The translations under genes and the position numbers were made by a program. From contig OZ025249.1 in the NCBI GenBank assembly GCA_964019135.1, positions 3,286,001-3,350,000 of the forward strand: a DNA stretch of 64,000 nucleotides. The letters are read 5' to 3'. This stretch comes from Arenicola marina (Eukaryota; Annelida; Polychaeta; Arenicolidae). The notes under the pieces were generated by a model, which worked only from the letters and a program-made list of their open reading frames with translations, was not told the DNA's origin and did no database searches. Of this stretch, positions 1-64,000 are shown piece by piece; positions within the stretch are counted from its first letter, which is position 1; every line of letters starts with the position of its first letter.

Positions 1-1192
1 AGGCATTGCACGCACGGCATGAAAGGCATTGTACGCACGGCATGAAAGGCATTGCACACACGGCATGAAAGGCATTGCGCGCACGGCATGAAAGGCATTG
101 CACGCATGGCATGAAAGGCATTGCACGCACGGCATGGAAGGCATTGCACGCACGGCATGGAAGGCATTGCACGCACGGCATGAAAGGCATTGCGCGCACG
201 GAATGAAAGGCATTGCACACACGGCATGAAAGGCATTGCGCGCACGGCATGAAAGGCATTGCACGCACGGCATGAAAGGCATTGCACGCACGGCATGAAA
301 GGCATTGCACGCACGGCATGAAAGGCATTGCACGCACGGCATTAAAGGCATTGCGCGCACGGCATGAAAGGCATTGCACGCACGGCATGAAAGGCATTGC
401 ACGCACGGCATGAAAGGCATTGCACGCACGGCATGAAAGGCATTGCACGCACGGCATGAAAGGCATTGCACGCACGGCATGAAAGGCATTGCACACACGG
501 CATGAAAGGCATTGCACGCACGGCATGAAAGGCATTGCGCGCACGGCATGGAAGGCATTGCACGCACGGCATGAAAGGCATTGCACACACGGCATGAAAG
601 GCATTGCGCGCACGGCATGAAAGGCTTTGCACGCACGGCATGAAAGGCATTGCACGCACGGCATGAAAGGCATTGCACGCACGGCATGAAAGGCATTGCA
701 CGCACGGCATGAAAGGCATTGCACACACGGCATGAAAGGCATTGCACGCACGGCATGAAAGGCATTGCGCGCACGGCATGGAAGGCATTGCACGCACGGC
801 ATGAAAGGCATTGCACACACGGCATGAAAGGCATTGCGCGCACGGCATGAAAGACATTGCACACACGGCATGGAAGGCATTGCGCGCACGGCATGAAAGG
901 CATTGCACGCACGGCATGAAAGGCATTGCACGCACGGCATGAAAGGCATTGCGCGTACGGCATGAAAGGCATTGCGCGCACGGCATGGAAGGCATTGCAC
1001 GCACGGCATTAAAGACATTGCACACACGGCATGAAAGGCATTGCACACACGGCATGAAAGGCATTGCACACACGGCATGAAAGGCATTGCACACACGGCA
1101 TGAAAGGCATTGCACACACGGCATGAAAGGCATTGCGCGCACGGCATGAAAGGCATTGCACGCACGGCATGAAAGGCATTGCGCGCACGCTA
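1..1192. repeat. 23-bp minisatellite, about 52 copies
   Basis: Unit GGCATTGCACGCACGGCATG plus AAA, with frequent CACGCA/CACACA/CGCGCA variants. The array runs off the left edge. Cys/Met-rich frames through it are artefacts of repetition. Confidence 0.97.
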
Positions 1193-4100
1193 TTCATGGA
1201 CTCATACCATACGCAGTAGTTAGTCCAGTAATGTTGCTATGAAAAGTACATAGAAAACCGATTCTCGCATGCGTTTACCATGCATGCGTATGGAGTTGTT
1301 TCAGGTGCCCGGCTTCCACGTTTCTGTTGTCAGGGGTCGGTTGGTTATATGGCATTGTTATTCACAGACAAGAAACACACAACATGTATCTATAAACATT
1401 TCTGTAAGTATAAGATTATATAATGGAATCACGGCTTATATTTCTTAATTAAGCACATTCTTAATTACTATTTGCGAAAAATCGTAGCTGCGAAAAATCG
1501 CAAGTTCCTATTCTCGAAAGTTTTGCGATTTATCGCAGCTACGAAGTTTCGCAAGTAGTTTTTCGCGGTTGTCAGGGATAATTTTCTCGTAGCAACTGGT
1601 CTAAACGAACGCGCGCTTTTTTGCAGCGGTGGATATTAACATGTATTGGGCATTAACATTTAGTATTTGCAAATGTGAATAGATATAAAACTCCAGAAAT
1701 ATGACTGAGGGGGGTGGGGGGGGGGGAACTGGCAAATATGTCTGAGGCTGAAAGCGGAGCCTCTGTGTCTATACCCCCTCCCCTCACATGTACTGCGTAG
1801 ATCTACAGTGCGGAACATTGTGATGGGCGGACATCAGGCCCAAATTTAAATTAAGCTCAGGACAATATGCGACTATTCTATACCTATGGTATGGCATGTT
1901 TAACAATATCAAGGCAAAGTAAGCTAAACGACTTACGCACATTAGCCTAACTTACATTGGCAAGCGTAAGTGACGCTGTCGTCGTCGTATGTTGCAGATT
2001 TATATAGTATCCAATATCATGAATAGATCTACGAGACACGGTCACGGGTGGGACGCTTGGTCATGGTAATCCACTAGCACAGACCATGCAGACACTATCT
2101 CAGGTTATTTAAAATCTTGTAAAATTGTAATCCATTAATTAGACTTTAGCACTGAGGCACTTTGACAACTGACGCCGTGACGGCGCGACTAAACGTGTCA
2201 TGCTTCCAACCTGAACCACTCAAATGAGTGTAGGAGGCTTTTAGTAACTTAGTTTTTCGCGTGTTGATACCACTGTATACATGGTATACATGGTGTAGCA
2301 GAAACAAATCTTTACAACGTGCACTCGCGCCATTACTTGAAACAAAGTATGGGTAGTCTCTGTGACACGTACGTGAACATGAACGAAAGCGCACATTTCC
2401 ACAAAAAATTAAGTTCAAAATAAATTTTAAAATAAGAATTATTGTCTGGACTGGATAATTCAACATATGCTCCGTATCTCATATAACAGCAAACAAGCAG
2501 CATAGCAAGAAATAAGTGAGCCCAATCTTCTGAATCTTGAATCTTTAAATTTGCCGATTCAATCCTCATTAACTAAATTAATCCACCTCCGGGGGCAGGC
2601 AGGCGACACAACTCGCATGCCGGACCCCAGGGGCGGATTAATTTAGCATATATATATGATCAGAGATTATTCCCTATAGTATACGATCTCTGACATGCAG
2701 GCCCCAACTCGGTCAGTCGGAATCACATTTTGTAATTGTATGCTACATTTAGCCAAATAAAAGTTATGCAAGAATGACAGCGTGCTCGCTGGTCGTGACG
2801 CTCGATATGACGTCAATAAAGAAATAAACGATACAAAGTTGCAAAAATCATGAGTGCACATCACGCTCATCACTTCGCCTTGCTAGCAGGAGCAAGGATT
2901 TTGGGAAGGGGCGGGGGCATTGTAGATGTACTGCCTAAAGTATGTACCATGGATGCCCAAATTGTCGGAGTGCGTAAACATGGTAAAATATATGTAGTAA
3001 ATGGTCGAATGTAGAGTTGTCACAGAATAGCAAACTTAGACATAAGCGATATCGACTTCGCCCATTCACTTGCTGTTCAACTTAGCTTGTCACTTCACCA
3101 GGACAAATTTGGATAAAATGCTAGAAGTTTAAGAAAATCGAAACGACACATTCACAGCAACATTGATAGATATAGAGTCTATATTATGTTATTGCGCTAC
3201 ATTCACGTGCAACCCTCGATTCCAGACATCAATATTATTTCAGCGATTACGCAAAAACAGTCGCTTCGATTTTACAGAAATTTCCTCACTTTAAAGGGAT
3301 TGCCATGATCAAGTGACATGCCAAATATTACAGAAATCGTATGGGCAGTTATTGTTTTGTTGCATATGGAGCGTAACATATTCGAGGCACTTACGTACAG
3401 CGCCAAAACCATCGCTTCGACTAGGGTTAATTTTGAATGCACATTAACAGATAACTTTATTGCTGTAGATGTATTAGATCTAAATTTATGATAATATAAA
3501 TGTCTCGCTTCGATTTTCTCTGCTTTATCCTAAATATAATAATATAGGTTACTAAAGCAGTTGATGGTGGGGGGGGGGGGGGGTGTCGGTGTCACTTGTA
3601 CGTATAGCTCGCTGCTAAGTAACATCTTTGATGCATTGCGTCACAATACCTTTGACGTCACTTAATTAGCAACGCGCGCTTAGATTGGAACAAAGACGCT
3701 ATTTTAGCTGCACTGCGGCCTGATAATGATACCACAACATATCCATATAAACACCTTATTGTTGTTGAGATTCGTGAATAGATCTTCACGAAGCCTAACG
3801 ATCCGCTGTCGGAGCCTTCGTCGAAATAAGTGACTCGCCATGAAAATTGCCACTATGATTACTGACTAGTTGCGACTAGTTGCGAGACGTATGAACACAT
3901 CGCAAATTTTGCGATGAAAGTTAGGAAGATCTTTATCTTAAGTTTTCGAGAATACCACTTGCGATGAAACGCAACTTTTGCGATTTTTCGCAGCAATATT
4001 TGCGAGGAAGTCGAGTTGCGAAGATCGCAACTCGTTTGAGAATACGGGCCCTGGCCCGGAAACCGGCATGAAAGCGATGAGAACGAAGAAGAGACGCGTC

Positions 4101-4724
4101 GATAACAAACCGTTCCATGAAACCAATGAAGTGCCGTAATGGACACATACAGCCTTGCCTGTGTGACTGTGACCGCCCACACCACGTGGTGAGGGCCGCG
4201 CCGACTTCCCGAGGGGAATGTGGCGCCTTCGACTCCCACTTCGACTTGCCTCTGAGGAGGGCCGCGAGGGCTGCGGCCAACAGGTTGTCATGGCTCAACA
4301 CGCCTTTTAGATCTGTCACCATGTGACGTCACAAAGGCGTGCGTACCGACCGCGGGGCATTGTGGGAGAATCGGTGCCGCGGCTTATCCGAGCACGAGCC
4401 GCCGGTGACAAACACTCTCCAAGCACGCGGCTCATAATAGGGGGCGCTGGAGCAGGGAGCCACCTTCCCCGGGGAACTTGGGTGTCCTCGTCAACTACTG
4501 GCTGGAAGCCGCCACAAACTGTCATGGCTCGAGGATCAAACCTCATCTTTCTCGGGGGTGGGGGGGGGGGGGGGTTGCACTATTCTTTAGAGAAGTCCCA
4601 CACCATTGCCGCAATGTCATGACTTGACTGAATCAAAGTTCATCTGTTGATCTACTGAAGCTGCATGACATGATTTGATTGTCTTAAATCTGTCTTTGTT
4701 ACTAACAAAACAACAAACATGCAC
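1193..4724. other. Intergenic stretch without recognised gene
   Basis: Mostly AT-rich unique sequence with G-runs near 1,710 and 3,570. Related GCTGCGAAAAATCGCAA motifs lie in opposite orientation at 1,487 and 3,978. The minus-strand start GGGCCCGTATTCTCAAA near 4,050 looks like a MITE end. A GC-rich patch spans about 4,180-4,550. Nothing supports a gene. Confidence 0.5.
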
Positions 4725-5866
4725 CGACACCATCCTACCGACACCATCCTACCGACGCCATCCTACCGACACCATCCTACCGACACCATCCTACCGACAC
4801 CATTCCACCGACACCATCCTACCGACACCATCCTACCGACACCATCCTACCGACACCATCCTACCGACACCATCCTACCGACACCATCCTACCGACAACA
4901 TCCTACCGACAACATCCTACCGACACCATCCTACCGACACCATCCTACCGACCCCATCCTACCGACATCCTACAAACACCATCCTACCAACACCATCCTA
5001 CCGACAGCATCCTACCGACACCATCCTACTGACACCATCCTACCGACACCATCCTGCCGACACCATCCTACCGACGCCATCCTACTGACACCATCCTACC
5101 TAAACTATCCCACCGACATCCTACAGACAGCATCCTACCGACAGCATCCTACCAACACCATCCTACCGACAGCATCCTACCGACAACATCCTACTGACAC
5201 CATCCTACCGACACCATCCTGCCGACACCATCCTACCGACATCCTACAGACACCATCCTACCAACACCATCCTACCGACACCATCCTACCGACATCATCC
5301 TACTGACACCATCCTACCAACACCATCCTGCCGACACCATCCTACCGACACCAACCTACCGACACCATCCTACCGACACCATCCTACCGACACCATCCTA
5401 CCGACACCATCCTACCGACACCATCCTACCGACACCATTCTACCGACACCCATCCTACCGAGACCATCTTACCGACACCATCCTACCGACACCATCCTAC
5501 CGACACCATCCTACCGACACCATTCTACCGACACCCATCCTACAGAGACCATCTTACCAACACCATCCTACCGACGCCATCCTACCGACACCCATCCTAC
5601 CGAGACCATCTTACCGACACCATCGTTCCGAGACCATCCTACTGACACCATCCTATCGACAATATCCTACCGACACCATCCTACCGACACCATCCTACCG
5701 ACGCCATCCTACCGAGACCATCCTACCGACACCATCCTACCGAGACCATCCTACCGACACCATCCTACCGACACCATCCTACCGACGCCATCCTACCGAG
5801 ACCATCCTACCGACACCATCCTACCGACACCATCCTACCGACACCATCCTACCGACGCCAATGGGC
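4725..5866. repeat. 14-bp minisatellite, about 80 copies
   Basis: Unit CATCCTACCGACAC with point variants. It runs directly into a 5'-truncated SINE whose 3' tail (GCCATCCTAACGACC) resembles the unit. Confidence 0.96.
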
Positions 5867-5870
5867 AATG

Positions 5871-6016
5871 ACATGTGGATCGATGGTTCGAGCCCCCCTG
5901 TGGGCATGTCTGTGTGGTCGCAAATTGTAGGAGTTACCCCCGGGGACATGGCTCCACTCTCCCTTCCTTCTCCAATTGACGCGATATGACCACAAGTGGT
6001 TAAAGCCATCCTAACG
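5871..6016 (+). mobile_element. tRNA-derived SINE copy, 5'-truncated
   Basis: Shares GTGGATCGATGGTTCGAGCC (B-box GGTTCGAGCC), ACCCCCGGGGACATGGCTCC and TTGACGCGATATGA with the copies at 17.5 and 22.2 kb. The tRNA-like head with the A-box is missing; the break lies at the minisatellite border. Confidence 0.85.
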
Positions 6017-8059
6017 ACCCTCTACCGGTGCCTCCATACCGCAGTGCCCCTTCCGGCATACGCACACCGCCCACTACCGGACTTACCGTCAACACCCCTA
6101 CCGACACGCCCATACCGGCACTACCCCTCCCCAACTCCTACCGCTCCCTGCCGGTGTATGCTGTCTATTTATAGTCCCTGAGAGGGCGGTTCTGATTAAA
6201 GATTATCGAGTGGCTGGGGTCAGTTTTGCCCTCCGCTTTCGACCACAGGGTGGAGGATAGCCCCATAAATTCTGACCGTAGGAGGCGCCCTAATACCATG
6301 CTTTTCTCCCTTTCGCTATAATCAAATCGAGACCGGACAATCGATAACGTTAACAGTGGCCGAGTCGCCTCCGCCGTTCCCTCACACGATTCTGTCGAAG
6401 CCGTTAACGAGGAGAGACACATCAAACACGTCGAAATACCGAAATAAAGGCACTGACACGACTTTGTGTCGATGTGGGGACCCAGACTCCCTGACGGCCG
6501 CCAACATGTCCAATTAGCGCCACCAGCTCTATAGGGGGCGCCACTCCGCCCCGTTACCCCCGGGCCGTTTGACCCTCGCAGGACATTTGACATTATGTTT
6601 ACCATGTTACTGACACGTGTAACATTGACGCTCGTTCAAGTCGCACCAGGAACATGTCTGCAAGCCACGCACCGGCGAGAAGAGTCTACAGCTTTACAGC
6701 TTCATTTGTCTTCTTCCAGCCACGTTATTTATGACTCTGCATCACATTTTGCGTTGTGTCCATGCAGATCCACTGGCGTCAAGCATACAACATGGCGAAT
6801 CCACTAGTTTGCTCAGCCTCAAACAGATCGAACGCCTTCGAATAAGTCGTACGTCACGCGGTGGAGCCACCGCTGCCCCAGAGGGTCTCAGATTGGGGCT
6901 TGTAGAATTGGAGACGAGCAACAGGCCGACGATCACATTACCTGGTAATGCCTATATTTTTTTTTGTAACATAAGTATATACCACCGTACAGACATTCGT
7001 AACCTTTGAGCTTGGAACGAGCCAGGCTAATTCTTGGAGACCCCATCGGGGGTTCTCGATGAGTGCTGCCACCTAGTGGGGTCTTTTGGGGACAGGGGAA
7101 TCCAGATCTAGCCGTGGTACCATCCTGGACCATTGTTCCAAGCGCTCGGCATGTCTCCATGGTAATATCATTCATAACCATGGTTTCATGCCTATAACAT
7201 ACGGTATCAAGTTATACCGTTCTTATAACTGAAGGCCACTTCCGTTAAGCTGTTAAGAGCCCCCCCCCCCCCGATAGCACCCACATATTATCCATAAACC
7301 ATCGCAGTAGGCGACAGTGAAGTCAAGCTATAACTGTAGGTTACATCTTTGACCACTGTCTCAAGCGCATAGGATGATGTCTCCATGGTAACATCCTTTA
7401 CCATGGAATCCCAGCGGACAATATGCAGCGTCCGTGGTCATTGTCTTCAACAACAGAGGTCCTTTGTTCCAGGGAGTTGACTAAGAAGACAGCGATGATT
7501 CAGACAGGCACTTTGGTTAAACAGAATCTCGATGTCTGTGTACTATGACAGCAAGAACCGAATATTACCCCAAAAAACGTCCTGCTTTGATGATAGCCCC
7601 AGGGAGACAGACTGAGGCACGGAGCCCATCAGAGCAGCCTGCCTCATAACCCCCCCCCCCACACACACACACACACACACACTCTCTCTCCCAGTTGAGA
7701 ATGCCGGCGATCCGGGCTAGTGTTGGTGGGGGAGGGGGAGGGGAGGGGGGGACTAGGCGGAAGGGCAATTCTTGGATTCCCCCCGGAATGGGGATTAACA
7801 AGCCTATATCCTGTATTCTGATAATATAATGCTCCTTAGTTTTTGTAGCGTATCTTGTGACCAGTAATCTACGAGTATCGATGCCAAAGCCAGCTTACAC
7901 AACTGAGAGAGATAAGTTCACCCCAAACGCAAACTGGACAACATGCAGCAATGGCGGCTAAGAAACGCCAGGTATAACATTGTTAACATGTCGTGCAGAA
8001 GTTACCAGCAAGCTGAGACACCTAAGGCTGCCCAGTTGTTTGACCGGTGGCGCCGAGGG
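6017..8059. other. Stretch without recognised gene
   Basis: Begins with degenerate TACCG-rich sequence (to about 6,170), then unique sequence. C-runs lie near 7,260 and 7,650, the latter followed by a short (AC)n tract. Open frames of 60-146 codons on both strands show no family features. Confidence 0.5.
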
Positions 8060-8208
8060 TTGTGTCGTACGGTGGTGGGTTCGAGCCCGGCTGGCGACCA
8101 AACTGTAACAGCCAGGGTTCGAACGTGCGACCACCTCCACGGCTGGGTGATATGGCGGACAGACGCGGCCCGAGGGTAACGCCCTAACCACTGCACCAAG
8201 GGGTGCCT
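8060..8208 (-). mobile_element. tRNA-like SINE fragment
   Basis: Read on the minus strand, it has an A-box-like TGGTGCAGTGGTTAGGGCG and a B-box-like GTTCGAACCC about 70 bp later, followed by a second GGGCTCGAACCC. The spacing is too long and the fold too poor for a working tRNA. Confidence 0.45.
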
Positions 8209-8743
8209 CCCCTGGGGCGGCACTCAGTCAGATGGCGTACTGAGCACTGAGCACTGCTGGTAGAGATATCGCCATGCCATGTCCAGCGTCCGAGCCACAA
8301 ATAGGTACATTACCTGGAACAGGTGCCTGCTTCATATAGGCCAGATATAGACCAGATATAACGGGAACAGATATAGTCTAACAGCGACAAAATGCCGGTT
8401 CCGTGCAGCTGAACTGATCGAACTCTAACAGTGGACGAAGAGGGGAACGAACTTGGACTGAGACTGAGCACTGAGACAGCTGGGGCAGGTAACCCAGCTA
8501 CCAACAGATGTGTGTGGGTCCGGCCTGGGATACAGCCCTCCCCCCCACCCCCCCACCCACCCACATCCCTCTCCCTCCTGCTTACCTCCACACCGGCGCG
8601 CGAGTCTTGGGCAATACATTATCTGCACTTAAGCAATCTAACATCTATTGCTGGCCGCTGTTTGGGGGAAAATAAGGCTCGATCCCAGAAAACGCGCCTC
8701 CTTCCCGGTCTGAGCCGATATGCCACAGAGAAAACACGAAAAT

Positions 8744-9008
8744 CCAGAAGCACTGCAACCGGAAATGAGTACAAATAGGTTCCAGAAGCACTGATACCGG
8801 AAGTGGGTACGGAATGGCACCAGAAGCACTGATACCGGAAGTGGGTACGGAATGGCACCAGAAGCACTGATACCGGAAGTGGGTACGGAATGGCACCAGA
8901 AGCACTGATACCGGAAGTGGGTACGGAATGGCACCAGAAGCACTGATACCGGAAGTGGGTACGGAATAACCCCAGAAGCACTGATACCGGAAGTGGGTAA
9001 GGAATGGT
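8744..9008. repeat. 38-bp tandem repeat, about 7 copies
   Basis: Unit contains CCAGAAGCACTGATACCGGA followed by AGTGGGTACGGAATGGCA. The first and last copies are diverged. Confidence 0.93.
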
Positions 9009-9127
9009 CCCAGTTTCTCTATTTGGCTGCATGCGTTGTTCTAGATATTAATTTGTTTTGTAGGTTTCGGAAAATATATGAAAAGGATAACACACTCGTT
9101 CATGCACGCCATTGACCTACGTCACAT

Positions 9128-9640
9128 ATTCCTTGAGTAACCCCCACACCGCCCTTGATCTACCCCACACCGCCCTTGATCAACCCCCACACCGCCCTTG
9201 ATCTACCCCACACCGCTCTTGATCAACCCCCACACCGCCCTTGATCTACCCCACACCGCTCTTGATCTATTTCTGACCTCCCTTCGTCTATCCCACAAGT
9301 CCCTTGAGCTATCCCACACCTCCCTTGATCAACCCCCATACCGCCCTTGATCAACCCCCACACCTCCCTTGATCAACCCAAAAATACCGCCCTTAATCAA
9401 ACCCCACACCGCTCTGGATCTATTTCAGACATTTGAGCTATCCCACACCGCCCTTGATTTACCCAACACCTCCCTCGATCAACCCCCATACCGCCCTTGA
9501 TCAACCCCCATACCACCCTTGATCAACCCCGACGCCGCCCTTGATCAACCCCCACACCGCTCTTGATCTATTTCAGACTCCCCACAAGTCAGTTGAGCTA
9601 TCCTACACCGCCCTTGATTTACCCCACACCGCCCTTGTAG
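9128..9640. repeat. About 22-bp minisatellite, degenerate
   Basis: Unit CACCGCCCTTGATCTACCCC with alternating TCAACCCC forms and short deletions. An isolated unit recurs near 9,745-9,770, after a ~100 bp break. Confidence 0.9.
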
Positions 9641-10649
9641 TCGTTTTTCTATGTTCGGGCTAACCATTGTTTCTCACGTACGCCTCACGCCTGCCATTTA
9701 CTGTAACTGTCAATGTCGTGGCTCTCACAACGAAGATCGACCCCCTTGATCTACTCCACACCGCCCTTGATCTCCTAACATGGTCCCCATTGTGTATACT
9801 AACCCAGCCGTGATTCCCCCCCCCCCCACCACCCCCCCCCCGCCACGACCAGACCGCGGCCCGGACAGCACTTCTGGTGGAACAGCGCAGGCCTGAGGCC
9901 GGCCCAGCATTGTGGGTCAATGAAGCGTCCCACTGTTCCTGGGGAACTCAGTCCAGCCCGCCAACCAATAAGTGCCACACCCAAGACAGAGAGTGTCAGT
10001 CTGGTGGTGAAGGGGGTGCCACCGCCCCGGGGGGATCCCGCTGCCGAGACCAGTACGCCTTACCCCCCCCGCCCCCCCCCCCCTTCCAACCGACCCCGCC
10101 ACACACACACACACGCAAGTTCATTGATTGAATGCCGATGGACAAAAAAAAGCGTTTGGTTCGTGCCAATGAATTGTCTCGGCAGGATATGTTATTTATA
10201 TATAGAGAATCGGGGCGGGGGGGGGGGGGGGTAAGTCAGCCAGAAATAACAAAATGACCCCTTCAGCATTCAAGTGGTCATCGGATAAATCAAAGAACTG
10301 AGACAATCGTATTGTTACATTCTGCCCTGAAGCAGTCTATGCCAGGAGTGCTATTCAACTAAAGTGCCTGTTCCTCTAGACCGACCAATATCACTTTGAA
10401 ACTCGTTTTGATGTTCACGAAAAAACGTGGAGCATTTGGAGTGGTGCACTATTACGTCCGCCCTCTAGCCTCCATAATAAGGTGAATGACACAATTAGTC
10501 ATGGCTGAGAGTAATCCAATATGAGAGCAAATAACAAAACATTGTTAGAAAGATAACGGCAAATGCCTTAAAAAATCATAAGTCAGTTAAACCTAATTAC
10601 GAAAATGCTTCGGTGAACGCTGCACCTATGAACACGCCCGAAACCAACC

Positions 10650-12130
10650 AGGCACTGTAGTCCAGGCGGTACCCCTGAACACACCCCACCCCCACCAGTC
10701 CCTGTAGTCAAGGCGGTACCCCTGAACACACCTCACCCCCACCAGTCACTGTAGTCAAGGCGGTACCCCTGAACACACCGACCCCAACTAGTCATTGTAG
10801 TCAAGGCGGTACCCCTGAACACACCCCACCCCCACTAGTCACTGTAGTCAAGGCGGTACCCCTGAACACACCCCACCCCCACCAGTCACTGTAGTCAAGG
10901 CGGTACCCCTGAACACACCCCACCCCCACCAGTCACTGTAGTCAAGGCGGTACCCCAGAACACACCCACCCCCACCAGTCACTGTCGACAAGGCGGTACC
11001 CCTGAACACACCCCACCCCCACCAGTCACTGTAGTCAAGGCGGTACCCCCCTGAACACACCGACCCCAACTTAGTCACTGTAGTCAAGGCGGTACCCCTG
11101 AACACACCCCACCCCCACCAGTCACTGTAGTCAAGGCGATACCCCTGAACACACCCACCCCCACCAGTCACTGTAGTCAAGGCGGTACCCCTGAACACAC
11201 CCCACCCCAACCAGTCACTGTAGTCAAGGCGGTACCCCTGAACACACCCCACCTCCACCAGTCACTGTAGCCAATGCGGTACCCCTGAACACACCTCACC
11301 CCCACCCGTCACTGTAGTCAAGGCGGTACCCCTGAACACACCGATCCCAACTAGTCACTGTAGTCAAGGCGGTACCCCTGAACACACCGACCCCAACTAG
11401 TCACTGTAGTCAAGGCGAGTACTCCTGAACACACCCCACCCCCACCAGTCACTCTAGTCAAGGCGATACCCCTGAACACATCGGAACCCCACCAGTCACT
11501 GTAGTCAAGGCGGTACCCCTGAACACACCCACCCCCACCAGTCACTGTAGTCAAGGCGATACCCCTGAACAAACCGACCCCAACTAGTCACTGTAGTCAA
11601 GGCGATACCCCTGAACACACCCCACCTCCACCAGTCACTGTAGTCAAGGCGGTACCCCTGAACACACCGACCCCAACTAGTCGCTGTAGTCAAGGCGGTA
11701 CCCCCTGAACATCCCACCCCCACCAGTCACTGTAGTCAAGGCGGTACCCCTGAACATCCCACTCCCACCAGTCTCTGTAGTCAAGGCGGTACCCCTGAAC
11801 ACACCGACCCCAACTAGTCACTGTAGTCAAGGCGGTACCCCTGAACACACCGACCAGTCAAGGCGGTACCCCTGAACACACCGACCCCAACTAGTCACTG
11901 TAGTCAAGGCGGTACCCCTGAACACACCGACCCCCACTAGTCACTGTAGTCAAGGCGATACCCCTGAACAAACCCCACCTCCACCAGTCACTGTAGTCAA
12001 GGCGGTACCCTGAACATACCGACCCCCACCAGTCACTGTAGTCAAGGCGGTACCCCTGAACATACCGACCCCCACCAGTCACTGTAGTCAAGGCGGTACT
12101 CCTGAACACACCCACCCCACCAGTCACTTT
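10650..12130. repeat. 47-bp minisatellite, about 32 copies
   Basis: Unit core GTAGTCAAGGCGGTACCCCT, then GAACACACC and a variable CCACCCCCACCAGTCACT or GACCCCAACTAGTCACT segment. Two unit subtypes are interspersed. Confidence 0.95.
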
Positions 12131-12683
12131 AAAGGCGGCATGCTCCACGCTAACCAATAGACAGGCTAAAACATTGACCTTCAACTACCCTTGGTACGTG
12201 ATATCTGTGTGGACGCATATATTAGTAAACAGCCGGCGTTTCGTGGGCACTAAATAAAAGCTGCTCTCTAAAACTTTCCCGCTCTGAAGTTAATGTCGCC
12301 CACTCCGACATCTCCATCAATAAATCGAACAGGAAAAAAGAGACCCATTTAAGAAATGGATTCGTGATTTGGAAGTTTTTCCCCCTGGTTCCTGGCGGTT
12401 CCGGAGACGGACGGATAGTCGGCGGACTCGACACAGCGAGTTTTGTGAACGGAAGCGGCTTCCGCCAAGCAGACTTAGTCTGGACCTCTGAGCACTAGTT
12501 CCCCTCTCAACTTCACCCTCACCCTCTCCTGTCCTCTTACCCACCCCCCGCGACAGCCCCCGCCCTACCGCCGACGAACCATTAAAGCTGTGTGGAATAC
12601 AAGTCTTGAAAACAATCAACTTAATGCCCTGGCGACTACATCTATAGCAAGTCTTAATGGAGGCAGTCCTTCACTAATTGTTT
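12131..12683. other. Short unique stretch without recognised gene
   Basis: No repeats or coding similarity seen. It ends at the left boundary of a segment that recurs beyond the assembly gap. Confidence 0.4.
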
Positions 12684-13320
12684 CCCCTTGGCGACCCCCC
12701 GCCACGCCCTCCCCAGGTCCCTGCCCCCCACCCCTCCTGCCCTCCTGAACCACACAACCGCTTCCCATCAATAAGTACAGCTATGGACTGATACCATACG
12801 AGACACGCCAGGAATGTCGTCTCCGTTATTACAACAGTCGTGTCATCCATACCATAGCGCACCCTCAATGTTTACAGAATTATCCGGCCTTAGTTGGCCC
12901 AAAACAGTTGAACACTGCGCACATTTAAATGAAAATGTAAAATAGTCGCACAATATTTGGTCTGACAATGGCCACACTGACCAATAGTAATATCTGGTCT
13001 TTATTGCTAACATAATAAATAAAGGGGACACGAACGAACACGACCCGACCCGTGACGAGAGCACCCTCCCGGTGCGTGAACCCCTGCTCCTCTCCTCCCC
13101 CTCTCCCCCCCCCCCTGTGCCCTGATTTTCTAGTTTCATTGCAAGTACCCCCCCCCCCCCCTCATGTTGGGAGCGGTACACCGGTACTAATAACGGCGGA
13201 ATGGATACAGCCTTGATGTGCTATTAAAGCCCTTTAAATATTTACAATTGTAATAATTAAACGTTGCGGCTCTTACGCATTCCCCGCAGTGGGCTGGTCT
13301 CTGTGGCCCGCAAACTTTAC
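12684..13320. repeat. Left copy of ~640 bp duplication abutting an assembly gap
   Basis: Starts CCCCTTGGCGACCCCCCGCC and ends GGCCCGCAAACTTTAC directly at the gap. The copy at 13,521-14,166 matches it almost base for base, apart from a few substitutions and poly-C length changes. Confidence 0.93.
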
Positions 13321-13520
13321 NNNNNNNNNNNNNNNNNNNNNNNNNNNNNNNNNNNNNNNNNNNNNNNNNNNNNNNNNNNNNNNNNNNNNNNNNNNNNNNN
13401 NNNNNNNNNNNNNNNNNNNNNNNNNNNNNNNNNNNNNNNNNNNNNNNNNNNNNNNNNNNNNNNNNNNNNNNNNNNNNNNNNNNNNNNNNNNNNNNNNNNN
13501 NNNNNNNNNNNNNNNNNNNN
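13321..13520. other. Assembly gap (200 N)
   Basis: A round-number run of N, so its true length is probably unknown. Confidence 1.
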
Positions 13521-14166
13521 CCCCTTGGCGACCCCCCCGCCACGCCCTCCCCAGCTCCCTGCCCCCCCCCCCCCCCCCCCTCCTGCCCTCCTGAACCACA
13601 CAACCGCTTCCCATCAATAAGTACAGCTATGGACTGATACCATACGAGACACGCCAGGAATGTCGTCTCCGTATTTACAACAGTCGTGTCATCCATACCA
13701 TAGCGCACCCTCAATATTTACAGAATTATCCGGCCTTAGTTGGCCCAAACAGTTGAACACTGCGCACATTTAAATGAAAATGTAAAATAGTCGCACAATA
13801 TTTGGTCTGACAATGGCCACACTGACCAATAATAATATTTGGTCCTTATTGCTAACATAATAAATAAAGGGGACACGAACGAACACGACCCGACCCGTGA
13901 CGAGAGCACCCTCCCGGTGCGTGAACCCCTGCTCCTCTCCTCCCCCTCTCCCCCCCCCCCTGTGCCCTGATTTTCTAGTTTCATTGCAAGTACCCCCCCC
14001 CCCCCCCTCATGTTGGGAGCGGTACACCGGTACTAATAACGACGGAATGGATACAGCCTTGATGTGCTATTAAAGCCCTTTAAATATTTACAATTGTAAT
14101 AATTAAACGTTGCGGCTCTTACGCATTCCCCGCAGTGGGCTGGTCTCTGTGGCCCGCAAACTTTAC
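13521..14166. repeat. Right copy of ~640 bp duplication
   Basis: Near-identical to 12,684-13,320. After its end the sequence continues into unique DNA, whereas the left copy stops at the gap. Confidence 0.93.
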
Positions 14167-14299
14167 AGCTGGCGATATGACGTTCGGGGAGCCATTTGGT
14201 CCTGTTCATCGCCATTAAGGACGGGAACATGCAGCCAGAAAATTCGCACTGGCTCCAATAAAAAAAATCATCTCTTAAGCATTAAATAGGTTGTAACAT

Positions 14300-14425
14300 T
14301 AACAAGACCTCGACCCAGCGGATGAGACAAATGTGACCCAGCGGATGAGACACATGTGACCCAGCGGATGAGACAAATGAGACCAAGCGGATGAGACAAA
14401 TGTGCCCCAGCGGATGAGACACATG
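14300..14425. repeat. 23-bp minisatellite, left part of a split array
   Basis: Unit core CCAGCGGATGAGACACATGT. The same unit (CCTAGCGGATGAGACACATG) resumes at 14,884 after an inserted AT-rich segment. Confidence 0.92.
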
Positions 14426-14883
14426 ATAACATATTATAACATATTCTCTTTTTTTTTCTCTCTATTATTTTTTTGTTAAAACAAAAATTATAATAGGTGC
14501 GTATTTTCATTGTGTCTTTTCACTCAGTTTGGTTATTGCGTGTATGATTTAAAATTAACCTGTCAGGTGGCTCTAATGATAGCGACCCTGTGCGGTCTTA
14601 ATTGGAGTCTCTTGCACTATTATTTATTACATTATGAATATGATTAATTTTCTCATTATGGCAATTAGTATGACTTAAAATTATCACTATTATCTGTATG
14701 ATTATTCTATTTATAAGCATAGTTATGTATGCATATCTTTATTCACCCCTGTATAACAAGCTACATGTTAATTTCATTTTATTTCGACCAGACCGATAGT
14801 GGATGTTTATTTGTTACCTCGCTGCCATTATGTAAATGTATATATAGTGAAAATAAATGCCCATTGACTGATTGACTGACTGA
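14426..14883. mobile_element. Probable LINE 3'-end insertion splitting the 23-bp array
   Basis: AT-rich ~460 bp segment ending in AAATAAATGCCCATTGACTG followed by ATTGACTGACTGAC, the kind of short-unit tail found at 3' ends of some non-LTR retrotransposons. No coding part is visible, so it would be a heavily 5'-truncated copy. The family is not identified. Confidence 0.45.
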
Positions 14884-15312
14884 CCTAGCGGATGAGACAC
14901 GTGTGACCTAGCGGATGAGACACATGTGACCTAGCGGATAAGACACATGTGACCTAGCGGATGAGACATATGTGACCTAGCGGATGAGACACATATGACC
15001 TAGCGGATGAGACACATGTGACTTAGCGGATGAGACACATGTGACCTAGCGGATGAGACGCATGTGACCTAGCGGATGAGACACATGTGACTTAGCGGAT
15101 GAGGCAAATGTGACCTAGCTGATGAGGAAAATGTGACCTACCTGACGAGGCAAGTGTGACATACATGACGAGCCAAATATGAGGTACCTGACGAGGCAAA
15201 TGTGACCTAGCTGACGAGGAAAATGTGACCTAGCTGACGAGAAAAATGTGACCTAGCTGACGAGTTAAATGTGACCTAGCTGACGAAGCAAATGTGACCT
15301 AGCTGACGAGCA
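14884..15312. repeat. 23-bp minisatellite, right part of the split array
   Basis: About 18 units. Those toward the right edge change from GCGGATGAGAC to GCTGACGAG forms, showing decay at the array border. Confidence 0.93.
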
Positions 15313-16555
15313 AAAAGGTTACCACAAGGGAACTGTACACACCATGGCAGGGCTAATGCTGCCCCGACTGTTGTAGTTGTCTGACCCCAGAGGCTGAGGA
15401 AGGCATGGCTCGAGGGGACCAGATAGAGTCTGGCGCTGGACGATAGGCGGATTGCGTGAGGAAACCCCCGGGCGAACCGGGCAGCCGTGTACACAGGCTC
15501 CCCCTGGTGTTGGAGAGTGGGTAGGTGGCGCTCCGAGCGCATGTACGTACCACGCGTCGACCGCCAGGGGGCGTCGTGATAAACCCAGCTTACTGGATCA
15601 TTGTCTGCCCGCCCCCCCCCCCCCCCACCCCACCCTCCTCCCTCCACCACTTCCCCCCCCCCCCCTCCACCGCCTCCCTCCCTCCCACCACTTCCCCCCC
15701 CCCTCCACCGCCTCCCTCCCTCCACCACTCCCCCCCTCCACCGCCTCCCTCCCTCCACCTCCGTGACCGCCCCCCCCCCCCTCGCCGCGGTGGGACGCCA
15801 CAGCGGCCAGTGCCGTGATTCTGTGGTGTGGGGCTGGTCCAGGGCCAGGGGTGGGGTGGGGGGGAGGGAGGGCATCCCAGAACACCAGAGGGACACCCCA
15901 GGTTATCTTGGGGCAGCCCGGGACATCTCGGGATACCGCAAAGACACCCCGAGATACACGAGACACCCCGGGAACACCCCAGGACAAACCGGGACACCCC
16001 GAATACCCCGAGACACCCAGGGAATACCCCCCCCCCCCCGCCCCCCACTGTGGATGAGTCCTGATGGAGACCACGTGACGCCGGGTGAAGGGACGAGGCG
16101 AGGACTGAGAAGGAAACAAAGCCACTCGCCTCGTCAAGGTCGTCTTCCCCTTGACACTTCCGGTTCACATCACTTCCGGTTTCGCAGACACCACCCCCCC
16201 CCCCCCCCCCCACACCGTTGTCGTTGTCTGAAGAACAAGCCGCTGAAATTCTTGCCCTATTCATCTTATTTAAAAATGGGCCGGTGTCGACGAGCGCCCA
16301 GCGGTACTCATACCCGGCAAACCCCCCACCCCCCCCCCCCCCCCCCACCCACCTCGCTGTAGGCCAAGGCCCCCTCCATATTCTGTTGTCCCATACCGCC
16401 ACGACACCCTGCCACATCCTGCCACCCCCTGCCACCTCCTGCCGTCCCCAGATTCGACCCACCAAATTCCCATACCCCGCCACCTCCCGCCTCCCAAGCC
16501 ACCGACATTTATATTTCAGTATATCCTAATGTCAGTGCGAGGACTGGTCCTATCG
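15313..16555. other. Low-complexity GC-rich stretch, no gene
   Basis: Contains long pyrimidine tracts (15,610-15,790), a degenerate GACACCCCGGGATACC-type repeat (about 15,890-16,030), C-runs near 16,030, 16,200 and 16,340, and CCTGCCAC repeats. Pro- and Gly-rich frames here are low-complexity artefacts. Confidence 0.6.
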
Positions 16556-17460
16556 GATACCAGCCGGGAGACCCCATCCCTGACACCAGCAGGGGAGACC
16601 CCATCCCTGACACCAGAAGGTGAGACCCCATCTCTGACGCCAGCAGGGGAGACCCCTTCCCTGACACAAGCCTGGGAGGCCCCATCCCTGACACCAGCAT
16701 GGGGACCCCATCCCTGATACCAGCCGGGAGACCCCATCCCTGACACAAGCCGGGGAGACCCCATCTTTGACACCAGAAGGTGAGACCCCATCTCTGACGC
16801 CAGCAGGGGAGACCCCTTCCCTGACACAAGCCTGGGAGGCCCCATCCCTGACACCAGCATGGAAGACCCCATCCCTGATACGAGCCTGGGAGACCCCATC
16901 CCTGACACCAGCAGGGGAGACCCCATCCCTGACACCAGTCTGGGAGACCCCATCCCTGACACCAGTCTGGGAGACCCCATCCCTGACACCAGAAGGTGAG
17001 ACACCATCCCTGACACCAGTCTGGGAGACCCCATTCCTGACACCAGCAGGGGAGACCCCATCCCTGACACCAGTCTGGGAGACCCCATCCCTGACACCAG
17101 CCTGGGAGACCCCCATCCCTGACACCAGAAGGTGAGACCCCATCCCTGACACCAGCAGAGGAGATCCCATCCCTGACACCAGAAGGTGAGACCCCATCCC
17201 TGACACCAGCAGGGGAGACCCCATCCCTGACACCAGCAGGGGAGACCCCATCCCTGACACCAGTCTGGGAGACCCCATCCCTGACACCAGCCTGGGAGAC
17301 CCCATCCCTGACACCAGCAGGGGAGACCCCATCCCTGACACCAGCAGGGGAGACCCCATCCCAGACACCAGTCTGGGAGACCCCATCCCTGACACCAGCC
17401 TGGGAGACCCCATCCCTGACACCAGCAGGGGAGACCCATCGCTTACACCAACCGGGGAGA
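16556..17460. repeat. 27-bp minisatellite, about 33 copies
   Basis: Unit core GAGACCCCATCCCTGACACC followed by AGCAGGG, AGTCTGG, AGCCTGG or AGAAGGT. It is interrupted by a SINE and reappears for about one unit at 17,691-17,716. Confidence 0.95.
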
Positions 17461-17466
17461 CCTGGT

Positions 17467-17690
17467 GGTCATATCGCGTCAATGGGAGAAGGAAGGGAGG
17501 GTGGAGCCATGTCCCCGGGGGTAACCCCTTACTCTTTGCGAAGAAGGACATGGGATCTTTATCCTACGACCACACAGACATGGCCACAGCATGGCTCGAA
17601 ACCACCGATCCACGTGCCGTTAGGCTCTCAGGTGACCACAGCACTCAATGCGAGCGCTCTAACCCGCTGAGCTAAGGGCCGGCGCCCCAT
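17467..17690 (-). mobile_element. tRNA-derived SINE, full-length-looking, inside a minisatellite
   Basis: Minus-strand head has A-box TTAGCTCAGCGGGTTAGAGC and B-box GGTTTCGAGCC, then the shared body with CCCCCGGGGACATGGCTCC and tail TTGACGCGATATGA. It matches the copy at 22.2 kb from end to end. Array units on both sides show insertion into the 27-bp array. Confidence 0.88.
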
Positions 17691-18189
17691 CAGGGAGGAC
17701 CCCATCCCTGACAGCCCTGCCCTTCCGTTCCAGACGGTCCTTCAGGATCTGATTGCTCAGAGCCAAGGCACATTGCCTCCCGGACCACAGCGAGCATGGG
17801 ACAGCCACCCCCTGGCGGCTTACGCTGGAAGCCGCAGCATCACCACACAGAGGCCATCGAATCCCCCCCCCCCCCACCCCCATCTACACCCATCCACCCT
17901 GGTTCTGTCCCTGCGAGCAGTTGAGCCCGCGTTCTTCATCAAACGCCATTGATGTAAGGCGCTCAAAGTTAGTCACACGGGGTGGGGGGGGGGGGGTGCG
18001 GGGATGGGGCGGGGCCAAGACCAGCCGCCTGAGAGGGAAGAGTCCCGCTAAATATAGCCCCAGACACGGCCAGCTTCCTAGCTGGAAGATATGGCATCGG
18101 TGAAACCTGCACCCATGGAGGCACAAGGCGGTTAAGTTCCAAGGAGAAGCGGCGTACAGTGAGACAGGGAGGGTCACAAAGGCACAGTG

Positions 18190-18880
18190 TGACAAAGACA
18201 TGTGTCTGTGTCACACTGTGTCTTTGTCACAATGTGACATGGACACATTACGACAGACACATTGTGACACCGGTACATTGTGTCACGTGCACATTGTGTC
18301 ACGTGCACATTGTGACATCGGCACATTGTGTCACGTGCACATTGTGACACGTGCACATTGTGACACGTGCACATTGTGACACGTGCACATTGTGACACGT
18401 GCACATTGTGTCACGTGCACATTGTGACACAGGCACATTGTGTCACGTGCACATTGTGACACGTGCACATTGTGTCACGTGCACATTGTGACATCGGCAC
18501 ATTGTGTCACGTGCACATTGTGACATCGGCACATTGTGTCACGTGCACATTGTGACACAGGCACATTGTGACACGTGCACATTGTGACACGTGCACATTG
18601 TGACACGTGCACATTGTGTCACGTGCACATTGTGACACAGGCACATTGTGTCACGTGCACATTGTGACACAGGCACATTGTGTCACGTGCACATTGTGAC
18701 ACAGGCACATTGTGTCACGTGCACATTGTGACACAGGCACATTGTGTCACGTGCACATTGTGCCACGTGCACATTGTGACATCGGCACATTGTGTCACGT
18801 GCACATTGTGACACAGGCACATTGTGACACGTGCACATTGTGTCACGTGCACATTGTGACACAGGCACATTGTGACGTTA
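18190..18880. repeat. 16-bp minisatellite carrying CACGTG in most units
   Basis: Unit CACATTGTGTCACGTG or CACATTGTGACACAGG / CACATTGTGACATCGG. Roughly 25 units hold a perfect CACGTG E-box palindrome. Flanking sequence at 18,190-18,250 is a decayed form. Confidence 0.95.
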
Positions 18881-19338
18881 TGACACCATGCCTGACCTGC
18901 GACAGGCCTACGGGAGTACTCTCATCAGTGACACGATCGGAAGATACTGAATGTTATCTGATACAACATACGCTGATTCACGTAGCAGGAGAAGCATCGG
19001 TATTAAGAAAAATGCTTGACACAACCACAGAGCAAAAAACTAAATTTTTGACATAAAACTACTTTCGACTTGAATCTCGACTTGAAAAGCTACCAGCCAG
19101 ATGAAGGTTCTAATTAGCAACGATGGACGAAGAAAGCATGCCACGTGACAACAAGAAGACATTTCCAATAATAAAATTACGGGGACTGCAGTAGGCCACG
19201 TGATTTGAGCCAATATTCTGCATATTATTATTTCACTCTTTGGTCCCGTGGTGTTACCTGTGTTATGGTCGTAGTTCGAGTCTCCCCCTCCAGATATCAA
19301 CAATGTGAAGTATGTTATTGCCGGTGCGCAACTATGTT

Positions 19339-19417
19339 ACTTCCGGTCTCTCCGCTAATCCCTTTGACACGTTATTCCTGGTTCCGGTGACGTCACAGGT
19401 CACGTGGTATCCGCATG
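19339..19417 (+). promoter_or_regulatory. ETS / CRE / E-box promoter-like cluster
   Basis: ACTTCCGG (19,339), TGACGTCA (19,388) and TCACGTG (19,400) lie within 70 bp, followed by an ATG in good context (ATCCGCATGG, 19,415) and a GC-rich kilobase. This motif set is typical of TATA-less housekeeping promoters. No downstream exon could be recognised, so the target is unknown. Confidence 0.35.
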
Positions 19418-21420
19418 GCGCAGGGACGCCGTCAAGGACGCGGTTTGGCGATAGAGGACGTCTGTGACCTTTCCGATCGGCTCGACGGCTATAAACCAGA
19501 GGCTAGCTCCTCACCAGGACAGCCCAGTACACCGACACACCGACACACCGACACAGCCGCAGCCGACACACGCCAGCGGCACGCAGGTACCCGGATGCAG
19601 GGGGAGGCGCCAGGCCCAGCGATGGCTTACCCTTACCCCCAGCGATGATGATGACAGAAGGATGAGGCCGGCGGCGTGCCTGTGTCACTCTGTGGCCGCC
19701 GTCACGGTCTGCAGGGCCGCTAGCCGCCCCACTCTGACGGCCTGCTTGCCCGCCTGCCTGCCTGCCTGCCGGGTGTCCGCAGCCCACCCCCCGCCAACCT
19801 CAGGCTACGGTAGACCCCAGCCAGCCCCAAGCCGCCTGACCCCAGGACCCTGGCACCCCCTCCCAGCCGGCCTGAAGCTGCCTGAGCCCCAGACCCTGCC
19901 CCATCGCCCCTCCTTCCCGGCTGGCCATGAGCTGCCTGCCCCCAGCCACCAACCCGCCCCCCCGTAACCCCCCCCCCCTATCTCCGCCACCCGCCGCGCA
20001 TCGACGTTGTCGATGACGCCTAACGTCACGGCTCGCGTCGGCTGCGGGAGGAACTCGGGGGAGGGGACGGGGGGGGGGGGGGGGTGGGAGGAGCCTTGGG
20101 CGCCTGGCTTCCCACGGGCTGGCCCCCACTTCTGCTCCATTCCGCCACGGTGCCGAGGCGGCAGCCGACGCGGGATGAGGAAGAGGAGAAACGAGAACCA
20201 CCAAAACCAAAACAATCCGGGCGGCGTTCATCCCACGATCGCGTGCCAGGGTATGGACGCGGGGGGCGGACCCTCCCTATAGGCCCAGTGGCTCCCCCTG
20301 TCGGCCTCCCAGTCACTGGCCGGATACCCCGAGCAATCCCCCCCCGACCCCCCCGGCCTCCCGACACCCACACACACACACACACACACTGGGGCTGGAG
20401 GCGTCAGCGAGACCCGGGCGGTCGAGTCCGGACAGCGATGCCACCGGTGGCGGCAACGGATGGGGGGTTGAGGGTGATGTTAGGAGGGGGAGGGTGGAGG
20501 TATGGGGGGCGTTGCGGGGGTGGAGTAGGACCCCTTCCCTCCCAGTATCGCCGAGGCGCACTGAAGCTGGGACACGATAGAAGTACCGCCATTAAAACCT
20601 AAGCCAGGGAAGAATAAATCGCCTCTCACCAAATCGATCCGGAGTGATTCAAAGCAAATACCCGGTCGGCCCAGGGATAATCCCAGCCTGGGAGCTGGCA
20701 GGAGATGGGGGGGGGGGGGGGGTGATGGGGAGGTGGAGAGAGGGGGAGGTGGAGTGGATAAATGTGGATAAATTTAAATAAATACTCGCCGTGTGATCAT
20801 AGAGACAGAAATGATTCCCGAGGGCACACGTCGAAGACATGAAAGACACCTGGCCTTTTCGATAGATGTTTCCATAACGTCAGCGTGAAGACAGAATGGA
20901 CTGAGACAGCCACAGCTCCAGAGAGTCCCGTTGGCCCCTCAACGTGGCAGGTCAATTAACGTACACGGAGCGCGCATATATTTATATATATATATATATT
21001 GTGAATATGAGTCAGCTCAGCTCCCCACACACTCTAGCCGATCCGGGACGCCCTCTTAAAGCAGGGCTGGCAAGACGCTGTCGAACAAACGTTATATTTT
21101 ACTTAAAACGGTGTTAGACGCTTACAACGGTATCTCAAAACTAGACACTCAAAGTCACAAGATCACGGCCAATGCGCCATCATATATTTATTATAATAAA
21201 CATGTCATTATGGCATCATGAGAGAGAGAAGCATCCAATGGCCTTGACCTTCACCTTCACCCCCACTGGGTGCCCTTCGCGAAGAATAAATGTGCTCCGC
21301 CCTCACACCTGCCTCCACTCGCCCTCGTTAATCCAATGAAAGTAGAAGATCGATGCTACACCCCGCTACTAAGCTCAGCAATGTGTCGAGGTTCAAGCGT
21401 TAACCCGATCCGTCCAACGA
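19418..21420. other. GC-rich then AT-rich stretch without recognised gene
   Basis: GC-rich to about 20,550 with CTGC repeats near 19,740, G- and C-runs, and a short (CA)n near 20,370. Then comes a G-run near 20,707 and a short (TA)n near 20,980. The open frame from 19,415 (MAQGRRQGRGLAIEDVCDLS) has no family match I know. Confidence 0.45.
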
Positions 21421-21515
21421 CACCACTGACGTCATTTTCACACCACTGACGTCACTTTCACACCGCTGACGTCACTTCACAACACTGACGTCACTTTCAC
21501 ACCACTGACCGCTGT
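21421..21515. promoter_or_regulatory. Four tandem CRE palindromes
   Basis: TGACGTCA occurs at 21,427, 21,447, 21,467 and 21,486 in a ~20-bp unit CACCACTGACGTCACTTTCA. Full palindromic CREs bind CREB/ATF dimers (family knowledge). Whether this is regulatory or just a short tandem repeat is open. Confidence 0.55.
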
Positions 21516-21639
21516 CAAAGCTCCGCCAGAATTAAACTATTTTTGTTTTAGGCCCGTTCAGTGCACACGAGGAATAAATTAGTTCAATGAACTTACGGAA
21601 ACAATCAATGATTTGAATGAAATATGCCAAAGATCAGAT

Positions 21640-21730
21640 CGCTCAGACCGGGTTTCGAACCAGCAATTGATCTTCTGTCGAATGTTCGGCCACTCTACCT
21701 CGGAGGCTGCCAGCTGAGCCACAACGTTCT
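21640..21730 (-). mobile_element. tRNA-like SINE head
   Basis: On the minus strand GTGGCTCAGCTGGCAG (A-box form) precedes GGTTCGAAACC (B-box form) by about 45 bp. No clean cloverleaf was found, so a SINE or tRNA relic is likelier than a working tRNA. Confidence 0.4.
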
Positions 21731-22172
21731 GGCATGGTTCGTGTCTAACCCTTTGAATGTTGACAGAAATTCAGTTTCCGTGTATATTGTTTAGTCGTGC
21801 TTCCCCCTGGTGGCCGATTTCGTCATCATACCACAGTGCCGCTTTGTTTTAGATATGCGTAGATAGATCAAGTGCATTCGGTGCATATCCGGGGCAATGA
21901 CAATACCACACCAAGTGGTATACGCTTCGGAAATTAACCTTGACCTGACTTTGCCACCCGGATCTGAAATCCTATATAATAGATTTGTTGGGTGGACATT
22001 ATCCTTGATCCAACTACGTCACTTTTGAACGAAATTAGGTCGCTTATCACATTCACATTGACAGTACATCAAAACACGATTCTTCACATTGACCAGCAAT
22101 AAAGCAATCGATAAGTTTCATGCATGTATAGCCAACGGAGCGAGTATCTCGAGGCTGATGCATGTACCCGGG

Positions 22173-22437
22173 GCCGGGGCGATAGCTCAGTGGGCCAGAG
22201 CGCTCGCATTGTGTGCTCTGGTAACCTAAAAGCCTAACGGCGCGTGGATCGATGGTTCGAGCCCTGCTGTGCCCATGTCTGTGTGGTCGCAGGATAAAGA
22301 TCCCATGTCTTTCTTCGTAAAGAGTAGGGGGTTACCCCCGGGGACATGGCTCCACTCTCCCTTCCTTCTTCCATTGACGCGATATGATCAAAAGTGGTTA
22401 CAGCGTCCTGAATATACAACTAACCAACCAACCATAT
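22173..22437 (+). mobile_element. tRNA-derived SINE, full-length-looking
   Basis: Head GGGGCGATAGCTCAGTGGGC with A-box, B-box GGTTCGAGCC at 22,254, a body with GTTACCCCCGGGGACATGGC and CTTCCATTGACGCGATATGA, and a tail of CAACTAACCAACCAACCA. Related to copies near 5.9 and 17.5 kb. Confidence 0.9.
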
Positions 22438-22451
22438 GAACCCAATCGATG

Positions 22452-23828
22452 AGAGGGCATGTATGTACATATGGGACAGGCATGTACAGATGTGTACAGT
22501 TGATGAGAGGGACAGGCATGTACAGATGTGTACAGTTGATGAGAGGGATAGGCATGTACAGATGTGTACAGTTGATGAGAGGGACAGGCATGTACAGATA
22601 GATGTGTACAGTTGATGAGAGAGACAGGCATGTACAGATGTGTACAGTTGATGAGAGGGACAGGCATGTACAGATGTGTACAGTTGATGAGAGGGATAGG
22701 CATGTACAGATGTGTACAGTTGATGAGAGGGACAGGCATGTACAGATGTGTACAGTTGATGAGAGGGATAGGCATGTACAGATGTGTACAGTTGATGAGA
22801 GGGTCAGGCATGTACAAATGTGTACAGTTGATGAGAGGGATAGGCATGTACATATGTGTACAGTTGATGAGAGGGACAGGCATGTACAGATGTGTAAAGT
22901 TGATGAGAGGGACAGGCATGTACAGATGTGTACAGTTGATGAGAGGGACAGGCATGTACAGATGTGTACAGTTGATGAGAGGGACAGGCATGTACAGATG
23001 TGTACAGTTGATGAGAGGGATAGGCATGTACAGATGTGTACAGTTGATGAGAGGGATAGGCATGTACAGATGTGTACAGTTGATGAGAGGGACAGGCATG
23101 TACAGATGTGTACAGTTGATGAGAGGGATAGGCATGTACAGATGTGTACAGTTGATGAGAGGGTCAGGCATGTACAGATGTGTACAGTTGATGAGAGGGA
23201 CAGGCATGTACAGATGTGTACAGTTGATGAGAGGGATAGGCATGTACAGATGTGTACAGTTGATGAGAGGGACAGGCATGTACAGATGTGTACAGTTGAT
23301 GAGAGGGATAGGCATGTACAGATGTGTACAGTTGATGAGAGGGATAGGCATGTACAGATGTGTACAGTTGATGAGAGGGACAGGCATGTACAGATGTGTA
23401 CAGTTGATGAGAGGGATAGGCATGTACAGATGTGTACAGTTGATGAGAGGGACAGGCATGTACAGATGTGTACAGTTGATGAGAGGGATAGGCATGTACA
23501 GATGTGTACAGTTGATGAGAGGGTCAGGCATGTACAGATGTGTACAGTTGATGAGAGGGATAGGCATGTACAGATGTGTACAGTTGATGAGAGGGACAGG
23601 CATGTACAGATGTGTACAGTTGATGAGAGGGATAGGCATGTACAGATGTGTACAGTTGATGAGAGGGATAGGCATGTACAGATGTGTACAGTTGATGAGA
23701 GGGATAGGCATGTACAGATGTGTACAGTTGATGAGAGGGACAGGCATGTACAGATGTGTACAGTTGATGAGAGGGATAGGCATGTACAGATGTGTACAGT
23801 TGATGAGAGGGACGGGCATGTACAGATC
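22452..23828. repeat. 36-bp minisatellite, about 38 copies
   Basis: Unit core GGCATGTACAGATGTGTACA, then GTTGATGAGAGGGAYA. The unit is 12 codons long, so open frames above 400 codons exist in several frames on both strands. None is supported as a gene. TGTACA palindromes recur twice per unit. Confidence 0.97.
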
Positions 23829-25238
23829 AAGGTGATCAGTTGTGACAAGATCTTACCCAGCAAAGAATCAGTTCAGTATTTATATTGTGCCTTCTGTGAG
23901 CAACAAATGCGTATATGATGAATTAATTAGCGACATAACTGTCAAAGGCAATCAATTACATCGTTTTCATGATGTCGGACTTTTCAGGTAATGTTGTCCT
24001 AACGTTGTGAAAACGTCCACTCCCGACTTGTCACCATTTTATGTTTGGAACAACTGCTACACGCAGCCAAGTTTTATGAGTCACTACAAATGGCAAAGGT
24101 TTTATTTTTATGGAATTTAGGCTAGATTAGTTCAAAGTTCAAACTTTGTCATAATGTTAACTTTGAGATGACGTGATTACAACCCAAAACCAACGTAACC
24201 AACGTTGTGCAAACGTTGTGTGTTTGCTGGGTAGTCAAGGTCTTAGCAATAACGGCCACTGCAGGGGAACGGGTCAGTCGCATGTGATGTACGACGATTA
24301 ATAATATAATAACTAAACAACGTCAATAAACTTACAGCAGTTGTATTATCCAGATATGTATATCGGTTTAGGCCTATTCCGGTATAAGCCTATTCCGGTG
24401 TGGACGTACTCCTGTAAATATAACGTTAAAATAAGGTTATTGTATAACGCAGTTGTATAACGATACTGCATAAAGTACAATACCGAACTCCATTTCCTTA
24501 AATTCCTAACGCGTAATGATAAGCAGGGATTTCCATAAAGGCGTGCAGATCGGGCAGCCACAAGCATAGCTATCGACTGTTATCGACTGTTATGGTGGGG
24601 GAGGGGGCGACGTGTATCCAGCAGACTGCAGGCGAACGTTAACCTGAATTGTCCTAAAGTCCGGCAGCAGTAGTTTGTTCGATCGACCTTTCGCCGAAAC
24701 ACAAACAAGTCTGTCCGATGCGTCGATAAGAGGTAATAATGTGTTCTAACGATCCTCCGTGCTTCGAAGAAAACTAATTACTATTTTAGGTATTGAGTCA
24801 ATAAATAGTTGCACTTTTGTTGAAAGCCACACATTGCACGACTCCTCTATGACGATGGTGTGGACTGAAATTGCGTGGCGTTCAGTAACGATTACAGAAT
24901 ATCATCTCGCGACCATAGACAATTATTCGGGATTACAGTTCGATGGGGGGATCGGTGGAGGGGTGGGGGGGGGGCATTTGGCAAAGCTGTCACCAAAACG
25001 CTTCACTGCTTAGCCTATAGTATGTTTAGGCTTGCTTTAGTTGCTTGCTTTCCCTTGGGAAGGTCAGTTTGGGCTTGGTATAGGTCAGCTAGTGTCAGTA
25101 GGAAAGATTAAGGATAGACAGAGGGCATCCACGTCTCCATGGGTAACCATTCCATTTTCGTAGAAGGACCTGATTGCCTGATAATGTACGAACACAGCCA
25201 TTCGCGTCGTGGGGCGCGAACCGTTGGGGTCAGGCACG
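23829..25238. other. Unique stretch without recognised gene
   Basis: AT-rich, with repeated AACGTTGTG words near 24,000-24,220 and a CTATTCCGGT doublet near 24,375. No coding similarity seen. Confidence 0.45.
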
Positions 25239-26940
25239 GTGGCTCCATGGTAGATGTCACCCGGCACGATGGCTATATGGCAGATGTCACCCGGCACGAT
25301 GGCTACATGGCAGATGTCACCCGGCACGATGGCTCCATGGTAGATGTCACCCGGCACGATGGCTACATGGCAGATGTCACCCGGCACGATGGCTACATGG
25401 CAGATGTCACCCGGCACGATGGCAGATGTCACCCGACACGATGGCTACATGGCAGATGTCACCCGGCACGATGGCTACATGGCAGATATCCCCCGGCGCG
25501 AAGGCTACAGGGCAGATGTCAGCCGGCACGATGGCTATATGGCAGATGTCACCCAAAACGATGGCTACATGGCAGATGTCACCCGGCACGATGGCTACAT
25601 GACAGATGTCACCCAGCACGATGGCTACATGACAGATGTCACCTGGCACGATGGCTACATAGTAGATGTCACCCGGCACGATGGCTACATGACAGATGTC
25701 ACCCAGCACGATGGCTACATGGCAGATGTCACCCGGCACGATGGCTCCATGACAGATGTTACCCAGCACGATGGCTACATGGCAGATGTCACCTGGCACG
25801 ATGGCTCCATGACAGATGTCACCCGGCACGATGGCTACATGGCAGATGTCACCCAGCACGATGGCTACATGGCAGATGTCACCCGGCACGATGGCTACAT
25901 GGCAGATGTCACCCGGCACGATGGCTCCATGGCAGATGTCACCCGGCACGATGGCTACATGGCAGATGTCACCCGGCACGATGGCTACATGGCAGATGTC
26001 ACCCGGCACGATGGCTCCATGGTAGATGTCACCCGGCACGATGGCTACATGGCAGATGTCACCCGGCACGATGGCTCCATGACAGATGTCACCCAGCACG
26101 ATGGCTACATGGCAGATGTCACCCGGCACGATGGCTAGATGACAGATGTCACCCGGCACGATGGCTCCATGGCAGATGTCACCCAGCATGATGGCTACAT
26201 GGCAGATGTCACCCGGCACGATGGCTACATGGCAGATGTCACCCGGCACGATGGCTACATGACAGATGTCACCCAGCACGATGGCTCCATGGCAGATGTC
26301 ACCCGGCACGATGGCTCCATGACAAATGTCACTCGGCACGATGGCTACATGACAGATGTCACCCAGCACGATGGCTACATGGCAGATGTCACCCGGCACG
26401 ATGGCTCCATGGCAGATGTCACCCGGCACGATGGCTACATGGCAGATGTCACCCGGCACGATGGCTACATGGCGGATGTCACCCGGCACGATGGCTACAT
26501 GGCAGATGTCACCCGGCACGATGGCTACATGACAGATGTCACCCAGCACGATGGCTACATGACAGATGTCACCCGGCACGATGGCTCCATGGCAGATGTC
26601 ACCCGGCACGATGGCTATATGGCAGATGTCACCCGGCACGATGGCTACATGGCAGATGTCACCCGGCACGATGGCTCCATGGCAGATGTCACCCGGCACG
26701 ATGGCTACATGGCAGATGTCACCCGGCACGATGGCTACATGGCGGATGTCACCCGGCACGATGGCTACATGGCAGATGTCACCCGGCACGATGGCTCCAT
26801 GGCAGATGTCACCCGGCACGATGGCTACATGGCAGATGTCACCCGGCACGATGGCTCCATGACAGATGTCACCCAGCACGATGGCTACATGGCAGATGTC
26901 ACCCAGCACGATGGCTACATGGCAGATGTCACCCGGCGCA
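25239..26940. repeat. 30-bp minisatellite, about 57 copies
   Basis: Unit core CCCGGCACGATGGCTACATG, then GCAGATGTCA. Variants (TACAT/TCCAT, GGCAG/GACAG, CGGCA/CAGCA) are interspersed. A ten-codon unit gives long frames, for example a GDICHVAIVP repeat on the minus strand; these are artefacts. Confidence 0.97.
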
Positions 26941-27179
26941 GCCAATTGAGGGCACGGACCACCAGACCAAGTGGTTCGCCCCTGTAAGTCTTGGCAGTAT
27001 TTCATGTCAATATAAATGCATGTATACACATGGACGTTTCAACTTACTTTCAATTATATGCATGGAAAAGCTATGCATAACTTACATTCCATGGCCTGCA
27101 TGGGGTCATAACATTGCCCGGCCAACTAAAGAGCGAAGTGGTCGGCGGTAACAGACTGGTTACTTCTGGTACTCACTGG

Positions 27180-29288
27180 GCTGCGGTCCAGTGTGACACT
27201 AGGTCTGGGATAAACCCATCCCGCAACCCCGCGACTGGGTACTGTGGCCCATTGTGACACTAGGTCTGGGATAAACCCATCCCGCACTTCCGCTACTGGT
27301 ACTGTGGCCCATTGTGACACTAGGTCTGGGATAAACCCATCCCGCACTTCCGCTACTGGTACTGTGGGCTATTGTGACACTAGGTCTGGGATAAACCCAT
27401 CCCGCACTTCCGCTACTGGTACTGTGGCTTATTGTGACACTAGGTCCGGGATAAACCCATCCCGCACTTCCGCTACTGGTACTGTGGCCCATTGTGACAC
27501 TAGGTCCGGGATAAACCATCCCGCACTCCCGTGACTTGTAACAATTACTGTGGTCTATTGTGACACTAGGTCCGGGATAAACCATCCCGCACTCCCGCGA
27601 CTTGTAACAATTACTGTGGTCTATTGTGACACTAGGTCCGGGATAAACCATCCCGCACTCCCGCGACTTGTAACAGTTACTGTGGTCTATTGTGACACTA
27701 GGTCCGGGATAAACCCATCCCGCACTTCCGCTACTGGTACTGTGGTCTATTGTGACACTAGGTCCGGGATAAACCATCCCGCACTCCCGCGACTTGTAAC
27801 AGTTACTGTGGTCTATTGTGACACTAGGTCCGGGATAAACCATCCCGCACTCCCGCGACTTGTAACAGTTACTGTGGTCTATTGTGACACTAGGTCCGGG
27901 ATAAACCATCCCGCACTCCCGCGACTTGTAACAATTACTGTGGTCTATTGTGACACTAGGTCCGGGATAAACCATCCCGCACTCCCGCGACTTGTAACAG
28001 TTACTGTGGTCTATTGTGACACTAGGTCCGGGATAAACCATCCCGCACTCCCGCGACTTGTAACAGTTACTGTGGTCTATTGTGACACTAGGTCCGGGAT
28101 AAACCCATCCCGCACTTCCGCTACTGGTACTGTGGTCTATTGTGACACTAGGTCCGGGATAAACCATCCCGCACTCCCGCGACTTGTAACAGTTACTGTG
28201 GTCTATTGTGACACTAGGTCCGGGATAAACCCATCCCGCACTTCCGCTACTTTTACTGTGGCCCATTGTGACACTAGGTCCGGGATAAACCATCCCGCAC
28301 TTCCGCGACTCGTAACAGTTACTGTGGTCTATTGTGACACTAGGTCCGGGATAAACCATCCCGCACTCCCGCGACTTGTAACAGTTACTGTGGTCTATTG
28401 TGACACTAGGTCCGGGATAAACCATCCCGCACTCCCGCGACGTGTAACAGTTACTGTGGTCTATTGTGACACTAGGTCCGGGATAAACCATCCCGCACTC
28501 CCGTGACTTGTAACAGTTACTGTGGTCTATTGTGACACTAGGTCCGGGATAAACCATCCCGCACTCCCGTGACTTGTAACAGTTACTGTGGTCTATTGTG
28601 ACACTAGGTCCGGGATAAACCATCCCGCACTCCCGCGACTTGTAACAGTTACTGTGGTCTATTGTGACACTAGGTCCGGGATAAACCATCCCGCACTCCC
28701 GCGACTTGTAACAGTTACTGTGGTCTATTGTGACACTAGGTCCGGGATAAACCCATCCCGCACTTCCGCTACTGGTACTGTGGTCTATTGTGACACTAGG
28801 TCCGGGATAAACCATCCCGCACTCCCGCGACTTGTAACAGTTACTGTGGTCTATTGTGACACTAGGTCCGGGATAAACCCATCCCGCACTTCCGCTACTT
28901 TTACTGTGGCCCATTGTGACACTAGGTCCGGGATAAACCATCCCGCACTTCCGCGACTCGTAACAGTTACTGTGGTCTATTGTGACACTAGGTCCGGGAT
29001 AAACCATCCCGCACTCCCGCGACGTGTAACAGTTACTGTGGTCTATTGTGACACTAGGTCCGGGATAAACCATCCCGCACTCCCGTGACTTGTAACAGTT
29101 ACTGTGGTCTATTGTGACACTAGGTCCGGGATAAACCATCCCGCACTCCCGTGACTTGTAACAGTTACTGTGGTCTATTGTGACACTAGGTCCGGGATAA
29201 ACCATCCCGCACTCCCGTGACTTGTAAGTTACTGTGGTCTATTGTGACACTAGGTCCGGGATAAACCATCCCGCACTCCCGCCACTGG
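27180..29288. repeat. 60/66-bp minisatellite with higher-order blocks
   Basis: Core TGTGACACTAGGTCCGGGAT is shared by a 60-bp type ending CACTTCCGCTACTGGTACTG and a 66-bp type with CGACTTGTAACAGTTACTG. A mixed block with a diagnostic CTACTTTTACTG variant recurs after 648 bp. Open frames up to 668 codons are artefacts. Confidence 0.96.
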
Positions 29289-29781
29289 GCGTTTTCGAGA
29301 AACAAAAGTTAGCTTATCACACAGTTACTAGATTGCCAGGGAGAAATTTGATTACGGTTTGTGCGAGAAAATGATATGTCGTGAGATGGTTTTATCTCAG
29401 CACAAATCTCCTATCATATCGGTTAAAGGCTCGGGCAGGCTATGGGGGACTAGTGCTGAGATAAACACACCTCGCACTCGAACCAATGTCATGTATGCAT
29501 AGGCCTATCTTATAAACAGATTTAATACTTAGCATAGTGCGTGCGAATTAAAACGAGTATACTCACAATTTTTTAGATATCACGATATAACTTACTTCAC
29601 GCTTATTTATGAATAACAACAAACCTTCCAAAAGTCGCTTTATCTGACTCGTAATTTCTCTACGGAAGATTTCTTGGACTCAGTAACCAGGGAATATAGA
29701 AATAACCTTGGTTACAGCGAACAATGCCTGACGTCATACAAAGAGGCAAGAACATATTCATGACATCATAAAGGAAATCGT

Positions 29782-29885
29782 CAGCCACAAGCACGAGCGC
29801 TTAACTTCTTCCTTCATACATATTCATGACATCATAAAGGAAATCGTCAGCCACAAGCACGAGCGCTTAACTTCTTCCTTCATTA
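29782..29885. repeat. 68-bp tandem duplication across a transposon's left border
   Basis: The segment TTCATGACATCATAAAGGAA through CACGAGCGCTTAACTTCTTC occurs twice in a row and includes both flank and the first bases of the inverted-repeat element, so it arose after insertion. Confidence 0.88.
29850..29857. repeat. Target-site duplication, left
   Basis: GCCACAAG, identical to 31,435-31,442. Confidence 0.88.
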
Positions 29886-31434
29886 TTAGTCCCCACGCGG
29901 TCATCTGCACTAAGCCCCACCTCTCATAGTCTATATAAGCTTATAGGCATATAACAAAGAGTATGCAACAAAAAACCGGCGCTGCCAATACCGCCTTAAC
30001 TTTCTAGTCCCTCGGCAAGCTAAAATGCCATTATCCCACCATAGATCAACGTCTTCATTTCCAACATCACAAATAGTTTATCTTCTTAACTAAACTTACT
30101 TTAGATCATAATATTCGCAGTTACTACGGCAAAATGACGCATTTGTGCAGAACACCACACAATCCCACTTTTCACAGAGGGATCGCGATAGAGAGAACGC
30201 GCATTGTTGATGATGAAATTAAAGGACTTGTCATTTATCATCGGAATAGCTTAAGGAGGGGCGGGGGAGGCATTTATAGTATTGAAATCAAATGCGCGAA
30301 TTATTTATTTTATTCTCTCTATGAAAGAGAAATGGACAAATCTCAATCGAACCAAGATAAGGCAAAGTGAGCTAATCTCGACCCCTTAAGACAAAAAAAC
30401 GTCTATTTTCTTTAATAATATGAAATGAACTTATCTAAAACTGCAAAAGTACAAATTCGTACAATAATATCTTGGAACTATTATTTTATAGACTTTCTTT
30501 GGTTATCTTGGCGGCCATCTTGAAAATGGCGGCCATTTTGAAATATCTGACCTGAGTCCATAGTCCAATTTTTCCGTACCTCAAACTCTACAAGTGTACC
30601 AAATTTGATTCTTTTACCACAAGAGTACAATACATTGCAGGACCGCCGCGAGTACTAGTACATAGCAAGAATAGCAAAGCCACCGCCCCCCCCCCCCCCC
30701 TTCGCCGTTCCCCCACCACCCGGCCGCCACCAACCCTCACAGAGTGGAGGTGATGAAGATGCACGACGGCCTCTGCACCCAAATTTCTGCCCTACCAGAC
30801 TTTATCGATCCCGGCTTTCCCGCCCCATCAAATCCGGTCGCGCAAAATCACAATCAGAACGATTTCTTATCCCCCCCCCCATCCCCCACCCCTGGCACCC
30901 GTCCCCCACCCAAGACCCCCGGTGCAGCTCAGTAACCCCACCAAAGACAAACCTTCTACAAAATCCACACTCTACGAGGATCTTGAAGCTATTGTTAAAT
31001 TTACAAAAACGTTTCTGTTGATACGATACCGTTCAGGATACTGCGCTACCATTCAACCACGTGCTTTTGTTTACGTTTTAACACGGTATTTCCTAGGTGG
31101 CGCCTCGGTTTGTTTTGTCACAATTGGCCCATAGGGGAAGTTCACAGTTGGGCATCCTATTATACACTATCCTTGGTCTATCGCGATCCCTCTGTGAAAA
31201 GTGGGATTGTGTGGTGTTCTGCACAAATGCGTCATTTTGGCGTAGTAACTGCGAATATTATGATCTAAAGTAAGTTTAGTGAAGAAGATAACTTGGAAGT
31301 TTAGGCGGTATTGGCAGCGCCGGTTTTTTGTTGCATACTCTTTGCTATATGCCTATATATATATTATGAGAGGTGGGGCTTAGTGCAGATGACCGCGTGG
31401 GGACTATAATGAACGAAGAATTTAAGCGCTCGTG
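29858..31434. mobile_element. DNA transposon with long terminal inverted repeats, non-autonomous
   Basis: Ends are CACGAGCGCTTAA and its exact reverse complement, extending as inverted repeats over 29,858-30,191 and 31,177-31,434. Both arms share CCCCACGCGGTCATCTGCAC, AACCGGCGCTGCCAATACCG and TTTCACAGAGGGATCGCGAT (right arm reversed). The left arm carries about 70 bp extra. A perfect 8-bp target-site duplication flanks it. Eight bases fit hAT, P or Merlin-type superfamilies; the termini do not settle which. The ~1 kb interior has no transposase, so it would depend on one supplied in trans. Confidence 0.88.
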
Positions 31435-31442
31435 GCCACAAG
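31435..31442. repeat. Target-site duplication, right
   Basis: GCCACAAG, matching the left flank of the element. Confidence 0.88.
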
Positions 31443-31465
31443 CCCGCTGTTCCATCTATCGCTAG

Positions 31466-31565
31466 GGCCTAACTGTTTGTTGATTTACCAGATTAATTGT
31501 TTGTGGATTTTCCAGATTAGCTGTTTGTTGATTTACCAGATTAACTGTTTGTTGATTACCCAGTT
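31466..31565. repeat. About 25-bp tandem repeat, 4 copies
   Basis: Unit CTGTTTGTTGATTTACCAGA plus TTAA, directly beyond the transposon's right border. Confidence 0.8.
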
Positions 31566-33540
31566 TACAGCACAGGCTCTCCCCATTCATTATGGTTCCA
31601 TCGGATTGACCTAATTTTATGACGTTATTCATGTAGCGCGTTATGACATGAACAGCGGCACTGACGCAAACAGCTCTTTGACGACATATGTTGTCATGGT
31701 AATGATTAAAAAAAATGCTTCCATATCACAAATGCCTACATACACACATTTATATATTGGTGATATTAAGAATGTAATTATAACCTCCGAATAAACCAAA
31801 TAAGGTTTGGTTCGTGGTACAACCTAAAATAGATTTATTTCATATAAATCAAAATCATTCATACATAATAATCATATATATTTTATATCTTATGCTTCTT
31901 CAATCATTATAAGCTTACTATGCATTCTCATTGTATACAGGTAATATTAACCTCGAGGATTTCCACATCACTAAATTAGATCAACTAGATATGAATAGTG
32001 ACAATACTTGCGTATGGGTTTTAGTTACTCCTGGCACATTTAAACCTTATCGTTAAATAAGAGTTCAAGTATCCTTACAACCTACCCCCAACAACGCTAT
32101 GCCATGCTTCATCAGTTACGATGGAGCCGTGTTTGTAGAATCTGCCTGTAACAACAGGGTTAACTAACTCCATTGACAGAATAACCAACATGTTTAACTG
32201 TTTCTTTAATATACTCGTTAAACAATTGTAGATCTATAACACTCTCCGATCTTCCGATTGACACAGACTAAAACAGCCGTTGTGGTTCACTCATTCATTT
32301 ATTTAACAAATGTACACAAAAGATTAAGATTGCGTGGTAGTCTTTCCAGTCGGACCACCGTGACCAATAAATATCAGCCTGCCCCGAGCTGGGACGGAGC
32401 CATAGTCACGAGTCAGAATCCCTTACCTTTATATACCCGCTGTGACAAGGAAAGGATGGGACAAGACGCATTTTAACGCTGGCGGATTGGCTAATACAGG
32501 CCAACAAGCAAATGAACACCTTACGGTGGCCGCTCCCTCACTCTCAAACTCACTTTCATACTCACTCATCACCAACCCGGCGCACCTTATGAAAAGCAGT
32601 CACTCACACATTCACTCACACACTCTCACACAGACGCTATGGCAAGCCGACCTTTTCATATCGGTCACACGATAATTAATAAGAAGATAAGAAAAATTAG
32701 AAACAAGTAAACTATATTTACAAGATAGTAGAAACGATTAGGTTGATAAAAAAACCTTTGATTGTCGGATAAATCAAAACACGTCTGGACAGGTCAACCT
32801 CTGTGTTTCTATTTCTTACATTCGCCAGGGTGGTCTGTAATCATAATGTACACGTGCCTTACAGGATCACCTAATTAAAATACCAAGGTTCAAGACTAAT
32901 CCCTAACGCCTAACCCTAACGCCAGGGGCGGGGGGGGGGGGGGGCAAGGAGTACTTGTTTTCTTTTCATTTCACCGTGAACTGAGAATAAGATATCAGCC
33001 GACCGTCGTGATCCACGATTTTCATTAATCGTGGACTGAGAATTTTAATACTAAAGAACCGCAAATTGGGTAAGCGCCAATTTATATCATGTATCCGCCC
33101 CATTCATTGAGTGCGGGGAGTTCGCCGTTTAATTCATCGTGTCTTGAGAATAGAGAAATTTAGTCTTCGTGATTCGGGAACACGACCACCCCCCTTGCCC
33201 CCCACGCCTGGCAAGTGACATCGATAAATATACGGGGAATATATTGAGGAAGAATGACATTTTTTAATGCAACATCTGTGGCATCAAGCGGGGGGGTGGG
33301 GGGGCGGGGACGCGCGCGGGTGTCCACCAATTTTTTACAACCGGGGAGGAGGGGTTGAAATTTTTTTCGACTTTTAACAGTCTTTAACATCCCCTTTCGT
33401 CGGAAAGCACGACTTTTACAGTGTATATATGCTCAACTCCCCAAGGTGCGGGGGTGGGGGGGGGGGGGGGGGGGGGGGTGCAACCTACTACTGTACTGCC
33501 GTTCTTACTACTACTTTATGCCTAATTTATCCTCAATCCG
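31566..33540. other. Intergenic stretch upstream of FCHO
   Basis: AT-rich unique sequence with short CACTCACA words (32,540-32,640), G-runs near 32,930, 33,290 and 33,450, and the shared word GTGRACTGAGAAT near 32,980 and 33,030. No gene supported. Confidence 0.45.
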
Positions 33541-33908
33541 TTATTACCGAGCCCGACCCCGCCCCTCACCCGCCCGCCGCCCAATCGTCGAGGAGCAGAC
33601 CGTAATCCGCTCGCTCGGATCTGATGGCATCAGTCGATACCATCAGATTTCTGATACCATCAGGTATATACATATATATATCAGTGTATAGATATAGTAC
33701 AGCCGAGCCAGTGTATAGATATAGTACAGCCGAGCCGTCAAGCGTTGGTGCTGCCCCTGCCGGCAGACCCAGAAATCGATAAGCTTTTTTGAACAAACCC
33801 TGCATACGATAATACGAACTTCCATACTGCAGTAGTTGCTGATGCGCCTGCGTATTAGGTCAAAACATCCTCGCCATTTTGATATGTTGTTGATAAATCG
33901 GTGACAAA
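33541..33908 (+). promoter_or_regulatory. Probable FCHO promoter and 5' UTR region
   Basis: GC-box-like CCCCGCCCC and a CCAAT motif (33,581) lie about 330 bp upstream of the ATG. A YY1-like CGCCATTTTG lies 30-40 bp upstream of it. No TATA box is evident. The transcription start cannot be fixed from sequence. A 27-bp duplication (about 33,680-33,735) lies inside. Confidence 0.3.
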
Positions 33909-33935
33909 ATGACATCTTTTACAGATAATTTTTGG
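33909..33935 (+). CDS. FCHO: FCHO exon 1 (start codon)
   Basis: Encodes MTSFTDNFW followed by a gtaggt donor in phase 0. It matches the nine-residue start of vertebrate FCHO1 (M-S-Y-F-x-x-x-F-W), and exon 2 continues with GDKNNGF just as the family reads WGEKNNGF. The ATG context is acaaaATGa. The internal ttttacag resembles an acceptor, so a shorter exon fed from an upstream leader cannot be fully excluded. Confidence 0.85.
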
Positions 33936-36900
33936 GTAGGTAAAGGTATTTAGGCTTGGCAGTGATCTGTAGGTACAAAATAGCTCTGTTGTTGCCCGCC
34001 AGACCGCCTCTCTCGAGGTTAACAAGGAAGTGGCTCCACCTTTGACACGCCCCCAACACTGTCACTCATTGCCAACATTGGCCAGTGCAAGTGCAACTGC
34101 CAACAACTGGACAAGCTGGGACACCGAACGCTATTCACCCTTCAGTTGATTTGACTCCTTATACTAAATAACTCTTTTGACTCTTTTAAGGCCGAGGCTG
34201 GATGCTATGTTGTCCAGCTTTCATTATTTCTGTAGTTTAACCATAATTAATTTTGTGGTCTATCTTACTTTCTGACCAGTTGTCCTGTCCTCAGCAGGCT
34301 GAAGTCCTCACTCACTGACACTGTTTTTGATATAAGACTTACAATGCATTCCGCTTGATTGAAACTTCTATTTGTCAGCAAAAAAGTAGCAATTAACCGA
34401 AGTTATCCGATTTTATGGGTCAGACTATATATGTATGTAAACGTATTAGGTTTATATATGCTTCAGATTCATGAGTATACATTAAATGTTTATTATAAAA
34501 CACTGCTCATCATTTGACATTTCGGACTAATTTTGACTATGACAGGCCCCCTGATTGGGATGTTACGACTTCTGTAAACTATCTCCATACAGTATATTCC
34601 ACCAACAAGGCTTTGCCAATGAGCGTGTACTTGCGATCAGGGTTTTTGTTTTCATCCTTTAGGCCATCAGTATATAAGAAAGCCGTATTTGGTGCCTGAA
34701 GACTTTATAGGTAATAGCAGTATCTTATGTGTTATTACGTCTCACATCACAGCGAAGAACAAATAACCTAAGAATAAATATTAATCATCAAAATGCAAAG
34801 AGACTACAATTATAATAAAGCATGTGGCTTGTATTTGTTGGTGCAGACTATTAATCCGGCCATGACAACAAAGCTATAAAGGTGTTAAGTATCAGCGTAT
34901 TGTCTCTATATGCCCGCTCACAACACCTGGGTTTGGCCTCGAATGTTGAAATTATCCAAAGTTCCTAACTGTTTTCAGATAAATTTGTATTGTGATTAAG
35001 CAGAATTTGTGATTAACCGAAGTTGTTAAAATGGCATTTGGATTGAGATTTGTTGTGATTAAGCAGAAGTTGCAATTATGTGGCAAGCACTGTATTTTGT
35101 AAACATATAATTATATATATAGATATAATTTAGTCTGGTCCCTCAACTTTGCTGTTTCCCCTGCAATTTGTAATTTTATATACAGATAATCAGGGTATAC
35201 TGAATAAGTTTCTTATATGAATTTCAAATATTACATTACAAGCCCGGCCGGTATAGCAAGATGATCAGGCTGGGCTCGCGCTAGGATATTTTTTTCATTA
35301 GTCAATTTGGCTAATTTTGTGGAAAAACATTAGCCAATATTTGTTCGAGGATTTTCTGGTTCCATTTGTTGAAAAAAACATGAATAAAAATGTGTTTGTA
35401 GTTGAAATTTTGTATTCGCCATTTTGGCGAGTGTCCAGGAAGTTCTTATCGCCAAATCCCGAATTTTCTCGCCAAATGGCTATTGGCGAATGCTAACGCG
35501 AGCCCAGTCAGGCATGATAAAGTATCAGGCTGACGAGTGTGCATTAGCAGCGAATGGACTTGAAAGTGAAAGAAGCATATTGAAACAGGTTAATATGTCT
35601 GGACAGATTTTTATATTACATTGGTTTTGTATAATTTAAAGTTAATTTTATACATCATAAAACTGAAAGCCTGACCTCACCACTTTTCACTGACATCTCC
35701 TAATCAATTTCTATATATCTGTCTGTGAAAATATATTAAGAAAACTAAATCCTCACTATTTTTATTGCCATTGATTGATATCCATATACCAGTAATCAAG
35801 GTATTAGCCAGAGACCAAAGTTTTGGTGGGTAGATTTTCAGTTTGACAGGTATTCAGGTGTTTTTTTCCCACCCAAAACTAGCCTTTTGGTCAGTTGGTT
35901 TAGAAGAAAATCATAGTGCTCACAATCTTATATGAACACTTTTTATCTAAAATGTTAGCTGCCCCCCAAAAAATTCTGGCTAATACACTGCATATAATAA
36001 GACCTTTGATGACATGATCCTCCCCAACAACCAGTCAATCCGCAGCTGACAAAACTCCTGATCATATAGATACAAGTTCATGTACCATAGACTGCCTTTG
36101 TGAAGCCACATACATATTAGAAGCTACACCTGGACTTTGGCCTCTCTTGACTCTCCTGCCACCCCCCCCCCTCTCAAGATGCTGTATTTAAAGCCGCACC
36201 GCGACTGGCTTCCTGAGCCATGCCGCACCACTCTGAGTCAAGTCAAAATTGGGCACCCTGCCAATGACCACTGACACCTCACTCCACTCCCTCCCTACAA
36301 ATGCAACACTGCTTCACTGACCATGCGATGCATCAACCACCTATATAAACAATGCCTAATTGACTCGCCCGCTCTATTGATCAACTGTAAGCCACACGTG
36401 TTAAGCAGGTCCCGCTGAAACTGTGCTTTGAGTATCCATCAAAGGAACATTCTTACAGCCTTTGGCAACAAACAGCACAGGAGCGCCAAGTTAAATGCAA
36501 TTACGGGCAGTAGTTAACAATGGTGGGCACAGTCAGTCTATCAAGTCCAGCTTCTGCAAGGCAGAATTGTGTAAGTACATGTATATCAATGCCCAACGCA
36601 ACAAACTTCGAAGGGTTTGGCTCAGACTAGGAGACTGAGCGAGGAGGGCAGTGAGTTTGTAAGATATACAGATATAATAATGTAATTGATCACAATAATA
36701 AATGCAAATTGCAGTGCTTTATATGGTGTCTGCATTTACAAATCAATCTCTTCTATTACATAACGTTATTTCAACTGCACTCTCATGCACAGCACTCACA
36801 GTGCTTCAACGCGTGGGCAATTCTCACACCTAAGGTGTGACTTATACACTGCAGCTTCAGAAAGACCATGTTCTTTATGTGCTATATGACAGTGATTTCT

Positions 36901-39900
36901 ATGCCATACAACCCCTTTATATTAGGACTACCTTTCGTTATACTGCATTAAGACAGATTAAATTTATTCCTCTGTGATATAGCTTTTAAATTAAATAAAT
37001 TAAAAACTTATTAAATCAGTTTACTGCTAATTATTATTAAAATTATGAGGTATATATATATTCTTTTCTTTTCAGGGGGACAAGAACAATGGATTTAATG
37101 TGCTTTATAATAATATGAAGCATGGCCATGAATCAAGCAAAGAATTTGCTGATTTCCTCAGAGAAAGGTAAGCAGTTTCTAATTGCAAAGTGGATGTATT
37201 GACATGATTAAGCCTTTCACATAGATATGTTGATTTAGAGAGTGACAGATATCATTATTAGTGGGTATCAGATTTCATTAATCCGAGCTTTATGGTGTAT
37301 AATATAATTTTTCTTATGTATGCGTTGTTATTAATTTGTTGTATCATTGGTTTCAGCTATGCTGTAGAAGAGACCTATGCCAAGCTCTTAGCTAAGTTAG
37401 CAAAGTATGCCAGTGGCTGCACCACAAGAGGGTCAGGGTAAGTACCTGGATAAGGACCAAGTGTCAAGACAATAATAATGGTACCGGTATATCTGAAAGC
37501 ATAGAGCACATAACAAAAAACAGCAGAAGTTAACAGAAGCAGAAGTTAGACAAAATGGATGTTTATCATTCCATGTTAAGACAGGTTTTGTGACAAACTC
37601 CATTGAAAATATTTGTTTAATCCACTCCTTATGAAAAAATCAAAGTATTCCATTTTTCTACAAAATTAATGGTGAACATTACTGATTTTTTTTACCGCAT
37701 GTTGCTTGTTATTTACTTAAAACATTGCAACAAAAAAAAAAAATGTCTCCAGGCTTGCTTTTTTGGAATATGAGGTTGAAAGATTACGATTATAAGATTA
37801 CAAGCATAATACCATAATCTTGATATATCATCAAGCTAGTGTTTTGCAATGTGACCTTGAACCATCCCATCCTAACCCCCTATAGAAACTCAGCATTGTC
37901 ACTTACAGACTTTCGGGGATTGCAAAAAATGAAGAAAAATTGGCCAACGGTCCTGACATTTTGATTTCATGTTATTTGATATGTGAATGGGATTCACATA
38001 AATTATACCAACAAATCTGCCAAAAACTATAACATTACCACCTTATGCATACTGATTTGTTTTTCACTGTTTACCTGTACTTTTATTGTCATTTTCCATT
38101 TTGATCAATACATGTCAAAATTATGTTTAATACACAGTGTAAGTTTTAGCAGTGTGGACCTGTGTTATACCGGCGTTGCTAGCAATGTGTCTCTCTTTGT
38201 CTGGCCAGGTCGTTCAGTCCCTTCTGGCAGGTACTGAAGGTACTGGCTGAGAAGCTGTCTAACCTGCACCTCCAGCTGGTCTATGCCTGGCAGGAACTCA
38301 TGAAAGATGTCCAACGATATACAGACGAGCAGTATAAGAAACAGAAAACGGTAAGCAGTTTTTTTAGGTTTTTTTATGGATCAGTTAAATTCATTCAATT
38401 AATTAAATTAATTACGGAATTAATCAGTAAAATTGTTGTTCTCAACAGACCAACATAAACTTACCGGTAGTAAAATTATAAGCAGGGTTAATGATATGAA
38501 TTAATTGCGTAAAAAATGCTTTATGGGACTTTTCTCCTTTTACTTTCTTCAGCTGAAGGCTTTGCCGAGCACAAGCTTCCTTTTGATAATGGTCTGCTAA
38601 TTATACTGACAGTGTCATCATAATACATTTTGAATAGGTATTTGTAGGCCAATCTGTTTCTTTTTACTAATATACCAGAATAATATGTTGTTAGGTCAAA
38701 GATCAGGAGGCGGGTACCATGGACACAGTGCACTGTATACAACAAACAATAGGCTCCCTACAGAAGGTGAGACACACTCTGGTCCTACAGGTCATCTCAT
38801 CCTGGTCATGATGGCCTACATGTCATTACTTAACCCTGGTCATGGTGGTCTGCCGATCATTACTTAACCCTGGTCATGGTGGTCTGCAGGTCATTACTGC
38901 ACACTGGTCATGATGGCCTACAGGTCATTACTTAACCCTGGTCTTGGTGGTATGCCGATCATTACTTAACCCTGGTCATGGTGGTCTGCAGGTCATTACT
39001 GCACACTGGTCATGATGGCCTACAGGTCATTACTGCACCCTAGTCATGGTGGTCTGCAGGTCATTACTTAACCCTGGTCATGATGGCCTACAGGTCATTA
39101 CTTAACCCTGGTCATGATGGCCTACAGGTCATTACTTAACCCTGGTCATGATGGCCTACAGGTCATTACTTAACCCTGGTCATGATGGCCTACAGGTCGT
39201 TAATTAACCCTGGTCATGATAGCCTACAGGTCATTGCTTAACCATGGTCATGATGGCCTACAGGTCGTTACTTAACCATGGTCATGATGGCCTACAGGTC
39301 ATTACTTAACCCTGGTCATGATGGCCTACAGGTCATTGTTTAACCATGGTCATGATGGCCTACAGGTCATTGCTTAACCATGGTCATGATGGCCTACAGG
39401 TCATTACTTAACCCAGGTCATTACTTAACCCTGGTCATGATGGCCTACAGGTCATTACTTAACCCAGGTCATTACTTAACCCTGGTCATGATGGCCTACA
39501 GGTCATTACTTAACCCTGGTCATGATGGCCTACAGGTCATTACTTAACCCTGGTCATGATGGCCTACAGGTCGTTACTTTACCCTGGTCATGATAGCCTA
39601 CAGGTCATTAATTAACCCTGGTCATGATAGCCTACAGGTCATTGCTTAACCATGGTCCTGATGGCCCACAGGTCGTTACTTAACCATGGTCTTGATGGCC
39701 TACAGGTCATTACTTAACCCTGGTCATGATGGCCTACAGGTCATTGTTTAACCATGGTCATGATGGCCTACAGGTCATTGCTTAACCATGGTCATGATGG
39801 CCTACAGGTCGTTACTTAACCATGGTCATGATGGCCTACAGGTCATTACTTAACCCTGGTCATGATGGCTTACAGCTCATTACTTAACCCTGGCCATGAT

Positions 39901-42900
39901 GGCCTACAGGTCCTTGCATAACCCTGGTTATGATGGCCTACAGGTCATTACTGCACCCTGGTCATGGTGGTCTGCAGGTCATTACTTCACCCTGGTCATG
40001 ATGGCCTACATGTCATTGCTTAACCCTGGTTATGGAGGTCTGCAGGTCATGATGGCCTGCAGGTCATGATGGCCTTCGGGGCATTGCTTAACCCTGGTCA
40101 TGGTAATCTGCAGGTCATGATGGCCTGCAGGTCATTGTTTAACCCTGGTCATGGTGGTCTGCAGGTCATGATGGCCTGCAGGTCATTGCTTAACCCTGGT
40201 CATGGTGGTCTGCAGGTCATTACTTAACCCTGGTCATGATGGCCTACAGGTCATTGTTTAACCATGGTCATGATGGCCTACAGGTCATTGCTTAACCATG
40301 GTCATGATGGCCTACAGGTCGTTACTTAACCATGGTCATGATGGCCTACAGGTCATTACTTAACCCTGGTCATGATGGCTTACAGCTCATTACTTAACCC
40401 TGGCCATGATGGCCTACAGGTCCTTGCATAACCCTGGTTATGATGGCCTACAGGTCATTACTGCACCCTGGTCATGGTGGTCTGCAGGTCATTACTTCAC
40501 CCTGGTCATGATGGCCTACATGTCATTGCTTAACCCTGGTTATGGAGGTCTGCAGGTCATGATGGCCTGCAGGTCATGATGGCCTTCGGGGCATTGCTTA
40601 ACCCTGGTCATGGTAATCTGCAGGTCATGATGGCCTGCAGGTCATTGTTTAACCCTGGTCATGGTGGTCTGCAGGTCATGATGGCCTGCAGGTCATTGCT
40701 TAACCCTGGTCATGGTGGTCTGCAGGTCATTACTTCACCCTGGTCATGATGGCCTACATGTCATTGCTTAACCCTGGTTATGGAGGTCTGCAGGTCATGA
40801 TGGCCTGCAGGTCATGATGGCCTTCGGGGCATTGCTTAACCCTGGTCATGGTGGTCTGCAGGTCATGATGGCCTGCAGGTCATTGTTTAACCCTGGTCAT
40901 GGTGGTCTGCAGGTCATGATGGCCTGCAGGTCATTGCTTAACCCTGGTCATGGTGGTCTGCAGGTCATTACTAACCCTGGTCATGATGGCCTGCATTTTA
41001 CTGGTTACCCGTATTTCATAGCTTAATGACTGTCACTTTTAAGTACGAGGTGGGACATTACGGCTACAATATAGCAGCTCTAGTAGTTTACCCCCGAAAG
41101 TATATTCATTTCACTACCAATGCTCTTGTGTAACTACAATAACTCGCAATCTTTTTTTCGGCAGGCCAAGGAGACTTATCATGCCAGATGTATTGAATAC
41201 GAGAAGCTCAAGAGAGATAATGCCTCGCAGAAGGACATTGAAAAAGTAAGAACTGAGAGCTACATTGATGTGATCAGATTCTCCTACGGATATAAACCTC
41301 TGTGAAAACGTTGAAGCCAGTATATATGTTTTATAATTGCACATTAGCTCCTGTTGAGAAATTTGTGTTTATTGACATCTTTATCTTAAACTCTCATTTT
41401 ATATTTTTCGTTATCAGGCGGAAATAAAGTTCAAGAAAGCAAGTGAGTATGCGAAGTCTTATATTGGGTTTTGAGTTTATACCGATCAGTAATGCTTCAT
41501 GGATGGAAATGACTTTATCATGTTACATTGCGTTAAGTCTGAGTGGGTTTAAGATATGTCATGCAATATTATGTTTTATTTGGTTTAACCTGCGGGTTAT
41601 GAGCTGTCACTTTGACTTTGACTGACCTCTTACTGTTAGTTACTTGTCGTTAGTCCTTATGGGAGTCGACCTCACGTAGTGGCTACCACAGCCTGAGCCG
41701 ACCTCACTTAGTGGCTACCACAGCCTGAGCCTACCTCACTTAGTGGCTACCACAGCCTGAGCCGGCCTCACTTAGTCGCTACCACAGCCTGAGCCGGCCT
41801 CACTTAGTGGCTACCACAGCCTGAGCCGGCCTCGCGTAGTGGCTACCACAGCCTGAGCCGACCTCACTTAGTGGCTACCACAGTCTGAGCCGACCTCACT
41901 TAGTGGCTACCACAGCCTGAGCCGGCCTCACTTAGTGGCTACCACAGCCTGAGCCGGCCTCACTTAGTGGCTACCACAGCCTGAGCCGGCCTCACTTAGT
42001 CGCTACCACAGCCTGAGCCGGCCTCACTTAGTGGCTACCACAGCCTGAGCCGGCCTCACGTAGTGGCTACCACAGCCTGAGCCGACCTCACTTAGTGGCT
42101 ACCACAGTCTGAGCCGACCTCACGTAGTGGCTACCACAGCCTGAGCCGGCCTCACTTAGTGGCTACCACAGCCTGAGCCGGCCTCGCGTAGTGGCTACCA
42201 CAGCCTGAGCCGGCCTCACTTAGTGGCTACCACAGCCTGAGCCGGCCTCGCGTAGTGGCTACCACAGCCTGAGCCGGCCTCACGTAGTGGCTACCACAGC
42301 CTGAGCCGGCCTCACTTAGTGGCTACCACAGCCTGAGCTGGCCTCACTTAGTGGCTACCACAGCCTGAGCTGGCCTCACTTAGTGGCTACCACAGCCTGA
42401 GCCGACCTCACTTAGTGGCTACCACAGCCTGAGCCGACCTCACTTAGTCGCTACCACAGCCTGAGCCGGCCTCGCGTAGTGGCTACCACAGCCTGAGCCG
42501 GCCTCACTTAGTGGCTACCACAGCCTGAGCCGGCCTCGCGTAGTGGCTACCACAGCCTGAGCCGGCCTCACGTAGTGGCTACCACAGCCTGAGCCGACCT
42601 CACTTAGTGGCTACCACAGCCTGAGCCGGCCTCACTTAGTGGCTACCACAGCCTGAGCCGACCTCACTTAGTGGCTACCACAGCATGAGCCGGCCTCACT
42701 TAGTGGCTACCACAGCCTGAGCCGGCCTCACGTAGTGGCTACCACAGCCTGAGCCGGCCTCACTTAGTGGCTACCACAGCCTGAGCCGCAGATCAACAGC
42801 TACTGGGGCCGTATTCAAAATCGCCACTTAGGCTACGCCACTACACTTAGCGCCAAGTGGAAGATTTATCGAGCGATTATCGGGTTTAAAATACATAAGT

Positions 42901-45900
42901 AGTCACCCAAGAAGTGAATTTTCTGAATTAAAAAAGTGCTACAATTTTATTGAAAAGGATTTCTTAATCATGAGCACAACCACAACGAGCTGGTGAGGCT
43001 CAGACACAAATGCACTTTTCGTGCGTAACTTACGAGGGGATTATAAATACAGCCTCTGGAGGGGTTTTAGTAAAAAGTAGGGTAGAACACCAATGTTTGA
43101 TTTCTCTCTTCCTCGTCTACAGATGATGATTACCGGGGATTGGTGGACAAATATGCCAATGTCAGAAATGACTTTGAGACCAAAATGATAGAGTCCTGCA
43201 AGGTATGTTGTAATCGGATACCCTGTTTGGTGCGGTTAGCAGATGTCGGCACGGTACAGTACAGAATGGTGTCTGTCCTAGTAAGCAGAAAACTAAACTA
43301 CTGAAGTATATCAGTCTTCGTTCGGACACACTGTTTCGACTGTGTTTACTTTGCGCTGAATATGTGTAATTATTGTAGCGTACCAATAGATTCTTCGCCA
43401 GTTCATTTATATTTATTAACCCAAACTTCGGAATCTGTGTGTGTATGATGACCTTGTATTTTACAGAGATTTCAAGAGCTTGAAGAACATCACCTGAGTC
43501 AAATGAAGGACTTTGTGGACACGTACACCAAAGCCTGGGAGAACCAACACGCACTCATAGACCAGGTAATCCATCGTAGACCAGGTAATCCATCATAGAC
43601 CAGGTAATCCATACTAGAGCAGGTAATCCATCATAGGCTAGGTAATCCATCATACCGGTAGACCAGGTAATCCATAGACCAGGAAAATAATAGACCAGGT
43701 AATCCATCATAGACCAGGTAATCCATAGGCCAGGAGAATCATAGACCAGGTAACTCATAGATCAGAAATCTTGTGCATCAGGCAAATATTAGACAATCTG
43801 ACTCGTAGACCGCTCCACTCCTACCCTAGATTGTTTGGGGACTAGGTAACTTGCAGACCATGTAACTGACAGATTAGGTGCCTTATGGGCCAGATCCCAT
43901 TTAGACCAGGTTGGTAAGTAACCATGGACCAGGTAGATGTCAGACATGAGCAGTCTCCCACTGTCTTTCTTTTAGTACACCTACCTATTCCAGGGGTTCG
44001 CCTGAAGCTATGTTTCCTTTCCCCCCTGTTCTGCCATTTTCATTGTTTGTAGAAGTTAACAGTTGTATTTAAACAGTCCAGTTTAAAAATAATGCAGTAT
44101 TAATATAATACAGTTCAGTTAATGCCTAGCCTAGGCCTGGGCGTGTGAGTATCGTTGGTTCACTGGGCGGTTGGTGCACTGGGCGGTTGGTTCACCGGGT
44201 GGTTAGTTCATTGGGGGGTTGGTTCACTGGGCCGTTGGTGCCCTGGGCGGTTGGTTCATTGGGCTGTTGGTTCACTGCGGTTGGTTCACGGAGCTGTTGG
44301 TTCACTGGGCGGTTGGTTCACTGAGCTGTTGGTTCACTGGGCGGTTGGTTCACTGAGCTGTTGGTTCACTGAGCTGTTGGCTCACTGGGCGGTTGGTTTA
44401 ATGGTTGTTTCTTGTTCCCCTGCGTTAGGTTCATGACGAGTTCCGGAATAACTGCGCCGACCTGACGGTGGACAAGTTGCTGGAGGCCTTCGTCCAGGGC
44501 AAGACAACCGGCACGGAGAGACCAGGTGAGCGCGGGGCCGGGGCTGGTGAGGGGTGAGGAGACCGGTGGGTGTGTGTGTGGATGTGGGGGGTGGAAGTGA
44601 AAGTATCGTGCCTGATGTGAGCGCAATAGCTGATGTGGGTCACTGATATGCCTTTATGGAAACCAGTAGCCAAATGCCTGATGTGGAGACCGGCGTTGGC
44701 AGCCCTTACATGTGGCCTAATAGGTCACGTGACAGCAGTCGGCGTGTTGTGGTGCTAAGGGGTCACCATCGGTCGGCGTGTTTATTGTGCTAAGGGGTCC
44801 GGTCACCTTCAGTTGTCCTTCCTCCTGACCCCGTGTTATAGAATGGTTTGGGTCTTCTCAGGTTTTGTTACATCGGACGCCCCCCACCCCCACCCTCCCC
44901 TGTAGATGGTCTGGTCTTACCCGACCCGCCACTGCTGTCTGACCCCAGGACACCCGTTCCTGCTACCTGGTATAGGAACACTCCTATAGCGCCAACTCTC
45001 TTTCAACCAGTGTATGCTGTTGGTACCTTGATATATTGGAATTATCCTTCAATAATATCTCTTGTCAAATTTATTATTGACCTAGTGTGGATAGTACTTC
45101 CAACACTTTAAAGAGTAAACTAGTTATAGCCCTGCCATGTAATAAACTGCCTTTGTATTGTCCCCCGACATGGCAGCCCAGTTACTATGGAATGTAACTG
45201 CAGGTATACTACACACGCCGAACAACGCGATTTAATTTGATTCGTTCGTGTTTTATAGTATCTCTATCGTCTTGTCTTTCCTTGTTAGTGCATGCGTCGG
45301 TCAGTTCCACCTATAGTTAATCGTTTTACCGTTTTTTTTTATATTCCGTTGTATAAGAAAAATCTGTGCACTTATGGCGAGCCAGTTGCATGTTTACGTT
45401 TTTTTTAATAAACTGGCCACAATTGGCAAGATGATAGGCTATTTATATCAGATTATGCTCCGTATGTTTTGATCTGACAAGAACTTTTATTAGTTCATAT
45501 TTTGAATCTTTTTGTTCACTTTAATTGTTATTTCTGTGTGTCCGATAGAAACCCGTGTTTTCATGCTGTTTTTTTCCACTGATACGAGTAAGCGATATGT
45601 TACACAGCTATGTAAACTGTTTTTTCATGTGGTGAATCTGCTCATGACGATCGGTTTAGTCTGTCTCCTAATGTCTTTGATCTAAAGTGTTTGCCTAGAT
45701 TCATTCCTCTTTGACATAACTTCGCTCATCACGGATCGTGGACGGCGCACGGTCGTACAATCGAGTTACTCTCCATCCTCTTCCAATTTCTTCCACCTTG
45801 TCCTTTGCTTATAAGGAATGGATATTAAATGTCACTCCCGACATTACCTGCCACCTGTAAATAGCACAATAACCAATGGGGAGATGTCCTTGGTATAGGA

Positions 45901-48900
45901 ACTGATGGCTAAGTAATTGTGGTGTACGCTTGGGTTGTCAAGGTCCCATCGAATTTGAAGACACGGACCTGTCCTCCCTGCCGCCGCCGAGCGGGACGCC
46001 AGACCAGGACAAGAGGGAGTTCCCGGTACTGGAGAAGCCGAAGAAGGAGGGCGGACCGGCAGGTACGTCCACGCTCACACGTCACAATCAACTTATACGT
46101 GGTTGCCACGCTACCGTGGTTGCCACGCAACCGTGGTTGAGTCCTGACTTTCGCGTGTGTGCCAGGCAACCCTCCATGTGTGATAATCAGTCCCGTGGGC
46201 CGCTCTGTTCTGCCCGTTTAGGTCTCCTGGTAGTGTTCTGTGGTTTCCCGGTACACCCTGCTACGTTGTTTATGAAGTAGTCCCACCTCTGGTTTCTAGT
46301 AAAACAGGTGTTGCGTTTGTTGATGTTAATTGTTCACCACGCACAGACGCCTCGCAACACCTCTTTATCTTACGCTCGAACTGCCCCCTGGTGTCTCCCC
46401 GGGGAGGATGGCGTCTTGAGTCAACGCGCTCTCCCCCTGAACTTTGACCCGGTTTTCAATATTGAGGCGATCTTGCAGCAGTCCCGAGCTTCGTGCCGTG
46501 GAATTTGTGCCGGGTTCGCGACATGGTATCCGTGACGTACGCTGTGCGTGGTGAAGAGTTACACTTGTACATTTGATTATCATCAGCCTGTACAAAGGAT
46601 ATTCCGTCGGATGATAAAGTGGCATGGAAGACATTTGCTTCCCATTCTTACTATGTAGAGCGTCGATTAGTATCTTGGTTTTACAAGATGTGCATCTTGG
46701 GGGCTTAAATGGTTTGTAGCTTAACCTGGCATAGGTATATGTATTCTGTCTCGAGAGCCATTTAAGTTTTATTTGCATGTGTTTTAGTTAGGTGTAATGC
46801 CAGAACGGAACATTTTGCGCGCCTTGTATAACTTGTGTCTTCACGACACGCGTAGTAACAATAAATACCCTCTGACCTGTAATTAATTCGCTGTGTTATT
46901 TAATAAAGCAATCAACGTTTATGTTTTTCTCACAAATATTGCTCTATAGGAAATGTCCCGTTCACTTAGCATGCCGCTGTCACACTTTCTGTTGTGATGT
47001 CTGCTTGTTGACACTGGTGGATGTGCCGTGTTGTGTTTAACTGGCTTTGATTGTTGTCACCTTGGTTGCTCGCTAGATGTGTAGACCCCTGTATCCTTTA
47101 TGCTATCCGTATCTTCCCGTTGTATGCAATAGCCTATTTTTACGGCTTTCTGCTGAAAAGTACATATTTTTATGGTGGAAAAATCTTTTGACTGACTTGT
47201 TTCTTCCAAGAACTGAAGAGAGAATTTGATGACTTTGATGTCATTTTCAGACAATACTTCGCAAGGGAGCCCGGAAAACCAGACCAAATCTCTCTCTATT
47301 TTGGACCGGACCCTCCCGCTGAGGGCATCAACTGGCTGTAATTCATAACTATTCACTTCTCGTTACTGGCCCTCATCTCACCCCTCACTCTCACCCTACA
47401 CTGGACTATACAGTAGCTATAGGTCCCCCCCCCCCACGGACCTCGCACCACGCCGCTCTCCATTTATAACGGCTTCTTTTGCTTTGTGGGCCGCGCGCCA
47501 ATAGATTGTAGTGTTATTGTGAGTCTTTATTTGAATGGACACCATAATCGTCCTTATTTATTACTGTTTTCTGTAAGTTACTTTATGGACATTACTTAAA
47601 TTTTTATTTCTCTCGATTTATTGATTCGTTTATGATTTTGTGGCTTACTGCTAAGTTGTACAGCAATTACGCGCATATACTGTGCAATTATTATGTAGGG
47701 GGTAGGGTGGGGGTGGCTATGATTTGTAGGCTATGCCCTGGAGGAAGGTAAAAACACGCTGAAGACTTCATAATGATAACACAGGAGAGTTAAGACAAAT
47801 CCTTTAGTGGTACGGTATTGAATTAAACTGATAAGGTGACAAGAATCCTTTAGAGAGGTCAGTAAGCTCACAACGACAAAGTGCGTTCGACGCTTCCTTG
47901 CCTAACACATCATACGATTTTATACCACTACAAATTGAAGATTATTAATATAATTATATGCACTACAACCTTCATTATGTCTTGTGCTTTTCGTGTTTAT
48001 CATGTGACTCCTTATCCAGACTAATAAGTTTCATTTTCACTAAACGTCTTTATTGCGACGAAAACATTTATTCTGACCAGTCCTTTCCTGTTACAATTAC
48101 TACAACCAATAAATCGTTTTATATATGTATTGAGTTCCATGATCAACCTTAACTATTTTTTATTCTCACTACATTTCTTCCTTACCACTAGATTCTGTAT
48201 CAATACACTTGTTATGCTCACTTTTCTTATTATCACTACATTTCTTCATTGTTACTACATTTCTTTATTCTGACTACAGCCTTATTCTGACCTACAGCTT
48301 TATGCTTTTGTTACTTTGTTGAGAGCCTTTTATCATAGTGTGGATGGTCTTTTGTCACTTCTGGAGAGTCCCTTTAGGACAATATCACGGACAGCTTATT
48401 GTCATCTTACTGAGAGACACTGTACTGAATTCTTGTTGTCATCATACGAAGGGGAAATATCACTGAAAGCTTATCTTACGAAAGCACAATATCACTGAAA
48501 GCTTGTCATCTTACTGAGAGACACTGTACTGAAAGCTTGTTGTCATCTTACGAAGGGAAAGTGTCACTGAAAGCTTAGGATCTTAAGAAAGCACAATGTC
48601 ACTGAAATGTTGTCATCTTACGAAGGGGCAATATCGCTGAATGCTTATTTTTATCTGTCGACGGGACAATGTCACTGAAAGCTTGTTGGCATTATACGGA
48701 AAGGCAATGTCCATGAAAGCTTATTGGCTTCTTACGGAAAGACAAAGTCACTATGAAAGCTTATTGACATCTTACGGAAAGACAGTCACTGAAAGGTTAT
48801 TGGCATCTCACGGAAAGACAAAGTCACTGTGAAAGCTTATTGACATCTTACGGAAAGACAGTCACTAAAAGCTTATTGGCATCTCACGGAAAGACAAAGT

Positions 48901-51900
48901 CACTATGAAAGCTTATTGGCATCTTACGGAAAGACAAAGTCACTCGGCATTCTGCTATCCCCAGAACGTTGTGCAATGTATATGGGCAATGCTGTAGTGT
49001 TCCTATTTTACGAGCGTTTTTCGCATTTATTTCATTTGTCTTGTGACTACCGCTATCCAATGTTTGGCATGCATGTTGCCGGATTGCATGGCGTTGTCTT
49101 CTGTTTAACATGGCGGATGGTCACTCACTGGAGGTCACGTTCAATTAGTTAATTATCGGGAGGTCGGATATTAATTGGTGGATGAGAAGGTGATGGCAAC
49201 ACTAATAAACTATAACAGTATAGTATACTGATATGTGGGCGCTGTAGCCGGCCGGCTTCGCTGTACACCATCCTAACCGATTACAATGGGTATCGCCCAC
49301 TCTTATTAAATCGTTCATCTAATATCACGGTAGGCGTGTAAGTGTCTTATAACCATGCAGACCATAAGACTGCCTTCAGTCGATATTTCTCTATGGAATA
49401 TCGAATGTTTCTCGTGCTTTATGTAGGTGTCGATATCATAAGACTGATTTTCCAACAGGACTTCGCAGTTTTGTCTTGTTTCCTCTTTGCACGTTTTTGG
49501 AAATGCTCACAAGTATTCCAAGCCGCGTACAGTTCAGGCACTATGTGTATTACAGCAACAACTAATCCGTCCACTCACTCACCAAGAGTGTATGCCACGA
49601 AGTATTATCTTCACGGAAACGAGGCTGAAGATGACCTCGCTGTCTGAAACAAAAACAGGTCTTAAACCATTTTTTCTGTTCTTCAGTGCGTTTGTAGTAC
49701 GTTTTATTATGTGTTATCATGGAGAAAGTCACAGCACACATGCAGAGGTTTACCTTGTCCGTTATTATTCACAGGGTTTCTGAAGAGCAGAAAGAAGGAA
49801 AAGAAGAAAAAGAAGAAGGAAAAGGATAAAGAAACGTAGGGACATGGGTCTTATAGTAATCGTTATAATCATTGTAATCATTGCAATCACCTTGGCATGG
49901 CGGTATATAGCCATATAGTACAGCCCAGGACTCGTGCATCATAATACAATAGTTTACAACGGTATACAGTTTAGTGAAGTCTAGCACGGAAGTACATGTG
50001 TTGGTAACAAACGTTCTATATGTCGTGCACGTTTGCTCTCTTTTTTTTTCCAGCATTTTGATACAAATCTATTACTGGCCGTCTAGCATACAATTGTATG
50101 AGCAAAACGGGTTTTTTCTTATGTGTAACTTACGCATTATATGGTACATATGAATTATGTGTTCATGAGACAACAAACAATTCGTCACATATTTCTTCTG
50201 GAAAACCTGCTCCTGGCGTTTTCAAAAAGTGACAAATCCTGGCCCATAGTATACTTTGTTTTTCATGCGCTCTGTGTATTTCCTTCTGAATGCTCTCTCT
50301 CCTGTTGTAGGGAGAGCAACGGGTCAGAGAAGGTGAGTAGTTTTGTTTGCTCTCATTTGTCACTAAAGCCTAAAAGACTCAACGATTATTGTTACTTTTT
50401 ATCATAATGTTACCATTCCATACTACCTTTGAAGTTCTTGCTAATAAGTGTTTACTTGGTAGTTACCTCACGAGGATTATCTCGCAGACACTTAGGTACC
50501 ATTATAAATACATATAACGTGGTGTCTCTTCCCCTCGACAGGGCCAGCCTAAAGTCGACGATTATCTCGCAGACACTTAGGTACCATTATAAATACATAT
50601 AACGTGGTGTCTCTTCCCCTCGACAGGGCCAGCCTAAAGTCGACGAGGATGGATTCAGCATCCGACCAGAAAATGCCTCCGAGCGTATCCTTGTCCACAT
50701 CTTATTCACCGCTAGTCGCTCTCTCGTTCTGCTGCCATCTTGTCTGTCCTGGCTTCATTGCGCCGTCGGTCGCTCCCTGCCGCCTGTATCTAGGTGTATG
50801 TTTCACCCAACCCCATCTCATTATCCCGGGCGGTCTCACCCAACCCCATCTCATTACCCCGGGCGGTCTCACCCAACCCCATCTCATTATCCTGGGCGGT
50901 CTCACCCAACCACATCTCATTATCCCGTGCGGTCTCACCCAACCCCATCTCATTATCCCGGGCGGCCTCACCCAACCCCATCTCATTACCCCGGGCGGTC
51001 TCACCCAACCCCATCTCATTACCCCGGGCGGTCTCACCCAACCCCATCTCATTACCCCGGGCGGCCTCACCCAACCCCATCTCATTACCCCGGGCGGTCT
51101 CACCCAACCCCATCTCATTACCCCGGGCGGTCTCACCCAACCCCATCTCATTATCCTGGGCGGTCTCACCCAACCCCATCTCATTATCCTGGGCGGTCTC
51201 ACCCAACCCCATCTCATTATCCCGGGCGGTCTCACCCAACCCCATCTCATTATCCTGGGCGGTCTCACCCAACCCCATCTCATTATCCCGGGCGGTCTCA
51301 CCCAACCCCATCTCATTATCCCGGGCGGTCTCACCCAACCCCATCTCATTAACCTGGGCGGTCTCACCCAACCGCATCTCATTATCCCGGGCGGTCTCAC
51401 CCAACCCTATCTCATTATCCTGGGCGGTCTCACCCAACCCCATCTCATTATCCTGGGCGGTCTCACCCAACCCCATCTCATTATCCCGGGCGGTCTCACC
51501 CAACCCCATCTCATTATCCTGGGCGGTCTCACCCAACCCCATCTCATTATCCCGGGCGGTCTCACCCAACCCCATCTCATTATCCTGGGCGGTCTCACCC
51601 AACCCCATCTCATTATCCCGGGCGGTCTCACCCAACCCCATCTCATTATCCTGGGCGGTCTCACCCAACCCCATCTCATTATCCTGGGCGGTCTCACCCA
51701 ACCCCATCTCATTGTCCCGGGCGGTCTCACCCAACCCCATCTCATTATCCCGGGCGGTCTCACCCAACCCCATCTCATTATCCTGGGCGGTCTCACCCAA
51801 CCCCATCTCATTATCCTGGGCGGTCTCACCCAACCCCATCTCATTATCCCGGGCGGTCTCACCCAACCCCATCTCATTATCCTGGGCGGTCTCACCCAAC

Positions 51901-54900
51901 CCCATCTCATTATCCCGGGCGGTCTCACCCAACCCCATCTCATTATCCTGGGCGGTCTCACCCAACCCCATCTCATTATCCCGGGCGGTCTCACCCAACC
52001 CCATCTCATTATCCCGGGCGGTCTCACCCAACCCCATCTCATTATCCCGGGCGGTCTTACCCAACCCCATCTCATTACCCCGGGCGGTCTCACCCAACCC
52101 CATCTCATTACCCCGGGCGGTCTCACCCAACCCCATCTCATTATCCCGGGCGGTCTCACCCAACCCCATCTCATTATCCCGGGCGGTCTCACCCAACCCC
52201 ATCTCATTATCCCGGGCGGTCTCACCCAACCCCATCTCATTATCCTGGGCGGTCTCACCCAAACCCATCTCATTATCCCGGGCCATCTCATCCAACCCCA
52301 TCTCATTATCCCGGGCGGCCTCACCCAACCCCATCTCATTACCCCGGGCGGTCTCACCCAACGCCATCTCATTATCCCGGGCGGTCTCACCCAACCCCAT
52401 CTCATTATCCCGGGCGGTCTCACCCAACCCCATCTCATTATCCCGGGCGGTCTCACCCAACCCCATCTCATTATCCCGGGCCGTCTCACCCAACTCCATC
52501 TCATTACCCCGGGCGGTCTCACCCAAACCCATCTCATTATCCCGGGCGGTCTCACCCAAACCCATCTCATTATCCCGGGACGTCTCACCCAACCCCATCT
52601 CATTATCCTGGGCGGTCTCACCCAAACCCATCTCATTATTCCGTGCGGTCTCACCCAACCCCATCTCATTACCCCGGGCGGTCTCACCCAACCCCATCTC
52701 ATTATCCCGGGCGGTCTTACCCAACCCCATCTCATTATCCCGGTCGGTTTCACCCAACCCCATCTCATCATCCCGGTCGGTTTCACCCAACCCCATCTCA
52801 TCATCCCGGTCGGTTTCATGGCCCAGTTTAGGGTTCATGTACCAACACGTGACATAAAGCTGATATATATAGTATAACTCACTGTCAATATATGCCAGTA
52901 GTATACTATTGCACTTTTCGTAGGTAAAGTTTCTAGCGTTAGACCTTACGACCGTTATATATACATCAGTTCAAACTTTGTATATAACTTTGTTATATAT
53001 ACCAAAATACCTACAAGACCTTTGGTTTTTGCCATACAACGTCGACCCCATGGTGCCATGAGTGGCTCCATGGACGTGAACCAATGGCTTGTGCTCTTCC
53101 TTGACTGTGTAAAGACCAAAACGACCGTGACAGCTGGTACTCCAGCTCCGACAGCGACTCCGGTGAGTAAAGCTGCACCCCCCCCACACCCACCCCCACC
53201 GCACGGCCACCAGTGTGAGATGTCAGTTGTAGCTGAGCATGTCGGTTCAGCAGTTGCTTCCCCTGAGAAACTTGTTACATATCTTCAATAGAAATGCTGT
53301 GTGAAGGGCCTTATCACCTAAATTCATGTCCTGGTGTATATAACAATAGTATGGGATAAGTAAAGTGGAATTTTGACCGCACAAAAACACAATTTGGCAA
53401 GACATTTGTGCATCTCGTGTGAAAAATTAAGGCCTTTTTGGGCACTACGTCATAAAAACTGCCTTTTTCTGGATGAAGAGTTAACAATTAACATGATCAG
53501 AAAAGTCTTAGTTCCGGTAGCTAACTTGTTAACAAACATTTGAAAGACATTATACAAGTGAATAATATTGCTACCTGAGAGGTTTTAAGTGAACTAATCT
53601 GGCTACTTTAAACCACATCTGTCTGCGGAGTATACATTGAAACGGGTCTTTTATATGTTGAACAGATCAAGAAAACCGGACGAGCAAGATAAAAGTGGAG
53701 ATCAAGCCGTTCAGCCCCAATGGAGGCACGCCGTCCGACAACGTGGACGACATCAAAAAGTCTATAGAAGGCCTTCGACTATCTCCCACTACAAGTGTAA
53801 GTCAGATAACTAGTTCTCAAAAAAATCTATAGAAGTGCTTCGACTATCTCCCACTACAAGTGTAAGTCAGATAACTAGTTCTCAAAAAGTTTGACGGATT
53901 TTTATCCATAACAGACCTATTTAACCCTTTAATGCCAGAAATTGGTCCATTGATCAAGACGAACACTCGTCGTCCATTTTGTGTCCGTATATATTCCGCG
54001 CTATTTTAACCCTGTAATGCTAGTAATGTGCCATGTGTTGTTTACAGAGGCGAACGCCGACCAACGACGCCAACATGAAGAGGTCTATATCCGTCTCCGA
54101 GACTATGAAGTACGTTCTCTAATGGATTTTCGCTATGATTAACTATAACATTGCTACCATTTAATACAATTAAAGCGGGAACTGCCTTCGAGGCCAAGTC
54201 CTAAATTAATTGAACTTTAATTCTATATAGTTTATACTACGGTATTAGTATTGTTTTTATTTTTATGGTAATGGGGATACCGTGCCTAATTGCATTCTGT
54301 AAATACTAATACAATTTGCGCGATTGTGTAATATACTTCAGCGAGCCTTAGCTATATTGTGTGTATGTGATGTGTATGTTTCAGCACTGCGGTCAAGCCG
54401 AGCCAGGATCTGCTGGGGTTAGACATCTTCGGGAACTCTGCCTCGTCCAGCGCTTCCACACCGACTGGCGGCAACTACTCCTTCCCGTCCGCCATGAACC
54501 GGGAGGGCCTCTTAGTCAGCTCAAACAGCACGATGACTACCCCAGCCACGACCCCCAGTAAGTCACCCCACCCCACCCCACCCCAGTCACGACCCCCAGT
54601 AAGTTACCCCGCTCCACCCCACCCCACCCAACTACCCGTCCGCCATGAACCGGGAGGGCCTCTTAGTCAGCTCAAACAGCACGATGACTACCCCAGCCAC
54701 CACCCCCAGTAAGTCACCCCACCCCACCCCACCCCACCCCAGTCAGGACCCCCAGTAAGTTACCCCGCTCCACCCCACCCCACCCAACTACCCGTCCGCC
54801 ATGAACCGGAAGGGCCTCTTAGTCACCTCAAACAGCACCATGACTACCCCAGCCACGACCCCCAGTAAGTCACCCCACCCACTACGGCCACGACCCCCAG

Positions 54901-57900
54901 TCACCGCACCCCACCCCAGCCGAGCCACGACCCCCAGTAATTCACCCCACCCCACCCCAGCCCAGCCACGATCCCCAGTAAATCACCCCACCCCAGCCAC
55001 GACCCCCAGTAAGTCACCCCACCCCACACCACCCTACCCCAGTCACGGCCCCCAGTAAGTTACCCCGCCCCACCCCACCCAACTACCCTTCCGCCATGAC
55101 CCGGGAGGGCGCCTTAGTCAGCTCAAACAGCACAATGACTACCACAGCCACGACCCCCAGTAAGTCACCCCACCCACTACGGCCATGACCCCCAGTAAGT
55201 CACCCCACCCCACCCCACCCCACCCCAGTCACGGCCCCCAGTAAGTTACCCCACCCCACCCCACCCCACCCAACTACCCGTCCGCCATGAACCGGGAGGG
55301 CCTCTTAGTCAGCTCAAACAGCACCATGACTACCCCAGCCACGACCCCTAGTAATTCACCCCACCCACTACGGCCACGACCCCCAGTAAGTCACCCCACC
55401 CCACCCCACCCCACCCCACCCCAGTCACGACCCCCAGTAAGTTACCCCGCCCCACCCCACCCCACCCCACCCAACTAGCCTCTTAGTCAGCTCAAACAGC
55501 ACAATGACTACCCCAGCCACGACCCCCAGTAATTCACCCCACCCACTACGGGCACGACCCCCAGTAAGTCACCCCACCCCACGGTATCTGTTGCCATGTC
55601 ACACTGACGGTATCTGTTGCCATGTCACACTGACGGTATCTGTTGCCATGTCACACTGACGGTATCTCTTTGCCTCCTGTTACAGCGGTGGACGACTCCT
55701 TGGGGACTAGGTCGGGCACCCCTCCCGTCGCCGCCTCGCGCTACCAGCGGTGTCAGACCCCCACGGGGCTGCTGGGCGGGGTGGCCCCCCTGCTTCCCGG
55801 CCCGCCCCCGCCCACCCGGCCTGGACACCGACCCCCTGTGGCCGCCGCCCACGTACGTCACCGCATGCTGTGTCACCTCGTGGCCCTGTCACCTCGTGGC
55901 CCTGTCACCTCGTGGCCCTGTCACCTCGTGGCCCTGTCACCTCGTGGCCCTGTCACCTCGTGGCCCTGTCACCTCGTGGCCCTGTCACCTCGTGGCCCTG
56001 TCACCTCGTGGCCCTGTCACCTCGTGGCCCTGTCACCTCGTGGCCCTGTCACCTCGTGGCCCTGTCACCTCGTGGCCCTGTCACCTCGTGGCCCTGTCAC
56101 CTCGTGGCCCTGTCACCTCGTGGCCCTGTCACCTCGTGGCCCTGTCACCTCGTGGCCCTGTCACCTCGTGGCCCTGTCACCTCGTGGCCCTGTCACCTCG
56201 TGGCCCTGTCACCTCGTGGCCCTGTCACCTCGTGGCCCTGTCACCTCGTGGCCCTGTCACCTCGTGGCCCTGTCACCTCGTGGCCCTGTCACCTCGTGGC
56301 CCTTTCGGTCTCTCGTGAGACAGCCCTCTAAAGCTGTAGCTTGTGGCTGCGAAAAGCTCTTTGATCAAGCTCTTTTATTTAATTCTTTTTTTATATATTT
56401 GTATGGCGACAACCCGCTTCTCTAATGTGCGGCAAGCATTATCTATAAGCCATAACCTACATGCCGCCTTGTATGATATCTATAAGCCAGAACCTACATG
56501 TCGCCATGTATGATATCTATAAGCCATAACCTACATGTCGCCATGTATGATATCTATAAGCCATAACCTACATGTCGCCATGTATGATATCTATAAGCCA
56601 TAACCTACATGTCGCCATGTATGATATCTATAGGCCATAACCTACATGTCGCCATGTATGACATCTATAAGCCATAACCTACATGTCGCCATGTATGATA
56701 TCTATAAGCCATAACCTACATGTCGCCATGTATGATATCTATAAGCCATAACCTACATGTCGCCATGTATGATATCTATAAGCCATAACCTACATGTCGC
56801 CATGTATGATATCTATAAGCCATAACCTACATGTCGCCATGTATGATATCTATAAGCCATAACCTACATGTCGCCATGTATGATATCTATAAGCCATAAC
56901 CTACATGTCGCCATGTATGATATCTATAAGCCATAATCTACATGTCGCCATGTATGATATCTATAAGCCATAATCTACATGTCGCCATGTATGATATCTA
57001 TAAGCCATAACCTACATGTCGCCATGTATGATATCTATAAGCCATAACCTACAGGTCGCCATGTATGATATCTATAAGCCATAACCTACATGTCGCCATG
57101 TATGATATCTATATGAGTGCGGATAGTATATTTTTGCAGTAACTGTCGAATGGTCGTCGTGAGGTATCGCGCCACTAAACTTACTCAGCTCCTGTTGCTT
57201 ATGGTTCTCCTTACGGCCGCTGTGTGTCGCTGCAGGCGACAGCTCGGCCGACGGGGCGCCAGAGCCCAGCCCTTCGGGAGCGAGCCGACAGCGTCCCTAG
57301 CCTCAACAACGTGTCCTTCAACTCCTCGGCCTCGGCGTGGTCGTCACGTGGTCCCAGTCCGCTCACCATCGGCATGGCCGACTCCATCCCGCTGGCCGTG
57401 GCCTTCTCCGAGACAGTGCACGCCTACTTCAAGGGTAGCAACAGCCAGAGGTAGGTCAGGGTGCGGGGGGAGGGGGGGTGGGGTATGCTGGCCGTGGCCT
57501 TCCCCGAGACAGTGTACGCCTACTTCAGGGGTAGCGACCCCCAGAGGTAGGTCAGGGTGGGGTGGGTTGGGGGGGGGGGGGTATGGTGTCCTTGGCCTTC
57601 TCCGAGACGGTGCACGCCTACTTCAAGGGTAGCGACCCCCAGAGGTAGGTCAAGGTGGGGTGGGGTTTAGGGGGGGGGGGAGTGGGGGTATGGTGGCTTT
57701 CTCCGAGACAGTGCACGCCTACTTCAAGGGTAGCGACCCCCAGAGGTAGGTCAGGGTGGGATGTGGTGGGGGGGGGGGGGTATGATGTCCGTGGCCTTCT
57801 CCGAGACAGTGCACGCCTACTTCAAGGGTAGCGACCCCCAGAGGTAGGTAAGGGTGGGGTGGGGCGGGCGTATGGTGTCCGTAGCCTTCTCCGAGACAGT

Positions 57901-60900
57901 GTACGCCTACTTCAAGGGAGGCGATCCCCAAAAGTAGGTCAGGGTGGGGTGTGGTGGGGGGGGGGGGGTATGGCGGACTCCATCCCACTGGCCATGGCCA
58001 CCACCAGAGGTAGGTCAGGGTGGGGTGTTGTGTGTGGTGGGGGGTATGGCGGACTCCATCCCGCTGGCCATGGCCACCGCCAGAGGTAGGTCAGGGTGGG
58101 GTGTGGTGGCGGGGGGGGGGGTGTATGGTGGACTCCATCCCGCTGGCCATGGCCACCGCCAGAGGTAGGTCAGGGTGGGGTGTGGTGGCGGGGGGGGGGT
58201 GTATGGTGGACTCCATCCCGCTGGCCATGGCCACCGCCAGAGGTAGGTCAGGGTGGGGTGTGGTGGCGGGGGGGGGGGGTGTATGGTGGACTCCATCCCG
58301 CTTGCCATGGCCACCGCCAGAGGTAGGTCAGGGTGGGGTGGCGAGAGGCGTAGTCTGTTTGACTAATGTAATAGTTACCCTGCCACACTTTCCATAACGC
58401 CAATTGTGTATTGTAATATAATATATTATATATATCTGTGCCTTGCTTGAAGTGTTAAGTATGCCTCGATGGCCTTTCAGTACGTTATATCTATAAAACA
58501 GACCAGTATAGTGTTCCTTTACCTCCCGCTGGCTTCTACTTTGTCTATAAGTATTGTTTGTACGTTTGCAGCTGTCGGGTGAAGTTAACCGGGGATTTGA
58601 TGATGTCATTTCCGGCCGGCGTCGTCCGACTATTTACCGAAAACCCCTCTCCCTCCACGCTGTGTTTTCATCTGAAGAACATAACCCCACTAGAACACAT
58701 CCTGGTGAACAAACTGCTGATATCAGAGTAAGTAGGACGCAAAACAAAAGACATTGTCCAACTAATGCCACACTTTGGCTGCCACGATTGCCAACATTAA
58801 TGGGGGCTTTGTGTATACATGCGCTGGTCAATGAGTATTTACGTTCTTGACGTTAGGGCATCAACTATCTTTTTTGTAATTCGACTGGGGCCTAATTACC
58901 TAGAATTCTAGACAATTAGGTAACCAGTCAGAAGAAGGAAAGACAAAGGTTTGGCCGTTAACGAGTTTATTCCAAACAAACTGTGAAAGAAGGCGGCCAA
59001 GGACTCGCCTTCAGCCGCGGGAGGGTGGCTGGAGGCGGGTTCCGGCCAAACCTTTGGGGGGGGGGGGGGAGATGGGTAGGGGTGAAAGCAGAGGCGGTTA
59101 GTCAGTGGGCTGGGCGGGTGGGTGGACAGCGAATGGCCCGAGTGGGAGTGAGGCAGCCATGCGCCGAGTCACCTCAAGCCGGTGACCCAAAGGGATAGTG
59201 AGGTAGCGCAGGTAGGCTGACGAGTGCCAGTCCCCGTGGGCCTGCAGGAGCTCTGTGGGGACTCCCGCCAGAAAGGCGGCCGTGCAACCCCCGAGCCTGA
59301 AGGAGTGGCCTGCGTAGTGCGAGGGTTGTAGGCCGCGGCCCGCAGCAAGGCGCGGAGGGAGGAGGTCAGTGTGGAGTGGGTGAGGGTGGTGAGGCCAGAG
59401 CCAGAGGGGTAGCTGAAGGCAGGGGCGGAGTGGGGCGCTGGAACGAGGGTACAAAGGCGGTCATAGGCGGCTACCGGGTCAAGGGGGGAGCCAGGTATTG
59501 CGCAAATGGGGATAGTTAAAACACGCTGACCGAACTGGACTGCCTTTGTCTTTGTTAAGGTCAGTAGCAAACCAAACTCTGTCCTAGTGACCGAACCGCG
59601 AGATAAATGTCTGGCGGGGTCGAAAGCGGAAGGAGAAGGTGGGAAAAGGTTAGATTTGCGAAGGAAGGCAAAGAAGGCGATGAGGAAGGCGGCCCAAACT
59701 GCGGTGTGAACAGGGGAGGAAGGGATGAGGAGGCGGGCGAGGTTAAGGAGGATATCTGGGGAGATGGGGAGCTTAGCGAGGGGGGTCAACCCCAACCGCT
59801 TCTTCGCCGACATGAGGGCTAGTTTAACATCAAAGGAGTCAAAGGACTCGAGCGACAAGGCGAAGCAGCGGTGTCAAGTGCGGATGCCGTGGACGTAGTT
59901 TTATAGCGACTGGTAACTCCGTAAGGAGTGGGCGAGTAACGTGATGAAACGGCAAAGATTGAGGGAAGAGGCAGGCAAGGCAGGGAGATCGTAAAACTGG
60001 CAGAAATTGAGGAATGCAGTCCATTGAGAGCGGAAATTTCTTGCGGTGCCAGGAGCAAAGGCCTCTCGGATGGCTCGGCAAGTGGCGCTATCTAGGTCAG
60101 CAAGCATTGTCGCTGAAAGAGAGGAGGGAATATGATAGCGGGTATGGTCAACTAAAGAAAGGGTTAAAGCACAGTACACAACGACGCGAAAAAACTAGTA
60201 GTAGTTAAAATGCAGTAATATAAAGCATATTTGGTCAAGAGAGTCACTAAGGGCCTAAGCCGATTCAATGTCAAATAGAGGCCGGGGCACGGCGCATTCA
60301 GTCAATTCCTGCGAGGCCGTGGCTTCCGAGAAGCGTTGCGGGTATGTTGGGTCGGTGTGCCAGCGGCTCAGTAGGTCTGGCAAGGTGTTCTGGGATGTAA
60401 ATACAGCGGACGGTGAAGTGATGTTCGGCCTCGGCGTACCACATGAAAGGCGACCGTGAACGTCCGAAGTTGACTGTGTACCAAACGCCTTCGTTATCAC
60501 ACTTGATTACGGGCTTGCGACGTGCGAATAGCTTGCCCCACAGGCGGCAGGCAACATGGGTAGAACAGGCCGGGAGGTGCGGGCTGCTGGGACGGTGTCG
60601 ACGGTGGCGCCACGGGTGGCGCCTGAGGGCTGCGATGCGCTGTTGATTGCGCATCCGCTGGTGCCTGGATCAGCGCTGGCGCGGGGACTTGGGGCTGGAT
60701 CAGCGCTGGCACGGGGGCTTGTGGCTGGCTCGGCGTTGTCGTGGGGACTTGTGGCGTTGCTGGCGGCGCCTGGACCTGCGGGGCTCTGTCGCTGCCAGAC
60801 AACAGATAGTTGATCTGTGCCTGCTGCCCCTCCATCAGCTGAGCCATTCGGTTTAGCGTCTCGTTGTGCTGTCCGAGGGATGGTTCCCCCGAACAGGATG

Positions 60901-63284
60901 GTGGGGGAGCCACAGCTTGGCCGCGGGCTACGACGCAGGCAGATGTCACTGTGGGCGCCGCGATGGTGGCCGTGGTGGTGACTGTGCAGGTTGTGCTCGC
61001 CGTGCTGGTTGTCGTCGTGGTCGTGGTCGTGGCCGTTGTTGGTCCCATTGCTCGTGATGGGTGTGATGTCCTGAAGAAGCCGCTGCAGTTTTTCCCCACG
61101 GAAGACTATGTCCTTTGAGCGGTTGCCTACAATTTGAGTAGTAGCGAACCTGGCGCGACATAAATCGTGTTACCCAAAAGCCAAATTACGCTCGGACGGC
61201 GAGAACCTGCAAGTGCCAGTTCAAGGGTGTGCCGCTGGGGTTATAGGCCGGGCGCTGGCCAGTGGCGGGGGATCCAACCAATGGGGGCGCTGGCCAGTGA
61301 CGGGGGGTCCGACCAATGGGGGCGAGGCCCAGTGACGGGGGTTCCGGCCAATGGGAGCGCCGGATCCAGAAGACCCAGCCGGCCGGCCCGGTGTCCAGGG
61401 AGGGTTGTAGCCGGGGGGGGGGGGAGGAAGAGATGCGACTGGGGCCTAATTACCTAGAATTAGACAATTATCGAGCATCTGTATGTATTTCTGAATGTTT
61501 TTCTTTGATAAACGTGGTAAGTACACGATGAATGGGTGATCTCGCGGGTTTGGTGGGACGATGAGGTTGTCAGTGATGGAGGCACCGCGTGTGATGTCAT
61601 GGAGACTCTGTGCTTCCTCCTCCAGGGATGTCTCCCAGGCCACGGCGGACTCCACGGCCTACAGCTTCGAGATGGGCGCCTTGGTGGAGCACCTCAGACG
61701 GGAGTCGGATAAGAATCGCGGCGCTTCCTACTTCAATATTGATATCCTCAAATACCAGGTACATGTGTGCTCACAACAAGTTAGTACGCGTCCCACCGTA
61801 CAAGCCAACGCCATTTATACCCAGACCTGATCGAGATATTAATTTACATTATACTAAAACACTTGTATGGAGGCCGTCAAAAAGTTGTAAATGGAAACCT
61901 TTGCAGAATCGGCCTCTTGGTATATTTGTCGCTCGCCAAACTTGAGACTTTGAAATTTTGAGGAGGCTCGGCGTGTCGAGTAACTATGGTCGCAAGAAGT
62001 CAATATTCCGGGTTCCGGTTGAAGCCGAGAATTTCTATACGATGCCCTTGTGCCATGTATTGCGCGAGTCATGCACTGTACGGTGTCTCCCCCTGGCGGC
62101 AGGTGCGCGCACGCCCGGGCGCCGAGAGCACGCCGCTCCACCTGGCGTCCTACTGGAAGTGTGACGGGACGCAGTCAGAGTTCCACCTCGACTACAAGTA
62201 CCACAGCGGAGCCTGCCCCGCCGTCCGCCCGCCCCTCGCCAACGTCACCGTCCTCGTGCCGCTCGAGGCTGACGTCATCAACATGCAGTCCGTCCCCAGC
62301 GGAACATGGTCAGTGACATTACAGTGGTTCTTAGTGTGTTGGAAGCAGTTGGAAGAAGTCAAAAAAACGTTAATATATGCCCAATTCCCAAATTTTATCG
62401 AAATTATTTATTATAAATAATTATTTATTATTTATTATAAATAATTATTTATTATTTATTCTAAATAATTATTTATTAGTATACATTATAATTACTTATT
62501 TATTAATATAAATTATAATAAATTATTTATTATTATAAATTGTAATTAATTATTTATTATTACAAATTATAATTAGTTATTATTTATTAAAATTTATAAT
62601 AAATTTAATACAAATGCAGATATCCTATCCCACGGCGACCCACGGTGAACTGGTTGGGTACTTCACACCATTCACTCCCATAATGCATCTCTGTTGGCTG
62701 GTTCCCTGCAGGTCTGCGGAGACGAAGCGCGCCGTCTGGCGACTGGGCGAGGTATCTGAGCAGCCCGGGGGCGGGTCGCTGCGGGCCAAGTTCGACATGG
62801 CGCAGGGCCCGGCTCGTCCCAACACCGTGGCCGTCCAGTTCCTGTCTGAAGGCACCACGCTCTCCGGCGTCGACTTCGAGCTGACCGGCCTGGGCTACCG
62901 CCTGTCACTCGTCAAGAGGAGGTTTATTACTGGTACGGTCTCGTCTCAGTAAACGCTCTCCCTGTGGGTCGTGAGGGTCTGTGAGTGAGTCGCTGGTTAC
63001 TTGTACCTGGTCTGTGCACGTCGTGTCAGCAAGGCGTGGGACTTCAACATGGGCTCTAATTAATGCAGTGGTTTACACATATAATTCATGTTTAAATATG
63101 GACGTCTGTTATGGTGTGCTGAATGAACAATTGTATAAACGTGTTTATTTCACTTCAGAACTATCGATATATTAAGTTTTGAAGATGTCGCTATCAGCCC
63201 TGTTGACACTAACATAGAATGTTTGATGTTCCTTCCATAGGCAAGTACATATCAGAGTCGGCATCTGAACCGTTACCGGTATGA
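33909..63284 (+). CDS. FCHO: FCHO1/2-like F-BAR and mu-homology endocytic adaptor (muniscin), 25 coding exons, 870 aa
   Basis: The protein is expected to act at the plasma membrane in early clathrin-coated pit assembly: the F-BAR dimer binds and bends PI(4,5)P2 membrane, the linker recruits and activates AP-2, and the mu-homology domain binds cargo and scaffold proteins such as Eps15 and intersectin (family knowledge). Exons join as 33909-33935, 37076-37167, 37357-37437, 38209-38350, 38695-38766, 41165-41245, 41418-41442, 43123-43202, 43467-43565, 44429-44525, 45943-46062, 49775-49835, 50311-50332, 50627-50684, 53115-53162, 53666-53796, 54048-54109, 54385-54557, 55686-55852, 57236-57450, 58572-58727, 61626-61758, 62103-62308, 62712-62932, 63241-63284. 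The sum is 2,613 nt, an open 871-codon frame. F-BAR spans about 1-262, the linker 266-590 and the mu-homology domain 595-870, close to the vertebrate FCHO length of about 810-890 aa. Whether it is pro-orthologous to both vertebrate paralogues is inferred, not shown. Several introns carry minisatellites grown from exon ends. Confidence 0.95.
33936..37075 (+). other. FCHO intron 1
   Basis: 3.1 kb of AT-rich unique sequence between the gtaggt donor and the ttttcttttcag acceptor. No repeats, exons or RNA genes were recognised in it. Confidence 0.7.
37076..37167 (+). CDS. FCHO: FCHO exon 2, F-BAR helix
   Basis: Reads [20 protein letters not shown] and onward, nearly identical to the conserved FCHO F-BAR start. 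Acceptor ttttcttttcag, donor gtaagc, ends in phase 2. Confidence 0.96.
37357..37437 (+). CDS. FCHO: FCHO exon 3, F-BAR
   Basis: Completes a serine codon, then reads [20 protein letters not shown], matching the family helix that carries ERATIEEAYSRSMTKLAK. Acceptor ggtttcag, donor gtaagt, ends in phase 2. Confidence 0.95.
38209..38350 (+). CDS. FCHO: FCHO exon 4, F-BAR
   Basis: Reads [20 protein letters not shown], equivalent to the family FAPVWDVFKTSTEKLA. Acceptor ctggccag, donor gtaagc, ends in phase 0. Confidence 0.95.
38695..38766 (+). CDS. FCHO: FCHO exon 5, F-BAR
   Basis: Reads [20 protein letters not shown], matching the family KEEVAGTLEAVQTIQ. Acceptor tgttgttag, donor gtgaga, 24 whole codons. 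A 34-bp minisatellite begins about 30 bp into the following intron. Confidence 0.94.
38795..41000. repeat. 34-bp minisatellite in FCHO intron 5, higher-order repeat
   Basis: Unit core AGGTCATTACTTAACCCTGG, then TCATGATGGCCTAC. A block of 15 units (510 bp) with marker variants TCATTGTTTAACC and TCCTTGCATAACC is duplicated (from about 39,741 and 40,251). Confidence 0.95.
41165..41245 (+). CDS. FCHO: FCHO exon 6, F-BAR
   Basis: Reads [20 protein letters not shown], matching the family [20 protein letters not shown]. Acceptor tttcggcag, donor gtaaga, 27 whole codons. The frame stays open about 60 nt past the donor, which is probably chance. Confidence 0.95.
41418..41442 (+). CDS. FCHO: FCHO exon 7, 25-nt microexon
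   Basis: Encodes AEIKFKKA plus one base. It corresponds to the family segment KAAVKSKKA between the two F-BAR helices. Acceptor cgttatcag, donor gtgagt. Skipping it would shift the frame. Confidence 0.9.
41664..42787. repeat. 32-bp minisatellite in FCHO intron 7, about 35 copies
   Basis: Unit core CACTTAGTGGCTACCACAGC, then CTGAGCCGGCCT. Variants CACGTAG, CGCGTAG and CCGACCT are scattered. The next sequence, GGGGCCGTATTCAAAATCGC, resembles a MITE end. Confidence 0.95.
43123..43202 (+). CDS. FCHO: FCHO exon 8, F-BAR
   Basis: Reads [20 protein letters not shown], matching the family YKLYVEKYALAKADFEQK. Acceptor cctcgtctacag, donor gtatgt, ends in phase 0. Confidence 0.94.
43467..43565 (+). 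CDS. FCHO: FCHO exon 9, F-BAR
   Basis: Reads [20 protein letters not shown], matching the family RFQAMEETHLRHMKALLGSY. Exactly 33 codons. The final ATAGACCAG and its donor gtaatcc form the founder unit of the tandem array that opens the next intron. Confidence 0.95.
43549..43760 (+). repeat. 19-bp array of exon 9 end plus 5' splice site
   Basis: The coding ATAGACCAG joined to intronic GTAATCCATC repeats about ten times, first at an exact 19-bp spacing, then with decay. Weaker forms (GACTAGGTAACTTG and similar) persist to about 43,950. Confidence 0.9.
44155..44400. repeat. 16-bp minisatellite before FCHO exon 10
   Basis: Unit TTGGTTCACTGGGCGG with GAGCTG variants, ending about 30 bp before the exon 10 acceptor. 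Confidence 0.92.
44429..44525 (+). CDS. FCHO: FCHO exon 10, end of F-BAR domain
   Basis: Reads [20 protein letters not shown], then [13 protein letters not shown], matching the family VHEEF and FAESKGTGKERPG. Acceptor ctgcgttag, donor gtgagc, ends in phase 1. Confidence 0.95.
45943..46062 (+). CDS. FCHO: FCHO exon 11, linker start
   Basis: Reads [20 protein letters not shown] and ends in a basic stretch [10 protein letters not shown]. The opening matches the family GLIEFEECDT. The acceptor tgggttgtcaag has a weak pyrimidine tract; phase 1 in and out. Confidence 0.88.
47211..47341 (+). other. Candidate alternative terminal exon in FCHO intron 11
   Basis: After ttgtttcttccaag the frame set by exon 11 runs 43 codons to TAA, with text such as [21 protein letters not shown] second acceptor, tcattttcag, at 47,250 would give another phase-1 reading of 32 codons ending in TAA. 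The minus strand is also open here for 99 codons. No good donor or polyadenylation signal follows. If used, it would make an F-BAR-only isoform. Confidence 0.25.
48340..48945. repeat. About 40-bp degenerate tandem repeat in intron 11
   Basis: Unit words CATCTTACGGAAAGACAAAG and TCACTGAAAGCTTATTGG recur with many indels. Older and more decayed than the other arrays. Confidence 0.85.
49775..49835 (+). CDS. FCHO: FCHO exon 12, lysine-rich linker
   Basis: Encodes [19 protein letters not shown], comparable to the basic family segment around FALPGIIKKEKD. The patch is positively charged and could add membrane phospholipid contact (inference). Acceptor attcacag, donor gtaggg; phase 1 in, phase 2 out. 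Confidence 0.85.
50311..50332 (+). CDS. FCHO: FCHO exon 13, 22-nt microexon
   Basis: Completes a threonine codon and encodes ESNGSEK. Acceptor cctgttgtag, donor gtgagt. There is little sequence to compare, but it is needed to keep exons 12 and 14 in one frame. Confidence 0.78.
50475..50644 (+). repeat. 85-bp tandem duplication spanning the exon 14 acceptor
   Basis: Two copies, offset 85 bp, each with ATTATCTCGCAGACACTTAG through TCTTCCCCTCGACAGGGCCA and GCCTAAAGTCGACGA. It contains both 3' splice sites (before 50,542 and 50,627). Confidence 0.95.
50627..50684 (+). CDS. FCHO: FCHO exon 14, linker
   Basis: Reads [19 protein letters not shown], matching the conserved family motif VDEEGYSIKPE. 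Its acceptor lies in a perfect 85-bp tandem duplication, so a second identical acceptor sits at 50,542. Use of that one would meet an in-frame TAG within 13 codons. The donor (c|gtatcc) is weak. The next intron holds a 2-kb, 33-bp minisatellite. Confidence 0.9.
50797..52830. repeat. 33-bp minisatellite in FCHO intron 14, about 61 copies
   Basis: Unit core CACCCAACCCCATCTCATTA, then TCCCGGGCGGTCT, with CCCGG/CCTGG alternation. An 11-codon unit gives frames of more than 600 codons on both strands; artefacts. Confidence 0.97.
53115..53162 (+). CDS. FCHO: FCHO exon 15, serine/aspartate cluster
   Basis: Reads [15 protein letters not shown], matching the family [18 protein letters not shown], likely a casein-kinase-type acidic serine patch (inference). 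The acceptor gtgtaaag is poor, but the phase and match are exact; donor gtgagt. Confidence 0.88.
53666..53796 (+). CDS. FCHO: FCHO exon 16, linker
   Basis: Reads [20 protein letters not shown], then [17 protein letters not shown], matching the family YRIEIKPM and the block ending in LSP. Acceptor ttgaacag, donor gtaagt. The last ~35 nt plus donor are repeated once in the following intron. Confidence 0.92.
53761..53889 (+). repeat. Tandem duplication of exon 16 end and its donor
   Basis: TCTATAGAAGGCCTTCGACT through ACAAGTGTAAGTCAGATAAC recurs about 65 bp later with one or two differences. The second donor would require reading through an in-frame TAG. Confidence 0.93.
54048..54109 (+). CDS. 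FCHO: FCHO exon 17, linker
   Basis: Reads [20 protein letters not shown], a basic and serine-rich linker stretch without strong family conservation. Acceptor tgtttacag, donor gtacgt, ends in phase 2. Confidence 0.83.
54385..54557 (+). CDS. FCHO: FCHO exon 18, linker
   Basis: Contains [15 protein letters not shown], in the place of the vertebrate DLLAWDPLFGPSL segment, followed by Ser/Thr-rich sequence. Acceptor gtttcag, donor gtaagt. The last ~85 nt and the donor are copied about five more times in the next intron. Confidence 0.88.
54473..55590 (+). repeat. Array of exon 18 3'-end copies with 5' splice sites
   Basis: Copies of the coding end (CCGCCATGAACCGGGAGGGC through ACCCCAGCCACGACCCCCAG) plus gtaagt start near 54,629, 54,787, 55,081, 55,271 and a shortened one near 55,477. 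Between them lie shorter repeats of ACGACCCCCAGTAAGTYACC and CCCCA-rich spacer. Confidence 0.93.
55590..55665. repeat. 24-bp tandem repeat before exon 19
   Basis: GGTATCTGTTGCCATGTCAC plus ACTGAC, about 3.5 copies, ending 20 bp before the acceptor. Confidence 0.88.
55686..55852 (+). CDS. FCHO: FCHO exon 19, proline-rich linker
   Basis: Reads [20 protein letters not shown] and ends in the proline-rich [21 protein letters not shown] possible SH3-ligand region, comparable to proline-rich FCHO linkers. Acceptor ctgttacag, donor gtacgt, ends in phase 0. A 17-bp minisatellite follows within about 20 bp. Confidence 0.85.
55866..56305. repeat. 17-bp minisatellite in FCHO intron 19, about 26 copies
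   Basis: Unit CCTGTCACCTCGTGGCC, almost without variation, starting about 15 bp after the exon 19 donor. Such homogeneity suggests recent expansion. Confidence 0.97.
56441..57113. repeat. 37-bp minisatellite in FCHO intron 19, about 18 copies
   Basis: Unit core CATGTATGATATCTATAAGC, then CATAACCTACATGTCGC. Very homogeneous. It ends about 120 bp before the exon 20 acceptor. Confidence 0.97.
57236..57450 (+). CDS. FCHO: FCHO exon 20, start of mu-homology domain
   Basis: The first part is linker. It then reads [11 protein letters not shown] and [20 protein letters not shown], matching the highly conserved family motifs SRGPSP and LPVAVALTESVNAYFKG. Acceptor gtcgctgcag, donor gtaggt, ends in phase 2. 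Its end and donor are repeated about ten times downstream. Confidence 0.96.
57366..58336 (+). repeat. Array of exon 20 3'-end copies with 5' splice sites
   Basis: About five copies of the coding end (TTCTCCGAGACAGTGCACGC through AGCGACCCCCAGAG) each followed by gtaggtcagggtgggg, then about five of a shorter type (GCGGACTCCATCCCGCTGGC, CATGGCCACCGCCAGAG, gtaggt). G-runs lie between units. Confidence 0.95.
58572..58727 (+). CDS. FCHO: FCHO exon 21, mu-homology domain
   Basis: Reads [20 protein letters not shown], then [20 protein letters not shown], matching the family VKITGDMTMSFPSGIIKV and LCFRVKNISRLEQILPN. Acceptor gtttgcag, donor gtaagt, ends in phase 2. Confidence 0.95.
58882..58918. repeat. 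Left direct repeat flanking the DIRS-like element
   Basis: CGACTGGGGCCTAATTACCT and AGAATTCTAGACAATTA. Matches 61,436-61,470 apart from two extra bases. Confidence 0.85.
61436..61470. repeat. Right direct repeat flanking the DIRS-like element
   Basis: CGACTGGGGCCTAATTACCT and AGAATTAGACAATTA, paired with the left copy 2.55 kb away. Confidence 0.85.
61626..61758 (+). CDS. FCHO: FCHO exon 22, mu-homology domain
   Basis: Reads [20 protein letters not shown] and ends [13 protein letters not shown], matching the family SYYNVDVLKYQ. Acceptor ctcctccag, donor gtacat, ends in phase 0. It follows the intron that holds a DIRS-like relic. Confidence 0.95.
62103..62308 (+). CDS. FCHO: FCHO exon 23, mu-homology domain
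   Basis: Contains [26 protein letters not shown] and [14 protein letters not shown], each matching family blocks such as STPLNLATYWKC and GVTNMQSLPPAIW. Acceptor ctggcggcag, donor gtcagt, ends in phase 2. Confidence 0.96.
62395..62610. repeat. AT-only repeat in FCHO intron 23
   Basis: Irregular TTATTTATTATAAATAATTA units, strongly self-complementary and able to form hairpins. It separates two GC-rich mu-homology exons. Confidence 0.85.
62712..62932 (+). CDS. FCHO: FCHO exon 24, mu-homology domain
   Basis: Contains [20 protein letters not shown] and [20 protein letters not shown], nearly identical to the family's last conserved block. Acceptor ccctgcag, donor gtacgg, ends in phase 1. Confidence 0.97.
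63241..63284 (+). CDS. FCHO: FCHO exon 25, C-terminus and stop
   Basis: Encodes [14 protein letters not shown] and a TGA stop. Vertebrate FCHO ends GRYLADC, so this C-terminus is a few residues longer. Acceptor ccttccatag. Confidence 0.9.
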
Positions 63285-63740
63285 GGAGGGGCCTGGCCCA
63301 CGGGGCGAGCCTCCTATAGTACGAAGCGGCTGTCCTCGTTATGACCAGCCGCCAGACTGCCGCTCACAACACCGACCAACCCGCCCCGGTCAGGGAGACT
63401 GCCTGCCCCGACCAGCCGCTGTATCATCACCTTGTCACCATCACCATCACCACCGTCATCACTGCCTTTGCCAACACCAGCGCCGCCAGCAGCCAACATA
63501 ACCGGCGGACACCAGGGATTCACTGCGAGGCAGGGCTGTGGGGGGACTGGTTGCCTTGACAACGCTTAAGCCGCGTCCCGCCCGATGGACGCCTGGTGGG
63601 CTGGACTGGTTGCCTTGACAACAATCAACTCGCATATGGCGTGATGGTTGCCTAGTGATCTGGCCTGCTGCTTGGTACCACTTGGCTTTATCATCTGAAC
63701 TGTAGCAGTGTTATTAAAGATGTTGTCAACTGCATATTGT
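63285..63740 (+). other. FCHO 3' UTR with possible ATTAAA polyadenylation signal
   Basis: Sequence after the stop holds an ATTAAA variant signal at 63,713-63,718. No canonical AATAAA was seen nearby. The extent of the 3' UTR is inferred. An opposite-strand open frame overlaps its end. Confidence 0.35.
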
Positions 63741-63865
63741 AGTTGGCCAGCAGTTAAGTCGGCATATTTGGGCAGTTTATCTGGTGTCAGAGTGGAGAAT
63801 GTGATGTAGGGGTACCCAGGGTGCATCTGTGTCGACAAACGTAACCGTTGTCCAGTCAGGTCCAA
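63566..63865 (-). CDS. Unassigned open frame, possible last exon of a convergent gene
   Basis: A 99-codon minus-strand frame ends in TAA close to the FCHO 3' end. It has balanced composition and varied codons, unlike the minisatellite frames, with motifs such as HPGYPYITFSTLTPDKLPKY and NNTATVQM. A cag just before HPGYPY could be a splice acceptor, in which case the first 13 residues are not coding. I do not recognise a family. It may also be transposon-derived or chance. Confidence 0.3.
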   Translation of the reverse strand: MDLTGQRLRLSTQMHPGYPYITFSTLTPDKLPKYADLTAGQLQYAVDNIFNNTATVQMIKPSGTKQQARSLGNHHAICELIVVKATSPAHQASIGRDAA

Positions 63866-64000
63866 TCAATACATGTACGTGGTCAAATTAAGAGAGATTT
63901 GAAGCATAATTGTCTGAAGAACGAAATAAGAAGTCTAACAATTACAAATACTGCCTCAATTTTCCGCAAGGCGGAAAAATCAAATACAAACTGTTATTTT

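Follow-up and report, generated by a model that had tools for sequence, protein, structure and literature searches.

Junction-spanning tandem repeats at five splice sites of an FCHO-type muniscin gene

How can a gene carry tandem repeats that begin in its coding sequence and run across its splice sites, at several junctions, and still present an intact reading frame? This question is raised by a gene in the 64,000-nucleotide stretch of DNA analysed here (the window). The repeats are real, well placed and mostly explained, and their number within one gene is unusual. The gene occupies 33909-63284 on the + strand, and its exon map gives 25 coding exons, 24 introns with GT-AG ends throughout and a single open frame of 870 codons. 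In the 870-aa protein, Pfam finds the muHD (E 7.2e-57) and FCH (E 2e-15) domains; the best solved relative of the N-terminal part is the FCHO2 F-BAR chain 2v0o (E 1.2e-82), and those of the C-terminal part are the mu-homology domain chains of SGIP1 and FCHO1. Given that both an N-terminal F-BAR and a C-terminal mu-homology domain are present, with FCHO2, SGIP1 and FCHO1 as the closest structures, the gene product is an FCHO-type muniscin. FCHO-type muniscins are membrane-bending proteins that act as endocytic adaptors. As for a second gene in 1-33 kb, Pfam searches with 7 of the 121 listed open frames gave nothing above the cut-off, the best match among those 7 being at chance level (E 0.17), and the Rfam and tRNA searches returned no matches.

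Structure of the junction-spanning arrays

Five of the 48 splice junctions, the donors of exons 9, 16, 18 and 20 and the acceptor of exon 14, lie inside tandem repeats that contain both exonic and intronic bases. The original prediction had described tandem duplication across exactly these splice sites, with exons numbered as in our 25-exon map and with four donors and one acceptor; TRF and the exon map bear this out, and four against one are numbers too small to demonstrate a donor bias. At exon 9 (43467..43565; this and all features below are on the + strand), the donor is crossed by a TRF array at 43555..43765 with a unit of about 19 bp and eight CAGGTAA copies, the authentic one included. 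The acceptor of exon 14 (50627..50684) is crossed by a two-copy duplication of 85 bp at 50471..50646 (copies 98% alike by TRF), which sets a decoy exon start at 50542 beside the authentic one at 50627. Similarly, the donor of exon 16 (53666..53796) lies in a two-copy duplication of 65 bp at 53755..53888 (copies 95% alike by TRF), with a decoy donor after 53861. The two remaining cases, defined by TRF and alignment, are larger. A composite array at 54484..55582 crosses the donor of exon 18 (54385..54557) and repeats the exon end six times, authentic end included; its copies are 69-89% alike, and it contains 16 alternative donors, 12 of them identical 9-mers. The donor of exon 20 (57236..57450) lies in a 98-bp array at 57396..57973 with six copies including the authentic one (exonic part of copies 2-6, 77-89% alike), continued at 57934..58340 by a 76-bp array of related unit, whose sequence, judging by eye from the alignment, consists of upstream exon 20 sequence with an apparent internal deletion, plus the donor. 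Together the two linked arrays hold 11 donor-bearing units, the authentic one among them. The exonic bases within the arrays number 11 at exon 9, 20 at exon 14, 42 at exon 16, 74 at exon 18 and 55 at exon 20.

The five junctions stand clearly apart when, at each of the 48, the 45 bases around the junction are compared with the next 300 bases into the intron. The resulting self-similarity scores are bimodal, with 51-90 for the five and 12-19 for the remaining 43, among them the donors of exons 5 and 19, while 802 donor-side control positions outside arrays give a median of 15, a 95th percentile of 21 and a 99th percentile of 32. No degenerate mirages, that is, decayed arrays of the same kind, rose above background at any of the 48 junctions except the five, and a lower TRF threshold (score 30, over 33900-63300) revealed, by eye, no additional junction-crossing array. 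This bimodality, with no half-decayed cases, suggests that the five arrays are either young or kept similar.

Two further arrays had been predicted to start within 15-30 bp of the donors of exons 5 and 19. We find a 34-bp intronic array (38801..40992) that starts 34 bp past the exon 5 donor and a 16-bp intronic array (55871..56303) that starts 18 bp past the exon 19 donor; in the form given, the prediction is not confirmed. Derivation of these arrays from the donors appeared plausible by eye and was rejected on the self-similarity score, which is 17 for both donors against their own arrays, a value attained by 25% of the controls. We regard both arrays as not detectably junction-derived.

Reading frame and choice of splice site

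Alternative donors were defined as sites scoring at least 3.0 on a position-weight score derived from the donors of this gene itself. There are 64 of them in the four donor arrays (7 at exon 9, 1 at exon 16, 16 at exon 18 and 40 at exon 20), and not one keeps the frame: any swap for the authentic donor breaks it. At exon 14, splicing to the first, spare acceptor would bring a stop after 12 codons. The 870-aa frame runs through the exon-proximal copy at all five junctions, and we show that this copy alone keeps the frame when all scored donors and both acceptors are compared. Given that none of the 64 alternative donors is in frame and that the spare acceptor leads to a stop, the splice site in use at each of the five junctions would have to be the exon-proximal one, cassette exons aside. 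Exon definition would favour the exon-proximal splice site. The intact 870-aa frame also agrees with regular splicing of the mRNA.

The cassette exons concern exon 20. Counting as acceptor-like any site whose score is no lower than the 10th percentile of the acceptors of this gene, we find two such sites in the four donor arrays, and both belong to the exon 20 array; the 15,578 intron bases outside arrays contain 132 (8.5 per kb). The exon 20 array thereby offers two hypothetical frame-keeping cassette exons of 18 and 75 nt, with acceptor scores of 4.5 and 4.0 against a gene median of 7.6. Array copies as extra exons, for which each copy would require an acceptor, were considered and, with these two acceptor-like sites at hand, rejected. 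The two possible cassette exons, and the fact that splicing is read here from the reading frame, count against the explanation that we favour.

In that explanation, which we consider very probable, the arrays are mirage-type minisatellites, namely junction-spanning tandem duplications that survive because the remainder is spliced out. The host genome would produce local tandem duplications at a high rate, and the founding event would be one in which the duplicated segment spans a splice junction. With the exon-adjacent copy intact, the spliceosome would join the exons as before, and the further copies would land inside the intron. Such a duplication would be nearly neutral and would therefore persist, and in three of the five cases it would have grown (to 8, 6 and 11 copies, authentic copies included), while arrays that disable the working site would be purged by selection. 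As spare copies that fall on the intron side leave no trace in the protein, arrays of this kind would be tolerated and able to grow. We infer both the near-neutrality of the junction arrays and their faithful splicing.

Placement, origin and other readings

The original prediction held that the arrays are placed far from randomly and are repeatedly born at junctions. This stood in part, as there is a modest excess of junction arrays by number of events. If each of the 20 arrays of the gene (merged from TRF by hand, with hand-chosen units) began as one randomly placed unit that either stays clear of exons or spans a single junction, the expected number of junction arrays is 1.33, against 5 observed (P = 0.0076), a P value that, like all those below, is nominal and only descriptive, since this is a single gene picked for its pattern. 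Two of the gene's arrays lie inside a mobile element; if these are dropped and the two exon 20 arrays merged, the 5 are observed among 17 arrays against 1.11 expected (P = 0.0032). By bases covered, in contrast, junctions are depleted. Arrays cover 38.7% of the intron bases of the gene, and when the array map is rotated or flipped along the gene, ignoring selection, a mean of 17.3 of the 48 junctions fall in arrays against the 5 observed (P(<=5) = 0.0024). Array coverage is 17% within 10 bp downstream of donors, 4% within 10 bp upstream of acceptors and 38-52% in introns more than 200 bp from the junctions. Arrays thus mostly shun splice sites, acceptors more strongly than donors, and coverage rises with distance from splice sites as selection predicts. 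Strong non-random birth at junctions is accordingly a weak claim, and the remarkable point is the number of separate events that get through this splice-site filter.

The same excess raises the question of whether splice junctions, chiefly donors, are true hotspots of minisatellite birth, which we think unlikely; conceivable causes would be co-transcriptional R-loops, slippage at AGGT, or sequence rich in G or C downstream of the donor. Besides the event count, this reading draws on the arrays that touch no junction, of which 3 of 15 start no more than 35 bp behind a donor against 0.82 expected (P = 0.039), with the limit chosen post hoc when the distances 18, 34 and 35 were already known. It also draws on C-rich and G-rich stretches seen by eye behind exons 18 and 20, but no G- or C-rich stretch is seen behind the donors of exons 9 and 16. 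Moreover, the tests were run post hoc on a single gene selected for its pattern, the event count with a common unit length shifts from P = 0.0002 at 20 bp to 0.022 at 65 bp and 0.069 at 100 bp, and by bases the junctions are depleted. The donor-hotspot idea merits a genome-wide test; the data of one gene fall short of it. The event count does exceed what uniform placement gives, and chance plus selection may not be the whole explanation.

How the arrays arose can be approached from the two two-copy cases, on which the following microhomology rests. Nine bases are common to both breakpoints of the exon 16 duplication (TCAAAAAGT) and eight to those of the exon 14 duplication (ACGAGGAT); for two control duplications located upstream of the gene the figures are 1 and 3 bp. 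Random breakpoint pairs in this repetitive gene share at least 8 bp in 0.6% of 20,000 draws. This fits slippage or microhomology-mediated duplication, which would then be the founding step. The same microhomology, present in both two-copy cases, speaks against the very unlikely reading that assembly errors, for example haplotypes left unmerged, account for part of the duplications. A likely case of such an error does exist in the window, where 12684-13320 and 13521-14166 are 97% alike and flank a 200-N gap; the duplications at exons 14 and 16 have two copies that are 98% and 95% alike, and the mirage of BflGb6 in the B. floridae draft is described as misassembled (PMC3087553). However, the sequence of the five junction repeats is free of N, and the larger arrays at exons 18 and 20 consist of the diverged copies given above.

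Exon 20 has a more layered history. Since the 76-bp unit contains exon sequence from upstream of the first exon 20 array, there were probably at least two overlapping duplications. In the alignment, the internal copies agree with one another at positions where the authentic copy departs from them: the used copy encodes KGSNSQ, and the five full internal copies, translated by eye, encode Asp-Pro instead of Asn-Ser. The corresponding site in the structure-chain alignments reads GADPSK in SGIP1 and GGEHNR in FCHO1. The unused exon 20 copies may hence hold, at this one site, an older state since lost from the used exon. FCHO1 gives no support to this older-state reading. A bolder view, in which splice donors of this genome are intrinsic minisatellite nurseries, the arrays are natural experiments where the spliceosome has to pick the exon-proximal one of up to 13 identical sites, and the spliced-out copies are fossils of earlier coding sequence, seems to us rather doubtful.

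Could the decoys instead be functional, forming a set of alternative sites that tune output, for example through nonsense-mediated decay? The 9-mer of 28 of the 64 alternative donors is identical to the authentic one (6 at exon 9, 1 at exon 16, 12 at exon 18 and 9 at exon 20), and all 64 break the frame. However, loss of frame is equally expected by chance, and regular splicing is reported for lancelet Adh3 and globins (PMC3087553); we judge this reading highly improbable. The original prediction had also tied the arrays to intron gain through AGGT-centred duplication, a link that is unsupported here: the fraction of shuffles reaching the score between the far end of the intron and the junction is 0.98 for exon 9, 0.81 for exon 14, 0.058 for exon 16, 0.46 for exon 18 and 0.85 for exon 20, so that in none of the five introns do fewer than 5% of shuffles reach it, exon 16 being borderline at 5.8%. 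Intron gain through tandem duplication of a segment bearing AGGT has been established in other systems (PMC3443670) and put forward for lancelet mirages (PMC3087553). We consider it extremely improbable that the present arrays are intermediates or fossils of this process, because the expected copy of the segment is not seen at the other end in five of five introns and usable acceptor-like sites are almost absent from the donor arrays.

Instead, the arrays appear to lengthen pre-existing introns. Within this one gene, it can be tested how splicing distinguishes the authentic site from identical sequences lying a few dozen bases away, and whether splice sites are where more minisatellites arise or simply where they survive. 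The locus also holds a caution for gene annotators, as intronic copies of an exon are not necessarily exons.

Comparison with known mirages

To our knowledge, all cases of mirages so far are from cephalochordates. If the host is a lancelet, the muniscin arrays are more of this kind; otherwise they extend it to another animal. The parallel with amphioxus mirages, drawn from the start, is apt and documented (PMC3087553, PMC3902484). In B. floridae globins, tandem repeats lie over exon-intron boundaries, with Adh3 as an earlier case and two further loci cited; splicing is described as regular, haplotypes differ in length, and intron gain is proposed (PMC3087553). The PGBD5 mirage has units of 60 and 108 bp, and TnC is cited alongside it (PMC3902484). 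As here, the repeats of these lancelet cases (Adh3, BflGb6, BflGb9, PGBD5 and TnC) lie over 5' or 3' exon-intron boundaries; their units are 10 to 160 bp, many copies carry spare splice sites, and splicing is apparently regular (PMC3087553, PMC3902484). The muniscin arrays share the boundary-spanning units, with exonic and intronic bases at 5 of 48 junctions, and the spare splice signals, in the form of 64 alternative donors, 28 of them identical 9-mers, and one spare acceptor. Likewise, the authentic copy of exon 20 stands apart from the internal copies as border copies do in the globin mirages of lancelets (PMC3087553). In contrast to the lancelet cases, five junctions are affected in one gene, one of them with 16 alternative donors, and splicing is predicted from the frame.

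Other systems share single aspects. AGGT-type intron gain by tandem genomic duplication has in common with the present arrays a duplication that copies splice-site sequence, but here it is existing junctions that the segments span, with no new intron in evidence. Human segmental duplications contain variable internal tandem repeats with units of minisatellite size, some at exon-intron boundaries; these repeats either make the coding sequence longer or are associated with novel introns of recent paralogs (PMC2812944), whereas the reading frame here is unaltered. The repeats of earthworm metallothionein lie inside the first intron, and the accessible part of the report does not describe them as junction-spanning (PMC12783039). 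Our literature search found no genome-wide test of mirages. Against this background, what is new here is the occurrence of five such arrays in one gene, the 12 identical decoy donors at a single site, and the apparent preservation of an older version of exon 20 in decoy copies.

Splicing class of intron 14 and a candidate last exon

All 24 introns of the FCHO-type muniscin gene (plus strand) were compared with U12 consensus strings, among them RTATCCTTY for the donor. Intron 14 (50685-53114) carries the donor GTATCCTTG, which differs from this consensus by one mismatch, together with an exact TTCCTTGAC branch site whose end lies 9 bases upstream of exon 15; among the remaining 23 introns, the best donor has 3 mismatches and the best branch site 2. 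Taken singly, the donor and branch motifs each occur in the window at about the frequency expected by chance. Judged on both motifs, intron 14 looks like a U12-type GT-AG intron of the minor spliceosome.

After exon 11 of the same gene, positions 47211-47341 on the plus strand hold an acceptor followed by 42 in-phase codons and a stop, and may represent an alternative last exon. The predicted product would be 348 aa long and would lack the C-terminal mu-homology domain. These 42 codons gave no match to Pfam.

Repeats upstream of the gene

Tandem repeats make up 12.6 kb of the 33.9 kb upstream of the gene (1-33908), and therefore minisatellite richness is regional rather than confined to the muniscin gene. 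Mutual similarity also delineates a dispersed repeat in three copies (5872-6006, 17466-17674 and 22183-22390; 75-92% identity), each lying 4 to 83 bp from a minisatellite. The adjoining array is a different one for each copy (units of 14, 27 and 36 bp by TRF) and is found on the same side of the repeat in all three. By eye, one end of the repeat reads like the head of a tRNA-derived SINE; ARAGORN found no tRNA.

Self-similarity further revealed inverted repeats at 29887-30192 and 31177-31406, with ~1 kb between them, that match over two blocks (115 and 122 bp; 98% and 90% identity) and are perhaps the ends of a DNA transposon. At 12684-14166, a 200-N gap is flanked on each side by a stretch of ~640 bp, the two being 97% identical; the pair is probably an assembly artefact, a false duplication.

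An insert in intron 21

Intron 21 contains an insert (58879-61470) bounded by 40-bp direct repeats that are 92.5% identical to each other. Those pieces of it that were searched against Pfam gave no match. By eye, open frames on its minus strand resemble a tyrosine recombinase together with an RNase H-like fragment, a combination that looks DIRS- or Crypton-like.
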